In this document: piece by piece, positions 1-64,000 of the stretch
Position numbering within the stretch: position 1 is the stretch's first letter
Layout of the letters: every line of letters begins with the position of its first letter
Source: Anaeromicropila populeti
GTDB lineage: Bacteria > Bacillota > Clostridia > Lachnospirales > Lachnospiraceae
Assembly: GCF_900112775.1 (NCBI RefSeq)
Contig: NZ_FOYZ01000003.1
Coordinates: 189,494-253,493 of the forward strand
DNA length: 64,000 nt
Direction of reading: 5' to 3'
The notes under the pieces: model-generated
Seen by the model: the letters and a program-made list of their open reading frames with translations, nothing else
Told to the model about the DNA's origin: nothing
Databases searched by the model: none
Program-made: the position numbers and the translations under genes

Positions 1-1111
1 TTTCTTGTTCCTCTGTAGAATTGCTGTCATTCCATTTTAAATGATAGGTTTTTTGAATCGTAACATAAAAAGATTTTGTTCCATAGATTTTCTTAAAATG
101 ATAAGACAGTAAATAAGACTGGGACATAACATTTACATATAAATTTTCTTTTACTGGAATTCCTTCTGTAACATCAAAAAACTCTTTACCTCTTTCTTCT
201 GCACCAATGACTGCACTTATATCAGGAGATTCTAGATTTCTAATCTGTTCCGTTTCCGTAATTGTTTCTTTCGACGGCGTTTCTCTCATAATAGCTACAA
301 ACCGGACACCTCCTGGCCTCTGCCGAATCGTTCTGTTTTGTATACTGGCCTCTGACTCTCCGTTCAGTAAGCTGCGTCCAGTTCCTTCTATTGCCCTGCC
401 GCTTATATAATACTGGATATAGCTTTTATATAACTCATATGTTGTATTACGATATACCATTTCTTTACGAAATGTTACAGCAAGCATAGTGCCTGGCTTT
501 ACCCATCTGGCTTTGTCATAAAGCTCTGTTTTTATAATTGCTCCAGATGCTGTTTTATACTGAAGTTCTACAGGCTCCAATGCCGCCTCATACCTTACCT
601 TAATATCAAATCTGTCTCTGAAATCATTGGGATTTTTCCAATTTTCAGCTCTCATAATAGAGGGCAGATCATAAATTTTACTTCCATAGGCTATTCCATT
701 ATGCATCACCTGAAAGATACCATGGAGATATATAATATCGTTATTTTGAATCTCATCAAAGCCGGCTTGGATAAATGCTGCATTCACAGCTTCCTTTGGA
801 ATAGTAAAGGTAACATATACCGTACTTTCCGTTTCTCTTTCCTTTTTCCACTCCTCTTTTAAATAAATCGTAGCACACTTCAGCTTTTGCGGATATCCGC
901 CATTGCTTGCTTCTCCGCTTAGACAAGGTTCTCTTGTCACTGTAAAACCAACTGTTTTCCACCGAATAGAAGACACTGCCTTTGTATCAACTGTAATAAA
1001 CTTAATTCCACCTTCCACTGTTGTAACGCCAGTATTTTCCGCAAAGCTTTCAGGGCTTTTCCAAAAGACAATACAAGCTACAACCAGTATCAGTATCCAT
1101 TTTTTATTCAT
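1..1111 (-). CDS. Secreted protein, DUF5704-like, 3' end outside window
   Basis: An open frame of 370 codons runs from an ATG at 1111 off the left edge with no stop, so the protein is incomplete. The N-terminus (MNKKWILILVVACIVFW) is a signal peptide, so the product is exported. The rest is mostly beta-type sequence with segments such as ERGKEFFDVTEGIP followed by LYVNV, which recalls DUF5704 proteins of Clostridia and Bacilli; that family call is from memory and only moderately sure. The ribosome binding site TAGGAGGAG contains the stop codon of the preceding gene (stop at 1128-1130), so the two genes are translationally coupled. Function unknown; the partner gene carries S-layer-homology-like repeats, which hints at a cell-surface complex. 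Confidence 0.75.
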   Translation of the reverse strand, partial: MNKKWILILVVACIVFWKSPESFAENTGVTTVEGGIKFITVDTKAVSSIRWKTVGFTVTREPCLSGEASNGGYPQKLKCATIYLKEEWKKERETESTVYVTFTIPKEAVNAAFIQAGFDEIQNNDIIYLHGIFQVMHNGIAYGSKIYDLPSIMRAENWKNPNDFRDRFDIKVRYEAALEPVELQYKTASGAIIKTELYDKARWVKPGTMLAVTFRKEMVYRNTTYELYKSYIQYYISGRAIEGTGRSLLNGESEASIQNRTIRQRPGGVRFVAIMRETPSKETITETEQIRNLESPDISAVIGAEERGKEFFDVTEGIPVKENLYVNVMSQSYLLSYHFKKIYGTKSFYVTIQKTYHLKWNDSNSTEEQE

Positions 1112-1127
1112 CTGCAAATAACTCCTC

Positions 1128-2363
1128 CTAAAATGCTGTATCAATTAATTTATTGTCAATAACTGCATAGTCTTCACCTAAGCTGTTTCCATTATAGGAA
1201 CCAATTGCAATATCAAAATATTGTTCTGCCCATTTTCCTATTACCATTGGATTCCCAATGTAATCATCACAGAACACAGTATCTTTGGTGGCAGTTCTGT
1301 CTTTTGCAGCTACAAGCATAAACTTAACATAAACTCTTACATAATTATTTTCCATGTTATATAATGTGGATGGTTCCACGCTTACCCGCTGTGTTTTAAT
1401 AACCACCTTATTCTTTTTCATCCTGGAAACGTATTCTTTAATCTGAGTTGTCATTATCTTATTGGATACTTCATCTTTATTAAATATATAATAGGTACTT
1501 CTTAATTTATTAATCCATTCCTTGTCAAGTGTCCTGTAATCCACATTAAAGCGAAGCTTCATATTCTCTTCCACTTTGTCACACCATTCATCCAAATGCC
1601 GTTTCATCACTTCTTCCATACTTGTCTGATTATAAGCAAATACCATCTGCTTCACATGGGCTGGACTGGCATAATCCTCCAGTTCAACTGGTTTCTTATA
1701 GTATTTTGTTTTCTGGTACTCAAATTTTCCTTCATAAAATCGGTTAGGAAAGCTTGCCAATATGTATTCATAACTTTTATAATTTTTCGGAAGATGTGTA
1801 GTGCGAATCAGCTGTCCATCCGGACTAAGGTTTTTTCTCTGGCTTTTCTCTGTAACCCTCTTCAAGATTGTCCCAATCTCGGACTTTGTTAAATAACTAC
1901 CTCCCGAAAACCTTCTGCTCTGACTGCATGTTCCATTAGACTGTCCAATCATAATCCCCTTACAAAATACTTTAATAACGTCTTCCCTTCGGTTTTTAGC
2001 AATAGAACTTAAATCAGAAATTCTATTCTTTAATTTTACCTGCTCATACAAGGCGTGATCGTACTCCTGCCCATATAAAGATTCATCCATCCTGTTTACC
2101 AGTACGGCAAGTCTTTCCTTCGTAAGCTTCTTCCCCATATCAGCCTTCTCTTCGTCCAGTAAAAGCCCAGCTGTAACAGCAGCTTCTATCCTCTCCTTTT
2201 CTCCTTCTTCCTCTGTTAAAGCAAGCAGATTGACGATTCGCAATATTCCATATTTTTCAGTTACTGTATTGGCTGCACTAGATATTTTACAATTATAAAA
2301 CAGACCTGCTCCTAGCAGAATTAGAAGTACACCAGTTAAAACTCCTCTATACTTTCCGTTCAT
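1128..2363 (-). CDS. Exported protein with S-layer-homology-like repeats
   Basis: This encodes 411 residues. The frame stays open to 2429, but the ATG at 2363 is preceded by AAGGAGG at proper distance and starts directly with a signal-type segment (residues 1-30, a basic start followed by GVLLILLGAGLF), so I chose it. Two stretches (about residues 57-92 and 120-170) have the pattern of SLH repeats: helix, G-I/L-L or GIMIG, then a T/K-x-E segment. The C-terminal 240 residues are lysine- and tyrosine-rich and match nothing I know. It is coupled to the downstream DUF5704-like gene. A surface or cell-wall role is inferred from the signal and SLH-like parts only. Confidence 0.7.
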   Translation of the reverse strand: MNGKYRGVLTGVLLILLGAGLFYNCKISSAANTVTEKYGILRIVNLLALTEEEGEKERIEAAVTAGLLLDEEKADMGKKLTKERLAVLVNRMDESLYGQEYDHALYEQVKLKNRISDLSSIAKNRREDVIKVFCKGIMIGQSNGTCSQSRRFSGGSYLTKSEIGTILKRVTEKSQRKNLSPDGQLIRTTHLPKNYKSYEYILASFPNRFYEGKFEYQKTKYYKKPVELEDYASPAHVKQMVFAYNQTSMEEVMKRHLDEWCDKVEENMKLRFNVDYRTLDKEWINKLRSTYYIFNKDEVSNKIMTTQIKEYVSRMKKNKVVIKTQRVSVEPSTLYNMENNYVRVYVKFMLVAAKDRTATKDTVFCDDYIGNPMVIGKWAEQYFDIAIGSYNGNSLGEDYAVIDNKLIDTAF

Positions 2364-2716
2364 AAAATCCTCCTTACTCCTTGTTGATACGCTTTTTGTG
2401 ATTAAAACATAGAAAAATAGATGTGACATATATTATAGAATTCTATACAAGCTGTTTACTTTCTAGATATTATTAGGAATTTTTTATTATCATACCATAT
2501 TTTTTCTTTTAGTTCAATTTATTTTCCCTATTTTATGTATTTTCTCATCACAGAAAATCTATTTTTTTTGCTATTATCTGACACTCTGCTTTTCTGCTGA
2601 AAATCTCCACTTTAATAAAATCTTACTCCTTTTGCTAAAGACAAAATAGAGGCTCTTGCTCCATAGATTATTCATCTATTTTGCAAAAGCCCCTTTCAAT
2701 CTAAATATTTATTAAA
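2364..2716. other. Intergenic region with alpha-galactosidase terminator
   Basis: This 353-base A+T-rich gap separates the alpha-galactosidase from the SLH-like gene. It holds the hairpin terminator described separately (about 2648-2694) and presumably the promoter of the pair at 1-2363. I see no ORF worth calling and no clear -35/-10 pair. Confidence 0.5.
2648..2694 (-). terminator. Hairpin terminator after the galactoside operon
   Basis: On the minus strand the arms GGCTTTTGC and GCAAGAGCC pair, extended inward by ATAGAT and ATCTAT, and are followed by a T-rich stretch. It lies just after the stop of the alpha-galactosidase gene. Confidence 0.75.
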
Positions 2717-4999
2717 TTATTTCTTCTTTATTTCATATACCCTGGTTCCAAAATCCCCCATAAGCCGCGTCTGCTCCAATAGCTCTGTTCCTGAGAACTG
2801 CTGGACTAACTTTATTCCTGCATGCATAAGCATATCTCCAAATACCTGATATTCTTCCTCTTCACTCATACCTGCTACTTCTTCTTTTCCCTTTATTATA
2901 TATTGTTTTCTGGATTTCACAGTATAGATTTCATCCGGCAGAAGATTCACTGCCTTTATGATATCCCCAGGTGGATTGGATACAGCCAGCCTTTGATAAA
3001 CAAGTATAACCGCCTCTTTTTGATCCCCTGACGTAACCTGCCAGACAACCAGATTCTGCTCTGATTTCAGCCGTGAGAAAGTGCCGAACTGAAACAACCT
3101 CCGGTATTGTTTATAAAAACTAATCTGCTGCGCCACTGCTATTTTTTCCATTTCTGTTAATTTTGTAATATCAATTTCATATCCAAGCACTCCGAAACAA
3201 GCCACATGAAACCTTGTCTCAATAGAAATATTTCGAAGTGTCTGATGATTGGGAACTGCACTGACATGTGCTGCCATAGCAGAAAGAGGATAGCCAAAGG
3301 ATGTCCCTTCCTGAATATCAATTCTTTGATTGGCATCTGTATTATCAGAAGTCCAAATCTGTGGCATGTAAAACAACATACCTAAGTCAAAACGGTTTCC
3401 TCCTGAGGAACAGCTTTCAAATAAAACATCTGGAAACTCTTCTGTAATTTCCTTCATAATCTGATACAGCCCTAAAATATACCGATGATAAAATTCTCCC
3501 TGCCGTTTCAAAAGTCCTGCTGAATAAGCATCTGTTATATGTCTGTTCATATCCCATTTCACATATTCAACTGGTGCACTTTTCAGTATACTGGTAACAG
3601 CATCCACAATGTACTCACATACCTCCTGACGTGTCAGATCCAAAACAAGCTGGTTTCTTCCCAAATATGCCTCTCTGCCAGGTACCTTTACCGCCCAGTC
3701 TGGATGTTGTCTATATAACTCACTGATTTCACAAATCATTTCCGGTTCAAACCACAAACCAAATTTTATGCCAAGGTTATTTATTTTCTTGACAAATCCA
3801 TCTAATGTTCCACCTATCTTCTTCTCATTCACTGTCCAGTCACCTAGGGAAGAAGTGTCGTCGTTCCGATTGGAGAACCAGCCATCATCTAACACAAACA
3901 TTTCTATGCCAAGACTTTTTGCTTCCTCTGCAATTTCCAGCAGCTTATCACCAGTAAAATCGAAATAAGTCGCTTCCCAGTTATTAATTACGATTGGTCT
4001 TTCCTTCCCCTGCCAATTAGAAGGTATTATATGCTGATTTACAAATACATGCATATTATGTGATAATCCATTTTGCCCTTTATCGCTATAAGTCAATACT
4101 GCCTGCGGGGTATAAAAGACATCATTTCCATCTAATGTCCAGGCAAACTGATGGGGATTTAATCCTGACATAATTCGTATTTTTCCGTATTCGGATACTT
4201 CAACCGCTTCATAGTGATTGCCAGAATAAATCAAATTGAAGCCAAAACAATCTCCTGTGTCTTGTGTGCAATTTGCTTTTGTCAGCATAATAAACGGATT
4301 ATGCCTGTTAGAGCTGCTTCCTGTGGTAGAATCGTTTACATAAATTCCAGAAACAAGCTTTTTCCTATTTTTATGCCGTTCGCGAATCCAAAGCCCATCA
4401 AAAGTATGGAGATAATACTCCTGTTCTGGCAAATCCAACATCATACTCATCACTTTTTCTATTCTGATCGAATCTTCACAGTGATTCTCTATCTTAACAA
4501 GCCTTACAATCACATCGCACTCATAAAAGAACGTATAAATCAAGTGTAGATACACTGGATATACAGTATCCTTTAACACGATGTCTAATGTTTCCACATC
4601 TTCCTGTTCTTTATCCTGACTTTTCTTTGCAAAGGGCATGTTGGTTTTATCATTTTCTTCATAAGTGCCTTGATAGATTCTGTAACTGTCATAAACAAAT
4701 TGATTGGAAAAACAAGAATCTGGCATCTGAAGAGTCAGAGGTATATGCCTGTAGTCTCCTGTTCCTGAAAAGGAATATTCCAGACATATATTATCTAATG
4801 TGAGTCTGGAATCTGTTGGAGTTACAATAGAATTTCCATATCCTGTTCCATTTTTTTCGTATAAAGCCTCATAATCTGACGTATGTCTTATTTTCTTCCC
4901 GTAATAAAGCTGCTCTATATACTGGCCATCACGAACTCTTATAATATACGAAGTATTTTTTGTAGAAGCATGAAATACATTATTTTGAAATATAATCAA
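2717..4999 (-). CDS. Alpha-galactosidase, GH36
   Basis: This encodes 760 residues that hydrolyse terminal alpha-1,6-galactose, as in melibiose, raffinose-type sugars or galactomannan side chains. An N-terminal beta-sandwich is followed by a TIM barrel that opens near WEATYFDF and includes FVLDDGWF. The catalytic nucleophile is the Asp of VKWDMN; the acid/base is in TSDNTDA, and CSSGGNRFD supplies the usual substrate-binding loop. The length is normal for the clostridial and bacillary GH36 group. There is no signal peptide, so it acts in the cytoplasm on imported sugar. The start is a TTG at 4999 with AGGAGG nine bases upstream. It is the last gene of the galactoside locus, 16 bases after the GH2 gene. 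Confidence 0.93.
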   Translation of the reverse strand: MIIFQNNVFHASTKNTSYIIRVRDGQYIEQLYYGKKIRHTSDYEALYEKNGTGYGNSIVTPTDSRLTLDNICLEYSFSGTGDYRHIPLTLQMPDSCFSNQFVYDSYRIYQGTYEENDKTNMPFAKKSQDKEQEDVETLDIVLKDTVYPVYLHLIYTFFYECDVIVRLVKIENHCEDSIRIEKVMSMMLDLPEQEYYLHTFDGLWIRERHKNRKKLVSGIYVNDSTTGSSSNRHNPFIMLTKANCTQDTGDCFGFNLIYSGNHYEAVEVSEYGKIRIMSGLNPHQFAWTLDGNDVFYTPQAVLTYSDKGQNGLSHNMHVFVNQHIIPSNWQGKERPIVINNWEATYFDFTGDKLLEIAEEAKSLGIEMFVLDDGWFSNRNDDTSSLGDWTVNEKKIGGTLDGFVKKINNLGIKFGLWFEPEMICEISELYRQHPDWAVKVPGREAYLGRNQLVLDLTRQEVCEYIVDAVTSILKSAPVEYVKWDMNRHITDAYSAGLLKRQGEFYHRYILGLYQIMKEITEEFPDVLFESCSSGGNRFDLGMLFYMPQIWTSDNTDANQRIDIQEGTSFGYPLSAMAAHVSAVPNHQTLRNISIETRFHVACFGVLGYEIDITKLTEMEKIAVAQQISFYKQYRRLFQFGTFSRLKSEQNLVVWQVTSGDQKEAVILVYQRLAVSNPPGDIIKAVNLLPDEIYTVKSRKQYIIKGKEEVAGMSEEEEYQVFGDMLMHAGIKLVQQFSGTELLEQTRLMGDFGTRVYEIKKK

Positions 5000-5015
5000 A
5001 GCTACTGTCCTCCTG

Positions 5016-8922
<3,907 letters not shown>

Positions 8923-9844
8923 CTGCTTTCCCTCCTATCTTCTTTATCACGAAACAGCCAATTAATAACCAAAATAATAACTAAACACTGAATTACCAAA
9001 ATACTGGCGGAAGCCATACCATATCCGTACCGGTATTCACGAAAGGCTGCTTTATACATTAAGTAGGTAAGGGTATAGGTTGCATTACCTGGTCCCCCTT
9101 TTGTCATAATAAACATTTCTGTAAATGCTTTAACACCGCCTGTTAGTGATATAGTAAGACAAATCTTATAAGTTTCTTTTAATAAAGGAATTGTAACCTT
9201 GGAATGAGCCTGCAAAGTCGATGCTCCATCAATTCTTGCTGCTTCATAATAATCATTGGGAATGGATTTAATACCTGCCATCATTAATGCAAACTGATAC
9301 CCCATCCACTGCCATGCATTAACAAACGCAATGACATAAATAGCATGGTGCCTGTCTGATAACCAGTTTTGTTCATAATTGATACCAAGCGCTTTAAAAA
9401 TTGCATTTAACAATCCAGTATCGGCATTTAGGATTGCCAGCCATAATTGACATACTACTGTTACAGAAAGCACTACAGGAATAAAATACGCCACCCGTAG
9501 AAAATTTCTTCCCTTTACCTTTTTGTTGGAAACAACCAAAGCAAAAATACTGGCTAATGTCATTTGAAAAACAGTGATCACCAAAGCAAAAATCAGTGCA
9601 TTTTTATTGGATAGTTTAAAAACAGTATCTCCAAACAGTTTTGTATAATTGTCAAAACCAATAAATGTCCCGCTTCCCAGACCATTCCATTCGTAAAAAC
9701 TTTTTACAAACGCCTGCACAATCGGATAAAATACCATAACAGTAAAAACCAATAGTGCCGGAAATGCAAAAAGAACAATTGCCAGCTTATTTGAATAAAA
9801 TTTCTTCACTTTATGGCCCTCATTTCTATATTTTATTAGAGTTA

Positions 9845-9882
9845 GAGCCGCCATACACAGGATTGCCTTTGTATGGCGGCTC
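9845..9882 (-). terminator. Strong intercistronic hairpin between binding protein and permeases
   Basis: Perfect 13-base arms (GAGCCGCCATACA at 9845-9857, TGTATGGCGGCTC at 9870-9882) lie between the binding-protein stop and the permease start. There is no clean T-run, so it more likely causes partial termination or protects the upstream mRNA, giving more binding protein than permease, as is common in such operons. Confidence 0.8.
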
Positions 9883-9887
9883 CATAA

Positions 9888-11234
9888 CTAGTTCAGAGAA
9901 TTATCAAGTTCTTTTATTACTTCTTCTGGTGTGTAATCTTTCACTAATAAATATTTTGTCTGATCCTCCAGAGCAGTTTTAAACGTTGCATTGGATAAAT
10001 GCCAGTCGAATTTTGTAATGCTTGTGATACCTGGCAGATCTGCCTGCAATTTCTGCATCATTGCTGGAAATTCTGTCTGTGGCTCAACATCTACATCTAG
10101 AGCAACTAATGGTGTACCACGATACATTACTTTTGCTTCACAATACTTTTCTGATAAGAAAGCTGCTACTTCTGCTGCAAGCTGAGCATGCTTAGAATCT
10201 GGGTTCACTGCATAACCAGCTGCTGCACCACCACCAGACCAAGCCGTTTTTCCAGCTTCGTATGAAGCTTCATCATAAGAAGGATAGTACATCCAATCTA
10301 CATCCTGACCTAGTGCAGTTGTTGCATCTGTCATATACCATTGTCCATTTAAGAACATAGCTGCTTCACCATTTAAAAACATTTGAGATGCCTGATCATA
10401 ATTTGTTGTAGGTGCACTTCCCTGGAACATACCTGCTTTTACAAGGGTATTCATCATTTTAGCTGCATTTACATAGGCATCTTCTGTGGCGGAGCCTTCT
10501 CCATTATCTAGTTTTGCTATACCACCTGCATCCCATCTGGTTGCAAGAACATCAAACATAGCAGAGGTAATCCAGCCTTCTGAACCAAAAATAGCCATTG
10601 GTGTAATACCATTGCTGTTAAAAGTATCAATCGCTGTTAATAATTCATCAAATGTTTTTGGAACCTCTACATTGTATTTTTCAAAAATTGCTTTATTATA
10701 ATACCACATTACATATTCGTTTCCTGCATATGGAAAAGCATAAATATTTCCATCTTCGTTATATAAAATATTCTGTGCGCTTTCAAATACTTTATCTTTA
10801 AATCCAGTTGCTTCTGCAACATCATTTAGCACCATAATATTTCCAGATTGTTTGAAATTTTCAATCTGCGCTAAAGCCACCTGATAAATGTCTGGCAAGT
10901 TGCCTGTTGCTGCATAGGTCATAAGTTTTTGTCCATCATCCTGTGCCTGGACTTCTAAGTTTAAAGTTACATTAGGATAGGCTGTTTTCAACTGTTCTAC
11001 CGCATAATCATAAGGTACCTTTGTATCGTCATCTGAATATTGTGCATAGATTGACAAGGTAGCTTCCTCATTTGACAATACGCCTTCTGGCAATGTCTCT
11101 GTAGCTGACTCAGTAGTAGTTTCTGATGGTGACGTAGTATCGGGTGTAGTTTCATCCTCTGTTTTACTGGAACATCCGATAAACATAAACAAGCAAAGAA
11201 TAATACTCATTGCAAAAGCCATAATTCTTTTCAT
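9888..11234 (-). CDS. Sugar-binding lipoprotein of ABC importer
   Basis: This encodes 448 residues. The ATG at 11234 has AAGGAGG upstream and begins a lipoprotein signal (MKRIMAFAMSIILCLFMF) ending in the lipobox FIGC, so earlier in-frame ATGs are not used. After the lipid-anchored Cys comes a Thr/Glu-rich linker, then a cluster B (type 1) extracellular solute-binding fold with the typical YNKAIFEKY and FLNGEAAMFLNGQW segments. It captures sugar outside the membrane and delivers it to the two permeases downstream. It is the first gene after the two-component system, 137 bases from it, so it probably has its own promoter driven by that regulator. Confidence 0.92.
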   Translation of the reverse strand: MKRIMAFAMSIILCLFMFIGCSSKTEDETTPDTTSPSETTTESATETLPEGVLSNEEATLSIYAQYSDDDTKVPYDYAVEQLKTAYPNVTLNLEVQAQDDGQKLMTYAATGNLPDIYQVALAQIENFKQSGNIMVLNDVAEATGFKDKVFESAQNILYNEDGNIYAFPYAGNEYVMWYYNKAIFEKYNVEVPKTFDELLTAIDTFNSNGITPMAIFGSEGWITSAMFDVLATRWDAGGIAKLDNGEGSATEDAYVNAAKMMNTLVKAGMFQGSAPTTNYDQASQMFLNGEAAMFLNGQWYMTDATTALGQDVDWMYYPSYDEASYEAGKTAWSGGGAAAGYAVNPDSKHAQLAAEVAAFLSEKYCEAKVMYRGTPLVALDVDVEPQTEFPAMMQKLQADLPGITSITKFDWHLSNATFKTALEDQTKYLLVKDYTPEEVIKELDNSLN

Positions 11235-11306
11235 AATATTTCCTCCTTGTAATAAAGTAAAAAATCTGCCTGACTGCTTAAAAGCAGCATTGCTGTTGAT
11301 GAAATG

Positions 11307-11312
11307 AGTATA
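11307..11312 (-). promoter_or_regulatory. Candidate -10 box of the importer operon
   Basis: TATACT on the minus strand lies 73 bases before the binding-protein start, without a good -35. A weak -35 fits a promoter that needs the AraC-type response regulator encoded next to it. This is inference from position. Confidence 0.4.
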
Positions 11313-11370
11313 CCCTTTTTTACATATAATTACTACGGAATATCCAAAAAACATTGGTATTTTTCAAAAT

Positions 11371-12933
11371 TTATTGTCTATTTATAATATCACTAGGTAA
11401 GTAGCCAAAGTATTTCTTAAAACATTTACTGAAATAGCTGGTATCATTATAGCCAACTTTGTACGATATGTACGAAAGTTTTTTATTTTCCCTCTTAATC
11501 AATTCTCTTGCCATCTCCATGCGATACTTTGTAATGTACTCACTAATTGTCATTTTATATTCCTCTTTAAACATTTTCCTCAAATAGGTCTGATTCACTA
11601 ACAATTCTTTTGATATATCACTGATGGAAAGTTCTGTATCTCCATAATTTCTTTCAATATAGCTTTTTGCCTGCTGAGCAATCTGACGAGACTTTGTATC
11701 CTGGTGCTTTACCTGATAATCAATTGCTGCTTTATAGCATTTAAAAATGAAATTCCTTTTATTTTTATAAGATGTTTCCTCATTCAGGATAGTATTTGGA
11801 TGAAAACCATACCCAAATATATCATCTATATTCCGCCCCTTCTTAACTAAATAGGAAAACAAAATGCTGAGCAGACTCATATAAATCATAGTAGCATATT
11901 CTGGATTTTCATATTCCCCAATCCGATCCAGTTCTTCTATCATGCTTTTTTCAATTTGCTCATAACTTAATATTTCTAAGCAGTTATTAATTTCGTCAAT
12001 TAAATCCCATGTATAAAATTCACTTTTACCATCCTGTTTCTCTCTCTTATAATCTAATATTTTACCATGATGCTCCATATAAGAATTACTTAGTGCTTGA
12101 ATTGTTTGAAAATACGCCTCTCTTAACTCATTTTCTGAATAACAGTAATCGCTGATTCCAACGGAAACTTCAAAACCAATGTGCTCTTTTGTCATATTTA
12201 TGATATCTTCAAATTCAAATCCCTCATACTCTTCCATAGATTGCTTATCTTGAAAGTTAAGAATTGTAACGATATTTCCTTCAAAATCACTAAAAATCTC
12301 CTGGGTTCCATTAATTTGAATCATATTCAGCAGCATGGAAGACAACACCTGTTTCCACTTTACTATTTCCTCCGATTCAACTTTGTTCTCGTACAAGTTT
12401 ATCCGGACTGTAGTTACCAGAAAATAAGGATATTGAAATGAAACTTTGGTGTCCATTATTTCCTTATCCTTTAAATCCCGTGTATAAATATACTGCCTAA
12501 GCTGCTGTTCCCTCCTCTCCCTTTTTACTTCATCTTGTTCATTTTGAAGTTCCAGTACACGACTGATATTATCCTGTAATTTCAGCAATGCAATGAGCAG
12601 TTCTTCTTTTTCAAAGGGTTTTACAATATAATCACAAACACCTAGCTTAACTGCTTTTCTTGCATACTCAAACTCACTATTTCCCGTTATTAGTATAACC
12701 GATACATCGGCATTATCGCCAAGCAGTTTTTCCGCAAGTTCCAATCCATCCATATACGGCATTACTATATCCGTCAGTACAATATCCGGCAGATGTTGTT
12801 CATACTGCTCCAAAGCTTCTCGTCCATCCTTCGCCTCACAGCACACTTCAAAACCATATGCCTTCCAATCAATGAAATTCCGCAGATACTCTCTGTAAAC
12901 GGGCATATCATCCACAATCATTATCTTAATCAT
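11371..12933 (-). CDS. AraC-type response regulator, YesN-like
   Basis: This encodes 520 residues. A receiver domain fills residues 1-120, with acidic residues D8 and D9 and phospho-acceptor D55 in VLTDIVMPYMDG. A 270-residue middle region follows, and the C-terminal 100 residues hold two helix-turn-helix units of the AraC type (LSISDISKELLVNQTYLRK, then YISYKVGYNDTSYFSKCFK). It starts in the TAATG overlap with the kinase stop, so the two are made together. Its position directly before the galactoside importer makes that operon its likely target. Confidence 0.92.
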   Translation of the reverse strand: MIKIMIVDDMPVYREYLRNFIDWKAYGFEVCCEAKDGREALEQYEQHLPDIVLTDIVMPYMDGLELAEKLLGDNADVSVILITGNSEFEYARKAVKLGVCDYIVKPFEKEELLIALLKLQDNISRVLELQNEQDEVKRERREQQLRQYIYTRDLKDKEIMDTKVSFQYPYFLVTTVRINLYENKVESEEIVKWKQVLSSMLLNMIQINGTQEIFSDFEGNIVTILNFQDKQSMEEYEGFEFEDIINMTKEHIGFEVSVGISDYCYSENELREAYFQTIQALSNSYMEHHGKILDYKREKQDGKSEFYTWDLIDEINNCLEILSYEQIEKSMIEELDRIGEYENPEYATMIYMSLLSILFSYLVKKGRNIDDIFGYGFHPNTILNEETSYKNKRNFIFKCYKAAIDYQVKHQDTKSRQIAQQAKSYIERNYGDTELSISDISKELLVNQTYLRKMFKEEYKMTISEYITKYRMEMARELIKRENKKLSYISYKVGYNDTSYFSKCFKKYFGYLPSDIINRQ

Positions 12934-14696
12934 TAATTCCCATCCTCCATACTTTCCTTTGCTGGAAGTAATATACTAATTATTGTTCCTTCTCCTGTTT
13001 TACTTTGTATTGCCATACCGTATTGTTCTCCGAAAAACAGCTTAATTCTATGATTTACACTATATACTCCAAAATGCCCGTCTGGCTGATTTGTTAATAT
13101 TGACTGGCTGATTTCAGGACTCATACCTGCTCCATTATCTTCAACAGAAAGCACAATTCCTCTTTCTGTCCTGTTTCCAGTAACACGCAATAGCCCCATT
13201 TCTTCTTTATATTTTAACCCATGATAAATTGCATTTTCAATAAGAGGCTGCAAAGTGAGTTTAGGAATCAGCATATTCATAATACTTTCATCCAGATCAA
13301 CCTCATAGGAAAAAATATCCTGATAGCGGATTCGCTGCAATTCTAAATAATCCTCTACAATTTTAACTTCTCTGCTAATAGTGATAATCTTTTTACTATC
13401 TGAAAGGGAATTTCTATAGTAATCAGCAAGCCTTCTAATTGCCCTTCTTGCTTCTCTGTTCCGATTCATATCTGATAGCTTTAAAATAATATCCAGACTA
13501 TTATACAAAAAGTGAGGCTTTATCTGTTCATGCAACAGGGATAGCTCATATTCCTGCTTTTTCCCCGCTTCATAATCCACCTTTACAAGTAATTCCTGCA
13601 CCTGCTCTGTCATATAGTTAAAGCTATTACCTAATTGGCCTATTTCATCTTCACTCTTAAAATCCAGCCGCAGATTCATATTTCCACCTGCAATTTCCTC
13701 TGCTCCAGCTTTTAATTTTTGAAGAGGATTTGTAATAATCTTAGACAAATAGTAGGACAATAGAATTTCCAGCACCATTACTGCAATTATAATGATAATT
13801 GCCATATATAACAATTTTTTTGCTTCTACACTAAATTCATTTAAATCTGTTACGCCTGCTAAACTCCATCCATAATCTGCTATTTCATAATTGGAAATAT
13901 AATAGCTTCTCCCATTATATCTCGTTATCTGTTCCATCTCTCCCTGCCTCAAAAGCTCTGTTACCTCTTCCTCATCTATATACTCAGATGAGGTAACCGA
14001 ACTAATTACCATTTCATTCTTATCCACCAATCGGTAATTAATTAACTGATTTGATAAAATAGTACCAATGGCACGTAAGTCCACATTTACAAATATATAT
14101 CCTAATGTTTCCCCTGTGGTAATCTTTACTACTTTTTTTCCTAATGACAACACTGGTTCTGTGGTATCTTGTACAAAAAAATTTCTTGTTTCACAAGGAA
14201 ACCAAATTGGCTTCCCACTGGTTTCCTTCAACTTTTTCAAATGCGAAGATTGAAGAATTTCATTTATGTTAATTTGTATTGTATTATCCGATACAAATAC
14301 TGTTCCGTTATTACTAATAAATGCAATGGATTCAATTTCATCAAACACAATTTTAGCTACATAAAGCTCATTTGTAATTGCTTTTTGCTCTGCCAGTGAC
14401 ATTTCCCTGTTAATATCCTTGTTTTCCATTACTTTATTTATATTAACTGTTAAATAATTTGAGCAATTCTCTGTATCCTTTAATACCCTGGTAATTCGAT
14501 CCGCAATTACAGTACTGGAATCCTCTACACTTTGCCTTGTCCGTTTATTTACCGTATCGCGGTACACTTTTGTCATTAAGATTCCAAATATAGTTACAGG
14601 AAGGATAGCTATTATCATATTAATAAAAAGTAATTTCCGCTTAATCAAAAGTGTTTTCCGATACTTTCTGATTTTCTCAACTAAAGTCTTTTTCAT
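12933..14696 (-). CDS. Sensor histidine kinase, YesM/LytS-type
   Basis: This encodes 587 residues from the ATG at 14696 (GAGAGG upstream; a GTG seven codons earlier is less likely). It has one membrane helix near the N-terminus, a 260-residue extracellular sensor of dCache type, a second helix near residue 300, a HAMP linker, the His_kinase motif HEQIKPHFLYNSLD with the phospho-accepting His, and an ATPase domain with ENAIYHGLKYK and DNGAGM. Such kinases sense extracellular sugars, often together with the binding protein. It pairs with the AraC-type regulator by a one-base overlap. Confidence 0.92.
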   Translation of the reverse strand: MKKTLVEKIRKYRKTLLIKRKLLFINMIIAILPVTIFGILMTKVYRDTVNKRTRQSVEDSSTVIADRITRVLKDTENCSNYLTVNINKVMENKDINREMSLAEQKAITNELYVAKIVFDEIESIAFISNNGTVFVSDNTIQININEILQSSHLKKLKETSGKPIWFPCETRNFFVQDTTEPVLSLGKKVVKITTGETLGYIFVNVDLRAIGTILSNQLINYRLVDKNEMVISSVTSSEYIDEEEVTELLRQGEMEQITRYNGRSYYISNYEIADYGWSLAGVTDLNEFSVEAKKLLYMAIIIIIAVMVLEILLSYYLSKIITNPLQKLKAGAEEIAGGNMNLRLDFKSEDEIGQLGNSFNYMTEQVQELLVKVDYEAGKKQEYELSLLHEQIKPHFLYNSLDIILKLSDMNRNREARRAIRRLADYYRNSLSDSKKIITISREVKIVEDYLELQRIRYQDIFSYEVDLDESIMNMLIPKLTLQPLIENAIYHGLKYKEEMGLLRVTGNRTERGIVLSVEDNGAGMSPEISQSILTNQPDGHFGVYSVNHRIKLFFGEQYGMAIQSKTGEGTIISILLPAKESMEDGN

Positions 14697-14721
14697 TCTG
14701 TTTTTCCTCTCATGCACAGGA

Positions 14722-14769
14722 AAAGGATATATTGCATCCCTTTATTAGGCTTCCTGCAACATATCCTTT
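14722..14769 (-). terminator. Hairpin between lipoprotein gene and sensor kinase
   Basis: Fifteen-base arms (14722-14736 and 14755-14769) pair around an 18-base loop with one mismatch-type wobble. The T-run afterwards is short (TTTTCC), so readthrough into the kinase gene is possible; I see no other promoter for the kinase. Confidence 0.65.
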
Positions 14770-14777
14770 ACCCTACA

Positions 14778-15665
14778 CTAATTGTTAATTGCTATAATTT
14801 TATATTCACCGTTTTCATTTTCCGTAAACCAGATATTATTGGAACCAGTGCCAACCATAACTCCATCTTCATTACTAAACATTAGATTAGAATAGGCATT
14901 TATCATACATTCCTGTAACCCTTCTGTAAAGACCTTTTCCATTCCAATCTCTAACAGCTGCTCCTTTGTATCAACTGAAACCTTAATATCTCCTGCCATA
15001 ATAACAACCGGATATTCAACATAATCAGCAAATGCCTGAAAATCTCCAGCATTTACAGCATCTATAATTTTTAATGCAAACTCTTCCACATCCTCATTTT
15101 CACCAATTGCATACAAATGTTCCTTATCTGGCGAACTATTAATGTGATTCAAAGTAACCCTTACCTCCTGCGGCTCTCCACCTTCCTCTGCAAAAAAACC
15201 TGTTAAAGATGAATCTTCTATTTCAGCCAGTGCTAGAAAATAAGATGTATCCTGATATATGATTCTATTATTTTCTATAGATGTTTCCATCGTAATCGGT
15301 TCTGCATAAAAAGAACTCACTAATACAATCTGAGCTTCATTGGTCTCAACATCTGACCATATATCCAGATATACTTCTTCTGTACCAATGCTTCCATAAT
15401 AAATATTATGTGCTTTATCTTGTATCGTAAAGGGAACACTCTCTAATTTCTCTGTTAATGAAGAGTAATCTGTTAATAAATTCTCTTCTTCTGCCTCCAC
15501 TGCTTCCGTTGCTGGAATATCTGTGGTATCTGCCTCTTCAGTTGAAACATTGGGTTGATCTACATCAACAGTTGGTTTCTGAAGACCATCCTTTGAACAG
15601 GCAGTCAGTATAACAGCTAAGCATACCATACCAATATAAAAACTAAAATATTTATTTTTTTTCAT
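14778..15665 (-). CDS. Lipoprotein with NTF2-like C-terminal part
   Basis: This encodes 295 residues from the ATG at 15665, which has TTAGGAGAG upstream. The signal ends in the lipobox LTAC, followed by an acidic Asp/Glu/Thr-rich linker to about residue 65. The C-terminal 100 residues (LKIIDAVNAGDFQAFADYVEYP onward in outline) resemble small NTF2/SnoaL-type domains found in many clostridial lipoproteins. Function is unknown. It has its own good promoter and is separated from the kinase by a hairpin, so it is not clearly part of the galactoside system. Confidence 0.75.
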   Translation of the reverse strand: MKKNKYFSFYIGMVCLAVILTACSKDGLQKPTVDVDQPNVSTEEADTTDIPATEAVEAEEENLLTDYSSLTEKLESVPFTIQDKAHNIYYGSIGTEEVYLDIWSDVETNEAQIVLVSSFYAEPITMETSIENNRIIYQDTSYFLALAEIEDSSLTGFFAEEGGEPQEVRVTLNHINSSPDKEHLYAIGENEDVEEFALKIIDAVNAGDFQAFADYVEYPVVIMAGDIKVSVDTKEQLLEIGMEKVFTEGLQECMINAYSNLMFSNEDGVMVGTGSNNIWFTENENGEYKIIAINN

Positions 15666-15715
15666 AGTACTCTCTCCTAACTTCATGCATTCCACTTTTT
15701 TAATAGAATATATTC

Positions 15716-15744
15716 ATTATAATACAGAGCGCCGGAAGTTACAA
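15716..15744 (-). promoter_or_regulatory. Sigma-A promoter of the lipoprotein gene
   Basis: TTGTAA (15739-15744) and TATAAT (15716-15721) are separated by 17 bases on the minus strand, about 50 bases before the lipoprotein start. Confidence 0.75.
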
Positions 15745-15781
15745 TATGGTGGAAAAAAGAAGAAACAAATCAAGCTTTATA

Positions 15782-17665
15782 CTATGCTGTTTTTTCAAAC
15801 TGACTGTTATATAACTGGGCATAGAATCCACCTTTTGCCATAAGTTCTTGGTGATTTCCCTGTTCTACAATATCCCCGTCCTTCATAACTAAAATCAAAT
15901 CAGCATCACGAATGGTGGATAGTCTGTGGGCAATTACAAAACTTGTTCTTCCCTTCATTAAATGATCCATTGCCTTTTGAATCTGCACCTCAGTTCTGGT
16001 ATCTACTGAACTGGTTGCTTCATCTAAAATCAAAATCTTATTATCCGCCAAAATTGCTCTGGCAATGGTTAATAGCTGTTTCTGCCCCTGGGATACATTG
16101 GTAGCCTCCTCATTTAGTTCCATATTATATCCATCTGGTAACGTCTGGATAAAATGATGTGCATGGGCCGCTTTTGCTGCTGCAATTACCTCTTCATCTG
16201 TTGCATCTAATTTACCATAACGAATATTTTCCATAATGCTTCCTTTAAACAGCCAAGTATCCTGAAGCACCATTCCAAACAGCTTCCTTAATTCTCCCCG
16301 GTTAAAATCACGTAAATCATTACCGTCGATTTTAATTGATCCGTTATTCACATCATAAAAACGCATCAGAAGCTTCACCATTGTAGTTTTACCTGCTCCA
16401 GTAGGCCCGACAATTGCAACCTTTTGCCCCTGCTTAATATCCACGCTAAAATCATGTATAATAATGTTATCTTCATTATACCCAAAATTCACATTTTCAA
16501 ATCGCACTTCTCCCACCAAATCCTCTACAGAAACAGGGTTTTCAGCAAATTGAACTTCTTCCTCTTCTTCCAAAAATTCAAATACACGCTCTGCAGCTGC
16601 TAAAGTGGATTGCAGCATATTAGAAACCTGTGCAATCTGACCAATTGGCTGGGTAAAGCTTTTTACATATGAAATAAAGGACTGTATATCACCTACCTGA
16701 ATTTTCCCCTTTATAACTAGAAAACCTCCTAAAATAGCTACTGCAACATATCCTAAATTTCCAATAAAATTCATAATTGGCATCATCAAACCTGATAAAA
16801 ATTGAGACTTCCATGCTGATCCATATAAAACATCATTTACTTTATCAAACTCATTGATTACCTGCTGTTCATGATTAAAAACCTTTACTACACTGTGACC
16901 TCCATAAACCTCTTCTACCTGGCCATTAATATGCCCTAGATATTCCTGCTGTTCTTTAAAGTACTTCTGGGACTTCTTCACAATAAACATTATCAGAACC
17001 ATGGAAATAGGTAAAATTAACAACGTAACCAAAGTCATAACTGGGCTAATAGAAAGCATCATAATGATAATACCAACTATGGTTGTAACAGATGTAATCA
17101 GCTGGCTGATACTCTGATTCAGACTCTGTCCAAGTGTATCAATATCATTTGTCACTCTGGAAAGAATCTCACCATTGGTTGTACTGTCGTAATACTTCAT
17201 TGGCAGTCGGTTCATCTTTTCAGAAAGTTCTTTTCTAAGATTATAGCAGGTTTTCTGAGAAACCTGTGTCATAATCATTCCCTGTACAAAACCAAATACC
17301 GCACTAATACAATATATAATTACAAGAAAAATCAAAATATCTAAAATCTTATCGAAATTAATGCCACTTCCACCTTGCATTTTGGAAATGAATCCATTGG
17401 CAATTTCCGTTGTCGCATTTCCTAATTTTTTAGGACCATAAATATTAAATGTGGTACTGAAAATCGCAAAAATAAACGCAATGACCATCTGAATTTTATA
17501 TTTTCCCAGATATCGATTTAATTTTTTCATAGTTCCCTTGAAATCTTTTGCTTTTTCACCAGGAACCATTCCTCCCATTGGTCCATGGCCGCCTCCCATG
17601 GGTCCCCTTTTCGGTCCTCTTTTTATGGAAGCATCTGACACCTTAGGATTGTCATTATTGTTCAT
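15782..17665 (-). CDS. ABC exporter half-transporter, catalytic-site subunit
   Basis: This encodes 627 residues: a glycine- and methionine-rich cytoplasmic start, six membrane helices (about residues 55-330), and an ATPase domain with Walker A GPTGAGKTT, Walker B LILDEATSSVD with the catalytic Glu, and a degenerate signature NVSQGQKQ. Its partner, encoded just upstream with an 11-base overlap, has the complementary arrangement, so together they form a heterodimer with one consensus and one degenerate ATP site, as in TM287/288 and BmrCD. Substrate unknown; drug or peptide export is usual. The MarR gene heading the operon suggests induction by a small molecule. Confidence 0.92.
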   Translation of the reverse strand: MNNNDNPKVSDASIKRGPKRGPMGGGHGPMGGMVPGEKAKDFKGTMKKLNRYLGKYKIQMVIAFIFAIFSTTFNIYGPKKLGNATTEIANGFISKMQGGSGINFDKILDILIFLVIIYCISAVFGFVQGMIMTQVSQKTCYNLRKELSEKMNRLPMKYYDSTTNGEILSRVTNDIDTLGQSLNQSISQLITSVTTIVGIIIMMLSISPVMTLVTLLILPISMVLIMFIVKKSQKYFKEQQEYLGHINGQVEEVYGGHSVVKVFNHEQQVINEFDKVNDVLYGSAWKSQFLSGLMMPIMNFIGNLGYVAVAILGGFLVIKGKIQVGDIQSFISYVKSFTQPIGQIAQVSNMLQSTLAAAERVFEFLEEEEEVQFAENPVSVEDLVGEVRFENVNFGYNEDNIIIHDFSVDIKQGQKVAIVGPTGAGKTTMVKLLMRFYDVNNGSIKIDGNDLRDFNRGELRKLFGMVLQDTWLFKGSIMENIRYGKLDATDEEVIAAAKAAHAHHFIQTLPDGYNMELNEEATNVSQGQKQLLTIARAILADNKILILDEATSSVDTRTEVQIQKAMDHLMKGRTSFVIAHRLSTIRDADLILVMKDGDIVEQGNHQELMAKGGFYAQLYNSQFEKTA

Positions 17666-19895
17666 TCTGATCAGCTCCTTTCTTTAATTCTAACACCTCT
17701 TTACTATCTAAATCCCCACTTAACTCCGCTTGTGAAAGCTGAGATGCTGCTATCTGCTGATACACCTCATTGGCTGCCAATAGCTGCTTATGGGTACCAA
17801 TTCCCACTATTTTACCTTCGTCTAATACAATAATCTGGTCTGCATTCAAAATCGTACTAATACGCTGGGCAACAATTAAGACAGTGCTCTCTTTTAAATC
17901 TTTCTGAATTGCCTTTCTAAGCGCTACATCTGTCTTAAAATCCAGAGCTGAAAAACTATCATCAAATATAAAAATTTCTGGTTTCTTCGCAATTGCCCTT
18001 GCAATAGAAAGTCTTTGCTTCTGTCCACCAGAAACATTGCTGCCGCCTTGTGCAATAGAGCTAAAATATTTATTTTCCTTTTCCTCTATAAAGTCCGCTG
18101 ACTGTGCAATGGCTGCTGCCTTCTTTATTTCTTCTTCTGTTGCATCTTCTTTTCCATAACGAAGATTTGAATCTATGGTTCCAGAAAACAAAATTGCTTT
18201 TTGTGGAACATACCCCAGCTTATCATGTAGTTCTTTCTGTGTTATTTCTCTCACATCGATTCCATCCACTTTAACGCTGCCTTTTGTAACATCATAAAAA
18301 CGTGGTATCAGATTTACTAACGTAGATTTACCACTTCCTGTACTTCCAATAAATGCTGTAGTCTTGCCAGGCAGTGCCGTAAACGTAATATTTTCAAGCG
18401 CATCTTCATCTGCATTTGGATACCGGAACGATACATTTTCAAATTCAATCAGTCCCTTTTTCCCGTTTGCATCCGATATTTTTTTTGGACTTTCTGGTTC
18501 CATAATTGTAAGGTCTGTCATTAACACTTCATCAATACGGGTAGCGGAAATAGCTGCCCTTGGAAGAAAAATAGAAACCATGGTAAGCATTAAAAATGAC
18601 ATTACAATCTGCATGGTATAAGTCATAAAGGCAATCATATCTCCAACCTGTAACTCTCCCAGTTCAATGCCCTTTCCTCCGTACCACACAATTAAGATCA
18701 TCACACAATTCATAATTAAAAACATAAATGGCATCATAAACGACATCACCCGATTGGTAAACAGCATCGTTTTTGTCAAATCCTGATTTGCCCCATCAAA
18801 TCTTTTCTCCTCATGCTTTTCTGTTCCAAATGCCCGGATAACAGAAAGACCAGTCAAGATTTCTCTTGATACTAAATTGACTCTGTCAACTAAGCTTTGC
18901 ATCATTTTGAACTTTGGCATGGCAACTTTAAATAAAATAAGTACAACTGCCAGAATTGCTGCCACCGCAACAAAAATAATCCATGACATAGATGTATTGG
19001 TATGCACTACTTTAATAATACCGCCTATTCCTAAAATTGGTGCATACACTACCATACGCAGCAGAAGCACAGCTACCATCTGCACCTGCTGAATATCATT
19101 GGTACTCCGTGTTATCAGAGAAGCAGTTGAAAAGCGGTCCATTTCCGTGTTGGAAAAGGATACAACCTTCTTGAACAAAGAGGTACGCAGATTTTTCCCT
19201 ATGCTTGCTGCTACTCTTGCTGCTATTAAACTGACAATGATTATAATAAACATGGCTCCGAAGGATACTCCCAGCATTTTTGCTCCCGTCCTTAAAATAT
19301 AGCTGGTTTGAATTTTCCCAATATCCCTCCCAAGTGCCTCATACTCACTTTTTGCAAAAGCTGCTCCAATTGTATTTATCATAGAGGCGGAATAATTAGA
19401 AAATCCTTCATCGGTTTTCTGGTACATGGCAATTCGCTGCTCTGCTGTTCCGTTTAAAACTCCTTCTAGCGCACCCTCCGTTTTTGACAAACTACTGATA
19501 AGGGCATATACCTTAGCAATCACCAAACCTGCTTTTTCTCTCTCCTCTTCTGTTCCATTAAATTCATAAACTACCATAGAATCAGCTAGAGGATATTGTT
19601 TTAGAAATTCCTTTCTCCCTTGTTCAGTTAAACTAGATAATTCCACTTTTTGATAACAATTCTGAATCAATGTCAAATTGTCCTCTGCTAGAAAAGGATA
19701 CATTAACTGCAAACTCTCTTCTCTCATCACATCAGGGGACACCTCTTCAATTCCACTCTGCTGGATTCCTACATTTACAACATCTGAAGTATATTCTGGC
19801 AATTTCAAATCACAGATAGCCTGAATGACAAGCAAAGCCACAATTGCAATGACCGGAATATAATGCTTTGATAAATACTTAATGATATTTCTCAT
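17655..19895 (-). CDS. ABC exporter half-transporter, degenerate-site subunit
   Basis: This encodes 746 residues from the ATG at 19895 (GGGAGAG upstream), inside the last 17 bases of the MarR gene. Walker A is GSTGSGKST and the signature NVSGGQKQ is canonical, but Walker B reads FIFDDSFSALD, with Asp replacing the catalytic Glu. Between the first two membrane helices there is an extra segment of roughly 140 residues (about 50-190) that should lie outside the cell; it accounts for the length over the usual 580-600. This insert is common in Clostridia and may contact substrate or the cell wall. Confidence 0.92.
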   Translation of the reverse strand: MRNIIKYLSKHYIPVIAIVALLVIQAICDLKLPEYTSDVVNVGIQQSGIEEVSPDVMREESLQLMYPFLAEDNLTLIQNCYQKVELSSLTEQGRKEFLKQYPLADSMVVYEFNGTEEEREKAGLVIAKVYALISSLSKTEGALEGVLNGTAEQRIAMYQKTDEGFSNYSASMINTIGAAFAKSEYEALGRDIGKIQTSYILRTGAKMLGVSFGAMFIIIIVSLIAARVAASIGKNLRTSLFKKVVSFSNTEMDRFSTASLITRSTNDIQQVQMVAVLLLRMVVYAPILGIGGIIKVVHTNTSMSWIIFVAVAAILAVVLILFKVAMPKFKMMQSLVDRVNLVSREILTGLSVIRAFGTEKHEEKRFDGANQDLTKTMLFTNRVMSFMMPFMFLIMNCVMILIVWYGGKGIELGELQVGDMIAFMTYTMQIVMSFLMLTMVSIFLPRAAISATRIDEVLMTDLTIMEPESPKKISDANGKKGLIEFENVSFRYPNADEDALENITFTALPGKTTAFIGSTGSGKSTLVNLIPRFYDVTKGSVKVDGIDVREITQKELHDKLGYVPQKAILFSGTIDSNLRYGKEDATEEEIKKAAAIAQSADFIEEKENKYFSSIAQGGSNVSGGQKQRLSIARAIAKKPEIFIFDDSFSALDFKTDVALRKAIQKDLKESTVLIVAQRISTILNADQIIVLDEGKIVGIGTHKQLLAANEVYQQIAASQLSQAELSGDLDSKEVLELKKGADQNEQ

Positions 19896-20382
19896 ATTCT
19901 GCGCTCTCCCTTTCTTTCTCCTCAATATCACCTAATTCTTCTATTATCAGGTCTACAAGCTTTTCATTTAAGTGAAGCAACTGTTCCACATCTTCACTCC
20001 CCATTTTCTGAAATACTACTGTAAGAAAATCAGTAATTTCCTTTTTTGACTCCTCCAAAGCTTTCCGTCCTTCTTCTGTTACAGTAAGATACACTACTCT
20101 CTTGTCTTTTTTATCAGAAACCCGTTTCACATATTCTTTTTCCTCTAGTGAACGTATTTTCTTTGAAATCGCTGGTTTTGTAGCATCCATCCTCTTTGTA
20201 ATATCAGAGATTTTGACTCCAGGCAAATTAGGTTCTGTCTTTGTATTTTGCTCCACCATTTCCTGAATACAAGATAATGTAACAAACTCTACATGAGGCA
20301 AATGGGCGGATTTCATTTTTTTTGCAATATTTCGAAAACGATGTAATACAGTAACGTATCTTTTTATGAATTCCTTCACCAT
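19879..20382 (-). CDS. MarR-family transcriptional regulator
   Basis: This encodes 167 residues with a winged helix-turn-helix: GVKISDITKRMDATKPAIS places the recognition helix, and DKRVVYLTVTEEGRKAL forms the wing and the helix after it. Such proteins are dimeric repressors released by small ligands. It is the first gene of the operon with both exporter subunits and overlaps the next gene by 17 bases. An inverted repeat directly upstream (20404-20436) is its probable autoregulatory operator. Confidence 0.92.
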   Translation of the reverse strand: MVKEFIKRYVTVLHRFRNIAKKMKSAHLPHVEFVTLSCIQEMVEQNTKTEPNLPGVKISDITKRMDATKPAISKKIRSLEEKEYVKRVSDKKDKRVVYLTVTEEGRKALEESKKEITDFLTVVFQKMGSEDVEQLLHLNEKLVDLIIEELGDIEEKERESAEYEKYH

Positions 20383-20403
20383 TTCATGTCCTTTCTTTTA
20401 AAT

Positions 20404-20436
20404 AGTTTACTTGGTTAACAGTTGAGCAAGTGAACT
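20404..20436. promoter_or_regulatory. Inverted repeat, probable MarR operator
   Basis: AGTTTACTTG (20404-20413) and CAAGTGAACT (20427-20436) form 10-base arms with nine matches and a 13-base spacer, starting 22 bases before the MarR start codon. Position and symmetry suggest the MarR protein binds here. Confidence 0.55.
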
Positions 20437-20639
20437 TATTTTATCCTATTAATAATTTTTTGTCAATTAGCTATTTTTGTGTTAAGAAATTTAATACCTG
20501 GTTTATACTTTTTTTATCTTTGCAAAAATTGACTTTTTTAATATTTAGTGTTACCATTTGACTGACACAAAATCAATTTACTCTCATATACTGAGAATAA
20601 ATTATAAAAACAGCTGACAGAAGTGTCTTTGTCATTTCT

Positions 20640-20800
20640 AAGTGGCAATAAAACTAGCGCCATGCACCTTTTCATATTGTGAAAAAGGTTAACGAGGTAG
20701 GAAGAGTATCGAAAATTCGGCGGATGCTTCCTCGCGTTTTCTGGACGTGTAATATGTTGCTAAAAATCTGGGTAACTAGCCAACAAGAGTAACATAACCA
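20640..20800 (+). ncRNA. glmS self-cleaving ribozyme
   Basis: The leader of glmS shows the conserved blocks of the glucosamine-6-phosphate-activated ribozyme in order: AGCGCC with the cleavage site between A20656 and G20657, ACGAGG about 40 bases on, then ATCGA and TTCGGCGGATG. Known behaviour: glucosamine-6-phosphate acts as cofactor for cleavage, and the trimmed mRNA is degraded, giving feedback on GlmS. The outer ends are approximate. The rest of the 445-base gap (20383-20827) holds the MarR operator and the glmS promoter, which I could not place with confidence. Confidence 0.95.
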
Positions 20801-20827
20801 GTAAATGCTTGAAAAAGGAGAATAAGT

Positions 20828-22648
20828 ATGTGTGGAATTATTGGTTTTACTGGCATCCTTGATGCAAAAGAAGTTTTAACAGAAGGATTAAAGGAATTAG
20901 AATACCGCGGCTATGACAGTGCCGGCATTTCTTTTTTTGGGGAAAACAAAATCCTTACGATTAAATCAGAAGGTAAGGTTGCCTGTTTATGCGAAAAAGT
21001 TAAGGCAGCTGATACCGAAGAGGCAACCTGTGGAATCGGACACACCAGATGGGCAACCCATGGTGGCGTTTCTGACACAAACTCTCATCCTCATACTTTT
21101 GGCCAGGTTACTTTAATTCATAATGGTATTATTGAAAACTATAAAGAATTAGAGGAAGAACTGGCAAAGAAGGGAAAATATCCTGTTAGTCAGACAGATT
21201 CTGAAATTGCAGCAATGGTCATTGATGACTACTATGTTGGCAATCCTGTTAAAGCATTAAAATCTGCCATAAAAAAATTGCAGGGAGCGTATGCATTTTG
21301 TATTATGTTTGCGGATCAGCCAGAAGTTATTTATGCTATCCGAAATGGAAGTCCTCTAGTTGCCACTTCTACGGTAGAAGGCTCCATCATTGCATCTGAT
21401 ATGGTTGCACTAATTAAGTATTCAAAAGACTATTTTGTTTTACCAGAGCATCACATTGCCCGTCTCACCAAGGACGAAATTATTGTAACAAATATGGAAC
21501 ATCAAGTGGTGACACCTCCTATGCTTCATGTAAACTGGGATGTGGCAGCAGCAAGAAAAGGTGGATACGAATATTTTATGCTGAAAGAAATCCACGAACA
21601 GCCTGAAGCTTTAAGAAATACAATTGCACCTCGGATCGTCAATGGGCTTCCCGATTTTTCAGAAGAAGGTATTTCTGATGAACTATTAAGAAATACAAAG
21701 CGCATTGTGATTACAGCCTGTGGTACTGCCATGCATGCTGGATTAGTCGGCCGTATCCTTATTGAAAAGCTTACGCGGATTCCTGTTTCCGTTGAAATAG
21801 CTTCTGAATTTCGTTATGCCAACCCGATTTTGGATGAGAATACTCTTGTCATTACCATTTCTCAGTCTGGAGAAACCGCAGATACATTAGCTGCATTGCG
21901 ATTAGCGAAAGAAAATGGTTCTATGACCTTATCGATTGTAAATGTGAAGGGTTCCTCCATTGCCCGGGAAAGTGATTTTGTTCTTTATACTCACGCAGGC
22001 CCTGAAATTGCAGTTGCAAGCACAAAGGCTTATACCGTTCAATTATCTGCCTTGTATCTTTTTGCATTCCGTTTTGCTTTTGTCAAGGAAAAAATTTCCC
22101 AACAGAAGGCTCAGGAATATATTACTTTGCTGGAGGATACCATTGACACAGTTGCCTACGTTTTATCCTATGATACACAAATAGAAGCTATCAGCCAACG
22201 CCTGAAGAGTGCTGATGATTTATTTTTTATTGGCCGTGGGTTAGATTATGCTCTTTCTTGTGAAGGTTCTATTAAGCTGAAAGAAATTACTTATATTCAT
22301 TCTGAAGCTTATGCAGCAGGTGAACTTAAACATGGTACCATATCACTGATTACAGACAATGTTCCTGTTATTGCATTAGCCACTCAGGCAGATGTTTATG
22401 CAAAAACTATTTCTAATGTAAGAGAAGTCCGTTCCAGGGGTGCGAAAGTAATTTTGATTACAAATGCAGATGTCCAGGTAGATGCTTCTTTATGCGATCA
22501 TCATATTATGCTTCCACCAATGGAAGCAGAGTTTACTCCTTTTGCTGCTGCTGTGGTATTACAGTATATCGCTTATTATACAGCAGTTGCCCGAGAGTTA
22601 AATGTTGACCAGCCAAGAAACCTGGCTAAATCTGTTACTGTAGAATAA
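20828..22648 (+). CDS. glmS: Glutamine-fructose-6-phosphate aminotransferase
   Basis: This encodes 606 residues making glucosamine-6-phosphate from fructose-6-phosphate and glutamine, the first step to UDP-GlcNAc and peptidoglycan. Residues 1-220 are the class II glutaminase, with nucleophile Cys2 in MCGIIGF and the GHTRWATHG loop. Two SIS sugar-isomerase domains follow (ISQSGETADT at about residue 345; SEAYAAGELKHG near 490), and the C-terminal DQPRNLAKSVTVE is the conserved tail. AAAGGAG precedes the ATG. It stands alone between its ribozyme leader and a terminator. Confidence 0.98.
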   Translation: MCGIIGFTGILDAKEVLTEGLKELEYRGYDSAGISFFGENKILTIKSEGKVACLCEKVKAADTEEATCGIGHTRWATHGGVSDTNSHPHTFGQVTLIHNGIIENYKELEEELAKKGKYPVSQTDSEIAAMVIDDYYVGNPVKALKSAIKKLQGAYAFCIMFADQPEVIYAIRNGSPLVATSTVEGSIIASDMVALIKYSKDYFVLPEHHIARLTKDEIIVTNMEHQVVTPPMLHVNWDVAAARKGGYEYFMLKEIHEQPEALRNTIAPRIVNGLPDFSEEGISDELLRNTKRIVITACGTAMHAGLVGRILIEKLTRIPVSVEIASEFRYANPILDENTLVITISQSGETADTLAALRLAKENGSMTLSIVNVKGSSIARESDFVLYTHAGPEIAVASTKAYTVQLSALYLFAFRFAFVKEKISQQKAQEYITLLEDTIDTVAYVLSYDTQIEAISQRLKSADDLFFIGRGLDYALSCEGSIKLKEITYIHSEAYAAGELKHGTISLITDNVPVIALATQADVYAKTISNVREVRSRGAKVILITNADVQVDASLCDHHIMLPPMEAEFTPFAAAVVLQYIAYYTAVARELNVDQPRNLAKSVTVE

Positions 22649-22652
22649 TTGC

Positions 22653-22685
22653 AAGGGATGCTGTTGGTTAAGAACAGCATCCCTT
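22653..22685 (+). terminator. Terminator of glmS
   Basis: Perfect 13-base arms (AAGGGATGCTGTT and AACAGCATCCCTT) enclose a seven-base loop right after the glmS stop. It also faces the convergent arabinanase gene. Confidence 0.9.
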
Positions 22686-22702
22686 TTCATAATACAAACA
22701 AT

Positions 22703-25249
22703 TTAATACACTACATCAATATCATAAATATTAATTCCGCTATTTGATGAATACAAATAAATTGTATTGCTATTTCCTGAGTAAGTAAATTTTTGTACCG
22801 ACAAGGACGTACTCATTGAAAACGTTCCTAGCTGGTTTCCATTGGCATCAGCAACCAATAAGGTTCTTGAACTAGTTCCTGATGATTTTCCAGTCACTAC
22901 AATGGAACAAGCACCACTTACAGGAAAGGAAGCTGAACGATAAGAAGTATTTCCTGTACCCCCTAAAGCTAAACAATATCCATAGGTTGTTCCATTTAAT
23001 GTTTGAGAAGCTTCATATACTTGCATCGTTTTTGCACTGGTTGCATGTAATGCTAATTGATTTACAGTAACACTAGATGAAATAGTCCCTAAACCTTTAA
23101 AGCCGGAATCCTGCATATTCCATGACATGTTTGTTCCAGTACTGCCAGCCGGAATTAACTTCCAATGCTGTGCATTGCCGCCCCAGTAAGTCCATTGGTT
23201 TGCGTTTCCTCCATTTGCTGTGCTAAAGTCATAGATTTCAATTGCTGAAGCACTTCCAGATGCTTTTGTCAAAAATGCATAGGAGCCATCATTATGTTTA
23301 GTAATATAATACTGTTGCATATCTCCTCCATGATAAGTCCATTGCAAAACATTTGTACCATTACTAGTACTACCGTTTTCAATATCTATACAACTAGTAT
23401 ATCCAGAGGCACCTGTTAGTATATGATAGTAGCCATTTCCATTGGAAACTACTTTAAATTTTTGAGCGTCACTTCCGTTATACTCCCATTGTTGAATGTT
23501 GGTTCCGTCTGACGCAGATCCATCTGCAACATCAAGGTATAATCCACTATTTACATTTTGTATATAATAAGTTCCTTCTGTCACAACTGAAGCCTCATCC
23601 TTAGTCTTTGATCCCCAAAGTGCTTTATTATTCTTACCAATTACAGAAAATGTCATTACCTCATTGTGGCTGCTTGATTCATTATATTGCTTGAAGAAAA
23701 CACCTTTATAAGTTATTCCACCAATTATCATCGTTACATAGTAGGAACCTGATGTATAAGACCATGTTCCGCTGATTGCTCCAGAAATTGTTCCATTAGA
23801 AGAAAGTGTAATGGATGTAGTAGGAAGCATTCCAACATTTGAAGTAGATGCATCTAAACCATGATCAATAAATTCATAGGTACCTGCCATATCTGATAAA
23901 CTGTATCCCGATGCCGAAATTTTACTTCCCAGATACTCATATGGAGCTGTCACCAGCCAGCCATCTTGATTCAAAAATTGTTGATGAACACGAACTTCAT
24001 GCATCTCTGAGCCATTATTAAATCGAGTATGATATACAAGATAATGACTTCCATCTGTGTTAATGAATGCTGAATTATGACCACCAGACTTATATCCCAC
24101 GCTTAAACTGGAAAAATCATAGTTTCCAAATAATTTAACCCCTAAATTTGCCTGATTACTTGTGGAAGAATAAATCGCTGAATTTCCTGCTGCATCCTTA
24201 TATGGACCTGAGATATTAGTAGAACGGTACATTCTAATGTGATAACCACCAGAATTTGCAAGTCCTCCGTATGTTATGTAAAGGTAATAGTAACCTGCCG
24301 TTTTATCATATACAATATATGGCGCTTCACCTGATTTATAATAGCCTCCTGCTATTCTTGTTCCAAAATAGGCATCTGTATTACCACTGTTATAACCAGG
24401 ATAAATTGGCTGACCAGTTGCTGGATTTAACTCAAGTAAATAAATTCCCCCTGACCAGGAACCATATGACATCCACATTCTTCCACTAGAATCAAATGTT
24501 AGGTTAGGATCAATTGCATTTGGAAATAAGCAATTATTATAAGAACCATTGGCATTAAACCATCCACTCCTATATCCACTTAATGTTCCTTTGCTAATTA
24601 ATGTTGAAACATTTGTATTTGTATATTTTGTATTTATTGTCTTACTGCCTAACGAAGAGGAAGTTGTAATATAATTATCCTTTAATGTAAAACCTGAATA
24701 TACAATTGTGTCAACATGTTTAAATGGCCCCTCTACTGATTTTGATACTGCATATCCAATGCAGGAACGAATGTACGTGGAAGACGTACAATAATACATC
24801 ATATATGCGCCTTTAGTCCCATCACTCCAACTATAACTTCCATTCCAAATAATGTCTGGTGCCCATACCGCATATCCGCCAGAACTATCCTGATCATTAT
24901 AGCCTGCCCATGTAAAGGATTCTGACAATGCACTTAATAAAGAATCTGTTGTTGAACTTCCATAGACACTTCTATTACTATACCCTTGGGTTCCTAAATA
25001 AGACCAGTCCATAATGTTTGTTGAAGAAGCCTGACCTAAATGCGATCCAAATATGTAATATTTCCCGGATTTTGGATCTCTAAAAATTGATGGATCATGT
25101 ACAGAAACCCTTTTTGTTGTTCCTGCTGCTGCTTTAATTGTATTTTCGTTGTGTTGCAAAACCAGTGTAAAGACAAACATACCAATAAGTGACACTGCTA
25201 TAACCTTTTTTAAAAATTTTTTCATACCTTTTCGGGTATAAACAATCAT
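22703..25249 (-). CDS. Secreted GH43 endo-arabinanase with lectin modules
   Basis: This encodes 848 residues. A signal peptide covers residues 9-41. A five-bladed GH43 propeller follows (about 48-440): catalytic base Asp52 in VHDPSIF, the pKa-modulating Asp in NAIDPNLTF, and the acid Glu in SGEAPYIVYD. A GH43 C-terminal barrel-like domain lies at about 455-555, a ricin-type beta-trefoil at about 565-705 with three repeats ending QWxYxGxDAQ/MQ, and a further Ser/Thr-rich beta module closes the protein. Endo-1,5-alpha-arabinanase of the two-domain type is the best call; GH43 members vary in specificity. AAAGGAGG lies ten bases before the first ATG. No arabinose genes are adjacent. Confidence 0.88.
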   Translation of the reverse strand: MIVYTRKGMKKFLKKVIAVSLIGMFVFTLVLQHNENTIKAAAGTTKRVSVHDPSIFRDPKSGKYYIFGSHLGQASSTNIMDWSYLGTQGYSNRSVYGSSTTDSLLSALSESFTWAGYNDQDSSGGYAVWAPDIIWNGSYSWSDGTKGAYMMYYCTSSTYIRSCIGYAVSKSVEGPFKHVDTIVYSGFTLKDNYITTSSSLGSKTINTKYTNTNVSTLISKGTLSGYRSGWFNANGSYNNCLFPNAIDPNLTFDSSGRMWMSYGSWSGGIYLLELNPATGQPIYPGYNSGNTDAYFGTRIAGGYYKSGEAPYIVYDKTAGYYYLYITYGGLANSGGYHIRMYRSTNISGPYKDAAGNSAIYSSTSNQANLGVKLFGNYDFSSLSVGYKSGGHNSAFINTDGSHYLVYHTRFNNGSEMHEVRVHQQFLNQDGWLVTAPYEYLGSKISASGYSLSDMAGTYEFIDHGLDASTSNVGMLPTTSITLSSNGTISGAISGTWSYTSGSYYVTMIIGGITYKGVFFKQYNESSSHNEVMTFSVIGKNNKALWGSKTKDEASVVTEGTYYIQNVNSGLYLDVADGSASDGTNIQQWEYNGSDAQKFKVVSNGNGYYHILTGASGYTSCIDIENGSTSNGTNVLQWTYHGGDMQQYYITKHNDGSYAFLTKASGSASAIEIYDFSTANGGNANQWTYWGGNAQHWKLIPAGSTGTNMSWNMQDSGFKGLGTISSSVTVNQLALHATSAKTMQVYEASQTLNGTTYGYCLALGGTGNTSYRSASFPVSGACSIVVTGKSSGTSSRTLLVADANGNQLGTFSMSTSLSVQKFTYSGNSNTIYLYSSNSGINIYDIDVVY

Positions 25250-25365
25250 TTATACCCTGCCTCCTTTCAAATAAATCCATGTAACCTGTTTTTTTGTAAT
25301 CCCCAATTTTAGATTTTAGTAAACAATTCATACTAAAAATAATTTGGATAAATCAGCATAAATCC

Positions 25366-25390
25366 TTATGCTATATTAAATATAGCATAA
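25366..25390. promoter_or_regulatory. Perfect palindrome, candidate operator
   Basis: Arms TTATGCTATATT and AATATAGCATAA flank a single central A. It lies 117 bases before the arabinanase start, in its probable promoter region. There is no T-run, so an operator is more likely than a terminator. Confidence 0.5.
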
Positions 25391-25500
25391 TATGTAAGAA
25401 AAAATAAGATGTATTATTCACAAATATTATGCAACTAATTAAACTATTTTAACAATTACCAAAACATATTTCACTTATTTATTTGAATTTTCCCTAAAAT

Positions 25501-25553
25501 TATAGAGCCTTTGCTCCCAGATAATTAATACCTGATTGGCAAAGGCTCCTGCA
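25501..25553 (-). terminator. Terminator of the osmolyte transporter operon
   Basis: On the minus strand GAGCCTTTGC pairs with GCAAAGGCTC around a loop of about 30 bases that itself has weak pairing. It lies about 45 bases past the regulator stop and ends in A+T-rich sequence. Confidence 0.7.
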
Positions 25554-25597
25554 AATATTTTAAAACTTCTATTATTGATACCTCTTCTAAATTAAAA

Positions 25598-26227
25598 TTA
25601 TAATAGATTTACATTTAGAAAATGACATACCTGTGGATATATTTTTTCATCACCTACAATAAGCAAAATATCTTTTTCCAAAATCAGTACATATGGACCT
25701 GGAGAAACGATTAAATTACCCTCTCGCTTAATTCCAATAATGGTACCACCTGTATTCTGCCAAAATTTCACCTCCGAAATTGTCTTTCCAAGGTGAATAA
25801 AATTACCTGGAACCTCAATTTCAATTGGTGTAAGCGGGTTGGTGTTTCTCAACCGTCCAGAGTAATCCAAAATTTTTTTTAATGTATCTTGTAAGTATAA
25901 ATCCAGCCTTTCCTTCTCTAAAAGGATATTATGAACTTGTTTTTCCAAATCCCTGACACTTTCCAAATTGGAGAAACGGTTCATATACTCAAAAGCCTTC
26001 TCCCGAGACAGAACCTCTATCCCACTGCCTCTATTGGATTTCACAATGTGAACATCCTCTAATATTTTTACTGCTCTCCTTATTGTTTCAGGAGACACTT
26101 TATACTCACTTGCCAAAGTAGAACGGCCATGTAGCTTATCTCCAATTTTAAAGCTACCGTTATAAATGCGATTAGCCAAATCAATGGCTATTTTTTCATA
26201 AGTAGGTATCTGAATTTTGTGTTCCAT
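25598..26227 (-). CDS. GntR-HTH/RCK_C regulator, BusR-type
   Basis: This encodes 209 residues from the ATG at 26227, five bases after GGAGG; an ATG five codons earlier overlaps that site. Residues 5-75 are a GntR winged helix (STLASEYKVSPETIRRAVKI), residues 85-125 a coiled coil, and residues 130-209 an RCK_C (TrkA-C) domain with GTIIGIKREGNLIVSPGP. This architecture is that of BusR, which binds c-di-AMP in RCK_C and represses betaine uptake in Lactococcus and Streptococcus. Here the gene ends an operon with an osmolyte importer, which supports the same role; ligand binding is inferred. Confidence 0.85.
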   Translation of the reverse strand: MEHKIQIPTYEKIAIDLANRIYNGSFKIGDKLHGRSTLASEYKVSPETIRRAVKILEDVHIVKSNRGSGIEVLSREKAFEYMNRFSNLESVRDLEKQVHNILLEKERLDLYLQDTLKKILDYSGRLRNTNPLTPIEIEVPGNFIHLGKTISEVKFWQNTGGTIIGIKREGNLIVSPGPYVLILEKDILLIVGDEKIYPQVCHFLNVNLL

Positions 26228-26305
26228 GAAATCCTCCAGCACATTATTATAAAATTAAAGATATCATAACACAAATCTTTTCTAAAAAATACTATCTGCA
26301 TAAAT

Positions 26306-27871
26306 TTATTTGATTAGTCCCTTTTCTTTTAAGAAATCTTCTGCCACCTGAGCAGGAGCCTCCTTCAAACTATCTACTTTATAATTTAATTCACGCATAG
26401 TTTCATCGTCCAAGGCAGCTGCTAATTTGTTTATAACACTTTCCAGTTCTGGATATTCCTCTAAAGTATCTTCTCGAATCAAAGGCGCTGCATAATATGG
26501 CGGAAAAAATTTCTTGTCATCTTCCAAAACTGACAAGTTAAATTCTCGTAATAATCCATCTGTAGAAAAAGCATCAATTACTTCACTTTCTCCGCTATTT
26601 AAAGCTGTATATCGAAGTCCTCCATCTACAGGAGCTACTTTTTTAAATTCTAAATTATACACTTCTTTTAGTCCAATCAGACCATCTGAACGATTAGGAA
26701 ATTCTATAGTAGGTCCCATAATCAGTTGTTTACTCACATTAGCTAAATCCGAAATTGTTTTCAAATTATATTTTTCTGCTGTATCTTGTCTTACTGCTAA
26801 AGCATACGTATTATTAAAGCCCAGTGGCTCCAGCCATTTTAATTGATACTTATCATGAAATTCTTTTTGCACAATATTATAAACTTGATCGGAATCACTA
26901 ACCGCATCTTCTTTTAATATATTTACCAATCCGGTTCCTGTATATTCCACATAAACATCCAATTCTCCAGAAGTTAAAGCACTAAAAGCAACCTGTGATC
27001 CACCAAGATTTAATTTCCTTTTTACATGGAAATCTGTGTTGTATTCGATTACATCTGAAATCATGTTTCCTACAATCAATTGCTCTGTAAAGTTTTTACT
27101 TCCAACTACAATCGTTTTTTCTTTGTTATGATTCATATTCATAACTAATACTGTTGCCCCAAAACATAGAATAATTCCCATTGAAGCAATTTGCACCCAT
27201 CGCCTTTGAAAAATACCGCTTTTTTTAGATTTTTTGGTAGAAAAGGAAATCCCATTTTCAATTTTACCAATTAAAAAATCGATGAGCAGGGCAAGCATAC
27301 ATGCTGGAATGGCTCCAGCTAAAATCATCTGATTATCTACCGTTTGCACACCTGAAAATACAAGATATCCCAAACCACCTGCACCAACAAAAGCAGCAAT
27401 TGTCATTAATCCAACCGCGGTAACAGCCGAAATGCGAATACCTGCCATAATCATGGGAAGGGCAAGTGGCAGCTGTACTTTCGTTAAAATCTGATTTTTG
27501 GTCAGTCCAATTCCAGTTGCAGCCTCGATAATGTTCCCATCTATATTCATTAATCCTGTGTACGTATTCTTGATAATTGGCAAAAGAGAATATAGCACAA
27601 CCATTATGATAGCTGGCTTACTTCCTATTCCAACAAAGGGAATAAGAAACCCAAGTAATGCCAGACTTGGAATAGCCTGAACTAAATTAGCTAATCCAAT
27701 AATAGGCTTGGATAGTTTCATATGCCTTGCAATTAAAACACCTATCGGTATTCCAATTAGTACTGCGATTAGTACTGCTAAAACACTAAGATAAATATGT
27801 TGAACAAGTAAATTCAAAATTTGTTCTTTTCGCTCTAAAATATATTGAAAAAAGTCAGCTACTTTTATCAT
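26306..27871 (-). CDS. opuFB: Osmolyte ABC importer, fused permease and binding protein
   Basis: This encodes 521 residues. The N-terminal 215 residues are a ProW/OpuCB-type permease (IPIGVLIARH, EAATGIGLTKNQIL as the EAA loop). A further membrane helix near residue 230 anchors a periplasmic-type binding domain that starts at KTIVVGSKNFTEQ and runs to the end. Such fusions are the OpuF/BusB type for glycine betaine, carnitine or related compounds. It overlaps the ATPase gene by one base (TAATG). The binding domain is on the outer face of the membrane. Confidence 0.9.
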   Translation of the reverse strand: MIKVADFFQYILERKEQILNLLVQHIYLSVLAVLIAVLIGIPIGVLIARHMKLSKPIIGLANLVQAIPSLALLGFLIPFVGIGSKPAIIMVVLYSLLPIIKNTYTGLMNIDGNIIEAATGIGLTKNQILTKVQLPLALPMIMAGIRISAVTAVGLMTIAAFVGAGGLGYLVFSGVQTVDNQMILAGAIPACMLALLIDFLIGKIENGISFSTKKSKKSGIFQRRWVQIASMGIILCFGATVLVMNMNHNKEKTIVVGSKNFTEQLIVGNMISDVIEYNTDFHVKRKLNLGGSQVAFSALTSGELDVYVEYTGTGLVNILKEDAVSDSDQVYNIVQKEFHDKYQLKWLEPLGFNNTYALAVRQDTAEKYNLKTISDLANVSKQLIMGPTIEFPNRSDGLIGLKEVYNLEFKKVAPVDGGLRYTALNSGESEVIDAFSTDGLLREFNLSVLEDDKKFFPPYYAAPLIREDTLEEYPELESVINKLAAALDDETMRELNYKVDSLKEAPAQVAEDFLKEKGLIK

Positions 27872-28995
27872 TAGAAATCCACCTCCATCTCCAATAGTTG
27901 GTCGCTTAATGCTGATAGTATACTGCTTCTTGTAATCAGACCCTTTAACTGCTTTGAACTGTTAACAACTGGTACATATCCTATATGATTATCATTCATG
28001 GTTTTTAACACACTGATTAAGTCCTCTTCTTCTAACACAGTAACTAAATTAGGCTCCATAACATTTTCAATTAGAAGGCCCCTATCTTTCAGCTTTAAAT
28101 CTTTCAGTGTAACAAGTCCAATCAATACTCCTGATTTTTCCGTAATCATTAAGCTGTCAACATGATTTGTTTTCATAATTTCAATTGCTTGAAGAACATT
28201 ACGCTTAGGATTAATTTTAACTGGTTCTTCAATCATAAAATCCTGAGCTTTAAGGAACTCTGGATTATTCCATATTTGTTTTTTTCCAATAAAATTTTCT
28301 ACGAATTCATTTGCTGGATTTTTCAATATAACTTCTGGCGTATCAAATTGTAGTATCTCTCCATCTTTTAATAAACAAATCTTGTCTCCCAACTTAATAG
28401 CCTCTTCCATATCATGTGTTACAAAAACAATTGTTTTATTTAATTCTTTCTGCATTTGAAATAGTTCCTCCTGAAGACCGTTACGGGTAACAGGATCTAA
28501 CGCACTAAAAGGTTCATCCATTAATATAATATCTGATTCTGTAGCAAACGCCCTTGCTACACCTACTCTTTGCTGCTGTCCACCGCTAAGTTCTTTGGGC
28601 AGACGTTCTAAATATTCATCTGGATTCAGTCCCACAAGTTTTAGTAATTCTACTGTCTTTTCAAAAATTTTCTCGGTTGGTTCCCCTTTCAGGCGAGGAA
28701 TCAATTCAATATTCTCCTTAATACTCATATGAGGAAATAGTCCTGTATGCTGAATAACATACCCCATATTTCTTCTCAATTGAATCGTATTGGCTTTTGC
28801 AATATCCTTACCATTTACATATATAGTTCCTGAAGTTGGTTCAACCAGTTTATTTAACATTTTTAATAGAGTCGTTTTTCCACAGCCGCTTGGTCCAATT
28901 AATATTACTAATTCTCCCTGATTTATCGTTAACGAAAAGTCATTTATAATAGTCTTATCACGATACATTTTTCTTACATTTTTAAATTCAATCAT
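27871..28995 (-). CDS. opuFA: Osmolyte ABC importer ATPase with CBS domains
   Basis: This encodes 374 residues: an ATPase domain (Walker A GPSGCGKTT, signature LSGGQQQR, Walker B LMDEPFSALDP) followed by a pair of CBS domains (about 255-370) that in OpuA-type systems gate transport by ionic strength or, in some species, c-di-AMP. It energises the fused permease/binding protein encoded next. It is the first gene of the operon, just behind the strong promoter and inverted repeat at 29019-29063. Confidence 0.93.
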   Translation of the reverse strand: MIEFKNVRKMYRDKTIINDFSLTINQGELVILIGPSGCGKTTLLKMLNKLVEPTSGTIYVNGKDIAKANTIQLRRNMGYVIQHTGLFPHMSIKENIELIPRLKGEPTEKIFEKTVELLKLVGLNPDEYLERLPKELSGGQQQRVGVARAFATESDIILMDEPFSALDPVTRNGLQEELFQMQKELNKTIVFVTHDMEEAIKLGDKICLLKDGEILQFDTPEVILKNPANEFVENFIGKKQIWNNPEFLKAQDFMIEEPVKINPKRNVLQAIEIMKTNHVDSLMITEKSGVLIGLVTLKDLKLKDRGLLIENVMEPNLVTVLEEEDLISVLKTMNDNHIGYVPVVNSSKQLKGLITRSSILSALSDQLLEMEVDF

Positions 28996-29018
28996 TCAAA
29001 TCCTCCTTCTTAACCAGT

Positions 29019-29063
29019 CAAACTAACAACCTCATTATAACAGTAAAGTTGTTAGTTTGTCAA
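29019..29063 (-). promoter_or_regulatory. Strong sigma-A promoter embedded in inverted repeat
   Basis: On the minus strand TTGACA (29058-29063) and TATAAT (29034-29039) are 18 bases apart. Perfect 12-base arms CAAACTAACAAC (29019-29030) and GTTGTTAGTTTG (29048-29059) bracket the -10 and touch the -35. This is the expected layout for repression, probably by the operon's own GntR/RCK_C protein. Confidence 0.8.
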
Positions 29064-29074
29064 ATTGGAGGAAT

Positions 29075-29121
29075 ATAGAAAAAAGAGCCGCCGTCTATTT
29101 AAGACGTAACAGCTCTTCTTA
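29075..29121 (-). terminator. Terminator of leuS
   Basis: On the minus strand AAGAGCTG...ACGTCT pairs imperfectly with AGACGGCGGCTCTT and is followed by TTTT, shortly after the leuS stop. Confidence 0.75.
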
Positions 29122-29133
29122 TTTCACCTATAT

Positions 29134-31545
29134 TTATTTCATTACAATATTAACAATTCTTCCAGGAACGTAAATTTCTTTTACAATATTTCCTGTTAAT
29201 TTATCCTGAACAGACTCTTTTGCTTTGGCAATAACAGCATCCTTTGCTTCTTCAATTCCTATCAAAATGGCAGCTTTTGTTTTTCCATTTATTTGTACTG
29301 CAATCTCAATTTCATCATCCTTCATTGCCTCTTCATCATATACTGGCCAGCCACCGTCAAACACGGAGCCTTCATTGCCTAACTGTTCCCATAATTCTGC
29401 TGCAAAATGAGGTGCAAATGGTGCCAGCAGCAATACAACCGCAGAAAGTGTTTCTTTATCAATTCCGTTTTCTTTCTTCGCTAGGTCAATCAGCTTGTTA
29501 TTGTATTCCATAAAACCGCTGATTACTGTATTTAGACTAAATGATTCCAAACGAGTTGTAATGTCATAAATCATCTTATGACGAAGCTTTACCATATCCT
29601 TCGTTGCTGAAACATTTTTCTCTTTGCTGTCCATTGTTAAATTCCAAAGACGATTTAAGAAACGATATACACCATCAATACCTCTGTCATCCCATTCCGA
29701 ATCTAATTCAGGTGGTCCAACAAACAACTCATATAATCTTAAGGAATCACATCCATAATCACGTACCAAATCATCAGGTGAAACTACATTTCCCTTAGAT
29801 TTACTCATTTTAATACCATTTTTTCCAGTAATCATACCCTGATTAAATAATTTTTGGAATGGCTCTTCAAAGTCAACTACACCAATGTCATATAAAAATT
29901 TGGTATAAAATCTTGCATATAATAAGTGTAATACTGCATGCTCTACGCCACCAATATACATATCAACTGGCAGATATTTTTTTGCCTTTTCAGCAGAAAC
30001 TAATTCTTTATTATTTTTACTATCCACATATCTTAAGAAATACCAAGATGAGCCTGCCCATTGTGGCATCGTATTAGTTTCTCTCTTTGCAGGCGCTCCA
30101 CAACAAGGACAAGTTGTGTTTACCCAATCAGTAATGTCTGCTAATGGTGATTCTCCTGTACCAGTAGGCTGATAGCTTTCAACCTCTGGAAGTAATAATG
30201 GCAGTTCTTCCTCCGGAACAGGAACTGCCCCACATTTCTCACAATGAACAATTGGAATTGGCTCGCCCCAATAACGCTGCCTTGAAAACACCCAGTCACG
30301 AAGCTTATATTGCGTAGTCTTCTTTCCGATTCCTTTTTCTTCAATTATAATTGGTGCTTCCTTTTTTAATACTGCCGAATCTTTTCCATTCCATTCACCT
30401 GAATTAATAACAATACCAGATTCTGTATACGCTTCCTTTAAATCTGGATTTTCTTTTCCATCTGGCGCAATTACCTGTATAATCGGAATGCTAAATTTTG
30501 TCGCAAACTCAAAATCCCTGTCATCATGTGCTGGTACACACATAATCGCTCCCGTTCCATAATCAGCCAGAACGTAATCAGACAGCCAAATCGGCACCTT
30601 TGCGCCATTCATTGGATTCACGGCATAGGAACCTGTGAATACTCCTGTTTTTTCTTTATCTTGAAGACGATCCACATTGGACTTCATGGAAGCTTTAAAA
30701 ATATAATCTTCCACAGCTTTCCTCGTCTCATCATTAGCTAACTCTTTTGCCATAGCATGTTCTGGTGCTAATACCATAAAAGTTGCTCCATACAACGTAT
30801 CTGGTCTTGTAGTATAAACAGTAATAGCCTTATCTGTACCATCCACTTTAAAATCTACTTCTGCACCATAGCTTTTGCCAATCCAGTCGGACTGCATTTT
30901 TTTTACTTTATCTGGCCAATCCAGTTTATCCAGATCGCTCAACAAACGATCTGCATATTTTGTAATCCTAAGCATCCATTGTTTTAAATTCTTCTTTGTA
31001 ACATCTTCACCACATCGTTCGCATTTACCATTAACAACTTCTTCATTTGCCAGGCCAGTTTTACAGGAAGGACACCAGTTAATTGGCATTTCCTTTTCAT
31101 ATGCCAAACCAGCTTTAAACATTTTGACAAAAATCCATTGTGTCCATTTATAGAAATCTGGATCTGTTGTGTTCACTTCCATATCCCAGTCATAAACCGC
31201 CTCAATTTCGTCCATCTGCCTCTTAATATTTGCCACGTTTTCAGCAGTAGAAATCGCTGGATGCACACCCATTTTTATTGCATAATTTTCAGCAGGTAAT
31301 CCAAAGGCATCCCATCCCATTGGATGGATAATATAATGCCCTTTCATCATCTTATAGCGGCTCCAGACATCACTGATAACATACCCTCTCCAGTGCCCCA
31401 CATGAAGCCCATTTCCAGATGGATAAGGGAACATATCCAGACAATAATATTTAGGTTTCTTTTCATCCTCTACGTTAACAGGATTTTGTTTCCAGTATTC
31501 ATGCCATTTTTTTTCAATTTCCTTATGATTATATGGTATTGCCAT
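29134..31545 (-). CDS. leuS: Leucyl-tRNA synthetase
   Basis: This encodes 803 residues charging tRNA-Leu. The class I signature HVGH lies at residues 48-51 and KMSKS near residue 575 (GIKMSKSKGN). The CP1 editing domain sits between them, and zinc-type Cys pairs are present (CPSC with CERC; a second CEKC with CPCC). I chose the ATG at 31545, eight bases after GGAGG; the ATG five codons upstream overlaps that site. Expression is controlled by the T-box leader upstream. Confidence 0.98.
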   Translation of the reverse strand: MAIPYNHKEIEKKWHEYWKQNPVNVEDEKKPKYYCLDMFPYPSGNGLHVGHWRGYVISDVWSRYKMMKGHYIIHPMGWDAFGLPAENYAIKMGVHPAISTAENVANIKRQMDEIEAVYDWDMEVNTTDPDFYKWTQWIFVKMFKAGLAYEKEMPINWCPSCKTGLANEEVVNGKCERCGEDVTKKNLKQWMLRITKYADRLLSDLDKLDWPDKVKKMQSDWIGKSYGAEVDFKVDGTDKAITVYTTRPDTLYGATFMVLAPEHAMAKELANDETRKAVEDYIFKASMKSNVDRLQDKEKTGVFTGSYAVNPMNGAKVPIWLSDYVLADYGTGAIMCVPAHDDRDFEFATKFSIPIIQVIAPDGKENPDLKEAYTESGIVINSGEWNGKDSAVLKKEAPIIIEEKGIGKKTTQYKLRDWVFSRQRYWGEPIPIVHCEKCGAVPVPEEELPLLLPEVESYQPTGTGESPLADITDWVNTTCPCCGAPAKRETNTMPQWAGSSWYFLRYVDSKNNKELVSAEKAKKYLPVDMYIGGVEHAVLHLLYARFYTKFLYDIGVVDFEEPFQKLFNQGMITGKNGIKMSKSKGNVVSPDDLVRDYGCDSLRLYELFVGPPELDSEWDDRGIDGVYRFLNRLWNLTMDSKEKNVSATKDMVKLRHKMIYDITTRLESFSLNTVISGFMEYNNKLIDLAKKENGIDKETLSAVVLLLAPFAPHFAAELWEQLGNEGSVFDGGWPVYDEEAMKDDEIEIAVQINGKTKAAILIGIEEAKDAVIAKAKESVQDKLTGNIVKEIYVPGRIVNIVMK

Positions 31546-31604
31546 ATCTGATTCCTCCATTCTTTTTCATACAAATGCGGTACTGGAGCAAGTTTCCATC
31601 ACAT

Positions 31605-31908
31605 AAAAAGCCCCTCCGTCTCTATACTGCTTAGAGACGAAAGGGCATCTATCCATCACCATTTTCCGTGGTACCACTCTAATTCGTGCAATCTTCTTTG
31701 TCAAACTGCACGCACTTATTGTTCTGTAACGGGAATACCCGCCCCTATCTACACATTATCTGTATCCTCTTTCAAGGAAATACTTCAACAAGGGAGCTCC
31801 AAGGCGAGTTGGGAGACTAAATCTATTGCCTTGCACCAGACGGCAACTCTCTAAAAGACCCTGTTCTCTTACTACTCCTCTTCACTGCTTTTAATACTAT
31901 AAACTGTT
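31605..31908 (-). ncRNA. T-box leader, leucine-specific
   Basis: The T-box core GTGGTACCACGG is at 31666-31677 on the minus strand, followed by a terminator with arms CGTCTCTA and TAGAGACG (31617-31639) and then a T-run. Upstream is a Stem I region whose base pairs AACAGGG with CCCTTGTT; next to it CTC (31794-31796) is a fitting leucine specifier. Uncharged tRNA-Leu should favour the antiterminator and leuS expression. The specifier choice is inferred from position. Confidence 0.93.
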
Positions 31909-31914
31909 AAATAT

Positions 31915-31942
31915 TTTATATCAAATGCACTTACCTTGTCAA
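31915..31942 (-). promoter_or_regulatory. Sigma-A promoter of the T-box/leuS transcript
   Basis: TTGACA (31937-31942) and TATAAA (31915-31920) are 16 bases apart on the minus strand, placing the RNA start a few bases before the T-box Stem I region. Confidence 0.85.
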
Positions 31943-31952
31943 GTAAAAAAAC

Positions 31953-33533
31953 TTAATAGTCTTCACTCTTTGTATAAACCACAGTGGTTTCTCTTGTATG
32001 ACCTTTTTCATTACTTATAGATAATGTAATTGTATAAACACCTGGCTTACTTTCCTCAATTTGAATTTTCATCCGATACGTAACATCTGTATAATAGTCA
32101 AATGCAGTTATACCTTGATTCCGCACATAAGTTTCTGAAACAACATCATATTTTGAAATCGTCAAATCCTTTGCGTTTTCAATTCTCAAAAAATTAGTCA
32201 CTTGAAACGTAACGACCTGGCTGACTTCATTTAGAAAATCATCTTGTGCAATATACGTAATTTCATATGTTTTAGAATCTACTTTGTCAATCCCTACTAC
32301 AATGTCATCTACACTCATTTCAGAATAATCATCTGTTACTCCAATTCCTTCCAATGCAAATTCCTCTGTAACCTCAGTATCCCATGCAATTTCTCTGTTT
32401 TCAACTCCTGTAAATACAGGTGCCTCGTTATCCACAAATACTTTGCAGGATGCTGTCTTCGTTTTTCCATTTTCCGCCGTAACAGAATAGGTTACATCAT
32501 AGTAAGAGGAATCTTCACTTTTTGCAATCTTTGTCTTAATAGACTTCTTACTTATTGTCTTTGAATTCCATGAAGCCTTTACATTTTTTAATACCAAAGT
32601 ACGGTTTACTTTTGCATCTGGTCCAACTAAAATATCCTTAACACCAGTTAATTTTGGCTTTGCAGTACTTCCCTTTACCGTAAAAGTTACTGTCTTCTTA
32701 GCACTTTTTCCAACTCCATCTGTAACAGAATAAATTACCTTATATTTACCAGGAACCTTAGAATCCACCCCGTCCGCATTGTTTCCATTATATGTAACAG
32801 AAACTTCTATCTCACTTGAAATATCTGTTCCTAAGGACGAGTATGCTTTTACACCACTTAGCACATTCACAGCTGCTCCTAGTTTTACACTTTGACTTTT
32901 TGCTCCCGTAATAGAAGCTTTTTTCGTAATATAAGGGTTTCCTGCCGACCAAATATCCGTCGGATCATATCCCATTCCGTAGTTTATACTTAGTTTTATT
33001 CCCTGTGGTTTACCCAGTGGGCCTGGATCACTGCTGTCATAAATTGTCACCGTAGTCCCCAGAGAACAATTATCATAGATCCACTTGGCATCTTCTACTG
33101 ATAGCCGGACACATCCATGTGAACAAACTGTTCCCAGCTTATTAAACTGCTTGTTGGATAATGTTGCTGGATCCCTTTCATAATACCACACCGAATGAAA
33201 CAAGATACCATCTACTATTCGTGTAGAATACTGTCCCCAGACATCTTCCATTAATAATTTCCATCTGTACTTAGCTTTTGTCTGATAAGTTCCTAACGGA
33301 GTGTCCCAGCCCGGCGAACACAGCATTGCCTTAACCGGAACAGTATACTTACCTTTTTCATCCTTTTCGTAAACAGTTAACGTACTCATTTTTCGATTCA
33401 CTTTAATCAAGTATGGATACTTTTCCGCGGCATGCACGCTTCTATCCATCTTTCCGTACGACAACCCAATTCCAATAAAGAACAAAAGAATAAAAAGCTG
33501 TTTTGCACGAATGCTAAAAAGTCTTTTTTTCAT
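31953..33533 (-). CDS. L,D-transpeptidase with Ig-like repeats
   Basis: This encodes 526 residues. A signal peptide or membrane anchor covers residues 1-36. A YkuD domain (about 40-185) carries the active site SHGCVRLS with catalytic Cys and the His of LFHSVWY. Three or four Ig-like beta repeats follow (about 205-520), each with a KYKVIYSVTD- or YDVTYSVT-like strand, similar to DUF5011-type wall modules. It would make 3-3 peptidoglycan cross-links or attach proteins, with the repeats reaching into or through the wall. AGGAG precedes the ATG. It stands alone; a 10-base inverted repeat lies upstream. Confidence 0.88.
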   Translation of the reverse strand: MKKRLFSIRAKQLFILLFFIGIGLSYGKMDRSVHAAEKYPYLIKVNRKMSTLTVYEKDEKGKYTVPVKAMLCSPGWDTPLGTYQTKAKYRWKLLMEDVWGQYSTRIVDGILFHSVWYYERDPATLSNKQFNKLGTVCSHGCVRLSVEDAKWIYDNCSLGTTVTIYDSSDPGPLGKPQGIKLSINYGMGYDPTDIWSAGNPYITKKASITGAKSQSVKLGAAVNVLSGVKAYSSLGTDISSEIEVSVTYNGNNADGVDSKVPGKYKVIYSVTDGVGKSAKKTVTFTVKGSTAKPKLTGVKDILVGPDAKVNRTLVLKNVKASWNSKTISKKSIKTKIAKSEDSSYYDVTYSVTAENGKTKTASCKVFVDNEAPVFTGVENREIAWDTEVTEEFALEGIGVTDDYSEMSVDDIVVGIDKVDSKTYEITYIAQDDFLNEVSQVVTFQVTNFLRIENAKDLTISKYDVVSETYVRNQGITAFDYYTDVTYRMKIQIEESKPGVYTITLSISNEKGHTRETTVVYTKSEDY

Positions 33534-33569
33534 ACTATTTCTCCTAATTCTCTTTCATTCAATGACTTT

Positions 33570-33616
33570 ATTTTAGTCTTAAATTATGTTACTTTTATGT
33601 CAAGTCAGACTAAAAT
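33570..33616. promoter_or_regulatory. Inverted repeat around a -35-like box
   Basis: ATTTTAGTCT (33570-33579) and AGACTAAAAT (33607-33616) are perfect 10-base arms with a 27-base spacer that holds TTGACA on the minus strand. It could be an operator for the transpeptidase gene or a weak terminator of the ABC gene before it. Confidence 0.4.
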
Positions 33617-33624
33617 GTCCTATT

Positions 33625-35385
33625 TTACTCGCCTGGTACATTAAACTGGCTGTTATAAAGTTGATAATAAAAACCACCTTGGTCTAATAAAGCATTATGG
33701 CTTCCCTGTTCAATTATATCACCATCTTTTAATACCAGTATAATATCCGCTTCTCGTATCGTTGAAAGCCTGTGTGCTATCACAAAGCTCGTCCTGCCAC
33801 GCATCATTTTAGTAAATGCCCTTTGTATGGTTATTTCTGTTCTTGTATCTATGCTGCTTGTGGCTTCATCTAAAATAAGAACAGGTGGATCCATTAACAT
33901 TACCCGCGCAATTGTTAGTAATTGTCTTTGTCCTTGTGACAAATTGCTTCCTTCCTCATCAAGAATGGTATCATATCCTTTTGGCATTTTTCGAATAAAA
34001 CTATCTGCCTTTGCCTCTTTTGCAGCCTGGATTATTTCTTCCTTTGAAGCATCTTCTTTACCATATCCAATATTTTCTGCAATCGTACCAGCAAATAGCC
34101 AGCTGTCCTGCAATACCATTCCAATAGAGCTTCTTAAACTTTCTCTTGTCATTTTAGTAATATTGTTCCCGTCTATCATTATATGCCCGCTGTCCACATC
34201 ATAGAACCTCATTAGCAAATTTACTAAGGTTGTCTTACCAGAACCAGTTGGTCCTACAATGGCAACCATCTGTCCACTTTGTACTTTTAAGTTTAATCTC
34301 CGTATAAAGGGTACATCTGGACGATAGGAAAACTTTACATCTCTAAATTCAACCTCACCCCTGCAATTACGCAGCACATCTACTGTTTCATTTTCTTGTT
34401 CCTCTTCTGGTTCATCTAAAAATTTGAACACCCTTTCTGCTGATGCAAGAGCTGACTGGATTTGAGTGGAAATAGATGTAATCTCATTAATTGGCTTAGC
34501 AAACTGACTGGAATACGTTAGGAAACTGGCGATTTTACCTATGGTCAAATTTCCTTGTATGGCCATAACACCACCCAATACAGTTACTCCAACATATGCA
34601 ATGTTATTTACAAGCCGAGTCGTTGGATTTGTCATTGAAGCATACCACTGAGCCTTTTGGCCACATTGGTACAGTCTTTGATTTATCTCCTTAAAATTCT
34701 GCACTGCTTCATTTTCATGACCATACGCTTTCAAAACCTGCATATTAGTTACCATTTCTTCTACATATCCGTTTAACTCCCCAGTTGTTTTAGATTGAAG
34801 GGAAAAACTATTGGCAGAATGCTTTGCAATAAATGCAGCAATAAAAAAACAAAGGGGTGTTACAACTAAAACCACTATAGTAATCAACGGGCTAATCAAA
34901 AGCATAAACAGAAAACAGCCTGTAATACTAATGACTGCTGACATAATCTGAGTAATCCCTTGAAATAAGCCATCTGATATAGCATCTAAATCATTTGTAA
35001 TACGGTTAATGGTATCTCCATGTGGAGTATTGTCAAAATATTTCAGCGGAAGCCTATTAATCTTTTGAAATGATTCCTGCCGCAAATCATGTATTGTTTT
35101 ATTTGCTGCTACATTGCTGACAATAGACATAAGCCACTGAAAAATACTGCTTAATAAATAGAGGAGAAGCAAAATCAAAATAATTTTTAACAGCTGTGGA
35201 AATTTTACTGCTCCAGTTCCAATCATCTGGTCTATAGCCTGTCCCGTCAGCAGTGGTCCTAAAATTAACAGCATATTCCCAACTAGACCACATATGAAAA
35301 CACCAATTAAATAGGTTTTATACTTTCCCACATATCCCCATATTCTCTTCCATGTTCCTTTTTCCCGTCTGTTACTATGCTTCAT
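33625..35385 (-). CDS. ABC exporter half-transporter, catalytic-site subunit
   Basis: This encodes 586 residues with six membrane helices (about 20-310) and an ATPase domain: Walker A GPTGSGKTT, degenerate signature NLSQGQRQ, Walker B LILDEATSSID with catalytic Glu. It is a paralogue of the subunit at 15782-17665 and pairs with the gene upstream, which it overlaps by 11 bases. The heterodimer again has one consensus and one degenerate site. Substrate unknown. Unlike the other pair, no MarR gene accompanies it. Confidence 0.92.
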   Translation of the reverse strand: MKHSNRREKGTWKRIWGYVGKYKTYLIGVFICGLVGNMLLILGPLLTGQAIDQMIGTGAVKFPQLLKIILILLLLYLLSSIFQWLMSIVSNVAANKTIHDLRQESFQKINRLPLKYFDNTPHGDTINRITNDLDAISDGLFQGITQIMSAVISITGCFLFMLLISPLITIVVLVVTPLCFFIAAFIAKHSANSFSLQSKTTGELNGYVEEMVTNMQVLKAYGHENEAVQNFKEINQRLYQCGQKAQWYASMTNPTTRLVNNIAYVGVTVLGGVMAIQGNLTIGKIASFLTYSSQFAKPINEITSISTQIQSALASAERVFKFLDEPEEEQENETVDVLRNCRGEVEFRDVKFSYRPDVPFIRRLNLKVQSGQMVAIVGPTGSGKTTLVNLLMRFYDVDSGHIMIDGNNITKMTRESLRSSIGMVLQDSWLFAGTIAENIGYGKEDASKEEIIQAAKEAKADSFIRKMPKGYDTILDEEGSNLSQGQRQLLTIARVMLMDPPVLILDEATSSIDTRTEITIQRAFTKMMRGRTSFVIAHRLSTIREADIILVLKDGDIIEQGSHNALLDQGGFYYQLYNSQFNVPGE

Positions 35386-37120
35386 CTGCCATCACCTCAC
35401 TACTTTGCATTTGGGATTCACATATTTCACGATATACGGAACAGTTCCTCAACAGCTCCTCATGGGTTCCCATTCCTTCCATTTTTCCATCATGCATGAC
35501 AAAAATTTGATCCGCATTTTTTATGGTGCTTACTCTCTGGGAAACCACAAAAATCGTCATATCCTCAGTGTTATCTTTTAAGGCTTTACGAAGCTTTGCA
35601 TCTGTCACAAAATCCAGTGCATTAAAACTGTCATCCAATATAAGTATTTCTGGCTGCCTGATAATTGCTCTTGCAATGGAAAGCCTTTGTCTCTGTCCGC
35701 CCGATACATTAACACCACCTCTTTGAATTATACTTTCAAAGCCATTTGGCATCTTTTCAATAAACTCTGTTGCCTGGGCAATCTCTGCTGCTCTTTTTAT
35801 TTCTTCCATAGAAGCGTCCTTTTTACCCCATCGCAGATTTTCTGCAATACTTCCTGAAAATAGTACAGATTTTTGTAAAACAATAGCTATTTTGCTACGC
35901 AATTCTTCTAATGCATAATTCTTTATATCCACTCCATCAATGAAAATGTGTCCGCCCGATACAGGATAAAATCCTGGAATTAAATTAACAAGAGTAGATT
36001 TTCCACTTCCTGTTCCGCCAATTATTCCAATAGTATCCCCCTTCTTTACCCGAAAGCTGATATCCTGAATTGCATTCTCGCCAGCGCCTTCATAATTCAT
36101 GGAAACATGTTGAAATTCGATGTGAAATTCGTCTACTTTTTTTCCCTGTTCTTGTGTATCATTTTTTTTCTCTGCTTCACCTTCTGCTTCTAGTACATCA
36201 CTTATTCTTGCAGCAGATGCAAAAGCTTTTGTAAATACCACCACCAAATTGGATACAACGATCAATGCTGCTAAAATCTGTGTAACGTACCCGATAAATG
36301 CCATAATCTCTCCTGTGGTTGTCGTTCCCGTATTTACTCTGATTCCACCATACCATAGGATTGCTCCAATTGAAAAATTCATTACCAGTGCAGTCAATGG
36401 ATTTAAAAGTGCAGAAAGCTTACCCACACGAATTGCATTTTCTTTATATTCATCATTCTGTTTCATAAATCTTCTGTTTTCATAATCAATTTTGGAAAAT
36501 GCGCGGATTACTCGAATGCCATTTAGATTTTCCCTTAGCACAAGTGCAATTTTATCAAGCTTTCTTTGTACTGCTTTATAGAGAGGAACCGTTTTTTTCA
36601 TTGTTAAGAACAAGATTAAAATAAAGACTGGTAATACAATCACCAGGATAAGAGACATTTTAAAATCAATCAAAAAAGCCATAACAAGTCCGCCAATGCA
36701 CAAAAACGGCGCCCTGATTACTAATCGTATCAGCATTGCCACTGCCCACTGGACTTGATTTACATCATTTGTAATTCTATTTACCAAGGAAGATGTTCCA
36801 AAACGATCTGCTTCCTGATTTGATAACGTTAAAATATGCGAAAAAAGCTCATTTCGAATATCCGTTCCCACTCCTTGTGCAACAAAAGATGCTGAATATT
36901 GACAAATCAATGCACAACACACGCCTACTACAGCAATGAGAATCATGAAGCCGCCCGTCCGATATACATAATTTAAATCTCCGCGGGCAACACCCATATC
37001 CATTACTTTAGACATTAAAAAAGGAAGCATTAGTTCTAAAATTGCTTCTAGTAATTTAAAGAATGGTCCAATTATAAGCAATTTCCAATATGGTCTTAGA
37101 AACCTTAATAACTTTCTCAT
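35375..37120 (-). CDS. ABC exporter half-transporter, degenerate-site subunit
   Basis: This encodes 581 residues: six membrane helices, Walker A GGTGSGKST, canonical signature NVSGGQRQ, and Walker B LILDDSFNALD with Asp in place of the catalytic Glu. It corresponds to the subunit at 17655-19895 but lacks that protein's large outer loop, so the two exporters probably differ in substrate. It is the first gene of the pair and diverges from the DedA gene. Confidence 0.92.
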   Translation of the reverse strand: MRKLLRFLRPYWKLLIIGPFFKLLEAILELMLPFLMSKVMDMGVARGDLNYVYRTGGFMILIAVVGVCCALICQYSASFVAQGVGTDIRNELFSHILTLSNQEADRFGTSSLVNRITNDVNQVQWAVAMLIRLVIRAPFLCIGGLVMAFLIDFKMSLILVIVLPVFILILFLTMKKTVPLYKAVQRKLDKIALVLRENLNGIRVIRAFSKIDYENRRFMKQNDEYKENAIRVGKLSALLNPLTALVMNFSIGAILWYGGIRVNTGTTTTGEIMAFIGYVTQILAALIVVSNLVVVFTKAFASAARISDVLEAEGEAEKKNDTQEQGKKVDEFHIEFQHVSMNYEGAGENAIQDISFRVKKGDTIGIIGGTGSGKSTLVNLIPGFYPVSGGHIFIDGVDIKNYALEELRSKIAIVLQKSVLFSGSIAENLRWGKKDASMEEIKRAAEIAQATEFIEKMPNGFESIIQRGGVNVSGGQRQRLSIARAIIRQPEILILDDSFNALDFVTDAKLRKALKDNTEDMTIFVVSQRVSTIKNADQIFVMHDGKMEGMGTHEELLRNCSVYREICESQMQSSEVMADEA

Positions 37121-37301
37121 ATAAACCTCTTTTCTATGTTGTAAACTATACCGTATATTTTATCATACAAAACATTGGATATTATAACACCGATTCCTCA
37201 TTTTGTTAAGACTATTTTTCATTATAATACCTATTTTCATCATTTTTACCGTCCCAATAAAATATGCATATATTAATACATTTTCCAACCAGGAGTATCT
37301 T

Positions 37302-37901
37302 ATGGAGACATTGCTTCACCTGATTCATCAATACGGCTTGCCTGGCATGTTTTTTCTTATTATGATTGAATACGCTTGTTTTCCCATTTCAAGTGAAATC
37401 GTACTTCCTTTTTCTGGTGCTATGGCATCTACCCAACAAATTGATTACCTCTTAATTTTAGCAGTAAGCGTCATTGCTGGATTACTTGGAACAAGTTTTT
37501 GCTATTTTGTTGGCCGGCTTGGTGGGTTTCCCATATTGGAGAGACTTTGTAAAAAGCATCCTAAGATGCAGAAATCTATGGATTCCTGCTATCAATATTT
37601 TGATAAGCATGGCCGTTCTGCTGTTTGCATCGGAAGAGTCATACCCATTTGCAGAACCTATATTGCATTTGTAGCAGGTGCCCTGAAGCTGAAGTACTCT
37701 GTATTTTTATTAGCCTCCTTTGCTGGTATTTCTCTTTGGAATTCCATTTTAATCGGGCTTGGCTACTTATTCCGTGAGAACTGGGGATTAGTCCAGCGTT
37801 ATTATAATGACTATAAAGCCTTTTTCTTTTGTACTTTGGCAATTTTAGCTTTGGTTCTTATCATCCGCTTTTTACGCCATCGTTCGCAAAATCGCAATTA
37901 A
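37302..37901 (+). CDS. DedA-family membrane protein
   Basis: This encodes 199 residues from the ATG at 37302, six bases after AGGAG. The frame is open 33 codons further to a TTG, but that stretch has no ribosome binding site. Family marks are FPISSEIVLPFSGAMAS and GRVIPICRTYIAFVAGALKL, the re-entrant loop segments of VTT/DedA proteins, with four to five membrane helices. Members act in phospholipid or undecaprenyl-phosphate recycling across the membrane. The 3' end overlaps the convergent YtaF gene by 30 bases. Confidence 0.88.
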   Translation: METLLHLIHQYGLPGMFFLIMIEYACFPISSEIVLPFSGAMASTQQIDYLLILAVSVIAGLLGTSFCYFVGRLGGFPILERLCKKHPKMQKSMDSCYQYFDKHGRSAVCIGRVIPICRTYIAFVAGALKLKYSVFLLASFAGISLWNSILIGLGYLFRENWGLVQRYYNDYKAFFFCTLAILALVLIIRFLRHRSQNRN

Positions 37902-38438
37902 TATTAATAAAAATCCTGAAAATACACCACACACTTTACGATTCAACTTTTTCATAAGCTGGCTTTTGTCAATAAGTATCCCCCCTATACTTAAAAATGC
38001 TATTTGCATGAATCCCACTGTAAAAGGCATAATACTGCCTCCAATCCCAATGGCCGATGCAGCAATCCCCGCACTAAAAGCATCGGCTGATAATGCAATT
38101 CCCAATATAAAAGCTTCCCAAAAATCAATTGTTTTTGATTTATCAAAATCGTATATCTGATTTTCGTCTCCAAAAATACTGTTTCTTATAAATGTTAATC
38201 CAATTAATACTAAAATAGATATTCCTATAATCTGTATCACCGTTTCCGGAAAAACGGCAGCTAAAAATGCTCCTATTTTTAATGATGTATACATTATAAT
38301 TACTGACATCATGGCAATAATGGCTCTTGAAAGTTTTGTAATTTTAACGCCCTTTAAATGATATGAAATTCCAATGCCAAGTGCATCAATACTTAGCGAT
38401 ACGGAAATAATCAGAATTTGAAGCAACACCGTATTCAC
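37872..38438 (-). CDS. ytaF: Sporulation membrane protein YtaF, MntP-like
   Basis: This encodes 188 residues with six membrane helices in two inverted halves. Each half starts with an Asp-bearing motif (SLSIDALGIGI and ALSADAFSAGI), the metal-site pattern of MntP manganese exporters, but the central hydrophilic part and overall sequence match YtaF of spore formers better. YtaF is sporulation-linked with unknown transport activity. The stop codon lies inside the last codons of the convergent DedA gene. Confidence 0.8.
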   Translation of the reverse strand: MNTVLLQILIISVSLSIDALGIGISYHLKGVKITKLSRAIIAMMSVIIMYTSLKIGAFLAAVFPETVIQIIGISILVLIGLTFIRNSIFGDENQIYDFDKSKTIDFWEAFILGIALSADAFSAGIAASAIGIGGSIMPFTVGFMQIAFLSIGGILIDKSQLMKKLNRKVCGVFSGFLLILIAILRTMA

Positions 38439-38523
38439 CTGACTTTTTATAAATTCGGCACGTCCTTATCTTCACATGCCTTACATTACAATATGCAAAT
38501 CAATTAATTTATTGACATTTCTG

Positions 38524-38551
38524 TAAATTTTTCTATGCAATGATCCGATAT
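38524..38551 (+). promoter_or_regulatory. Probable sigma-D (flagellar) promoter
   Basis: TAAA (38524-38527) and TCCGATAT (38544-38551) are 16 bases apart, close to the Bacillus SigD pattern TAAA-N15-GCCGATAT. A TTGACA at 38512 is not correctly spaced from any -10, so a sigma-A reading is weaker. The RNA would start about 40 bases before the gene at 38602. Confidence 0.6.
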
Positions 38552-38601
38552 AATTTATGACAATAAAACCAAATTATATAAAAGGATCAAGGAGGATTTT
38601 T

Positions 38602-39186
38602 ATGAATGTAAATGGAATTACAACTCAGACAGCGGCATATGCTGCTACGGAAACTTCTGAAAAGAAAACAGCTGATAAGAAATCGGCCGCATCAGACAAA
38701 TCGGAAGCAGCTGTTTATGAAAGCACTGCAAAATCAGACAAGGACAGCAGCAAAAAAATATATTCACAGGATTTGGAGACAGTGAATCGGTTAAAAGAGG
38801 ATTTGGCCAGAAGAAAATTGCAATTGATGGAACTGGTACAAAAATCTTTAGGACAGCAGGCTGATACCTCTATTACTGCTGCTTCTATACGACAGGTGAT
38901 TGAAGATGGGGTCGATCCAGAAGTTGTAAAGCAGGCTCAGGAAGACATTTCGGAAGACGGCTACTGGGGGGTAGAGAAAACCTCTGACCGCCTTGTGAAT
39001 TTTGCAATTGCACTTTCTGGCGGCAACCCAGATAAGGCAGATGAAATGATTGCAGCCATCCAGGAGGGCTTTTCACAGGCTGCTGGGGCATGGGGCGAGG
39101 ACTTGCCTGAACTTTGCCAGAAAACCTATGATGCAACTATGGAAAAATTAGATGCCTGGAAAAATTCTGTAACCGAAGAAGTATAA
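38602..39186 (+). CDS. Unknown alanine-rich protein, possibly motility-linked
   Basis: This encodes 194 residues from the ATG at 38602, preceded by AAGGAGG; an ATG 15 codons upstream lies close to the probable transcription start and lacks a site. The N-terminus (MNVNGITTQTAAYAATETS) and residues to about 55 are a Ser/Ala/Lys-rich, probably disordered stretch. Residues 58-90 form a charged helix; residues 105-190 hold the conserved-looking segments GYWGVEKTSDRLVNFAIAL and AAGAWGEDLPELCQKTYDA. No signal peptide, no domain I can name. The SigD-type promoter suggests a flagellar or chemotaxis connection. A strong terminator follows, so the gene is monocistronic. Confidence 0.7.
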   Translation: MNVNGITTQTAAYAATETSEKKTADKKSAASDKSEAAVYESTAKSDKDSSKKIYSQDLETVNRLKEDLARRKLQLMELVQKSLGQQADTSITAASIRQVIEDGVDPEVVKQAQEDISEDGYWGVEKTSDRLVNFAIALSGGNPDKADEMIAAIQEGFSQAAGAWGEDLPELCQKTYDATMEKLDAWKNSVTEEV

Positions 39187-39194
39187 AAAGAGTA

Positions 39195-39246
39195 AAGTGC
39201 TGCTGTACTAATAACCTTTTGTCATTAGTGCAACAGCACCTTTTCT
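39195..39246 (+). terminator. Terminator after the 194-residue protein gene
   Basis: GTGCTGCTGTACTAAT pairs with ATTAGTGCAACAGCAC with small bulges around an 11-base loop, followed by TTTTC. Confidence 0.85.
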
Positions 39247-39272
39247 GATTGATTTTTTATTATCGCCATTTA

Positions 39273-40124
39273 CTAAATTGCCCCTTTAACATAACAATAC
39301 TTACAGGAATGTATACATTTTTTCCCACCATCTAGGTAAGGATAAATTCCTATGTCGATACTTTTTGTGCAAAGACATTCTTTTCGTTGGGAAGCATCTT
39401 TTGCACGGCTCACCTTTTCTCCCTCTATGCTAGAAATAATATTTCCGTCAATACAGGGTTTCCTTTCTATTCCCGCCATCTCAACCCTAACATCCGCGCA
39501 AGATGTCAACGCAAATCCCCTCTCATCAGCTATTTTTTTTATTGTTTTAAAAAAGGTGTCTATCTGTTTCTGATTTGCATTAAAAATATGTATTCCATGC
39601 TTGTCCAAGTTTTCAGTTATCTGACTGTTCAGGTCAATATATGATGTTATCAATCTAGGTCTTTCCATTATGTGCTTATCGATATTGTCCAACAATGTCT
39701 CAAAAATCTGCTTCCTCTCATTCATTGCATCTTCAATTCCGTTTCCTTTATCTACAAACATAACAGGATCAAAACGTATAGCCACCTTCTCTGCACCATA
39801 ATTGTCAATTATCCATTTTAAATTTACAATATGATAATCTAATAATTTTACATTTTCAATAGCTTTATCATACAAATTAATGGTATATTGAAAATACAAC
39901 GAATAGATATCAAGTGGCTTAGGATGCCGAACAAAATTTGTGAAATCCTTGCTCCACAGAACCATTGCTTGTATATCATCTTTCTCTAGGGACACATAGT
40001 ATTTTTTATTCCTAAAGAATGGATTCTGTAATTCAACACCGCCTTCTTTTACTTTTTCCAATAACCAAGGGTAGAATTGCGCCACAACATCAGCCCTTCT
40101 TGAGGCAGATATTACATTTTTCAT
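39273..40124 (-). CDS. DUF1848 protein with C-terminal CxxxCxxC
   Basis: This encodes 283 residues. The chosen ATG at 40124 puts the family's ISASRRAD motif at residue 5, as usual; upstream in-frame ATGs at 40136 and 40169 are possible. Family segments include YVSLEKDDIQAMVLWSKDF and AIRFDPVMF. The C-terminus has CLCTK and then CIHSCKYC, a Cys-x3-Cys-x2-Cys cluster like a radical-SAM iron-sulfur site but at the wrong end, together with an upstream Cys pair. The biochemical role of DUF1848 is not known to me. It is convergent with the gene at 38602. Confidence 0.8.
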   Translation of the reverse strand: MKNVISASRRADVVAQFYPWLLEKVKEGGVELQNPFFRNKKYYVSLEKDDIQAMVLWSKDFTNFVRHPKPLDIYSLYFQYTINLYDKAIENVKLLDYHIVNLKWIIDNYGAEKVAIRFDPVMFVDKGNGIEDAMNERKQIFETLLDNIDKHIMERPRLITSYIDLNSQITENLDKHGIHIFNANQKQIDTFFKTIKKIADERGFALTSCADVRVEMAGIERKPCIDGNIISSIEGEKVSRAKDASQRKECLCTKSIDIGIYPYLDGGKKCIHSCKYCYVKGAI

Positions 40125-40267
40125 TGTTTTATCCATTCCTTTCGCGATGCTCAAAGCACAAATTGTCATAAAAAACGTTGCCTGAGCCTATTTCTTATTT
40201 ATAATCATGTCCAAAGAAACCAAACGTGGTATACTCATGATTTTTGACAAAAACTAAAGTCTCTTAT

Positions 40268-40308
40268 GGTGCCGTTCAACAGCCTTTCTAAAGCCATTTT
40301 ACGACACC
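40268..40308 (-). terminator. Possible terminator after flotillin
   Basis: GGTGTCGT and ACGGCACC (minus strand) pair with one G-U and inner pairing, just after the flotillin stop. No T-run follows, so efficiency is doubtful. The rest of the gap 40125-40330 shows nothing else. Confidence 0.4.
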
Positions 40309-40330
40309 ATATTATTCACACTCTAGTATC

Positions 40331-41956
40331 TTATCTTTCTAATTCAGTCTGCATTGCCTCTATACCTTCTGGCGAAATCTTTTCCATTTTGTCCAACAGT
40401 TCTGGACTGGCATTTATGTTAATATTTTTCGTCACCTGGGCATCATATCCCTTTGCCTTAACCAAATCCGTCAAGTCAACACCTGTAACTTCTTTCATCG
40501 ACTCGAATACCTGTGTCATAACTCCAGTTACATTTGAAGCCACGTTACTTACTCCGTTTCCATTTCCACTGCCGCCATCCATAATAACAATTTTATCAAT
40601 CTGAGACAATGGCTGAGCCACTTTTCCAGCAACATCCGGCAATACTTTAATTAACATTTCCGCAACTGCTGCTCCTGTATATTTCTTGTATGCCTCGGCC
40701 TTCTTTTCCATGGCTTCTGCCTCTGCAATACCCTTTGCCCGGATTGCCTCTGCTTCTGCACGTCCCTTCTGACTAATAACATCTGCCTCTGCCTGACCAG
40801 TAGACTTAATGGCTTCTGCTTCCGCATATGCTTTCATTTTCTTCGCCTCCGCTTCGGCCTCGGCAAATTTTTTCTGCGCCTCAGCATTTGCTTCTGCTTC
40901 TGCAATCTTACGATACTTTTCTGCATCCGCAATGGTCTGCTGCTTTGCCTTATCAGCAATAGCTGGTTCTACTACCTCTGCACGAAGACTCTCTTTTCTT
41001 CTCTCTGCCTGTTTCTGCGCCAACTCAATGTTTTTTTGTTCCTTTGCAATCGCAATCTGAACCTGAGCTGCTTCAATATCCTTCTGACGTTCCTGTTTCA
41101 AAAGTTCTGCATCCATCTCAGCCGTAACGACCTCTTTGTACGTAATATTCTTCTGGATATCATACGCTGCATCTGCCTTTGCCTTCGCTGCCTGCTGCTC
41201 CTGCATATAAGCTGCTTCCTGAACCTGCTTCAGCTTAGTTGCCTCCGCAATCTCTGTTTCAGCTTGCAGCCTTGCCTGCTCACCAGCCCTCCTGGCCTTT
41301 GAAGTCTCAATCTGGGTTTCTCTGTTTGCTTCAGCTTTTGCAATTTCTGCATCCTTCTTCTTCTCAGCAATCTGCTTAACACCAAGTGCCTGAATATAAC
41401 CATTACTATCGTTAATATCTTTAATGGTAAAGACCTTCACTTCAAGACCCATTTCCATCAATTCCGTTCCCACTACTTCCTGAACCTTGGAAGAAAAGGT
41501 TTCTCTGTCCCGGTAAATCTCCTCTACCGTCATTGTAGATACGATTTCACGAAGCTTACCTTCCAGTACATTTGTTGCTGTATTTTTAATTGACTGCTCA
41601 ATCTGTGCTTCATTTTTCCCTGTAAACTGTTCAATTGCATTAAAAATAGATGCATGTTCATTCTTAACCTTAATTACAGCAGTACCGATAACTGCTAATG
41701 GTACTCCCTGGGAAGACATACTTTCATCTGTTGATACATCAATCTGGATATTTCCCAGAGAAATATAATCTGCTCTTTCCAATACAGGAATTACCAGACC
41801 ACCACCACCTGTAATAATTCTTTTTCTTAAACCAGTTACAACAGCTGCTTTATCCTGTGGAACCTTTTTCCACATAGAAAAGATAATTACCAGAATTAAA
41901 ATGATCCCAACTACAGCAATTAACACGTATCCCAATGTTCCTAAACTTTCAAGCAT
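40331..41956 (-). CDS. floT: Flotillin-like protein (SPFH/band 7)
   Basis: This encodes 541 residues from the ATG at 41956, eight bases after GGAGG. A membrane hairpin (residues 1-30) is followed by the SPFH domain (about 45-210; AAVVTGLRKRIITGGGGLVIP at its start in outline) and a long coiled coil (about 215-440) rich in AEAEA-type repeats, then the flotillin C-terminus with MDGGSGNGNG. Flotillins organise membrane microdomains and influence secretion and membrane fluidity. The NfeD-like gene directly upstream is its usual partner (YuaF-YuaG in Bacillus). Confidence 0.93.
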   Translation of the reverse strand: MLESLGTLGYVLIAVVGIILILVIIFSMWKKVPQDKAAVVTGLRKRIITGGGGLVIPVLERADYISLGNIQIDVSTDESMSSQGVPLAVIGTAVIKVKNEHASIFNAIEQFTGKNEAQIEQSIKNTATNVLEGKLREIVSTMTVEEIYRDRETFSSKVQEVVGTELMEMGLEVKVFTIKDINDSNGYIQALGVKQIAEKKKDAEIAKAEANRETQIETSKARRAGEQARLQAETEIAEATKLKQVQEAAYMQEQQAAKAKADAAYDIQKNITYKEVVTAEMDAELLKQERQKDIEAAQVQIAIAKEQKNIELAQKQAERRKESLRAEVVEPAIADKAKQQTIADAEKYRKIAEAEANAEAQKKFAEAEAEAKKMKAYAEAEAIKSTGQAEADVISQKGRAEAEAIRAKGIAEAEAMEKKAEAYKKYTGAAVAEMLIKVLPDVAGKVAQPLSQIDKIVIMDGGSGNGNGVSNVASNVTGVMTQVFESMKEVTGVDLTDLVKAKGYDAQVTKNININASPELLDKMEKISPEGIEAMQTELER

Positions 41957-42020
41957 TCTAACATCCTCCATTCTTTCATTTAAATTTATCTTAAAATGGT
42001 AATCCATCTTAATTCAAGCA

Positions 42021-42584
42021 TTAGTTTTTCTGCTTTTTTTCAACAATTGCCACATTCCTGTCAAATCGAATAATCCTTACTATCGAATCTTGTCTGATTA
42101 CTGCATCTTTCTCTGCTGCCTTTGCTGGATAATTTGTTGTAATCCCATCTAAAGTAGTAATACTGACGGAACCAAAGCCTCCTTTTACAATGGTATTAAT
42201 TACTTTACCATCATATAACAAAAGCTCCTCCTTTGCATATGTAGTATGACTAATATTTTTTAATGTCCGAATCAATGTCTGAAGGATTATAGCAATTACA
42301 TAACCTGCTGCGCCGGCTGCTATATTAACCACCACCGTATTATGTCCATTATAAAAAATTTTGCCCATACATCCAAAAATCAGAAGTCCTGCACTTACAC
42401 ACTGTAAAGAAAAAGGCAAATAACAAAATTCTATTCCACCTATGTGAAAGCTCAGATTAAAGTCAAATCCACTGTCCACTGCATCAAATATCCCGTCAAA
42501 TACATCAAATATTTCTCCTATAATAAGCGTGATAGCTGGAATTGCTATCCCAACGACGATACAGATAAAATAAATCTTATCCAT
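42021..42584 (-). CDS. NfeD-like membrane protein, flotillin partner
   Basis: This encodes 187 residues with an N-terminal helix, two or three further membrane helices (to about residue 110) and a C-terminal OB-like domain (about 120-180: LLYDGKVINTIVKGGFGSVSI in outline, ending RIIRFDRNVAIVEKK). This is the short, protease-free NfeD type, as YuaF. AGGAGG precedes the ATG and the gene is 64 bases before flotillin, so one operon is likely. Confidence 0.85.
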   Translation of the reverse strand: MDKIYFICIVVGIAIPAITLIIGEIFDVFDGIFDAVDSGFDFNLSFHIGGIEFCYLPFSLQCVSAGLLIFGCMGKIFYNGHNTVVVNIAAGAAGYVIAIILQTLIRTLKNISHTTYAKEELLLYDGKVINTIVKGGFGSVSITTLDGITTNYPAKAAEKDAVIRQDSIVRIIRFDRNVAIVEKKQKN

Positions 42585-42680
42585 TATGCACCTCCTACTC
42601 TATCCAATATATTCATTATATTACAAGTGAATCAAAATTGATATAATTTTTAGAAAAAGTTTGTTATAAACAAGACAAAC

Positions 42681-42696
42681 CACAACATATATTGTG
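42681..42696. promoter_or_regulatory. Near-perfect 16-base palindrome before the P-type ATPase
   Basis: CACAACAT followed by ATATTGTG forms a 16-base palindrome with one mismatched pair, 32 bases before the ATPase start. It could be an operator; no regulator is adjacent. Confidence 0.35.
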
Positions 42697-42727
42697 AAAG
42701 ATACTATACCAGTAAAGGAGAATGCCA

Positions 42728-45445
42728 ATGAGTTCCTGCAACAGAGCAACCAATCCTCATTTTAAAAATAGAGATTCTGTTCCTTATCACAGTCTTTCTA
42801 AGGAGGAAACACTGCAACATTTAAATAGTTCCGCTTCTGGAGGCCTGACTTCAGCAGAAGCCCAGAAACGTTTGAAAACATATGGCCCAAATCAATTGGA
42901 ATGTGCTCAGAAAAAAAGTTTACTTTTACGTTTTTTCAGCCAATTTACAGATTTTATGATTATTATTTTAATTGCTGCTGCTGTTATATCCTTTGTCGTT
43001 TCCTTGTTAGAAGGCCATGCTGACTATGTAGATCCTAGCATTATTTTTGCAATTATCTTACTAAATGCCATTCTTGGAGTTTTACAGGAAGCAAAAGCAG
43101 AAAAATCATTAGAAGCATTGAAAAAAATGTCTGCTCCCAATGCATTTGTACTTCGAGAAGGCCGGCAATTTTCTATTCCTTCAAAGGATCTGGTTCCAGG
43201 AGACATTATTTTTTTAGAAACAGGCTATTTTGTACCAGCTGATGCCAGACTTTTAGATTCTGCAAATCTGAAGATAGATGAATCCTCCCTGACAGGGGAA
43301 TCTCATCCTGTTGAAAAAAACTGTGACTGTATTTTGGCTGCCGATACAATGCTTGGAGATCGAAACAACCTGGTTCCTGCTACTGGAATTGTCACATATG
43401 GACGTGGTAAGGCAGTGGTAACAGCTACTGGTATGAACACAGAGGTTGGGAATATTGCAAAAATGATTCTTGAGGATGTCACACCAGACACACCTTTGCA
43501 AAAACGTCTTGCACAAACTGGAAAAATCCTTGGTATTGCAGCTTTGTTTATATGCATTATTATTTTTATTCTAGGTACCACGCAAGGAAGACCTGTCTTT
43601 GACATGTTTATGACTAGTGTCTCACTTGCCGTTGCTGCTATTCCAGAAGGCCTTCCTGCTATTGTTACTATAATGCTTTCACTGGGTGTACAGCGAATGG
43701 TAAAAAAGAATGCTGTAATCAGGAAGCTTCCTGCCGTTGAAACACTTGGCAGTGCAACTGTCATATGCTCTGATAAAACAGGAACATTAACTCAAAATAG
43801 AATGACAGTAACTGCACTTTCCAGTTCAACCCAATTTGAAACTCCTAACAGTGATTTTGCAACTTTCTTACTCTCACTTGCTACTCTTTGTAATGACTCT
43901 GTCGTACAAATAAAAGACAAAAAATTATCTGTTATGGGGGAGCCAACTGAAACCGCCCTGGCAATGGCCGCCTATGATTTAGGTATTAACAAGACTAAAC
44001 TAGATTTAACTTCAAAGCGAATTTTTGAAATTCCATTTGATTCTACCAGAAAAAGAATGACAACAGTACATAAAAATCCTTATCTTACTAGCTATCTTTC
44101 TCTTGAAGAAACTATGGATTGCATAAGCATTACGAAAGGTGCACCTGATATTTTAATAAATAAATGTTCTTACTACTGTGAAAACGGAACAATAAAGAAA
44201 CTAACCAGCACAATAATTCATACTATTACTCAATTAAATTTAACTATGACACAAGATGCATTGCGAGTAATTGCCATTGCTTTTAAACCACTGAAAGTTT
44301 CTGCTGGGACACCTAAAAATTGGGGGAACGATTTGGAAAGTTCCCTTGTATTTGTTGGTCTGGTTGGAATGATTGATCCACCTCGGCCAGAAGTAAAGGA
44401 CGCCGTTTTCACCTGTAAAAGAGCTGGAATTAAGCCTGTCATGATTACAGGAGATCATATTTCTACCGCATGTGCTATTGGAAAAGAACTTCATATTATT
44501 TCAAATAACAGCCAAGCAATTTCCGGTCAAGAATTAAACAGCATGAGCGACGAAGAATTGAAAAACACCATTCATAAGTTTGGTGTATTTGCCAGAGTAT
44601 CCCCCGAACATAAGGTAAGAATTGTAAAAGCATTTCAGAATAATGGCGAAATTGTAGCTATGACAGGGGATGGAGTAAACGATGCCCCTGCACTAAAATG
44701 CGCTGATATTGGTTGTGCAATGGGAATCACAGGGACAGACGTAGCGAAAAATGCAGCTGATATGATCTTGACCGATGACAATTTTGCTACTATTGTTTCT
44801 GCTGTCAGTGAAGGAAGAGGCATTTATGATAACATAAGAAAATCCATTCACTTTCTTCTTTCCAGCAACATTGGTGAAATTATCACCATTTTTATTGCTA
44901 TATTATTTGGCTTGCAGGCACCATTAGTTGCCGTACAGCTTTTATGGGTTAATTTGGTCACAGATTCTCTTCCTGCCATTTCGCTAGGAATGGAACCTGT
45001 GGAAAAAGATATCATGAAACGAAAACCCATCTCCCCATCAAAAGGAATTTTTTCAGACGGCTTGTTTTTGAAAATAATCATTGAAGGTATGCTGATTGGT
45101 TCCCTGTCACTCTTAGCATACGTAACCGGAATCGCGGTTCTTTCTGAAAGGAGCTTATCTCTTGGACGCACCATGTGTTTTTCCGTACTAAGCCTTTCCC
45201 AGCTTTTCCACTCCTTCAATATGCGTAGTGAACACTCACTCTTTACGATTGGCCTATTCAGTAACAAGCAGCTTTTATTTAGCTTTCTTCTAGGAACTGC
45301 TTTGCAAATATCAGTAGTTACGTGCTTACCATTAGCTGCTATTTTTAAAGTAATACCTCTTACCATACAGCAATGGTTTATTGTATTTGCATTATCAAGT
45401 TTGCCTGTTCTATTAGTAGAATTCCAAAAAAAGGTCATAAAATAA
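42728..45445 (+). CDS. Calcium-type P-type ATPase (P2A)
   Basis: This encodes 905 residues from the ATG at 42728, seven bases after GGAG; an ATG two codons earlier is too close to that site. Marks are the actuator SSLTGES, phosphorylation Asp in CSDKTGTLTQNRM, PEGLPAIVTIML in helix M4 (the calcium-ligand helix), and MTGDGVNDAPALK in the hinge. The C-terminal helices include NLVTDSLPAISLG, with the N..TD ligands of helix M6 as in SERCA/PMR1 pumps. It exports calcium (possibly manganese) from the cytoplasm. It stands alone on the plus strand. Confidence 0.92.
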   Translation: MSSCNRATNPHFKNRDSVPYHSLSKEETLQHLNSSASGGLTSAEAQKRLKTYGPNQLECAQKKSLLLRFFSQFTDFMIIILIAAAVISFVVSLLEGHADYVDPSIIFAIILLNAILGVLQEAKAEKSLEALKKMSAPNAFVLREGRQFSIPSKDLVPGDIIFLETGYFVPADARLLDSANLKIDESSLTGESHPVEKNCDCILAADTMLGDRNNLVPATGIVTYGRGKAVVTATGMNTEVGNIAKMILEDVTPDTPLQKRLAQTGKILGIAALFICIIIFILGTTQGRPVFDMFMTSVSLAVAAIPEGLPAIVTIMLSLGVQRMVKKNAVIRKLPAVETLGSATVICSDKTGTLTQNRMTVTALSSSTQFETPNSDFATFLLSLATLCNDSVVQIKDKKLSVMGEPTETALAMAAYDLGINKTKLDLTSKRIFEIPFDSTRKRMTTVHKNPYLTSYLSLEETMDCISITKGAPDILINKCSYYCENGTIKKLTSTIIHTITQLNLTMTQDALRVIAIAFKPLKVSAGTPKNWGNDLESSLVFVGLVGMIDPPRPEVKDAVFTCKRAGIKPVMITGDHISTACAIGKELHIISNNSQAISGQELNSMSDEELKNTIHKFGVFARVSPEHKVRIVKAFQNNGEIVAMTGDGVNDAPALKCADIGCAMGITGTDVAKNAADMILTDDNFATIVSAVSEGRGIYDNIRKSIHFLLSSNIGEIITIFIAILFGLQAPLVAVQLLWVNLVTDSLPAISLGMEPVEKDIMKRKPISPSKGIFSDGLFLKIIIEGMLIGSLSLLAYVTGIAVLSERSLSLGRTMCFSVLSLSQLFHSFNMRSEHSLFTIGLFSNKQLLFSFLLGTALQISVVTCLPLAAIFKVIPLTIQQWFIVFALSSLPVLLVEFQKKVIK

Positions 45446-45472
45446 ATCATAATAATATAAAATGACGAATAT

Positions 45473-45501
45473 TTGACATTCTTTTTCCTTAATTATATAA
45501 T
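45473..45501 (+). promoter_or_regulatory. Consensus sigma-A promoter
   Basis: TTGACA (45473-45478) and TATAAT (45496-45501) are exactly 17 bases apart, both hexamers perfect. It drives the small gene at 45528. Confidence 0.9.
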
Positions 45502-45527
45502 AGTATTAAGGATACAAAAAGGAGAAG

Positions 45528-45884
45528 GTGGATAAGGTGAGTACTAATTTCCAGAATAATTTTTCACATCTAGCACCCTATGATTTAAGTCTTGAAGACA
45601 AACGAACCATTTACGATAATCAGCCTTATAAAAGGGATTCTGACTTAATGTCATTAGAAAAAGTAACAAAATTCAGCGGTAATGTAATTAAGTACTATAG
45701 ATTTAATTATGATAAGGATGCACCTTATAAAGTTGATACTAAGGATGCCAATTTCATTAAAAATCAAAAAAAGGAATGTAACCCCGAAGTATGTACTCCT
45801 CAACAGGATTTTGCAGAAGAAGCCGCTAGCTCAAAGGATATTACCGATGAACAAATTGAATCTCTTATGGAAGATCAGAATTAA
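45528..45884 (+). CDS. Small unknown acidic protein
   Basis: This encodes up to 118 residues. Two GTG codons could start it: 45528, only three bases from GGAG, or 45537, better spaced from GGAGAAGG; there is no ATG. The product is soluble-looking and acidic, with YDLSLEDKRTIYDNQPYKR near the start, two Cys in ECNPEVCTPQ, and an acidic tail. I know no family. The consensus promoter and the following hairpin show it is a real, well-transcribed single gene. Confidence 0.65.
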   Translation: MDKVSTNFQNNFSHLAPYDLSLEDKRTIYDNQPYKRDSDLMSLEKVTKFSGNVIKYYRFNYDKDAPYKVDTKDANFIKNQKKECNPEVCTPQQDFAEEAASSKDITDEQIESLMEDQN

Positions 45885-45924
45885 AGCCCAAAGAATTTTC
45901 ATCTGTATAACAAATATTTTCACT

Positions 45925-45951
45925 CAAGAAAGTGTCCTTGACACTTTCTTG
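45925..45951. terminator. Hairpin between convergent genes
   Basis: Perfect 12-base arms (CAAGAAAGTGTC and GACACTTTCTTG) with a three-base loop. It lies between the small gene and the convergent carboxyltransferase gene and may serve both, though T-runs are poor. Confidence 0.75.
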
Positions 45952-45963
45952 TGATAATAAAAC

Positions 45964-47451
45964 TTATAATGGAATATTTCCATGTTTCTTTTTAATCTTC
46001 ATTTCTTCCTTATTTCTCAGACGAACCAAGTCACAATACAGTCTTTCTCGTGTTTCAGATGGTTGAATCAGCTCATCCACATAACCCTCTTCTACCGCTG
46101 TATTAGCATTCATAAAATTATCATTATATGCACGTACTTTTTCATCATAAAATTTCTTTTTGTCATCTCCACTTAATGCTTTCATTTCTTTTCTGTTAAT
46201 AATCTGAACCGCACCTTCTGCGCCCATAACTGCAATTTCTGCCTTTGGCCATGCATAAACAAAATCTGCTTTTAGATGTTTACTGCACATAGCAATATAA
46301 GCTCCACCGTATGCTTTTCTTAGAACAACTGTTAATTTCGTTGTTGTTGCTTCTGCATATGCATAAAGAAGTTTCGCACCATGACGAATAATTCCGCTGT
46401 GTTCCTGAGTTGTACTTGGCATAAAGCCTGGAACATCCACTAGTGAAATAATTGGTATATCAAAAGAATCGCAAAAACGAATAAATCTAGCTGCCTTGTC
46501 ACTGGAATCACAGTCTAGTACTCCACTCATAAAATAAGGCTGATTTGCAACAATACCAACTGTTATATCACCAATTTTTCCAAAGCCTATTACAACATTT
46601 TGTGCGAAATGTTCCTGGACTTCAAGAAAACTATTCTGATCTACAATCTCATCAATAATATGTCTCACATCATAAGCCTTCTTAGATTCTTCTGGAATAA
46701 TATTGGCAATTTTACTTCCCCTCTTTTTCACATAGACTGAAAATTTATCCGGATACACCGAATCTTCAGGAAATATTTTAACCAGTTCGCGAACCTTCTT
46801 AAAACACTCTCTTTCGCTTTGATGATAAAAATGTGCTACACCAGATTTTTTAGCATGAACCTCTGCACCACCTAGCTCTTCTGCTGTACAGACTTGTCCT
46901 GTTACACTCTTTACTACATTTGGTCCTGTTACAAACATTTTACTTATATTGTCAATTACAAAAATAAAATCTGTTATACCTGGTGAATAAACTGCACCAC
47001 CTGCACACGCGCCTGCAATAATGGATATTTGTGGAATATAACCTGATGCCATAGTATTGTAATAGAAAATATCTCCATAACCAGCTAATGCATTAACTCC
47101 TTCTTGAATTCTAGCCCCACCAGAATCATTAATTCCAATGATGGGACATTTGTTTTTAATAGCAAGTTCAATGACATGAGCAATCTTTCTCCCGTGCCTT
47201 AGTCCCAACGAACCACCGTTAACTGTGAAATCCTGAGAATATACAAATACCGTTTTACCTTCAATTGTTCCATGGCCTGTAATAACTCCATCATATGGCA
47301 GCTTTTTAGCTGATGAATCACATGAACCATAATTAGAAATACCTGACCCGATTTCGCAAAAACTGTCTTTATCAAGCAATAGTGCAATTCGTTCTATTGC
47401 ATGTAACTTGCCCTTACTGTGTTGAGCCTCATAATTGTAATTTACATTCAT
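45964..47451 (-). CDS. Acyl-CoA carboxyltransferase (PccB/MmdA-type)
   Basis: This encodes 495 residues with both crotonase-like halves of a carboxyltransferase beta subunit: GARIQEGVNALAGYG and IAGACAGGAVYSPG in the first, VDVPGFMPSTTQEHSGIIR and LRKAYGGAYIAM in the second. Family members move a carboxyl group between biotin and propionyl-, acetyl- or methylmalonyl-CoA. No biotin carboxylase, biotin carrier or decarboxylase membrane subunit is adjacent, so I cannot say which. AGGAGG precedes the ATG. It has its own promoter overlapped by a palindrome. Confidence 0.88.
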   Translation of the reverse strand: MNVNYNYEAQHSKGKLHAIERIALLLDKDSFCEIGSGISNYGSCDSSAKKLPYDGVITGHGTIEGKTVFVYSQDFTVNGGSLGLRHGRKIAHVIELAIKNKCPIIGINDSGGARIQEGVNALAGYGDIFYYNTMASGYIPQISIIAGACAGGAVYSPGITDFIFVIDNISKMFVTGPNVVKSVTGQVCTAEELGGAEVHAKKSGVAHFYHQSERECFKKVRELVKIFPEDSVYPDKFSVYVKKRGSKIANIIPEESKKAYDVRHIIDEIVDQNSFLEVQEHFAQNVVIGFGKIGDITVGIVANQPYFMSGVLDCDSSDKAARFIRFCDSFDIPIISLVDVPGFMPSTTQEHSGIIRHGAKLLYAYAEATTTKLTVVLRKAYGGAYIAMCSKHLKADFVYAWPKAEIAVMGAEGAVQIINRKEMKALSGDDKKKFYDEKVRAYNDNFMNANTAVEEGYVDELIQPSETRERLYCDLVRLRNKEEMKIKKKHGNIPL

Positions 47452-47583
47452 TAACTATATCCTCCTACAAAAGATTTCATTACCAAAAATAGGACAAACT
47501 CCCGTATATCAAGTATTATTTACTGTTTAGTCAATTAATCTGTCTGAATATTCTTCCTCTCATTTCTTGTTGTAAACACTATT

Positions 47584-47617
47584 ATTATATATCAATTAAG
47601 TTCTAGTATCAATACTA
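47584..47617 (-). promoter_or_regulatory. Promoter of carboxyltransferase overlapped by palindrome
   Basis: TTGATA (47607-47612) and TATAAT (47584-47589) are 17 bases apart on the minus strand. The 14-base perfect palindrome TAGTATCAATACTA (47604-47617) covers the -35, as a repressor site would. FapR-like fatty-acid control is a thought, not a finding. Confidence 0.7.
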
Positions 47618-47640
47618 AAATGAAAAATAGTTTGACATTC

Positions 47641-47682
47641 AAAGTAAAAAGACCATCCCGGCAGATGGTCTTTTACTTTTTA
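47641..47682 (-). terminator. Terminator of enolase
   Basis: On the minus strand AAAAGACCATC pairs with GATGGTCTTTT around a short loop, extended by AAAGT/ACTTT, after the enolase stop. Confidence 0.9.
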
Positions 47683-47727
47683 TGTGATTAAAACCACGCG
47701 AGTATGTGGAACACACACTTTGTTCTA

Positions 47728-49104
<1,377 letters not shown>

Positions 49105-49150
49105 CTATAAAATATTCAAAAAGAAAAATACACAGATTTTTTTTAGATAG

Positions 49151-49179
49151 TTGCATAAATACCAAAAAACAGTTAATAT
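49151..49179 (+). promoter_or_regulatory. Candidate promoter of argH
   Basis: TTGCAT (49151-49156) and TAATAT (49174-49179) are 17 bases apart, about 60 bases before the argH start. Confidence 0.5.
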
Positions 49180-49237
49180 AGAAAAGCAGGAATTAAATGT
49201 ACTTATATTATTACAATAAAGAAACGAGGTAATTAAC

Positions 49238-50611
49238 ATGAAACTCTGGGGCGGACGTTTTACAAAGGAGACGGACCAATTAGTTCATAATTTTAATGCT
49301 TCTATTAGCTTTGATCAAAAATTTTACAAGCAGGATATAACAGGTAGTATTGCCCACGTGAAAATGCTTTGCAAACAGGGAATTTTAAGTTCTGATGAAT
49401 GCAGCACCATTGTAAAAGGTTTAGAAGATATTCTTACAGATATTGAAAATGGAACTTTGGTTATTGACAGTGAGCATGAAGATATACACAGCTTTGTAGA
49501 AGCACACTTAATTGAACGGATTGGCGATGTAGGTAAAAAGCTGCACACTGGAAGAAGCCGGAATGATCAGGTAGCTTTAGATATGAAGCTGTATACACGG
49601 GATGAAATGAAAGAACTAGATACTCTTCTTAAAAATCTTTTGTCTGAACTTTTTATAATTATGGAAAAGAATACAGAAACCTTTATGCCAGGATTTACCC
49701 ATTTACAAAAGGCTCAGCCAATATCTCTAGCTCATCATATAGGTGCATACTTTGAAATGTTTAAAAGAGATCGTTCCCGGCTTTTTGATATTAAAAACCG
49801 TTTAAATTATTGTCCACTTGGTTCAGGCGCGCTGGCTGGTACAACCTATCCTTTGGATCGTGAATTTACAGCATCACTTTTAAATTTTGAAGGACCAACC
49901 TATAACAGTATGGATTCTGTTTCAGATAGAGATTATTTAATTGAACTTTTAAGCGCCATGTCAACCATTATGATGCATTTAAGCAGATTTTGCGAAGAAA
50001 TTATTATCTGGAATTCAAATGAATATCAGTTTGTAGAACTTGACGATGCATATAGTACTGGCAGCAGTATTATGCCACAAAAGAAAAATCCAGATATTGC
50101 TGAATTGGTTCGTGGTAAAACTGGCCGCGTCTATGGTGCACTAATGTCACTATTAACCACTATGAAGGGCTTGCCACTTGCTTATAATAAAGATATGCAG
50201 GAAGATAAAGAACTGACATTTGATGCGATTGATACGGTAAAAGGATGTCTTGCTTTATTTACTGGTATGGTTTCAACTATGAGATTTAATAAAACCATAA
50301 TGGAAAGCAGTGCCAAGAATGGATTTACCAATGCCACTGATGCAGCAGACTATCTTGTAAATCATGGTGTACCATTCCGTGACGCACATGGAATTGTAGG
50401 TCAGTTAGTTTTATTTTGCATAGAAAAAAACATTTCGCTGGATGAAATGACTCTTGACGAGTATAAAGCTATCAGCTCTGTTTTTGAATCAGATATTTAT
50501 GAAGCCATCAGCTTAAAAACTTGTGTTGAAAAGAGAAATACCATTGGCGCTCCAGGTACCGAATCTATGAAGCAAGTTTTAGATTGGTGCAGAACATATT
50601 TAAATCAATAG
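49238..50611 (+). CDS. argH: Argininosuccinate lyase
   Basis: This encodes 457 residues splitting argininosuccinate into arginine and fumarate, the last step of arginine synthesis. The start MKLWGGRF, the HTGRSRNDQ segment, THLQKAQPIS with the catalytic-region His, and the signature GSSIMPQKKNPD are all present. Length is normal. argG is not adjacent, which is unusual, since the two are often together. A terminator follows. Confidence 0.97.
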   Translation: MKLWGGRFTKETDQLVHNFNASISFDQKFYKQDITGSIAHVKMLCKQGILSSDECSTIVKGLEDILTDIENGTLVIDSEHEDIHSFVEAHLIERIGDVGKKLHTGRSRNDQVALDMKLYTRDEMKELDTLLKNLLSELFIIMEKNTETFMPGFTHLQKAQPISLAHHIGAYFEMFKRDRSRLFDIKNRLNYCPLGSGALAGTTYPLDREFTASLLNFEGPTYNSMDSVSDRDYLIELLSAMSTIMMHLSRFCEEIIIWNSNEYQFVELDDAYSTGSSIMPQKKNPDIAELVRGKTGRVYGALMSLLTTMKGLPLAYNKDMQEDKELTFDAIDTVKGCLALFTGMVSTMRFNKTIMESSAKNGFTNATDAADYLVNHGVPFRDAHGIVGQLVLFCIEKNISLDEMTLDEYKAISSVFESDIYEAISLKTCVEKRNTIGAPGTESMKQVLDWCRTYLNQ

Positions 50612-50628
50612 GTTTGTTCCAGCTTTTG

Positions 50629-50668
50629 AAAAAGAGCCTAAGTCCATAAAAAGACCTGGCTCTTTTTT
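50629..50668. terminator. Terminator of argH
   Basis: AAAAGAGCC pairs with GGCTCTTTT around an 18-base loop and ends in a T-run on the plus strand; it can also serve the convergent PAP2 gene. Confidence 0.85.
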
Positions 50669-50703
50669 GGTGCTGGAAGGTGTGTGTTCTAAGCGCTTTG
50701 CTC

Positions 50704-51237
50704 TTATTCCGGTATCTTTTTCCCAGCATACACACTAATATAAGCAATTCCCATTCCCAACGCCATTCCAGCTAATACATCTGTTAAATAATGAACGCCT
50801 AAATATATTCGTGAAAATCCTATTAGTGCTGCAAGGCACAGCGCGCTAATACCATATTTTCTTGGCAACATTAAAAACAGCACCATAGCAGCTGCAAAAC
50901 TAGAGGCTGTATGTCCAGAAGGAAAGGAGTAGCTATGAGGCGCCCTCGTTAAATGCTCCAATTCCTCCATTGCTACAAACGGCCTGGTGCGTGCAAATAT
51001 ATTTTTTAAAAACTGATTCACGACAAACATTTCCAACATAACAGAAAGATTTACAACAAAGCCAACCCTTCTATACTTGGCATAAAAGACAAGTCCAAAT
51101 CCAATTAAAGTCCAAATAATCGCATTATCCCCTAACACCGTAATCATCTGCATGATTTTCGTCAATACTGGAGTCCTTAAGTATTCCTGAATCCATAATA
51201 ATATATTTTGATCCAACTCTGTTATTGTTGTTATCAT
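50704..51237 (-). CDS. PAP2-family membrane phosphatase
   Basis: This encodes 177 residues with five to six membrane helices and the three phosphatase motifs: KNIFARTRPF, YSFPSGHTAS, and SRIYLGVHYLTDVLAG, with the two catalytic His residues and the Arg of motif 1. Members dephosphorylate lipid pyrophosphates such as undecaprenyl pyrophosphate, or phosphatidate-type lipids. The ribosome binding site is weak. It is the last gene of the kinase cluster, 76 bases after the ETxVL-repeat gene. Confidence 0.88.
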   Translation of the reverse strand: MITTITELDQNILLWIQEYLRTPVLTKIMQMITVLGDNAIIWTLIGFGLVFYAKYRRVGFVVNLSVMLEMFVVNQFLKNIFARTRPFVAMEELEHLTRAPHSYSFPSGHTASSFAAAMVLFLMLPRKYGISALCLAALIGFSRIYLGVHYLTDVLAGMALGMGIAYISVYAGKKIPE

Positions 51238-51313
51238 CCATGCTTCTCACTTATAAATAGAATATTGCTAAAGTATATTCGCAAGCATATAAATTAATAC
51301 TATTGTTTCATTC

Positions 51314-51886
51314 TTATTCAATGTTCAAATCCGAATGTATAAATGAAATTTCATTAATAATTACAAACTGCTCTGATATAAATATTTCATCTGACTGCTT
51401 TTCACTTGTATCCCTATTTGCAGATAATTTTTCCGTTCTTGGCAGCTGATCCAGCACAGAGGTTTCATTCCCTCCTAACACTGTAGTCTGACCTTCACCT
51501 AATACAATGGTTTCATTTGTATCTAACACAGCAGTCTCATTTTGCCCTAAAACGGCAGTTTCATTTGCTTCTAACACCGTTGTTTCACTTACTTGGTTTT
51601 CAGATTCCTTCTTTAACTGCTTGGTTGCTTTCTTTAAGCCAGCCGTTTTCCCTTTTAGTTCTTTTGATTTTCCATGTTGCTTTTCCAACCTTCGTACATT
51701 TTCGACACTTTGGCTTTTCTCTCGTATCTGCTGCGTACCTTTTTTAGCTGAAGAACCCGTTAATACACCAATTACTTTCACAATGTGAAGTCTGAAAAAG
51801 AGAATGATTGAAATCATCAAAAATACACCTGCTGCTACTAAACCTGATATGAATAGTAAATTAAATACTTTTGCTTCTTCTGTCAT
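51314..51886 (-). CDS. Membrane-anchored protein with six ETxVL octapeptide repeats
   Basis: This encodes 190 residues. One membrane helix (about 8-33) is followed by a strongly basic, Lys/Gln-rich cytoplasmic segment (45-95). Residues 101-148 hold six tandem repeats of exactly eight residues: ETTVLEAN, ETAVLGQN, ETAVLDTN, ETIVLGEG, QTTVLGGN and ETSVLDQL. A tail with FISEQFVIINEI closes it. Its start is only three bases after the stop of the Ser/Thr kinase, with the phosphatase before that. E-T-x-V-L is the kind of site such kinases phosphorylate and FHA domains bind, so a phospho-regulated scaffold is plausible but inferred. Confidence 0.75.
   Translation of the reverse strand: MTEEAKVFNLLFISGLVAAGVFLMISIILFFRLHIVKVIGVLTGSSAKKGTQQIREKSQSVENVRRLEKQHGKSKELKGKTAGLKKATKQLKKESENQVSETTVLEANETAVLGQNETAVLDTNETIVLGEGQTTVLGGNETSVLDQLPRTEKLSANRDTSEKQSDEIFISEQFVIINEISFIHSDLNIE
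51443..51586 (-). repeat. Six 24-base coding tandem repeats
   Basis: These encode the octapeptides of residues 101-148. The units are similar but not identical at the DNA level, so selection on the protein, not recent slippage alone, seems to keep the period. Confidence 0.85.
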
Positions 51887-51889
51887 TTT

Positions 51890-53725
51890 CTATCGTCCCT
51901 CCCCGCTTGTCACTGTACTGCCCGAATCCTGATTTTCTGACTGTTCTTCAGTTGTTCTTGCAGAATAAGCTGTTACTATGGCATTTTCAGCTTGTACAAT
52001 TGTCTGGCTCAAAAGTTCTGTTACTTCTTTCTGGAGCAATTCATTTGTAACAGTCATATCAGTTAGCTCATTTTTAATACTTGTCAGCATTTCCTCCATA
52101 TCAGTCTGATCAACGCCATCTGTTTTTAACTTATTTGCCCGTTCAAAAATCTGTCCGCATATTTCAGCAAAAAGCCTAATTTTGATAGCATCTTCTCCAC
52201 TTACTTTATCCTGCTCTGACTTTAAAGTTTTCAGATTTTCCCAGAATTCAATATGCTTACCTGCATCTGAACCTTCATATTCAAGCCTTGTAATGTCCTT
52301 ATAATAGCTTCCAATGGCTGAATATAAGCTGGCCTTTCTATAGTATCCGTCTTCTTCTATATCTTTTCCCTGTTCTTCACATATTTTTGTTACATAGTCG
52401 AAAAAAGTAATTGAAGTTTTCTTTTCAACATCCGTTTCCGTTTCCAGATAGAACCATCTTGCTTCTCCAATTTTATAGCATACCTCAATATATTCATCTG
52501 GTGATTCCATCAATCTGGTAAATGGTTTCACTGTCTCAGCATTGCTGAATTTATATTCTTTTGACTTTGAACCTGTTAATTGAATAAATGTATCAATTGG
52601 CTGACTAATTCCTCCTATCCGGCAATACTCAATAATCTGATCCTCCTCCTTTGAAAGAAGCTGATCGCTGGTAAATTGATCGATTAATTGCAGATAAGGT
52701 TCTTTAATTTGTGGTGACAAGGTAATAGCACTTAAATAGCACAAAATAATTTTATCATAGTCAGATGAACCTGCTGCCTCATCCATTAAAACCTCATATC
52801 TGTTTATTTGCAGCTTTTCCTTTTGGCTATAACAGAAAAAGGAAAAAGCCAAAAATGCTAGTGTCAGCACAGCAGGTATAATAAATAATGTCAGCTTTTT
52901 CTTTTGCTCCCTGATATATGCATCATCAAGCTCTTCGTAATGCTCCAAGGCATACATTAATTCTGAACAGGACTGAAACCGGTCTGCCGGATTATTTTGT
53001 GTGCACTTTAATATAATATTCTCCAAACCTTGGGATAAGGAAGGATTCCAGTAGCGTATTGGATACATTTCATATGGCGGATCACTTGGGTTGTGCCCAG
53101 TGATTAAATGATATAAAGTAGCTCCTAAACAATAAATATCGGTTCTGCCATCTGTCTGACCTTGCCCGCCAAACTGCTCAGGTGCAGCATATCCTCTAGT
53201 TCCTAAGCAGGTAGTGTCCTCCAGACTTGTTTTCTTATATTCCCGTGCTGTTCCAAAATCGATTAGCGTTACATCTCCATTGGGCCTTAGCATAACATTA
53301 GCTGGCTTCATATCACGATAAATAATCGGTGGCTTTTGATTATGTAAATAAGATAAAACATCACAAAGCTGCTTTGCCCAGTGAATCACCTCTTCCTGTG
53401 ACAATGCTCCCTGCTCTGCTATCTTATCACTAAGTGGTTTTCCTTCTATGTAATCCATTACAATAAGAAACATTCCGTCAGAATCAATAACGTCTACAAT
53501 ACTAGGCAGGCTTGGATGGTTAAACTTCTTCAACATATCTGTTTCAACAATCAGCCCCTGCTTAATCACTTCAAAATTCCACACGCCATCCTTTCGGACT
53601 TCTTTTATTGCCCACTGCTTATTTGCCTTTTCATTCATGGCAAGGTATACAACACTCATTCCTCCCCGTCCAATAACGTTCAGTATCTTATATTTTCCAT
53701 CAATAATTGAACCTATTTCAAGCAT
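51890..53725 (-). CDS. Membrane Ser/Thr protein kinase without PASTA domains
   Basis: This encodes 611 residues. The kinase domain fills residues 10-265: glycine loop IGRGGMSVVY, Lys41 in WAIKEV, YRDMKPANVM with catalytic Asp138, DFG at 156-158, and GTRGYAAPEQF. One membrane helix lies at 279-300. The outer part (300-611) is helical, with many acidic residues, and lacks the PASTA repeats of PrkC/PknB; I do not recognise it. PP2C phosphatase is encoded 26 bases before and the ETxVL protein three bases after, so the set is one operon. Confidence 0.92.
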   Translation of the reverse strand: MLEIGSIIDGKYKILNVIGRGGMSVVYLAMNEKANKQWAIKEVRKDGVWNFEVIKQGLIVETDMLKKFNHPSLPSIVDVIDSDGMFLIVMDYIEGKPLSDKIAEQGALSQEEVIHWAKQLCDVLSYLHNQKPPIIYRDMKPANVMLRPNGDVTLIDFGTAREYKKTSLEDTTCLGTRGYAAPEQFGGQGQTDGRTDIYCLGATLYHLITGHNPSDPPYEMYPIRYWNPSLSQGLENIILKCTQNNPADRFQSCSELMYALEHYEELDDAYIREQKKKLTLFIIPAVLTLAFLAFSFFCYSQKEKLQINRYEVLMDEAAGSSDYDKIILCYLSAITLSPQIKEPYLQLIDQFTSDQLLSKEEDQIIEYCRIGGISQPIDTFIQLTGSKSKEYKFSNAETVKPFTRLMESPDEYIEVCYKIGEARWFYLETETDVEKKTSITFFDYVTKICEEQGKDIEEDGYYRKASLYSAIGSYYKDITRLEYEGSDAGKHIEFWENLKTLKSEQDKVSGEDAIKIRLFAEICGQIFERANKLKTDGVDQTDMEEMLTSIKNELTDMTVTNELLQKEVTELLSQTIVQAENAIVTAYSARTTEEQSENQDSGSTVTSGEGR

Positions 53726-53751
53726 TTCTTCCTCTCCATAATTCTAAAATT

Positions 53752-54519
53752 TTAATAAGTTTTTATTAGTGCGATCGAAATATTATCCCGTTCCTTACGA
53801 CTCTTGTTCAATTCAATCAAATAGTCAGCATAATGTTCCATATTTTCTACGCTGGTTAGTACATCAGGAGATAGACATTCAAAAATTTCCTCTTGTGTGA
53901 TTTCATGGCGGAATCCATCTGAACAAAGCATATATACTGCATTTCTTTTCACCACTCCACTATAAAATTCAGGACATACACTTTCAGAAGCCCCCACACA
54001 TTGTAATAAAATACTCCTTCTTGGATCAACCTTTGCCTGTTCCTCGGTCAGCCTTCCTCTGGCAATCTCCATTGCAACCACTGTCTGATCTCTTGTAAGT
54101 ACTCTTAACTGATTCTCAATCTCATATAACCTTGTATCGCCAACATGAATAACATAATATTTTTCTCCCATAATAAGCAATGCAGTTATGGTCGTTCCTA
54201 ACCGTATATTACATCTCCGTCCATAATTTTTAATTTTTTCGTTCAACTCACTTAGCATTTCTTCCCATTGGAAACGTATCTTATCTTCACTAATGCCACG
54301 TCTTAAATGATTGGGCAAAACAGTTGTAAACCAGTTTTCAAATGCTCTTATCACTGTTGCACTTGCCACTTCTCCCTGCTCCAGACCACCCATGCCATCA
54401 CAAATAACAGCAAGTAAAATCTCCCCAAAAGAAGTATCTGCAATTTTAATAGAAAGACTATCCTGGTTTTTGTCCTTCACAATACCTTTGTCTGTCTGAG
54501 CTGCTGCCAGAAATTTCAT
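53752..54519 (-). CDS. PP2C-type protein phosphatase
   Basis: This encodes 255 residues of the PPM/PP2C family, the counterpart of the kinase encoded next. Metal ligands are seen in KNQDS (Asp20), ICDGMGG (Asp41 and Gly42), LCSDGFRHE, and ERDNIS near the C-terminus. TDKGIVKDKNQDS at the start resembles PrpC. GGAGG precedes the ATG. It has no signal or membrane segment, so it acts in the cytoplasm. It is the first gene of the kinase cluster. Confidence 0.93.
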   Translation of the reverse strand: MKFLAAAQTDKGIVKDKNQDSLSIKIADTSFGEILLAVICDGMGGLEQGEVASATVIRAFENWFTTVLPNHLRRGISEDKIRFQWEEMLSELNEKIKNYGRRCNIRLGTTITALLIMGEKYYVIHVGDTRLYEIENQLRVLTRDQTVVAMEIARGRLTEEQAKVDPRRSILLQCVGASESVCPEFYSGVVKRNAVYMLCSDGFRHEITQEEIFECLSPDVLTSVENMEHYADYLIELNKSRKERDNISIALIKTY

Positions 54520-54637
54520 ATTCTCCCTCCATCACTCTCTGATAATTCGATGCTTTTTTGTCCTATGTACATAAATCTACAACACTTCTTGGTTTTAATT
54601 TTACCACAAAATATTCCATTCGTAAAACTAAACATAA

Positions 54638-54682
54638 AAAAATCACAAGAAACTTAAAACTAAGTTCCTTGTGATTTAGATT
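54638..54682 (-). terminator. Terminator of glutamine synthetase
   Basis: On the minus strand AAATCACAAGGAACTTA pairs with TAAGTTTCTTGTGATTT with one mismatch, followed by TTTT. Confidence 0.9.
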
Positions 54683-54699
54683 TTATCACTTCTTAATTA

Positions 54700-56811
54700 T
54701 TATACTTCAAATAATAAATCGCCGTAAGATGGAACAGGCCAGAATGCTTTATCTACTATCATCTCTAATTCATCTATAGGACTTCTTAATTCTCCCATTG
54801 CTGCGAACACAGTATCTTTAAAGAATGTTGCTTGTTCTTTTCCTTCTTCAACACCAGCAGCTTCTGCTGTAACAGCTTCTAATTTTGCTAATGCAGCTTT
54901 TGCGCTAGCTAATAAAGAAGACGCTTTTGTTAAAATCTCTGTCTGAACAGAAATATCAGCAGCTGGACAAGCAGCTTTTACACTATTAATAGAATCAGCC
55001 AGGCTTGTAACATACTTAATAACAGCAGGAATATATTTCTTGGAAGCCATATCAATCATAGTTTTTGCTTCAATATTAATTGCTTTTGCATAAGCTTCAT
55101 AGTGAATTTCTGCACGAGACTCTAACTCACAACGGGATAATACATGATGTTTTTCAAACATAGTAATTGTTTTCTCTGTTGTAAGCTCAGGAATTGCATC
55201 TACCATAGTTTTCAGGTTTGGTAATCCTCTGCGTGCTGCTTCTTCTACCCATTCATCCGAATAGCCATTTCCGTTGAAAATAACTCTTTGATGCTCTGCA
55301 AACGTCTTTTTAATTAAATCATGAACTGCAACGTTGAAATCTTCAGCACCCTCTAATTCATCTGCCATTTCAGCCAATACTTCAGCAACAATTGTGTTAA
55401 GTACTGTATTTGCCCCTGCAATTGACATAGAAGAAGCAACCATACGGAACTCAAATTTATTACCTGTGAAAGCAAAAGGTGATGTACGGTTTCTGTCAGT
55501 AGCATCTTTCTTAAGAGAAGGTAATGTATTTACACCAATATTCAATTTTCCACCCTGCTTACTAGAAGTAGCAGTACCAGTTTCGATTAATTGAGCTACA
55601 ACATCTTGTAACTGTTCTCCTAAGAATACAGAAATAATAGCTGGAGGTGCTTCATTTGCTCCTAATCTGTGGTCATTTCCAGGATTAGATGCTGACATAC
55701 GAAGTAAACCTGCATTTTCATCTACTGCCTTTAAAACAGCAGCCAGGAATAATAAGAATTGAATGTTATCATGTGGAGTTTTTCCTGGATCTAATAAGTT
55801 TTTACCTGTGCTAGTTACAAGTGACCAGTTATCATGTTTACCTGAACCATTAACTCCTGCAAATGGTTTCTCATGTAATAAACATTCTAAACCATGGCGT
55901 TTTGCAACTTTTTTCATTGTTTCCATAACTAACTGATTATGATCTGTTGCAATGTTGGCTGTAGAATAGATTGGAGCCATTTCATGCTGAGCAGGTGCAA
56001 CTTCATTATGCTGGGTTTTTGCAAGAATACCAAGCTTCCAAAGTTCCACATTTAACTCTTTCATAAAAGCTGCAATTCTTTCTTTGATACTTCCAAAATA
56101 GTGATCATCCAGTTCCTGACCCTTTGGAGGCATTGCACCAAACAAAGTACGGCCAGTAAAAATCAAATCTTCTCTCATTAAATATTTTTCTTTATCTACT
56201 AAAAAGTATTCTTGTTCTGGACCAACAGAGCAAGATACATTTGTTACATCATCATGTCCAAATAATTTTAATACACGTACTGCCTGCTTGCTGACAGCTT
56301 CCATAGAACGTAATAATGGAGTCTTTTTATCAAGGGCTTCTCCTGTATATGCACAAAAAGCAGTTGGAATACATAAAGTAACACCTGCTGCATCTTCTCT
56401 TAAGAATGCTGGTGATGTACAATCCCAAGCTGTATATCCTCTTGCTTCAAATGTAGCACGAATACCACCTGATGGGAATGACGAAGCATCCGGCTCACCT
56501 TTTACTAACTCTTTGCCTGAAAACTCTAAAATCACACCACCATCTTTTGTTGGTGAAATAAAGGAATCATGCTTTTCAGCAGTAATACCAGTCATTGGCT
56601 GGAACCAATGGGTATAGTGTGTAGCACCTCTTTCTAAAGCCCACTCTTTCATTGCATGAGCAACTGCTCCAGCAATTTCCAGATCTAATTCTTCATCATT
56701 TTCAATTGTCTTTTTTAATTTTGCATAAACAGGCTTTGGTAAGCGTTCTTTCATTACTGCATCATTAAAAACATCCATAGCAAAAACTTCTTCAATTACA
56801 TTCTTTTTCAT
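54700..56811 (-). CDS. glnN: Glutamine synthetase type III
   Basis: This encodes 703 residues, the length of the GSIII class and far above GSI. It makes glutamine from glutamate, ammonia and ATP. The N-terminal domain includes THWFQPMTG and the GSIII-typical [21 protein letters not shown] in outline; catalytic-region segments are [24 protein letters not shown] and [22 protein letters not shown] precedes the ATG. The 5' leader contains an intrinsic terminator overlapped by alternative hairpins, so transcription attenuation is likely. It is otherwise monocistronic. Confidence 0.95.
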
Positions 56812-56871
56812 ATTCTAAGTCCTTCCTTCCATATGATATTCTATGCTATTCATAGTATTCCTATGAAAAAA

Positions 56872-56936
56872 GGTGTTCTCAAATAAACCTTGAGAACACC
56901 CTTGCTCCAATTCTAAACGAATTTCTTTTTCGCTAG
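56872..56936 (-). promoter_or_regulatory. Attenuator-like leader of glutamine synthetase
   Basis: On the minus strand, in transcript order: hairpin P1 (56936-56913) with GCGAA/TTCGT stem and loop AAAGAAA; hairpin P2 (56910-56890), TTGGAGC with GTTCTCAA, loop AAGGGT; and an intrinsic terminator (56900-56872) with perfect arms GGTGTTCTCAA/TTGAGAACACC and TTTTTT. P2 and the terminator share bases, so only one forms. Loops with A first and G fourth are the mark of ANTAR antiterminator targets. A TGG-TATCTT extended -10 at 56941-56948 would start the RNA near P1. Confidence 0.65.
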
Positions 56937-57024
56937 TAATAAGATACCACGATTTATTAAAAAAATAAAGTGTTTTTTCATTTTTTTTTGAGATTTTTTC
57001 ATTATTTCTTTTGAGAATAAGTTT

Positions 57025-57912
57025 TTATTCCCTTTTCACAATAACATCTAACTGATTAAACGGAATAAATATATTTTCTTCTGCGAATCGTTCTCTTATA
57101 TTCTCCAGTATCTCGCACTTTAATTTCCAATAATTATCTGTATTTACCCACATTCTTAGCCCAAGTGAAATTGAACTCGCTTCAAAGCTGCTCACATAAA
57201 TATCAATCTGATAATCTTCTTTTAGCACCAGCTGATGATTCATTGCTTCCTGAAATAAAACATCTTTAACCCTCTTTATGTTTTCAGAATATTCTATTGG
57301 AATTATTAAATCAAGCCTTCGAACTGGTTCTGCTGTGACATTTACTATATTAGAATTTGCTAAAGAACCATTGGGAATTACAACAACTTTATTATCTATT
57401 GTTAATAGTTTTGTATAAAAAATATCAATTCCCGAAACGGTTCCTTCATTTCCTGCTGCAATAATATAATCTCCAACTCGAAATGGTTTTAATACTAAAA
57501 TTAAAACTCCACCTGCAAAATTAGACAGACTTCCCTGAAGTGCAAGACCAATTGTCACACCTGCTGAACCAATTAACGCTACAAAAGAGGTAGTTGGCAA
57601 TCCCAAGATAGCAATAATTGTTACCAGCAATACAATGGTTGCTACTACTTTGCTAAATGAAATAAGGAACTTCGTAATTCCAGTATCTACATTTGACCGT
57701 TCAAGAGATTTTTCCACCAGACGTAACAGCCAGTTGATTACTTTCTTACCGATAAAGAACACAACAAGAGCAATCAAAAGACTTTTACCTACCTTCAATA
57801 TATCAGGAAGAATGCTGTTAAACCAGTCCACCGATACCTGAACCTTTTCCTTTGCTTGTTCCAGCGCTTCTGAACTGTCTACAATACTGCTTTCCAAAAG
57901 CATTCTATTCAC
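57025..57912 (-). CDS. Small-conductance mechanosensitive channel (MscS)
   Basis: This encodes 295 residues: three membrane helices, the pore-lining third helix with GSAGVTIGLALQGSLSNFAGG, then the beta domain (FRVGDYIIAAGNEGTVSGI) and the alpha-beta C-terminal domain. It opens under membrane tension to release solutes in osmotic downshock. The start is a GTG at 57912 or an ATG at 57903; both are near the end of glgB, 18 bases away, so the gene is last in the manA operon. Confidence 0.92.
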   Translation of the reverse strand: MNRMLLESSIVDSSEALEQAKEKVQVSVDWFNSILPDILKVGKSLLIALVVFFIGKKVINWLLRLVEKSLERSNVDTGITKFLISFSKVVATIVLLVTIIAILGLPTTSFVALIGSAGVTIGLALQGSLSNFAGGVLILVLKPFRVGDYIIAAGNEGTVSGIDIFYTKLLTIDNKVVVIPNGSLANSNIVNVTAEPVRRLDLIIPIEYSENIKRVKDVLFQEAMNHQLVLKEDYQIDIYVSSFEASSISLGLRMWVNTDNYWKLKCEILENIRERFAEENIFIPFNQLDVIVKRE

Positions 57913-57930
57913 TTTAATCTCAATTCCCCC

Positions 57931-60198
57931 CTAATCCGTTTTCACAACTCTCGTTCTCTTTTGTTTTTTAGCCTTTTCTTCTTCCTTTACCAACGGCGTA
58001 CAAGTAAATACGGAAATACCTAACGGTGGTACTACTATTTTAATAGATTCCTCTCTTCCATCCCACGCTATACTTTTTGATTGTTTTAATCGTGGATTAC
58101 AGTTCCCTTCTCCACCATACTCTACACGGTCACTATTAAATATTTCTTTATATCTTCCTTTAAAAGGTACACCAACCAGAAACTCGTTATATACGACTGG
58201 AGTAAAATTACAAACAACTAAAAGAGTTTCCTCTTTTTTATTGCTCTTACGTAAAAAAGCAATTATACTATGATCACAATCCAGACAACTAATCCATTCA
58301 AATCCATCTGCACTATCATCCTTGCAATATAATGCTGGCCTCTGTTGATAAAAGAGATTCCATTCTCTTACATAATTCTGCATCTTTTGATGTGCTTCAA
58401 AATCCTCAATTAGTTTCCAGTCAAGTTCTTTCTTCTCATCCCATTCTGCAAATTGTGCAAATTCCTGCCCCATGAACAACAGCTTCTTACCTGGGTGTGT
58501 CATCATATAACCATAGGCAGCCCTCAAATTAGAGAACATCTCCCAATAATCCCCTGGCATCTTTTGAATCATAGAACCTTTTCCATGAACAACCTCATCA
58601 TGAGAAAACACCAAAATAAATTTCTCACTATACGCATAAATCATGCTAAAAGTCAATTCTCCATGCCGGCCCTTTCGAAATAAGGGATCGCATCTCATAT
58701 AATTAAGAAAATCATTCATCCATCCCATATTCCATTTGAAATCAAAGCCTAATCCTCCTGATTCCACATTTTCTGTTACCATCGGCCAGGCAGTTGACTC
58801 TTCCGCTATCAGTACAGCACCATCTTCCCGCTTTTTCATAATACTATTCAAATGCTTTAGCAATTCAAGGGCTTCCAGGTTTTCTTTTCCCCCATACATA
58901 TTGGGAATCCATTGACCAGGTTCCTTACCATAATCCAGATAGAGCATAGAAGCTACTGCGTCCATTCGGATTCCATCTGCATGATACTTTTCAACCCAAA
59001 AAAGTGCATTGGCTATTAGAAAATTAGACACCTGAGGCCGTCCATAATTAAATATCAGCGTTCCCCAGTGAGGATGGGCTCCTTGTCTTGGATCCAGATG
59101 TTCATACAAACAAGTTCCATCAAAATTAGCAAGACCAAATGCATCTCTTGGAAAATGTGCTGGTACCCAGTCTAAAATAACCCCTATATTGTTCTGGTGC
59201 ATAGTATCAATAAAATACATAAAATCTTCACAGGTTCCATATCGTGCAGTTGGTGCATAATAACCTGTCACCTGATATCCCCACGAAGCATCAAATGGAT
59301 GTTCCATGACAGGAAGTATCTCAACATGTGTATAGTGCATTTCTATTAAATACTCTGCCAGCATATCTGCCAGCTGACGGTAGTTATAAAATTCTTTTGT
59401 TTCATCTTCAGGCTTTTTCCATGAACCAAGATGTACCTCATAAATGGAAACTGGCTGGTTCTGTAAAACATTTTTCTTACGCTTTTTCAGCCATTCATCA
59501 TCCTGCCATTGATATAATTCAATATTTCTGACTACGCTGGCGGAATTTGGCCTTAACTCGGCTCCAAACCCATAGGGATCTGCTTTTAAAATCGTCAGAT
59601 CACCTTTTATTTTTATCTCGTATTTGTAGTTGCTTCCCTCTTCTAATCCAGGTACAAATGTCCAAAAAACCCCCGATTCATCAAGATGAATCATTTGATT
59701 CCGCCTGCCATCCCAAAAGTTAAAATCACCAACAACACTGACTCTTACTGCATTGGGCGCCCAAACTGCAAATGCCACGCCTTTCACAGAATTTATTTCT
59801 ACAGGATGAGCTCCTAACTTTTCATAAATTGAATAGTGGATTCCACCAGCAAAGCGAAGTAAATCCTGAGAAGTGATCGTAGGCTTAAATCGATAAGGAT
59901 CTTCCACTGTTCTCTCAACACCATCCTGATAAACAACACGGTACGAGTAAGAAAACAGTTTCTTTCTTGCAACCAAAACGGCAAAAAAACCATTCTCATC
60001 AACCATTTCCATTTTATACTTCTTCTCTTTTCCAGCAGGAACCACATAAACCTCTTTTGCATCTGGGAAAAAGGCCTGGATTAATATGCCCTCCTTTAAT
60101 AGGAATGCCCCTAAACATTCATCTGGATGATCAGTATCCGCATAAACTATACTTTCAACCTTCTCCCAATTCATTAAATCATACAATAATTTATCCAT
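57931..60198 (-). CDS. glgB: 1,4-alpha-glucan branching enzyme
   Basis: This encodes 755 residues from the ATG at 60198 (GGAG eight bases before; a GTG three codons upstream is poorer). Two N-terminal CBM48-like modules (about 15-110 and 120-215; the first uncommon in short GlgB) precede the GH13 barrel: VLDWVPAHFP, DGIRMDAVASM with the nucleophile Asp, IAEESTAWP with the acid/base Glu, and FSHDEVVHGKGS. It introduces alpha-1,6 branches into glycogen. No other glg gene is adjacent; it shares an operon with manA, a DUF624 gene and mscS. Confidence 0.94.
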   Translation of the reverse strand: MDKLLYDLMNWEKVESIVYADTDHPDECLGAFLLKEGILIQAFFPDAKEVYVVPAGKEKKYKMEMVDENGFFAVLVARKKLFSYSYRVVYQDGVERTVEDPYRFKPTITSQDLLRFAGGIHYSIYEKLGAHPVEINSVKGVAFAVWAPNAVRVSVVGDFNFWDGRRNQMIHLDESGVFWTFVPGLEEGSNYKYEIKIKGDLTILKADPYGFGAELRPNSASVVRNIELYQWQDDEWLKKRKKNVLQNQPVSIYEVHLGSWKKPEDETKEFYNYRQLADMLAEYLIEMHYTHVEILPVMEHPFDASWGYQVTGYYAPTARYGTCEDFMYFIDTMHQNNIGVILDWVPAHFPRDAFGLANFDGTCLYEHLDPRQGAHPHWGTLIFNYGRPQVSNFLIANALFWVEKYHADGIRMDAVASMLYLDYGKEPGQWIPNMYGGKENLEALELLKHLNSIMKKREDGAVLIAEESTAWPMVTENVESGGLGFDFKWNMGWMNDFLNYMRCDPLFRKGRHGELTFSMIYAYSEKFILVFSHDEVVHGKGSMIQKMPGDYWEMFSNLRAAYGYMMTHPGKKLLFMGQEFAQFAEWDEKKELDWKLIEDFEAHQKMQNYVREWNLFYQQRPALYCKDDSADGFEWISCLDCDHSIIAFLRKSNKKEETLLVVCNFTPVVYNEFLVGVPFKGRYKEIFNSDRVEYGGEGNCNPRLKQSKSIAWDGREESIKIVVPPLGISVFTCTPLVKEEEKAKKQKRTRVVKTD

Positions 60199-60223
60199 AA
60201 CTCCCACTCCAACCTATATTTTT

Positions 60224-60865
60224 TTATTCTAAATACCACTCATCTTTATTTTCACCATCTTCTTCTTTTGGAGTATATAATTTTAAAACTGGTTCCATCA
60301 CTAGTGATACTAACAGGCAGCAGCACACTGGCGTAAAGAAAATCAATGGTATTGCCGCAAAGGTAGCAAAGCCAAACAGAGCTACAATCACAATCATAAG
60401 GAGCGTTCTAATTAAATGCTTAAACATGAAAAATAAGCACGTCTTGACTACCTGACTGAATTTCATTGTAAACCTAGATAGTACCGGATAAAAATACACA
60501 CTTACTCCAATAATTAAAAATGCAAAAAAACAATACACACAGATTAGAAATAATGCAAATTTTCCTTCTAATGCAAAAGCAAACTGAATATTTGAAACAA
60601 TTAGTATTCCCAAAACCAGCTGCAATACCCATGCAATTGTTCCATTTACAAAATTCATTTTAAACGATTTAATAAATTCCTGTGTAACATATCCCCGTTC
60701 TCTTCTTAAAACCTTAACCGTAGTGTAGTACAGCGCTGTCGTTGCTGCCCCAACTGTTACCAGTGGAATACAACACAATCCCCATAGAATACTTAGATAA
60801 ACCAAATCAAATAATTTTGATAAAAAGCGCATTACCGGATTATCTAAATTAAATAAATTAAACAT
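60224..60865 (-). CDS. DUF624 (YesL-like) membrane protein
   Basis: This encodes 213 residues from the ATG at 60865 (GAGGAAAAAAT upstream; the frame opens six codons earlier at a TTG). There are five or six membrane helices and the family start: LSKLFDLVYLSILWGLCCIP, then GAATTALYYTTVKVLRRERG. YesL proteins usually accompany YesMN kinases and sugar importers; here the gene sits between manA and glgB. Function unknown. Confidence 0.88.
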   Translation of the reverse strand: MFNLFNLDNPVMRFLSKLFDLVYLSILWGLCCIPLVTVGAATTALYYTTVKVLRRERGYVTQEFIKSFKMNFVNGTIAWVLQLVLGILIVSNIQFAFALEGKFALFLICVYCFFAFLIIGVSVYFYPVLSRFTMKFSQVVKTCLFFMFKHLIRTLLMIVIVALFGFATFAAIPLIFFTPVCCCLLVSLVMEPVLKLYTPKEEDGENKDEWYLE

Positions 60866-60899
60866 ATTTTTTCCTCTTTTCAAATGAAATACTTATATT

Positions 60900-61832
60900 T
60901 TATAAATAAGATACGATTAATTCCAAATCTCCTTCTACCGTATAATCCCCATAATTCGCTGGCAGAATAAAGTGATTTCCTTTTTCAACTTTTCTATTAT
61001 CTATCATTCCACTTCCATCTATTACACTAAACAACATAAAAGGTTCTGTCTGTTTAAACGTTTCTCTTCCATTCACTACAACTCTCTCTACTGTGTAGTA
61101 TTTACAAGAAATCAACTCATAAACAACTGCATGCTGTAAATTTGTATTCTGGTTAGAAATCATCACTTCTTCGTGTGGACATGTTATTACATCAATACTT
61201 TTTTCTAAATGAAGTTCTCTTGGTTTACCATTCTGCAATCGGTCATAGTCATACAAGCGATATGTAATATCACTGCTCTGTTGTGTTTCCAGAATAAGCG
61301 TACCCCCTTTAATAGCATGTACAGTCCCTGGATTAATTTGAAAAAAGTCACCCTTACTGATTTTCCGAAACTTAATTAGTTCGGACCATTTTTTTTGGTC
61401 GATCATATCCTTTAGTTCTTCCTTAGAAGAAGCATTATGTCCAATTACAATTGTAGCATCCTCATCACAATCTAATATATACCAGCATTCAGTTTTTCCT
61501 AATGCACCATCCTCATGAACTCTGGCATATTCATCATCGGGATGCACCTGAATACTTAAATCCGTCTTTGCATCAATTATTTTTACTAATAAAGGAAATT
61601 CATTTCCCTCCACATTACCAAAAAGTTCTCTGTGATTCTGCCATAGCCAGCTTAAGCTTTTCCCTTGAAAGGTTCCATCCTGAATCATACAATCGCCATT
61701 TTTATGCGCACTCACTGCCCAGCACTCACCTGTATGATCACAGGGAATGTCATAATGAAATTCTTCTCTTAGTCTTGATCCTCCCCAAATCATTTCCTTT
61801 AATACAGGTTGTAGCATAATAATTTCTCGCAT
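60900..61832 (-). CDS. manA: Mannose-6-phosphate isomerase, class I
   Basis: This encodes 310 residues interconverting mannose-6-phosphate and fructose-6-phosphate. The cupin fold has zinc ligands in IQVHPDDEYA (Gln and His), KTECWYIL (Glu) and NPGTVHAIKGG (His). The length matches the short Bacillus-type enzymes. AAGGAG precedes the ATG. It heads the operon with the DUF624 gene, glgB and mscS (gaps of 34, 16 to 25 and 18 bases), behind its own promoter. Confidence 0.95.
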   Translation of the reverse strand: MREIIMLQPVLKEMIWGGSRLREEFHYDIPCDHTGECWAVSAHKNGDCMIQDGTFQGKSLSWLWQNHRELFGNVEGNEFPLLVKIIDAKTDLSIQVHPDDEYARVHEDGALGKTECWYILDCDEDATIVIGHNASSKEELKDMIDQKKWSELIKFRKISKGDFFQINPGTVHAIKGGTLILETQQSSDITYRLYDYDRLQNGKPRELHLEKSIDVITCPHEEVMISNQNTNLQHAVVYELISCKYYTVERVVVNGRETFKQTEPFMLFSVIDGSGMIDNRKVEKGNHFILPANYGDYTVEGDLELIVSYL

Positions 61833-61880
61833 TTTTATTTCTCCTTTTCCTCCGTGGCTATATAATTTTTCTCAAAAACT

Positions 61881-61908
61881 ATTGTAGCATATTTTATCTC
61901 GTTTTCAA
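61881..61908 (-). promoter_or_regulatory. Sigma-A promoter of the manA operon
   Basis: TTGAAA (61903-61908) and TACAAT (61881-61886) are 16 bases apart on the minus strand, about 50 bases before manA. Confidence 0.7.
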
Positions 61909-61925
61909 AATAAAATAATTATAAA

Positions 61926-61967
61926 AAGGACTGCATTCAGAAGAATCTACTTCCAAATACAATCCTT
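61926..61967 (-). terminator. Terminator of the ROK kinase operon
   Basis: Eighteen-base arms (61926-61943 and 61950-61967) pair fully if G-U pairs are allowed, with a six-base loop and TTTTTAT after it on the minus strand. Confidence 0.88.
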
Positions 61968-61989
61968 ATTTTACAATTAGTTATCTTTA

Positions 61990-62877
61990 TTACAATTTAG
62001 AGGAATTCATCATTTCAAGATATCCCAGTCGCAGGGCACCCATTATTCCAGGATCGTCTCCTAGCTTAGGGGCTACAATGTATTCCTCAATATTTTTTAC
62101 TATGGCATCATGTCTGATATATCCGTTCAGCTTATTTACAACACCATTCCGAATCATCGGAAACAACTGAGGCTGATGCATAACGCCGCCCCAAAGCACA
62201 ATTTTATTAGGAGAATAGGTTAAAATGTAATTTACCAGAGCTTGTGAAACATACTCTGCTTCCATCTTCCAGACCCCTTCTGAATCTGCCAGTTCGATTG
62301 CTTTCTTTCCCCATCTTCCTTCAATAGCCGGACCTGCCGCAAGTCCTTCCAGGCAGTTAGGATGAAATGGGCACTTCCCTGAATACGTATCATTTGGTAA
62401 CTTTTCTAGCAGTATATGTCCTGCCTCTGGATGTACAAGCCCATGAAGAAGCTTCCCACCTATGCAGACCCCAACACCAACACCTGTACCGATTGTAATA
62501 TATAAAACCACATCGCAGCCTGCACCAGCTCCCCAGGTAGCTTCAGCCAGAGCAGCTCCGTTGACATCTGTGTCAATACCAACCGGAATGTGAAATTCTT
62601 CAAGAAAAGCTCCCCTAAGATTTACATTACCCCAAAAAGGCTTTGGAGTACTGGTAATATATCCAAAGGTTTCAGACTTTCTATCCAAGTCTAACGGTCC
62701 AAAGCTTCCAATTCCTATTGCCTCAACAGGAAAATCCTTAAAATATGAAATCATTGCAGGTATTGTAACATCTGGTGTTTCTGTTGGAAATACCTTTCTG
62801 TCAATTAACTTACCATTTTCGTCACCAACTGCACATACCATTTTAGTACCACCAGCTTCTAATCCTCCCAATAACAT
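61990..62877 (-). CDS. ROK-family sugar kinase, fructokinase-type
   Basis: This encodes 295 residues. GGLEAGGTKMVCAVG is the ATP-binding start of ROK kinases, IGIGSFGPLDL and GIDTDVNGAALAEATWGAG the substrate region with catalytic Asp, and HILLE...CPFHPNCLEG the zinc-binding His/Cys cluster. The ending and overall pattern follow Bacillus fructokinase (YdhR/GmuE type); fructose is the likely substrate, mannose also possible. It starts 25 bases after apt, so they share a transcript. Confidence 0.9.
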   Translation of the reverse strand: MLLGGLEAGGTKMVCAVGDENGKLIDRKVFPTETPDVTIPAMISYFKDFPVEAIGIGSFGPLDLDRKSETFGYITSTPKPFWGNVNLRGAFLEEFHIPVGIDTDVNGAALAEATWGAGAGCDVVLYITIGTGVGVGVCIGGKLLHGLVHPEAGHILLEKLPNDTYSGKCPFHPNCLEGLAAGPAIEGRWGKKAIELADSEGVWKMEAEYVSQALVNYILTYSPNKIVLWGGVMHQPQLFPMIRNGVVNKLNGYIRHDAIVKNIEEYIVAPKLGDDPGIMGALRLGYLEMMNSSKL

Positions 62878-62902
62878 ACCGTCTCTCCTTTATGCTGAAA
62901 TT

Positions 62903-63427
62903 TTATTTACCTTCGTATTTAATAACAGAAACTACATCATAATCCTTTAATTTTTCTCTTCCACAAAGACCTTCCAGCTCCATTAAAAATACAATTTTAA
63001 TTACTTCACCGCCAAGCTTCCTTACTAATTTAGTAATTGCTTCTATGGTTCCTCCTGTAGCAATCAGATCATCAATGATTACAACCTTTTGTCCTGGCTG
63101 TATGGCATCCTTGTGCATTTCAATCACTGCTGTACCATATTCTAAATCATATTCCATCTCAACTGTTTCACATGGTAGTTTTCCCTTTTTTCTTACAGGA
63201 ATAAACGGCTTATTCAAATTATATGCCACAGGAACTCCAAAAATAAATCCTCTGGACTCAGGTCCTAAAACTAAATCAAAATCTACCTGCGCTAATTCTT
63301 CTTGTATTTTATCAATTGCCATTCTTAAGCCATCTTTATCTTGTAATATACTGGTTACATCTCGAAATATAATTCCCTCTTCCGGAAAATCAGGAATACT
63401 TCTTACATAATCTTCTAATTTTTTCAT
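62903..63427 (-). CDS. apt: Adenine phosphoribosyltransferase
   Basis: This encodes 174 residues joining adenine and PRPP to AMP in purine salvage. The start YVRSIPDFPEEGIIFRD, the GPESRGFIFG segment and the PRPP-binding VVIIDDLIATGGT are diagnostic. It lies 88 bases after recJ, a neighbour it often has in Firmicutes, and is followed by the ROK kinase. Confidence 0.97.
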   Translation of the reverse strand: MKKLEDYVRSIPDFPEEGIIFRDVTSILQDKDGLRMAIDKIQEELAQVDFDLVLGPESRGFIFGVPVAYNLNKPFIPVRKKGKLPCETVEMEYDLEYGTAVIEMHKDAIQPGQKVVIIDDLIATGGTIEAITKLVRKLGGEVIKIVFLMELEGLCGREKLKDYDVVSVIKYEGK

Positions 63428-63515
63428 AAAATACTACCTTTCTTCTTGTACAAAATTGAACTTACGCCATTATTGTATCATCTACTGAAAAAAATGCAAG
63501 TATGTTAGCGTTAAT

Positions 63516-64000
63516 TTATCGAAAATGTTGAATAATAATCTGAACTGTTTCCTTTCCGTTGTATTCATTCACATCTGGATAAAACACAAGATCTAACAAA
63601 ATATTTTTCGCATTTCCTTTCAGAATCTGTTCCATTGCGTTCTTCCCGTATTTTTCTCCTACTATTTCTTCAAATCTATCTAATCCCTGAAACAACATAG
63701 CAGAATACAAATTCGAACTACTCTTTGTTTTTACAGACAACCGCAGCATGGAATTATCTTTCCCAATTAGCCTGCCATTGATAATTTCAACATTTCTCAA
63801 TACAAAAGTTGGTTTTCCATTCCCTTTTCCGAATGGCTCTAGCAACTCCATTTCACGAATAAACTTGGGACTGATTTCATTAAAAGGAAGCTCCATATCA
63901 AAAGACACTTTTCTGATTAAATCATCTTCTGTAAGACTGCTGTTTTGGTTTAATTTTGCCCTAAGCAAGGAAATATTTTCTTCTGGAAGTGAAAGTCCTG
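63516..64000 (-). CDS. recJ: Single-stranded-DNA exonuclease RecJ, 5' part outside window
   Basis: The C-terminal 160 or so residues are present; the frame runs on past the right edge (GLSLPEENISLLRAKLNQ read at the edge). It shows the end of the DHHA1 domain and the OB-like domain with MELLEPFGKGNGKPTFVL. The full enzyme degrades single-stranded DNA 5' to 3' in repair. The truncation is only the window border. Confidence 0.88.
   Translation of the reverse strand, partial: GLSLPEENISLLRAKLNQNSSLTEDDLIRKVSFDMELPFNEISPKFIREMELLEPFGKGNGKPTFVLRNVEIINGRLIGKDNSMLRLSVKTKSSSNLYSAMLFQGLDRFEEIVGEKYGKNAMEQILKGNAKNILLDLVFYPDVNEYNGKETVQIIIQHFR

Follow-up and report, generated by a model that had tools for sequence, protein, structure and literature searches.

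A candidate membrane-anchored phospho-threonine array encoded with a PP2C phosphatase and a Ser/Thr kinase in Anaeromicropila populeti and related bacteria

The components of the type VII secretion subtype e (T7SSe) include TseF, TseD, TseJ, TseK, TseH and TseI, and in the accessible part of its description a control by threonine phosphorylation is raised as a possibility only (PMC11217815). Candidate readers of such a modification are the FHA domains, which bind phospho-threonine (pThr) and discriminate against phospho-serine (PMC4037201), and often show a preference at the +3 position (PMC4037201, PMC6733907). Here we analysed a 64,000-nucleotide stretch of the Anaeromicropila populeti genome (contig NZ_FOYZ01000003.1, positions 189,494 to 253,493; hereafter the window). 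It carries a T7SSe-like phosphatase–kinase pair and, next to it, a 190-aa membrane protein with a tandem array of threonine motifs, hereafter K.

The three genes form one operon on the minus strand (Table 1). The gap from the PP2C to the kinase gene is 26 bp, and only 3 bp separate the kinase stop from the K start. This order and spacing, as well as the six octapeptides of exact period in K, had been reported in an earlier note on this DNA and were confirmed. The PP2C protein matched the NCBIfam family Stp1_PP2C_phos with 5.7e-49, under the curated cut-off of that family, and its ortholog is located upstream of the kinase in nearly all the relatives. For K, no Pfam or NCBIfam family scored above cut-off.

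Table 1. Coordinates in the window of the operon genes and of the sequence features discussed in the text
Feature	Position	Strand	Evidence
PP2C/PPM-type Ser/Thr phosphatase, TseF-like, operon gene 1	53752..54519	-	Pfam PP2C_2 3.5e-8
Membrane Ser/Thr kinase, TseD-like	51890..53725	-	Pfam Pkinase 3.5e-46, hydropathy, AlphaFold model
Kinase activation loop D-T-T-C-L-G-T, residues 170-176	53198..53218	-	T171, L174, G175, T176 invariant, n=38 sequences
K protein, TseK/TseH-like	51314..51886	-	Hydropathy; alignment of 35 K proteins
Array, six octapeptides [E/Q]-T-x-V-L-x-x-x, residues 101-148, proposed pThr-x-x-Leu sites	51443..51586	-	Codon listing, shuffles

The kinase has an N-terminal Hanks domain (residues 12-250), in which the catalytic K41, E61, D138, N143 and D156 are invariant in 38 kinase sequences, and a membrane helix near residues 276-300, as judged from hydropathy. 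Its C-terminal domain was modelled by AlphaFold as all-helical, with good confidence in that part, and is predicted to lie outside the membrane. The T-x-x-L spacing within the activation loop equals that of the array units. We rejected the assignment as a PASTA kinase (PrkC/PknB/Stk1), as the Pfam scan detected no PASTA repeats in the protein and the C-terminal model is all-helical; the NCBIfam model PknB_PASTA_kin matched the kinase domain only (208 bits; cut-off 450). A defence-system reading was also discarded, the PADLOC matches (PD-T4-6 and mad6) being limited to the kinase domain and apparently generic.

K consists of a single membrane helix near the N-terminus, a basic juxtamembrane part (17 K/R versus 6 D/E in residues 33-100), an acidic tail bearing the array and a conserved C-terminal end. 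Applied to this charge pattern, the positive-inside rule would make the tail cytoplasmic, and so puts it on the predicted side of the kinase domain. The first residues of the octapeptides are 101, 109, 117, 125, 133 and 141, and their sequences, in this order, are ETTVLEAN, ETAVLGQN, ETAVLDTN, ETIVLGEG, QTTVLGGN and ETSVLDQL. Six T-x-V-L units were not reached in any of 200,000 shuffles of the tail (mean 0.09, maximum 3). The codons of the constant residues vary among the copies (ACA, ACT and ACC for the first Thr; GTG, GTT and GTA for Val), indicating conservation of the peptide despite drift at the DNA level. As the residue at +1 varies (T, A, I or S), the invariant acceptor would be the first threonine of each unit, three residues before the Leu. 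Among 61 genomes (this one and 60 relatives), the period-24 tandem DNA pattern was found in the window only, because both spacing and codons vary in the relatives, and the comparison was therefore needed at the protein level. The motif is widespread at the amino-acid level, but its exact period is not.

We assembled 89 loci with orthologous kinases, mostly from Lachnospiraceae and other Clostridia and two of them from Bacillus, through a kinase search of the 60 relatives and a scan of GTDB species genomes with the kinase alignment. Because the 80 database loci were those with the best kinase matches, close orthologs are over-represented in the set. Genes were called by a simple ORF script, and errors may affect a small number of the K calls. 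K follows the kinase directly in 87 of the 89 loci, the remaining two being contig ends. When 35 K proteins were aligned, both the ends aligned (the membrane part and a C-terminal F-x-I...I-H-T-D-E stretch), with T-x-x-L units in variable number in the middle region.

K tails were taken from a fixed residue 50, yielding 81 non-redundant tails; the loci are related to one another and the motif counts are not independent events. We counted Leu around Thr at each offset between -8 and +8 and compared the counts with shuffles. Leu at Thr+3 occurred 364 times versus 74 expected, a 5-fold increase, with no enrichment at +4 or +5; the count at Thr+2 (207) was also raised, as is expected from units reading T-T-V-L or T-x-L-L. 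The same tails had no excess of Leu at Ser+3 (53 versus 58 expected) or of Ile at +3 (54 versus 55). T-x-[VLIPM]-L, a bracketed motif picked after viewing the sequences, was present 256 times versus 3 for its Ser version, at an overall Thr:Ser ratio of 1070:852, and in the neighbouring genes the two versions numbered 461 and 510; that choice has no bearing on the distance scan or the Ser control. For T-x-V-L the tails had 150 versus no S-x-V-L, and 759 neighbouring genes had 104 versus 140. At least one strict motif was found in 75 of the 81 tails and the array size ranged from 0 to 17 (median 3). A kinase alone would normally tolerate Ser as the acceptor. An FHA reader would be expected to restrict the site to Thr and to require Leu at +3, and the K tails have both the features (256 versus 3; 364 versus 74).

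The earlier note had taken the repeat protein for a multi-site substrate or docking scaffold set by the kinase–phosphatase pair. The comparison of relatives that it proposed supports this as a putative assignment: Thr and Leu+3 are kept in those 75 tails while the rest varies, Thr is never replaced by Ser in T-x-V-L, and the same operon without a repeat threonine, the case named there as speaking against it, applies, by the strict motif, only to the other 6 tails.

The note had also suggested a search for FHA genes with this operon, and such genes turned out to be the usual neighbour of PP2C. An FHA gene was located exactly two genes before the kinase, adjoining PP2C, in 54 of 85 loci, and anywhere in the retrieved stretch in 59 of 85. 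Pfam confirmed the FHA domain in all 57 proteins scanned, 26 of which also had Trypsin_2 and 25 DUF6382; in the trypsin-like protein of locus L101, an N-terminal trypsin-like domain and a membrane segment precede the FHA part. Most of the operon FHA proteins themselves carry two K-type motifs (GETTVL..GETTVL), 10-12 residues apart, the nearer of which lies 19-25 residues before the FHA domain. When 46 of these proteins were aligned, no variation was seen in the Leu of either motif, in the second Thr or in the G, S, H and N of the FHA domain. The FHA pocket is largely intact; its usual Arg is Lys in 92%, so that the charge is kept. In the AlphaFold model of the FHA part, made without phosphate, the motif region before the domain is disordered, which is uninformative on docking of the protein's own motif because phosphate cannot be modelled.

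The letters at +1 and +2 of the motifs covary between K and the FHA protein of the same operon (Spearman 0.35-0.58), also in a partial Mantel test controlling for kinase distance (r 0.20, 0 of 2000 permutations), a weak indication as the covariation is modest and kinship is not fully removable from it. The motif was present in K in 52 of 53 loci with an operon FHA gene versus 16 of 20 without (Fisher p 0.018), and the number of motifs did not differ between these two groups (medians 3 and 2.5). In Tad-type DUF6382-FHA proteins outside the operon, whose FHA domains were detected by profile, the threonine bias was weaker (26 T versus 5 S motifs).

The operon in the window has no FHA gene, nor do the 703-aa upstream gene and the other neighbours encode one, so that the choice of a reader in this organism is a guess. 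Four FHA proteins are encoded in the genome, all away from the operon, with the FHA matches in frames of 532, 418 and 198 aa. One is a DUF6382-FHA protein that closes a Tad-type cluster, carries E-S-T-I-V-L before its FHA domain and has the same Lys signature as the operon FHA proteins. Another one, carrying A-T-G-V-L, belongs to a cluster that has a PP2C and a kinase of its own and also encodes two weaker FHA proteins. Our guess for the best candidate reader among the four is the Tad-cluster protein.

The genomic setting of the module differs among the loci. In the relative G039 the genes upstream of it are those of an FHA-bearing FtsK/SpoIIIE ATPase, a small protein of 83 aa and two WXG100 proteins, and downstream of it lies a gene for an exported protein of 1915 aa. 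This locus corresponds to T7SSe in the accessible part of its description (PMC11217815), by which the window genes would be TseF, TseD and either TseK or TseH. In other loci the module lies near Tad-type genes (18 loci) or occurs by itself, most of them without T7SS genes nearby; 54 loci encode a large Ig-like protein. No WXG100 gene was found in the window's genome (96.9% complete), which rules out the designation of a T7SS operon there. An FHA-bearing FtsK/SpoIIIE-type ATPase was found neither among the FHA matches of this genome, none of which is in a frame of ATPase size, nor beside the operon, and a DUF6382-FHA gene is absent from the window's locus, such genes lying elsewhere in the genome. 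The gene listings of the T7SS clusters of G012 and G002 (L172 and L173) have no such array.

The aforementioned data led us to propose, with a probability of about three in four, that K is a membrane-anchored array of phospho-threonine sites, written by the kinase and read by FHA domains, and that the operon functions as a membrane phospho-threonine switch. With its external helical domain the kinase would sense a signal, and it would then phosphorylate K at the first Thr of every T-x-V-L unit in the cytoplasmic tail; the FHA proteins would probably be phosphorylated at the same motif as well. Each pThr-x-x-Leu would then be a ligand for an FHA domain, such that K, once phosphorylated, could recruit FHA proteins to the membrane and cluster them there as a multivalent anchor. 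The K units may compete with the linker motifs of the FHA proteins themselves, for which the self-binding in GarA/OdhI and DgcB is a precedent (PMC6733907). PP2C would reset K. In the relatives, the partner encoded beside PP2C would be either a protein whose exported trypsin-like domain is linked across the membrane to FHA or a DUF6382-FHA protein, and in the T7SSe-like locus the ATPase, which also carries FHA, could be a further one.

The motif array could instead serve the kinase itself, K being a docking or decoy substrate that binds and tunes the kinase by competing with its autophosphorylation, with no FHA ligand involved. The array units do resemble the activation loop E-D-T-T-C-L-G, in which T171-x-x-L174-G is invariant in 38 orthologs, and K is always encoded beside the kinase. 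A docking motif, however, need not be Thr-only, and the exclusion of Ser by 256 to 3 points to a pThr reader; this explanation also leaves the same motif pair before the FHA domains unaccounted for, and we consider it unlikely. A slightly lower probability is given to K being a structural or regulatory part of a T7SS (TseK or TseH), with the three genes remaining in this genome as a functionless leftover. The gene set of G039 matches T7SSe in the accessible part of its description (PMC11217815) and WXG100 is missing from the window's genome, as would suit such a remnant. Yet most of the loci have no T7SS genes nearby and 18 have Tad-type neighbours, and the intact frames, the invariant catalytic residues and the synonymous drift in the repeats argue against decay.

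It is highly improbable, in our view, that the repeats are a neutrally expanded low-complexity linker in which the threonine has no role. Copy numbers from 0 to 17 and the near-identical tandem copies in the relatives L067 and L103 are what such expansion would leave, but T and L+3 are kept across families in non-identical, unevenly spaced units without Ser substitution, and the repeats of the window differ at synonymous sites. None of these three alternatives explains the exclusion of Ser together with the presence of the same motif before the FHA domains.

The same arrangement across many related bacteria suggests that the kinase-written, FHA-read array is a widespread, undescribed signalling scaffold. 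A broader proposal, to which we give somewhat less than even odds, is that this is a bacterial multivalent pThr scaffold in which the count of FHA partners clustered at the membrane depends on the number of sites (1 to 17), as a rheostat or condensate-type switch, with Tad-type pili, T7SS or a transmembrane protease-FHA protein as the output depending on the lineage. If the array is read as proposed, the suggested threonine-phosphorylation control of T7SSe, as raised in the accessible part of its description (PMC11217815), would gain a concrete target, and the control module would be seen to exist apart from secretion. The kinases of many Lachnospiraceae, other Clostridia and some Bacillus would gain a substrate, a consensus (T-x-V/L-L) and a reader, making threonine phospho-signalling in these bacteria directly testable. 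Being tandem and carried by a membrane protein of its own, the array would then be an example of multivalent pThr-FHA scaffolding in bacteria.

Among the known systems, GarA/OdhI of Actinobacteria (PknB/PknG/PstP) shares the logic of kinase, PP2C and FHA, and has a T-rich motif (ETTSVF in GarA) just before the FHA domain, like the FHA proteins of the operons described here. GarA/OdhI proteins, however, are small and soluble with one motif and have the FHA domain in the phospho-acceptor itself, whereas K is membrane-anchored, carries many motifs with Leu+3 and has no FHA domain by Pfam. Several short phospho-sites on one scaffold, the SDTD repeats, are present in MDC1 and read by the FHA domain of NBS1. 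This combination of a multi-site scaffold with an FHA reader resembles the one proposed for K, but it is eukaryotic and nuclear, with another kinase and motif, and no relation by descent is implied. The closest solved structures to the operon FHA domains are those of Bdellovibrio DgcB (PDB 6hbz, 6hc0, 6hc1; E 1e-12), in which the FHA cleft is occupied by the protein's own tail through its pThr and the hydrophobic residues at +2 and +3 (PMC6733907); this is one tail on the same protein, and DgcB has no separate multi-site scaffold (PMC6733907). Rv1747 of M. tuberculosis (PknF/PstP) combines FHA domains with a disordered linker, and clustering of this membrane protein is promoted by the kinase and reversed by the phosphatase, but FHA and linker belong to one ABC transporter, and a separate small membrane protein with a short tandem array is lacking (PMC9312465). 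T7SSe differs in that the operon of the window and most of the loci lie outside any T7SS, that many of the FHA partners are trypsin-TM-FHA and not DUF6382-FHA proteins, and that the accessible part of its description has no threonine motif array (PMC11217815). T7SSe is alike in having a PPM phosphatase, a membrane kinase and a single-helix protein with an unstructured cytoplasmic part, all present in the window, as well as a DUF6382-FHA protein and a large Ig-like exported protein, such a set being present in one locus of G039, as compared with the accessible part of the source (PMC11217815). The view of the earlier note that no scaffold of this form had been described thus needs dividing: the module is recognisable as TseF-TseD-TseK/H of T7SSe, while for the motif array we found no description in the open-access literature, in which only PMC11217815, accessible in part, covers these components. 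Kinase–phosphatase–FHA signalling itself is already known, and the new element is the tandem multi-site membrane scaffold.

A T-x-[VLIPM]-L motif precedes the FHA domain in 18 of 26 DUF6382-FHA proteins that the relatives encode outside the operon (loci L142-L171). This recurrence suggests that kinases other than the one preceding K, the repeat-bearing membrane protein, may share the same code. DUF6382 itself is present in 48 of the 61 genomes (own and 60 relatives) and is far commoner than the K operon.

Among the FHA proteins encoded by PP2C neighbours (alignment A2), 26 of 57 have a trypsin-like/FHA architecture. In the PP2C-adjacent gene product the trypsin-like domain is exported and the FHA domain cytoplasmic, with a membrane segment and two GETTLL motifs between them; judged from this arrangement, threonine phosphorylation is apparently coupled across the membrane to a protease.

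The largest array among the K proteins compared, 17 strict motifs, was found in a single 359-aa protein of Bacillus marasmi. The final ∼15 residues, F-x-I...I-H-T-D-E-x-I, are conserved in most K proteins (alignment A3), and this end may be where the kinase or the phosphatase docks.

The position of a terminator-like hairpin in the window fits a reading in which the operon starts with PP2C. Downstream, a PAP2-family phosphatase gene may be co-transcribed with K; such a gene was not seen as the next one after K in the relatives' loci.

Coordinates of the features described
Feature	Location	Strand	Remark
PAP2-family membrane phosphatase gene	window 50704-51237	-	76 bp downstream of K, same strand
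Terminator-like hairpin	window 54640-54677	-	17 pairs then T run; between upstream 703-aa gene and PP2C
K with largest array	L119 9699-10775		
Trypsin-like/TM/FHA gene	L101 5455-7143		
Trypsin-like/TM/FHA gene	L056 5461-7140		
T7SSe-like locus	L129 (G039) 2159-18530		
FHA/PP2C cluster	L123 (G000 contig 34) 501-18326		

In the T7SSe-like locus of one relative, an FHA-bearing ATPase and two WXG100 genes occur together with a DUF6382-FHA protein that carries TTVL twice; the locus also encodes PP2C, the kinase, K and two further proteins, one a membrane protein of 164 aa and the other exported and 1915 aa long. In the window's own genome, genes for several FHA and PP2C proteins are grouped on contig 34 with those for a vWA protein, a kinase and a tandem pair of ∼140-aa proteins; GATGVLG precedes the FHA domain in one of these FHA proteins. 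By eye, the tandem pair looks similar to the tube proteins found in contractile or T6SS-like systems.
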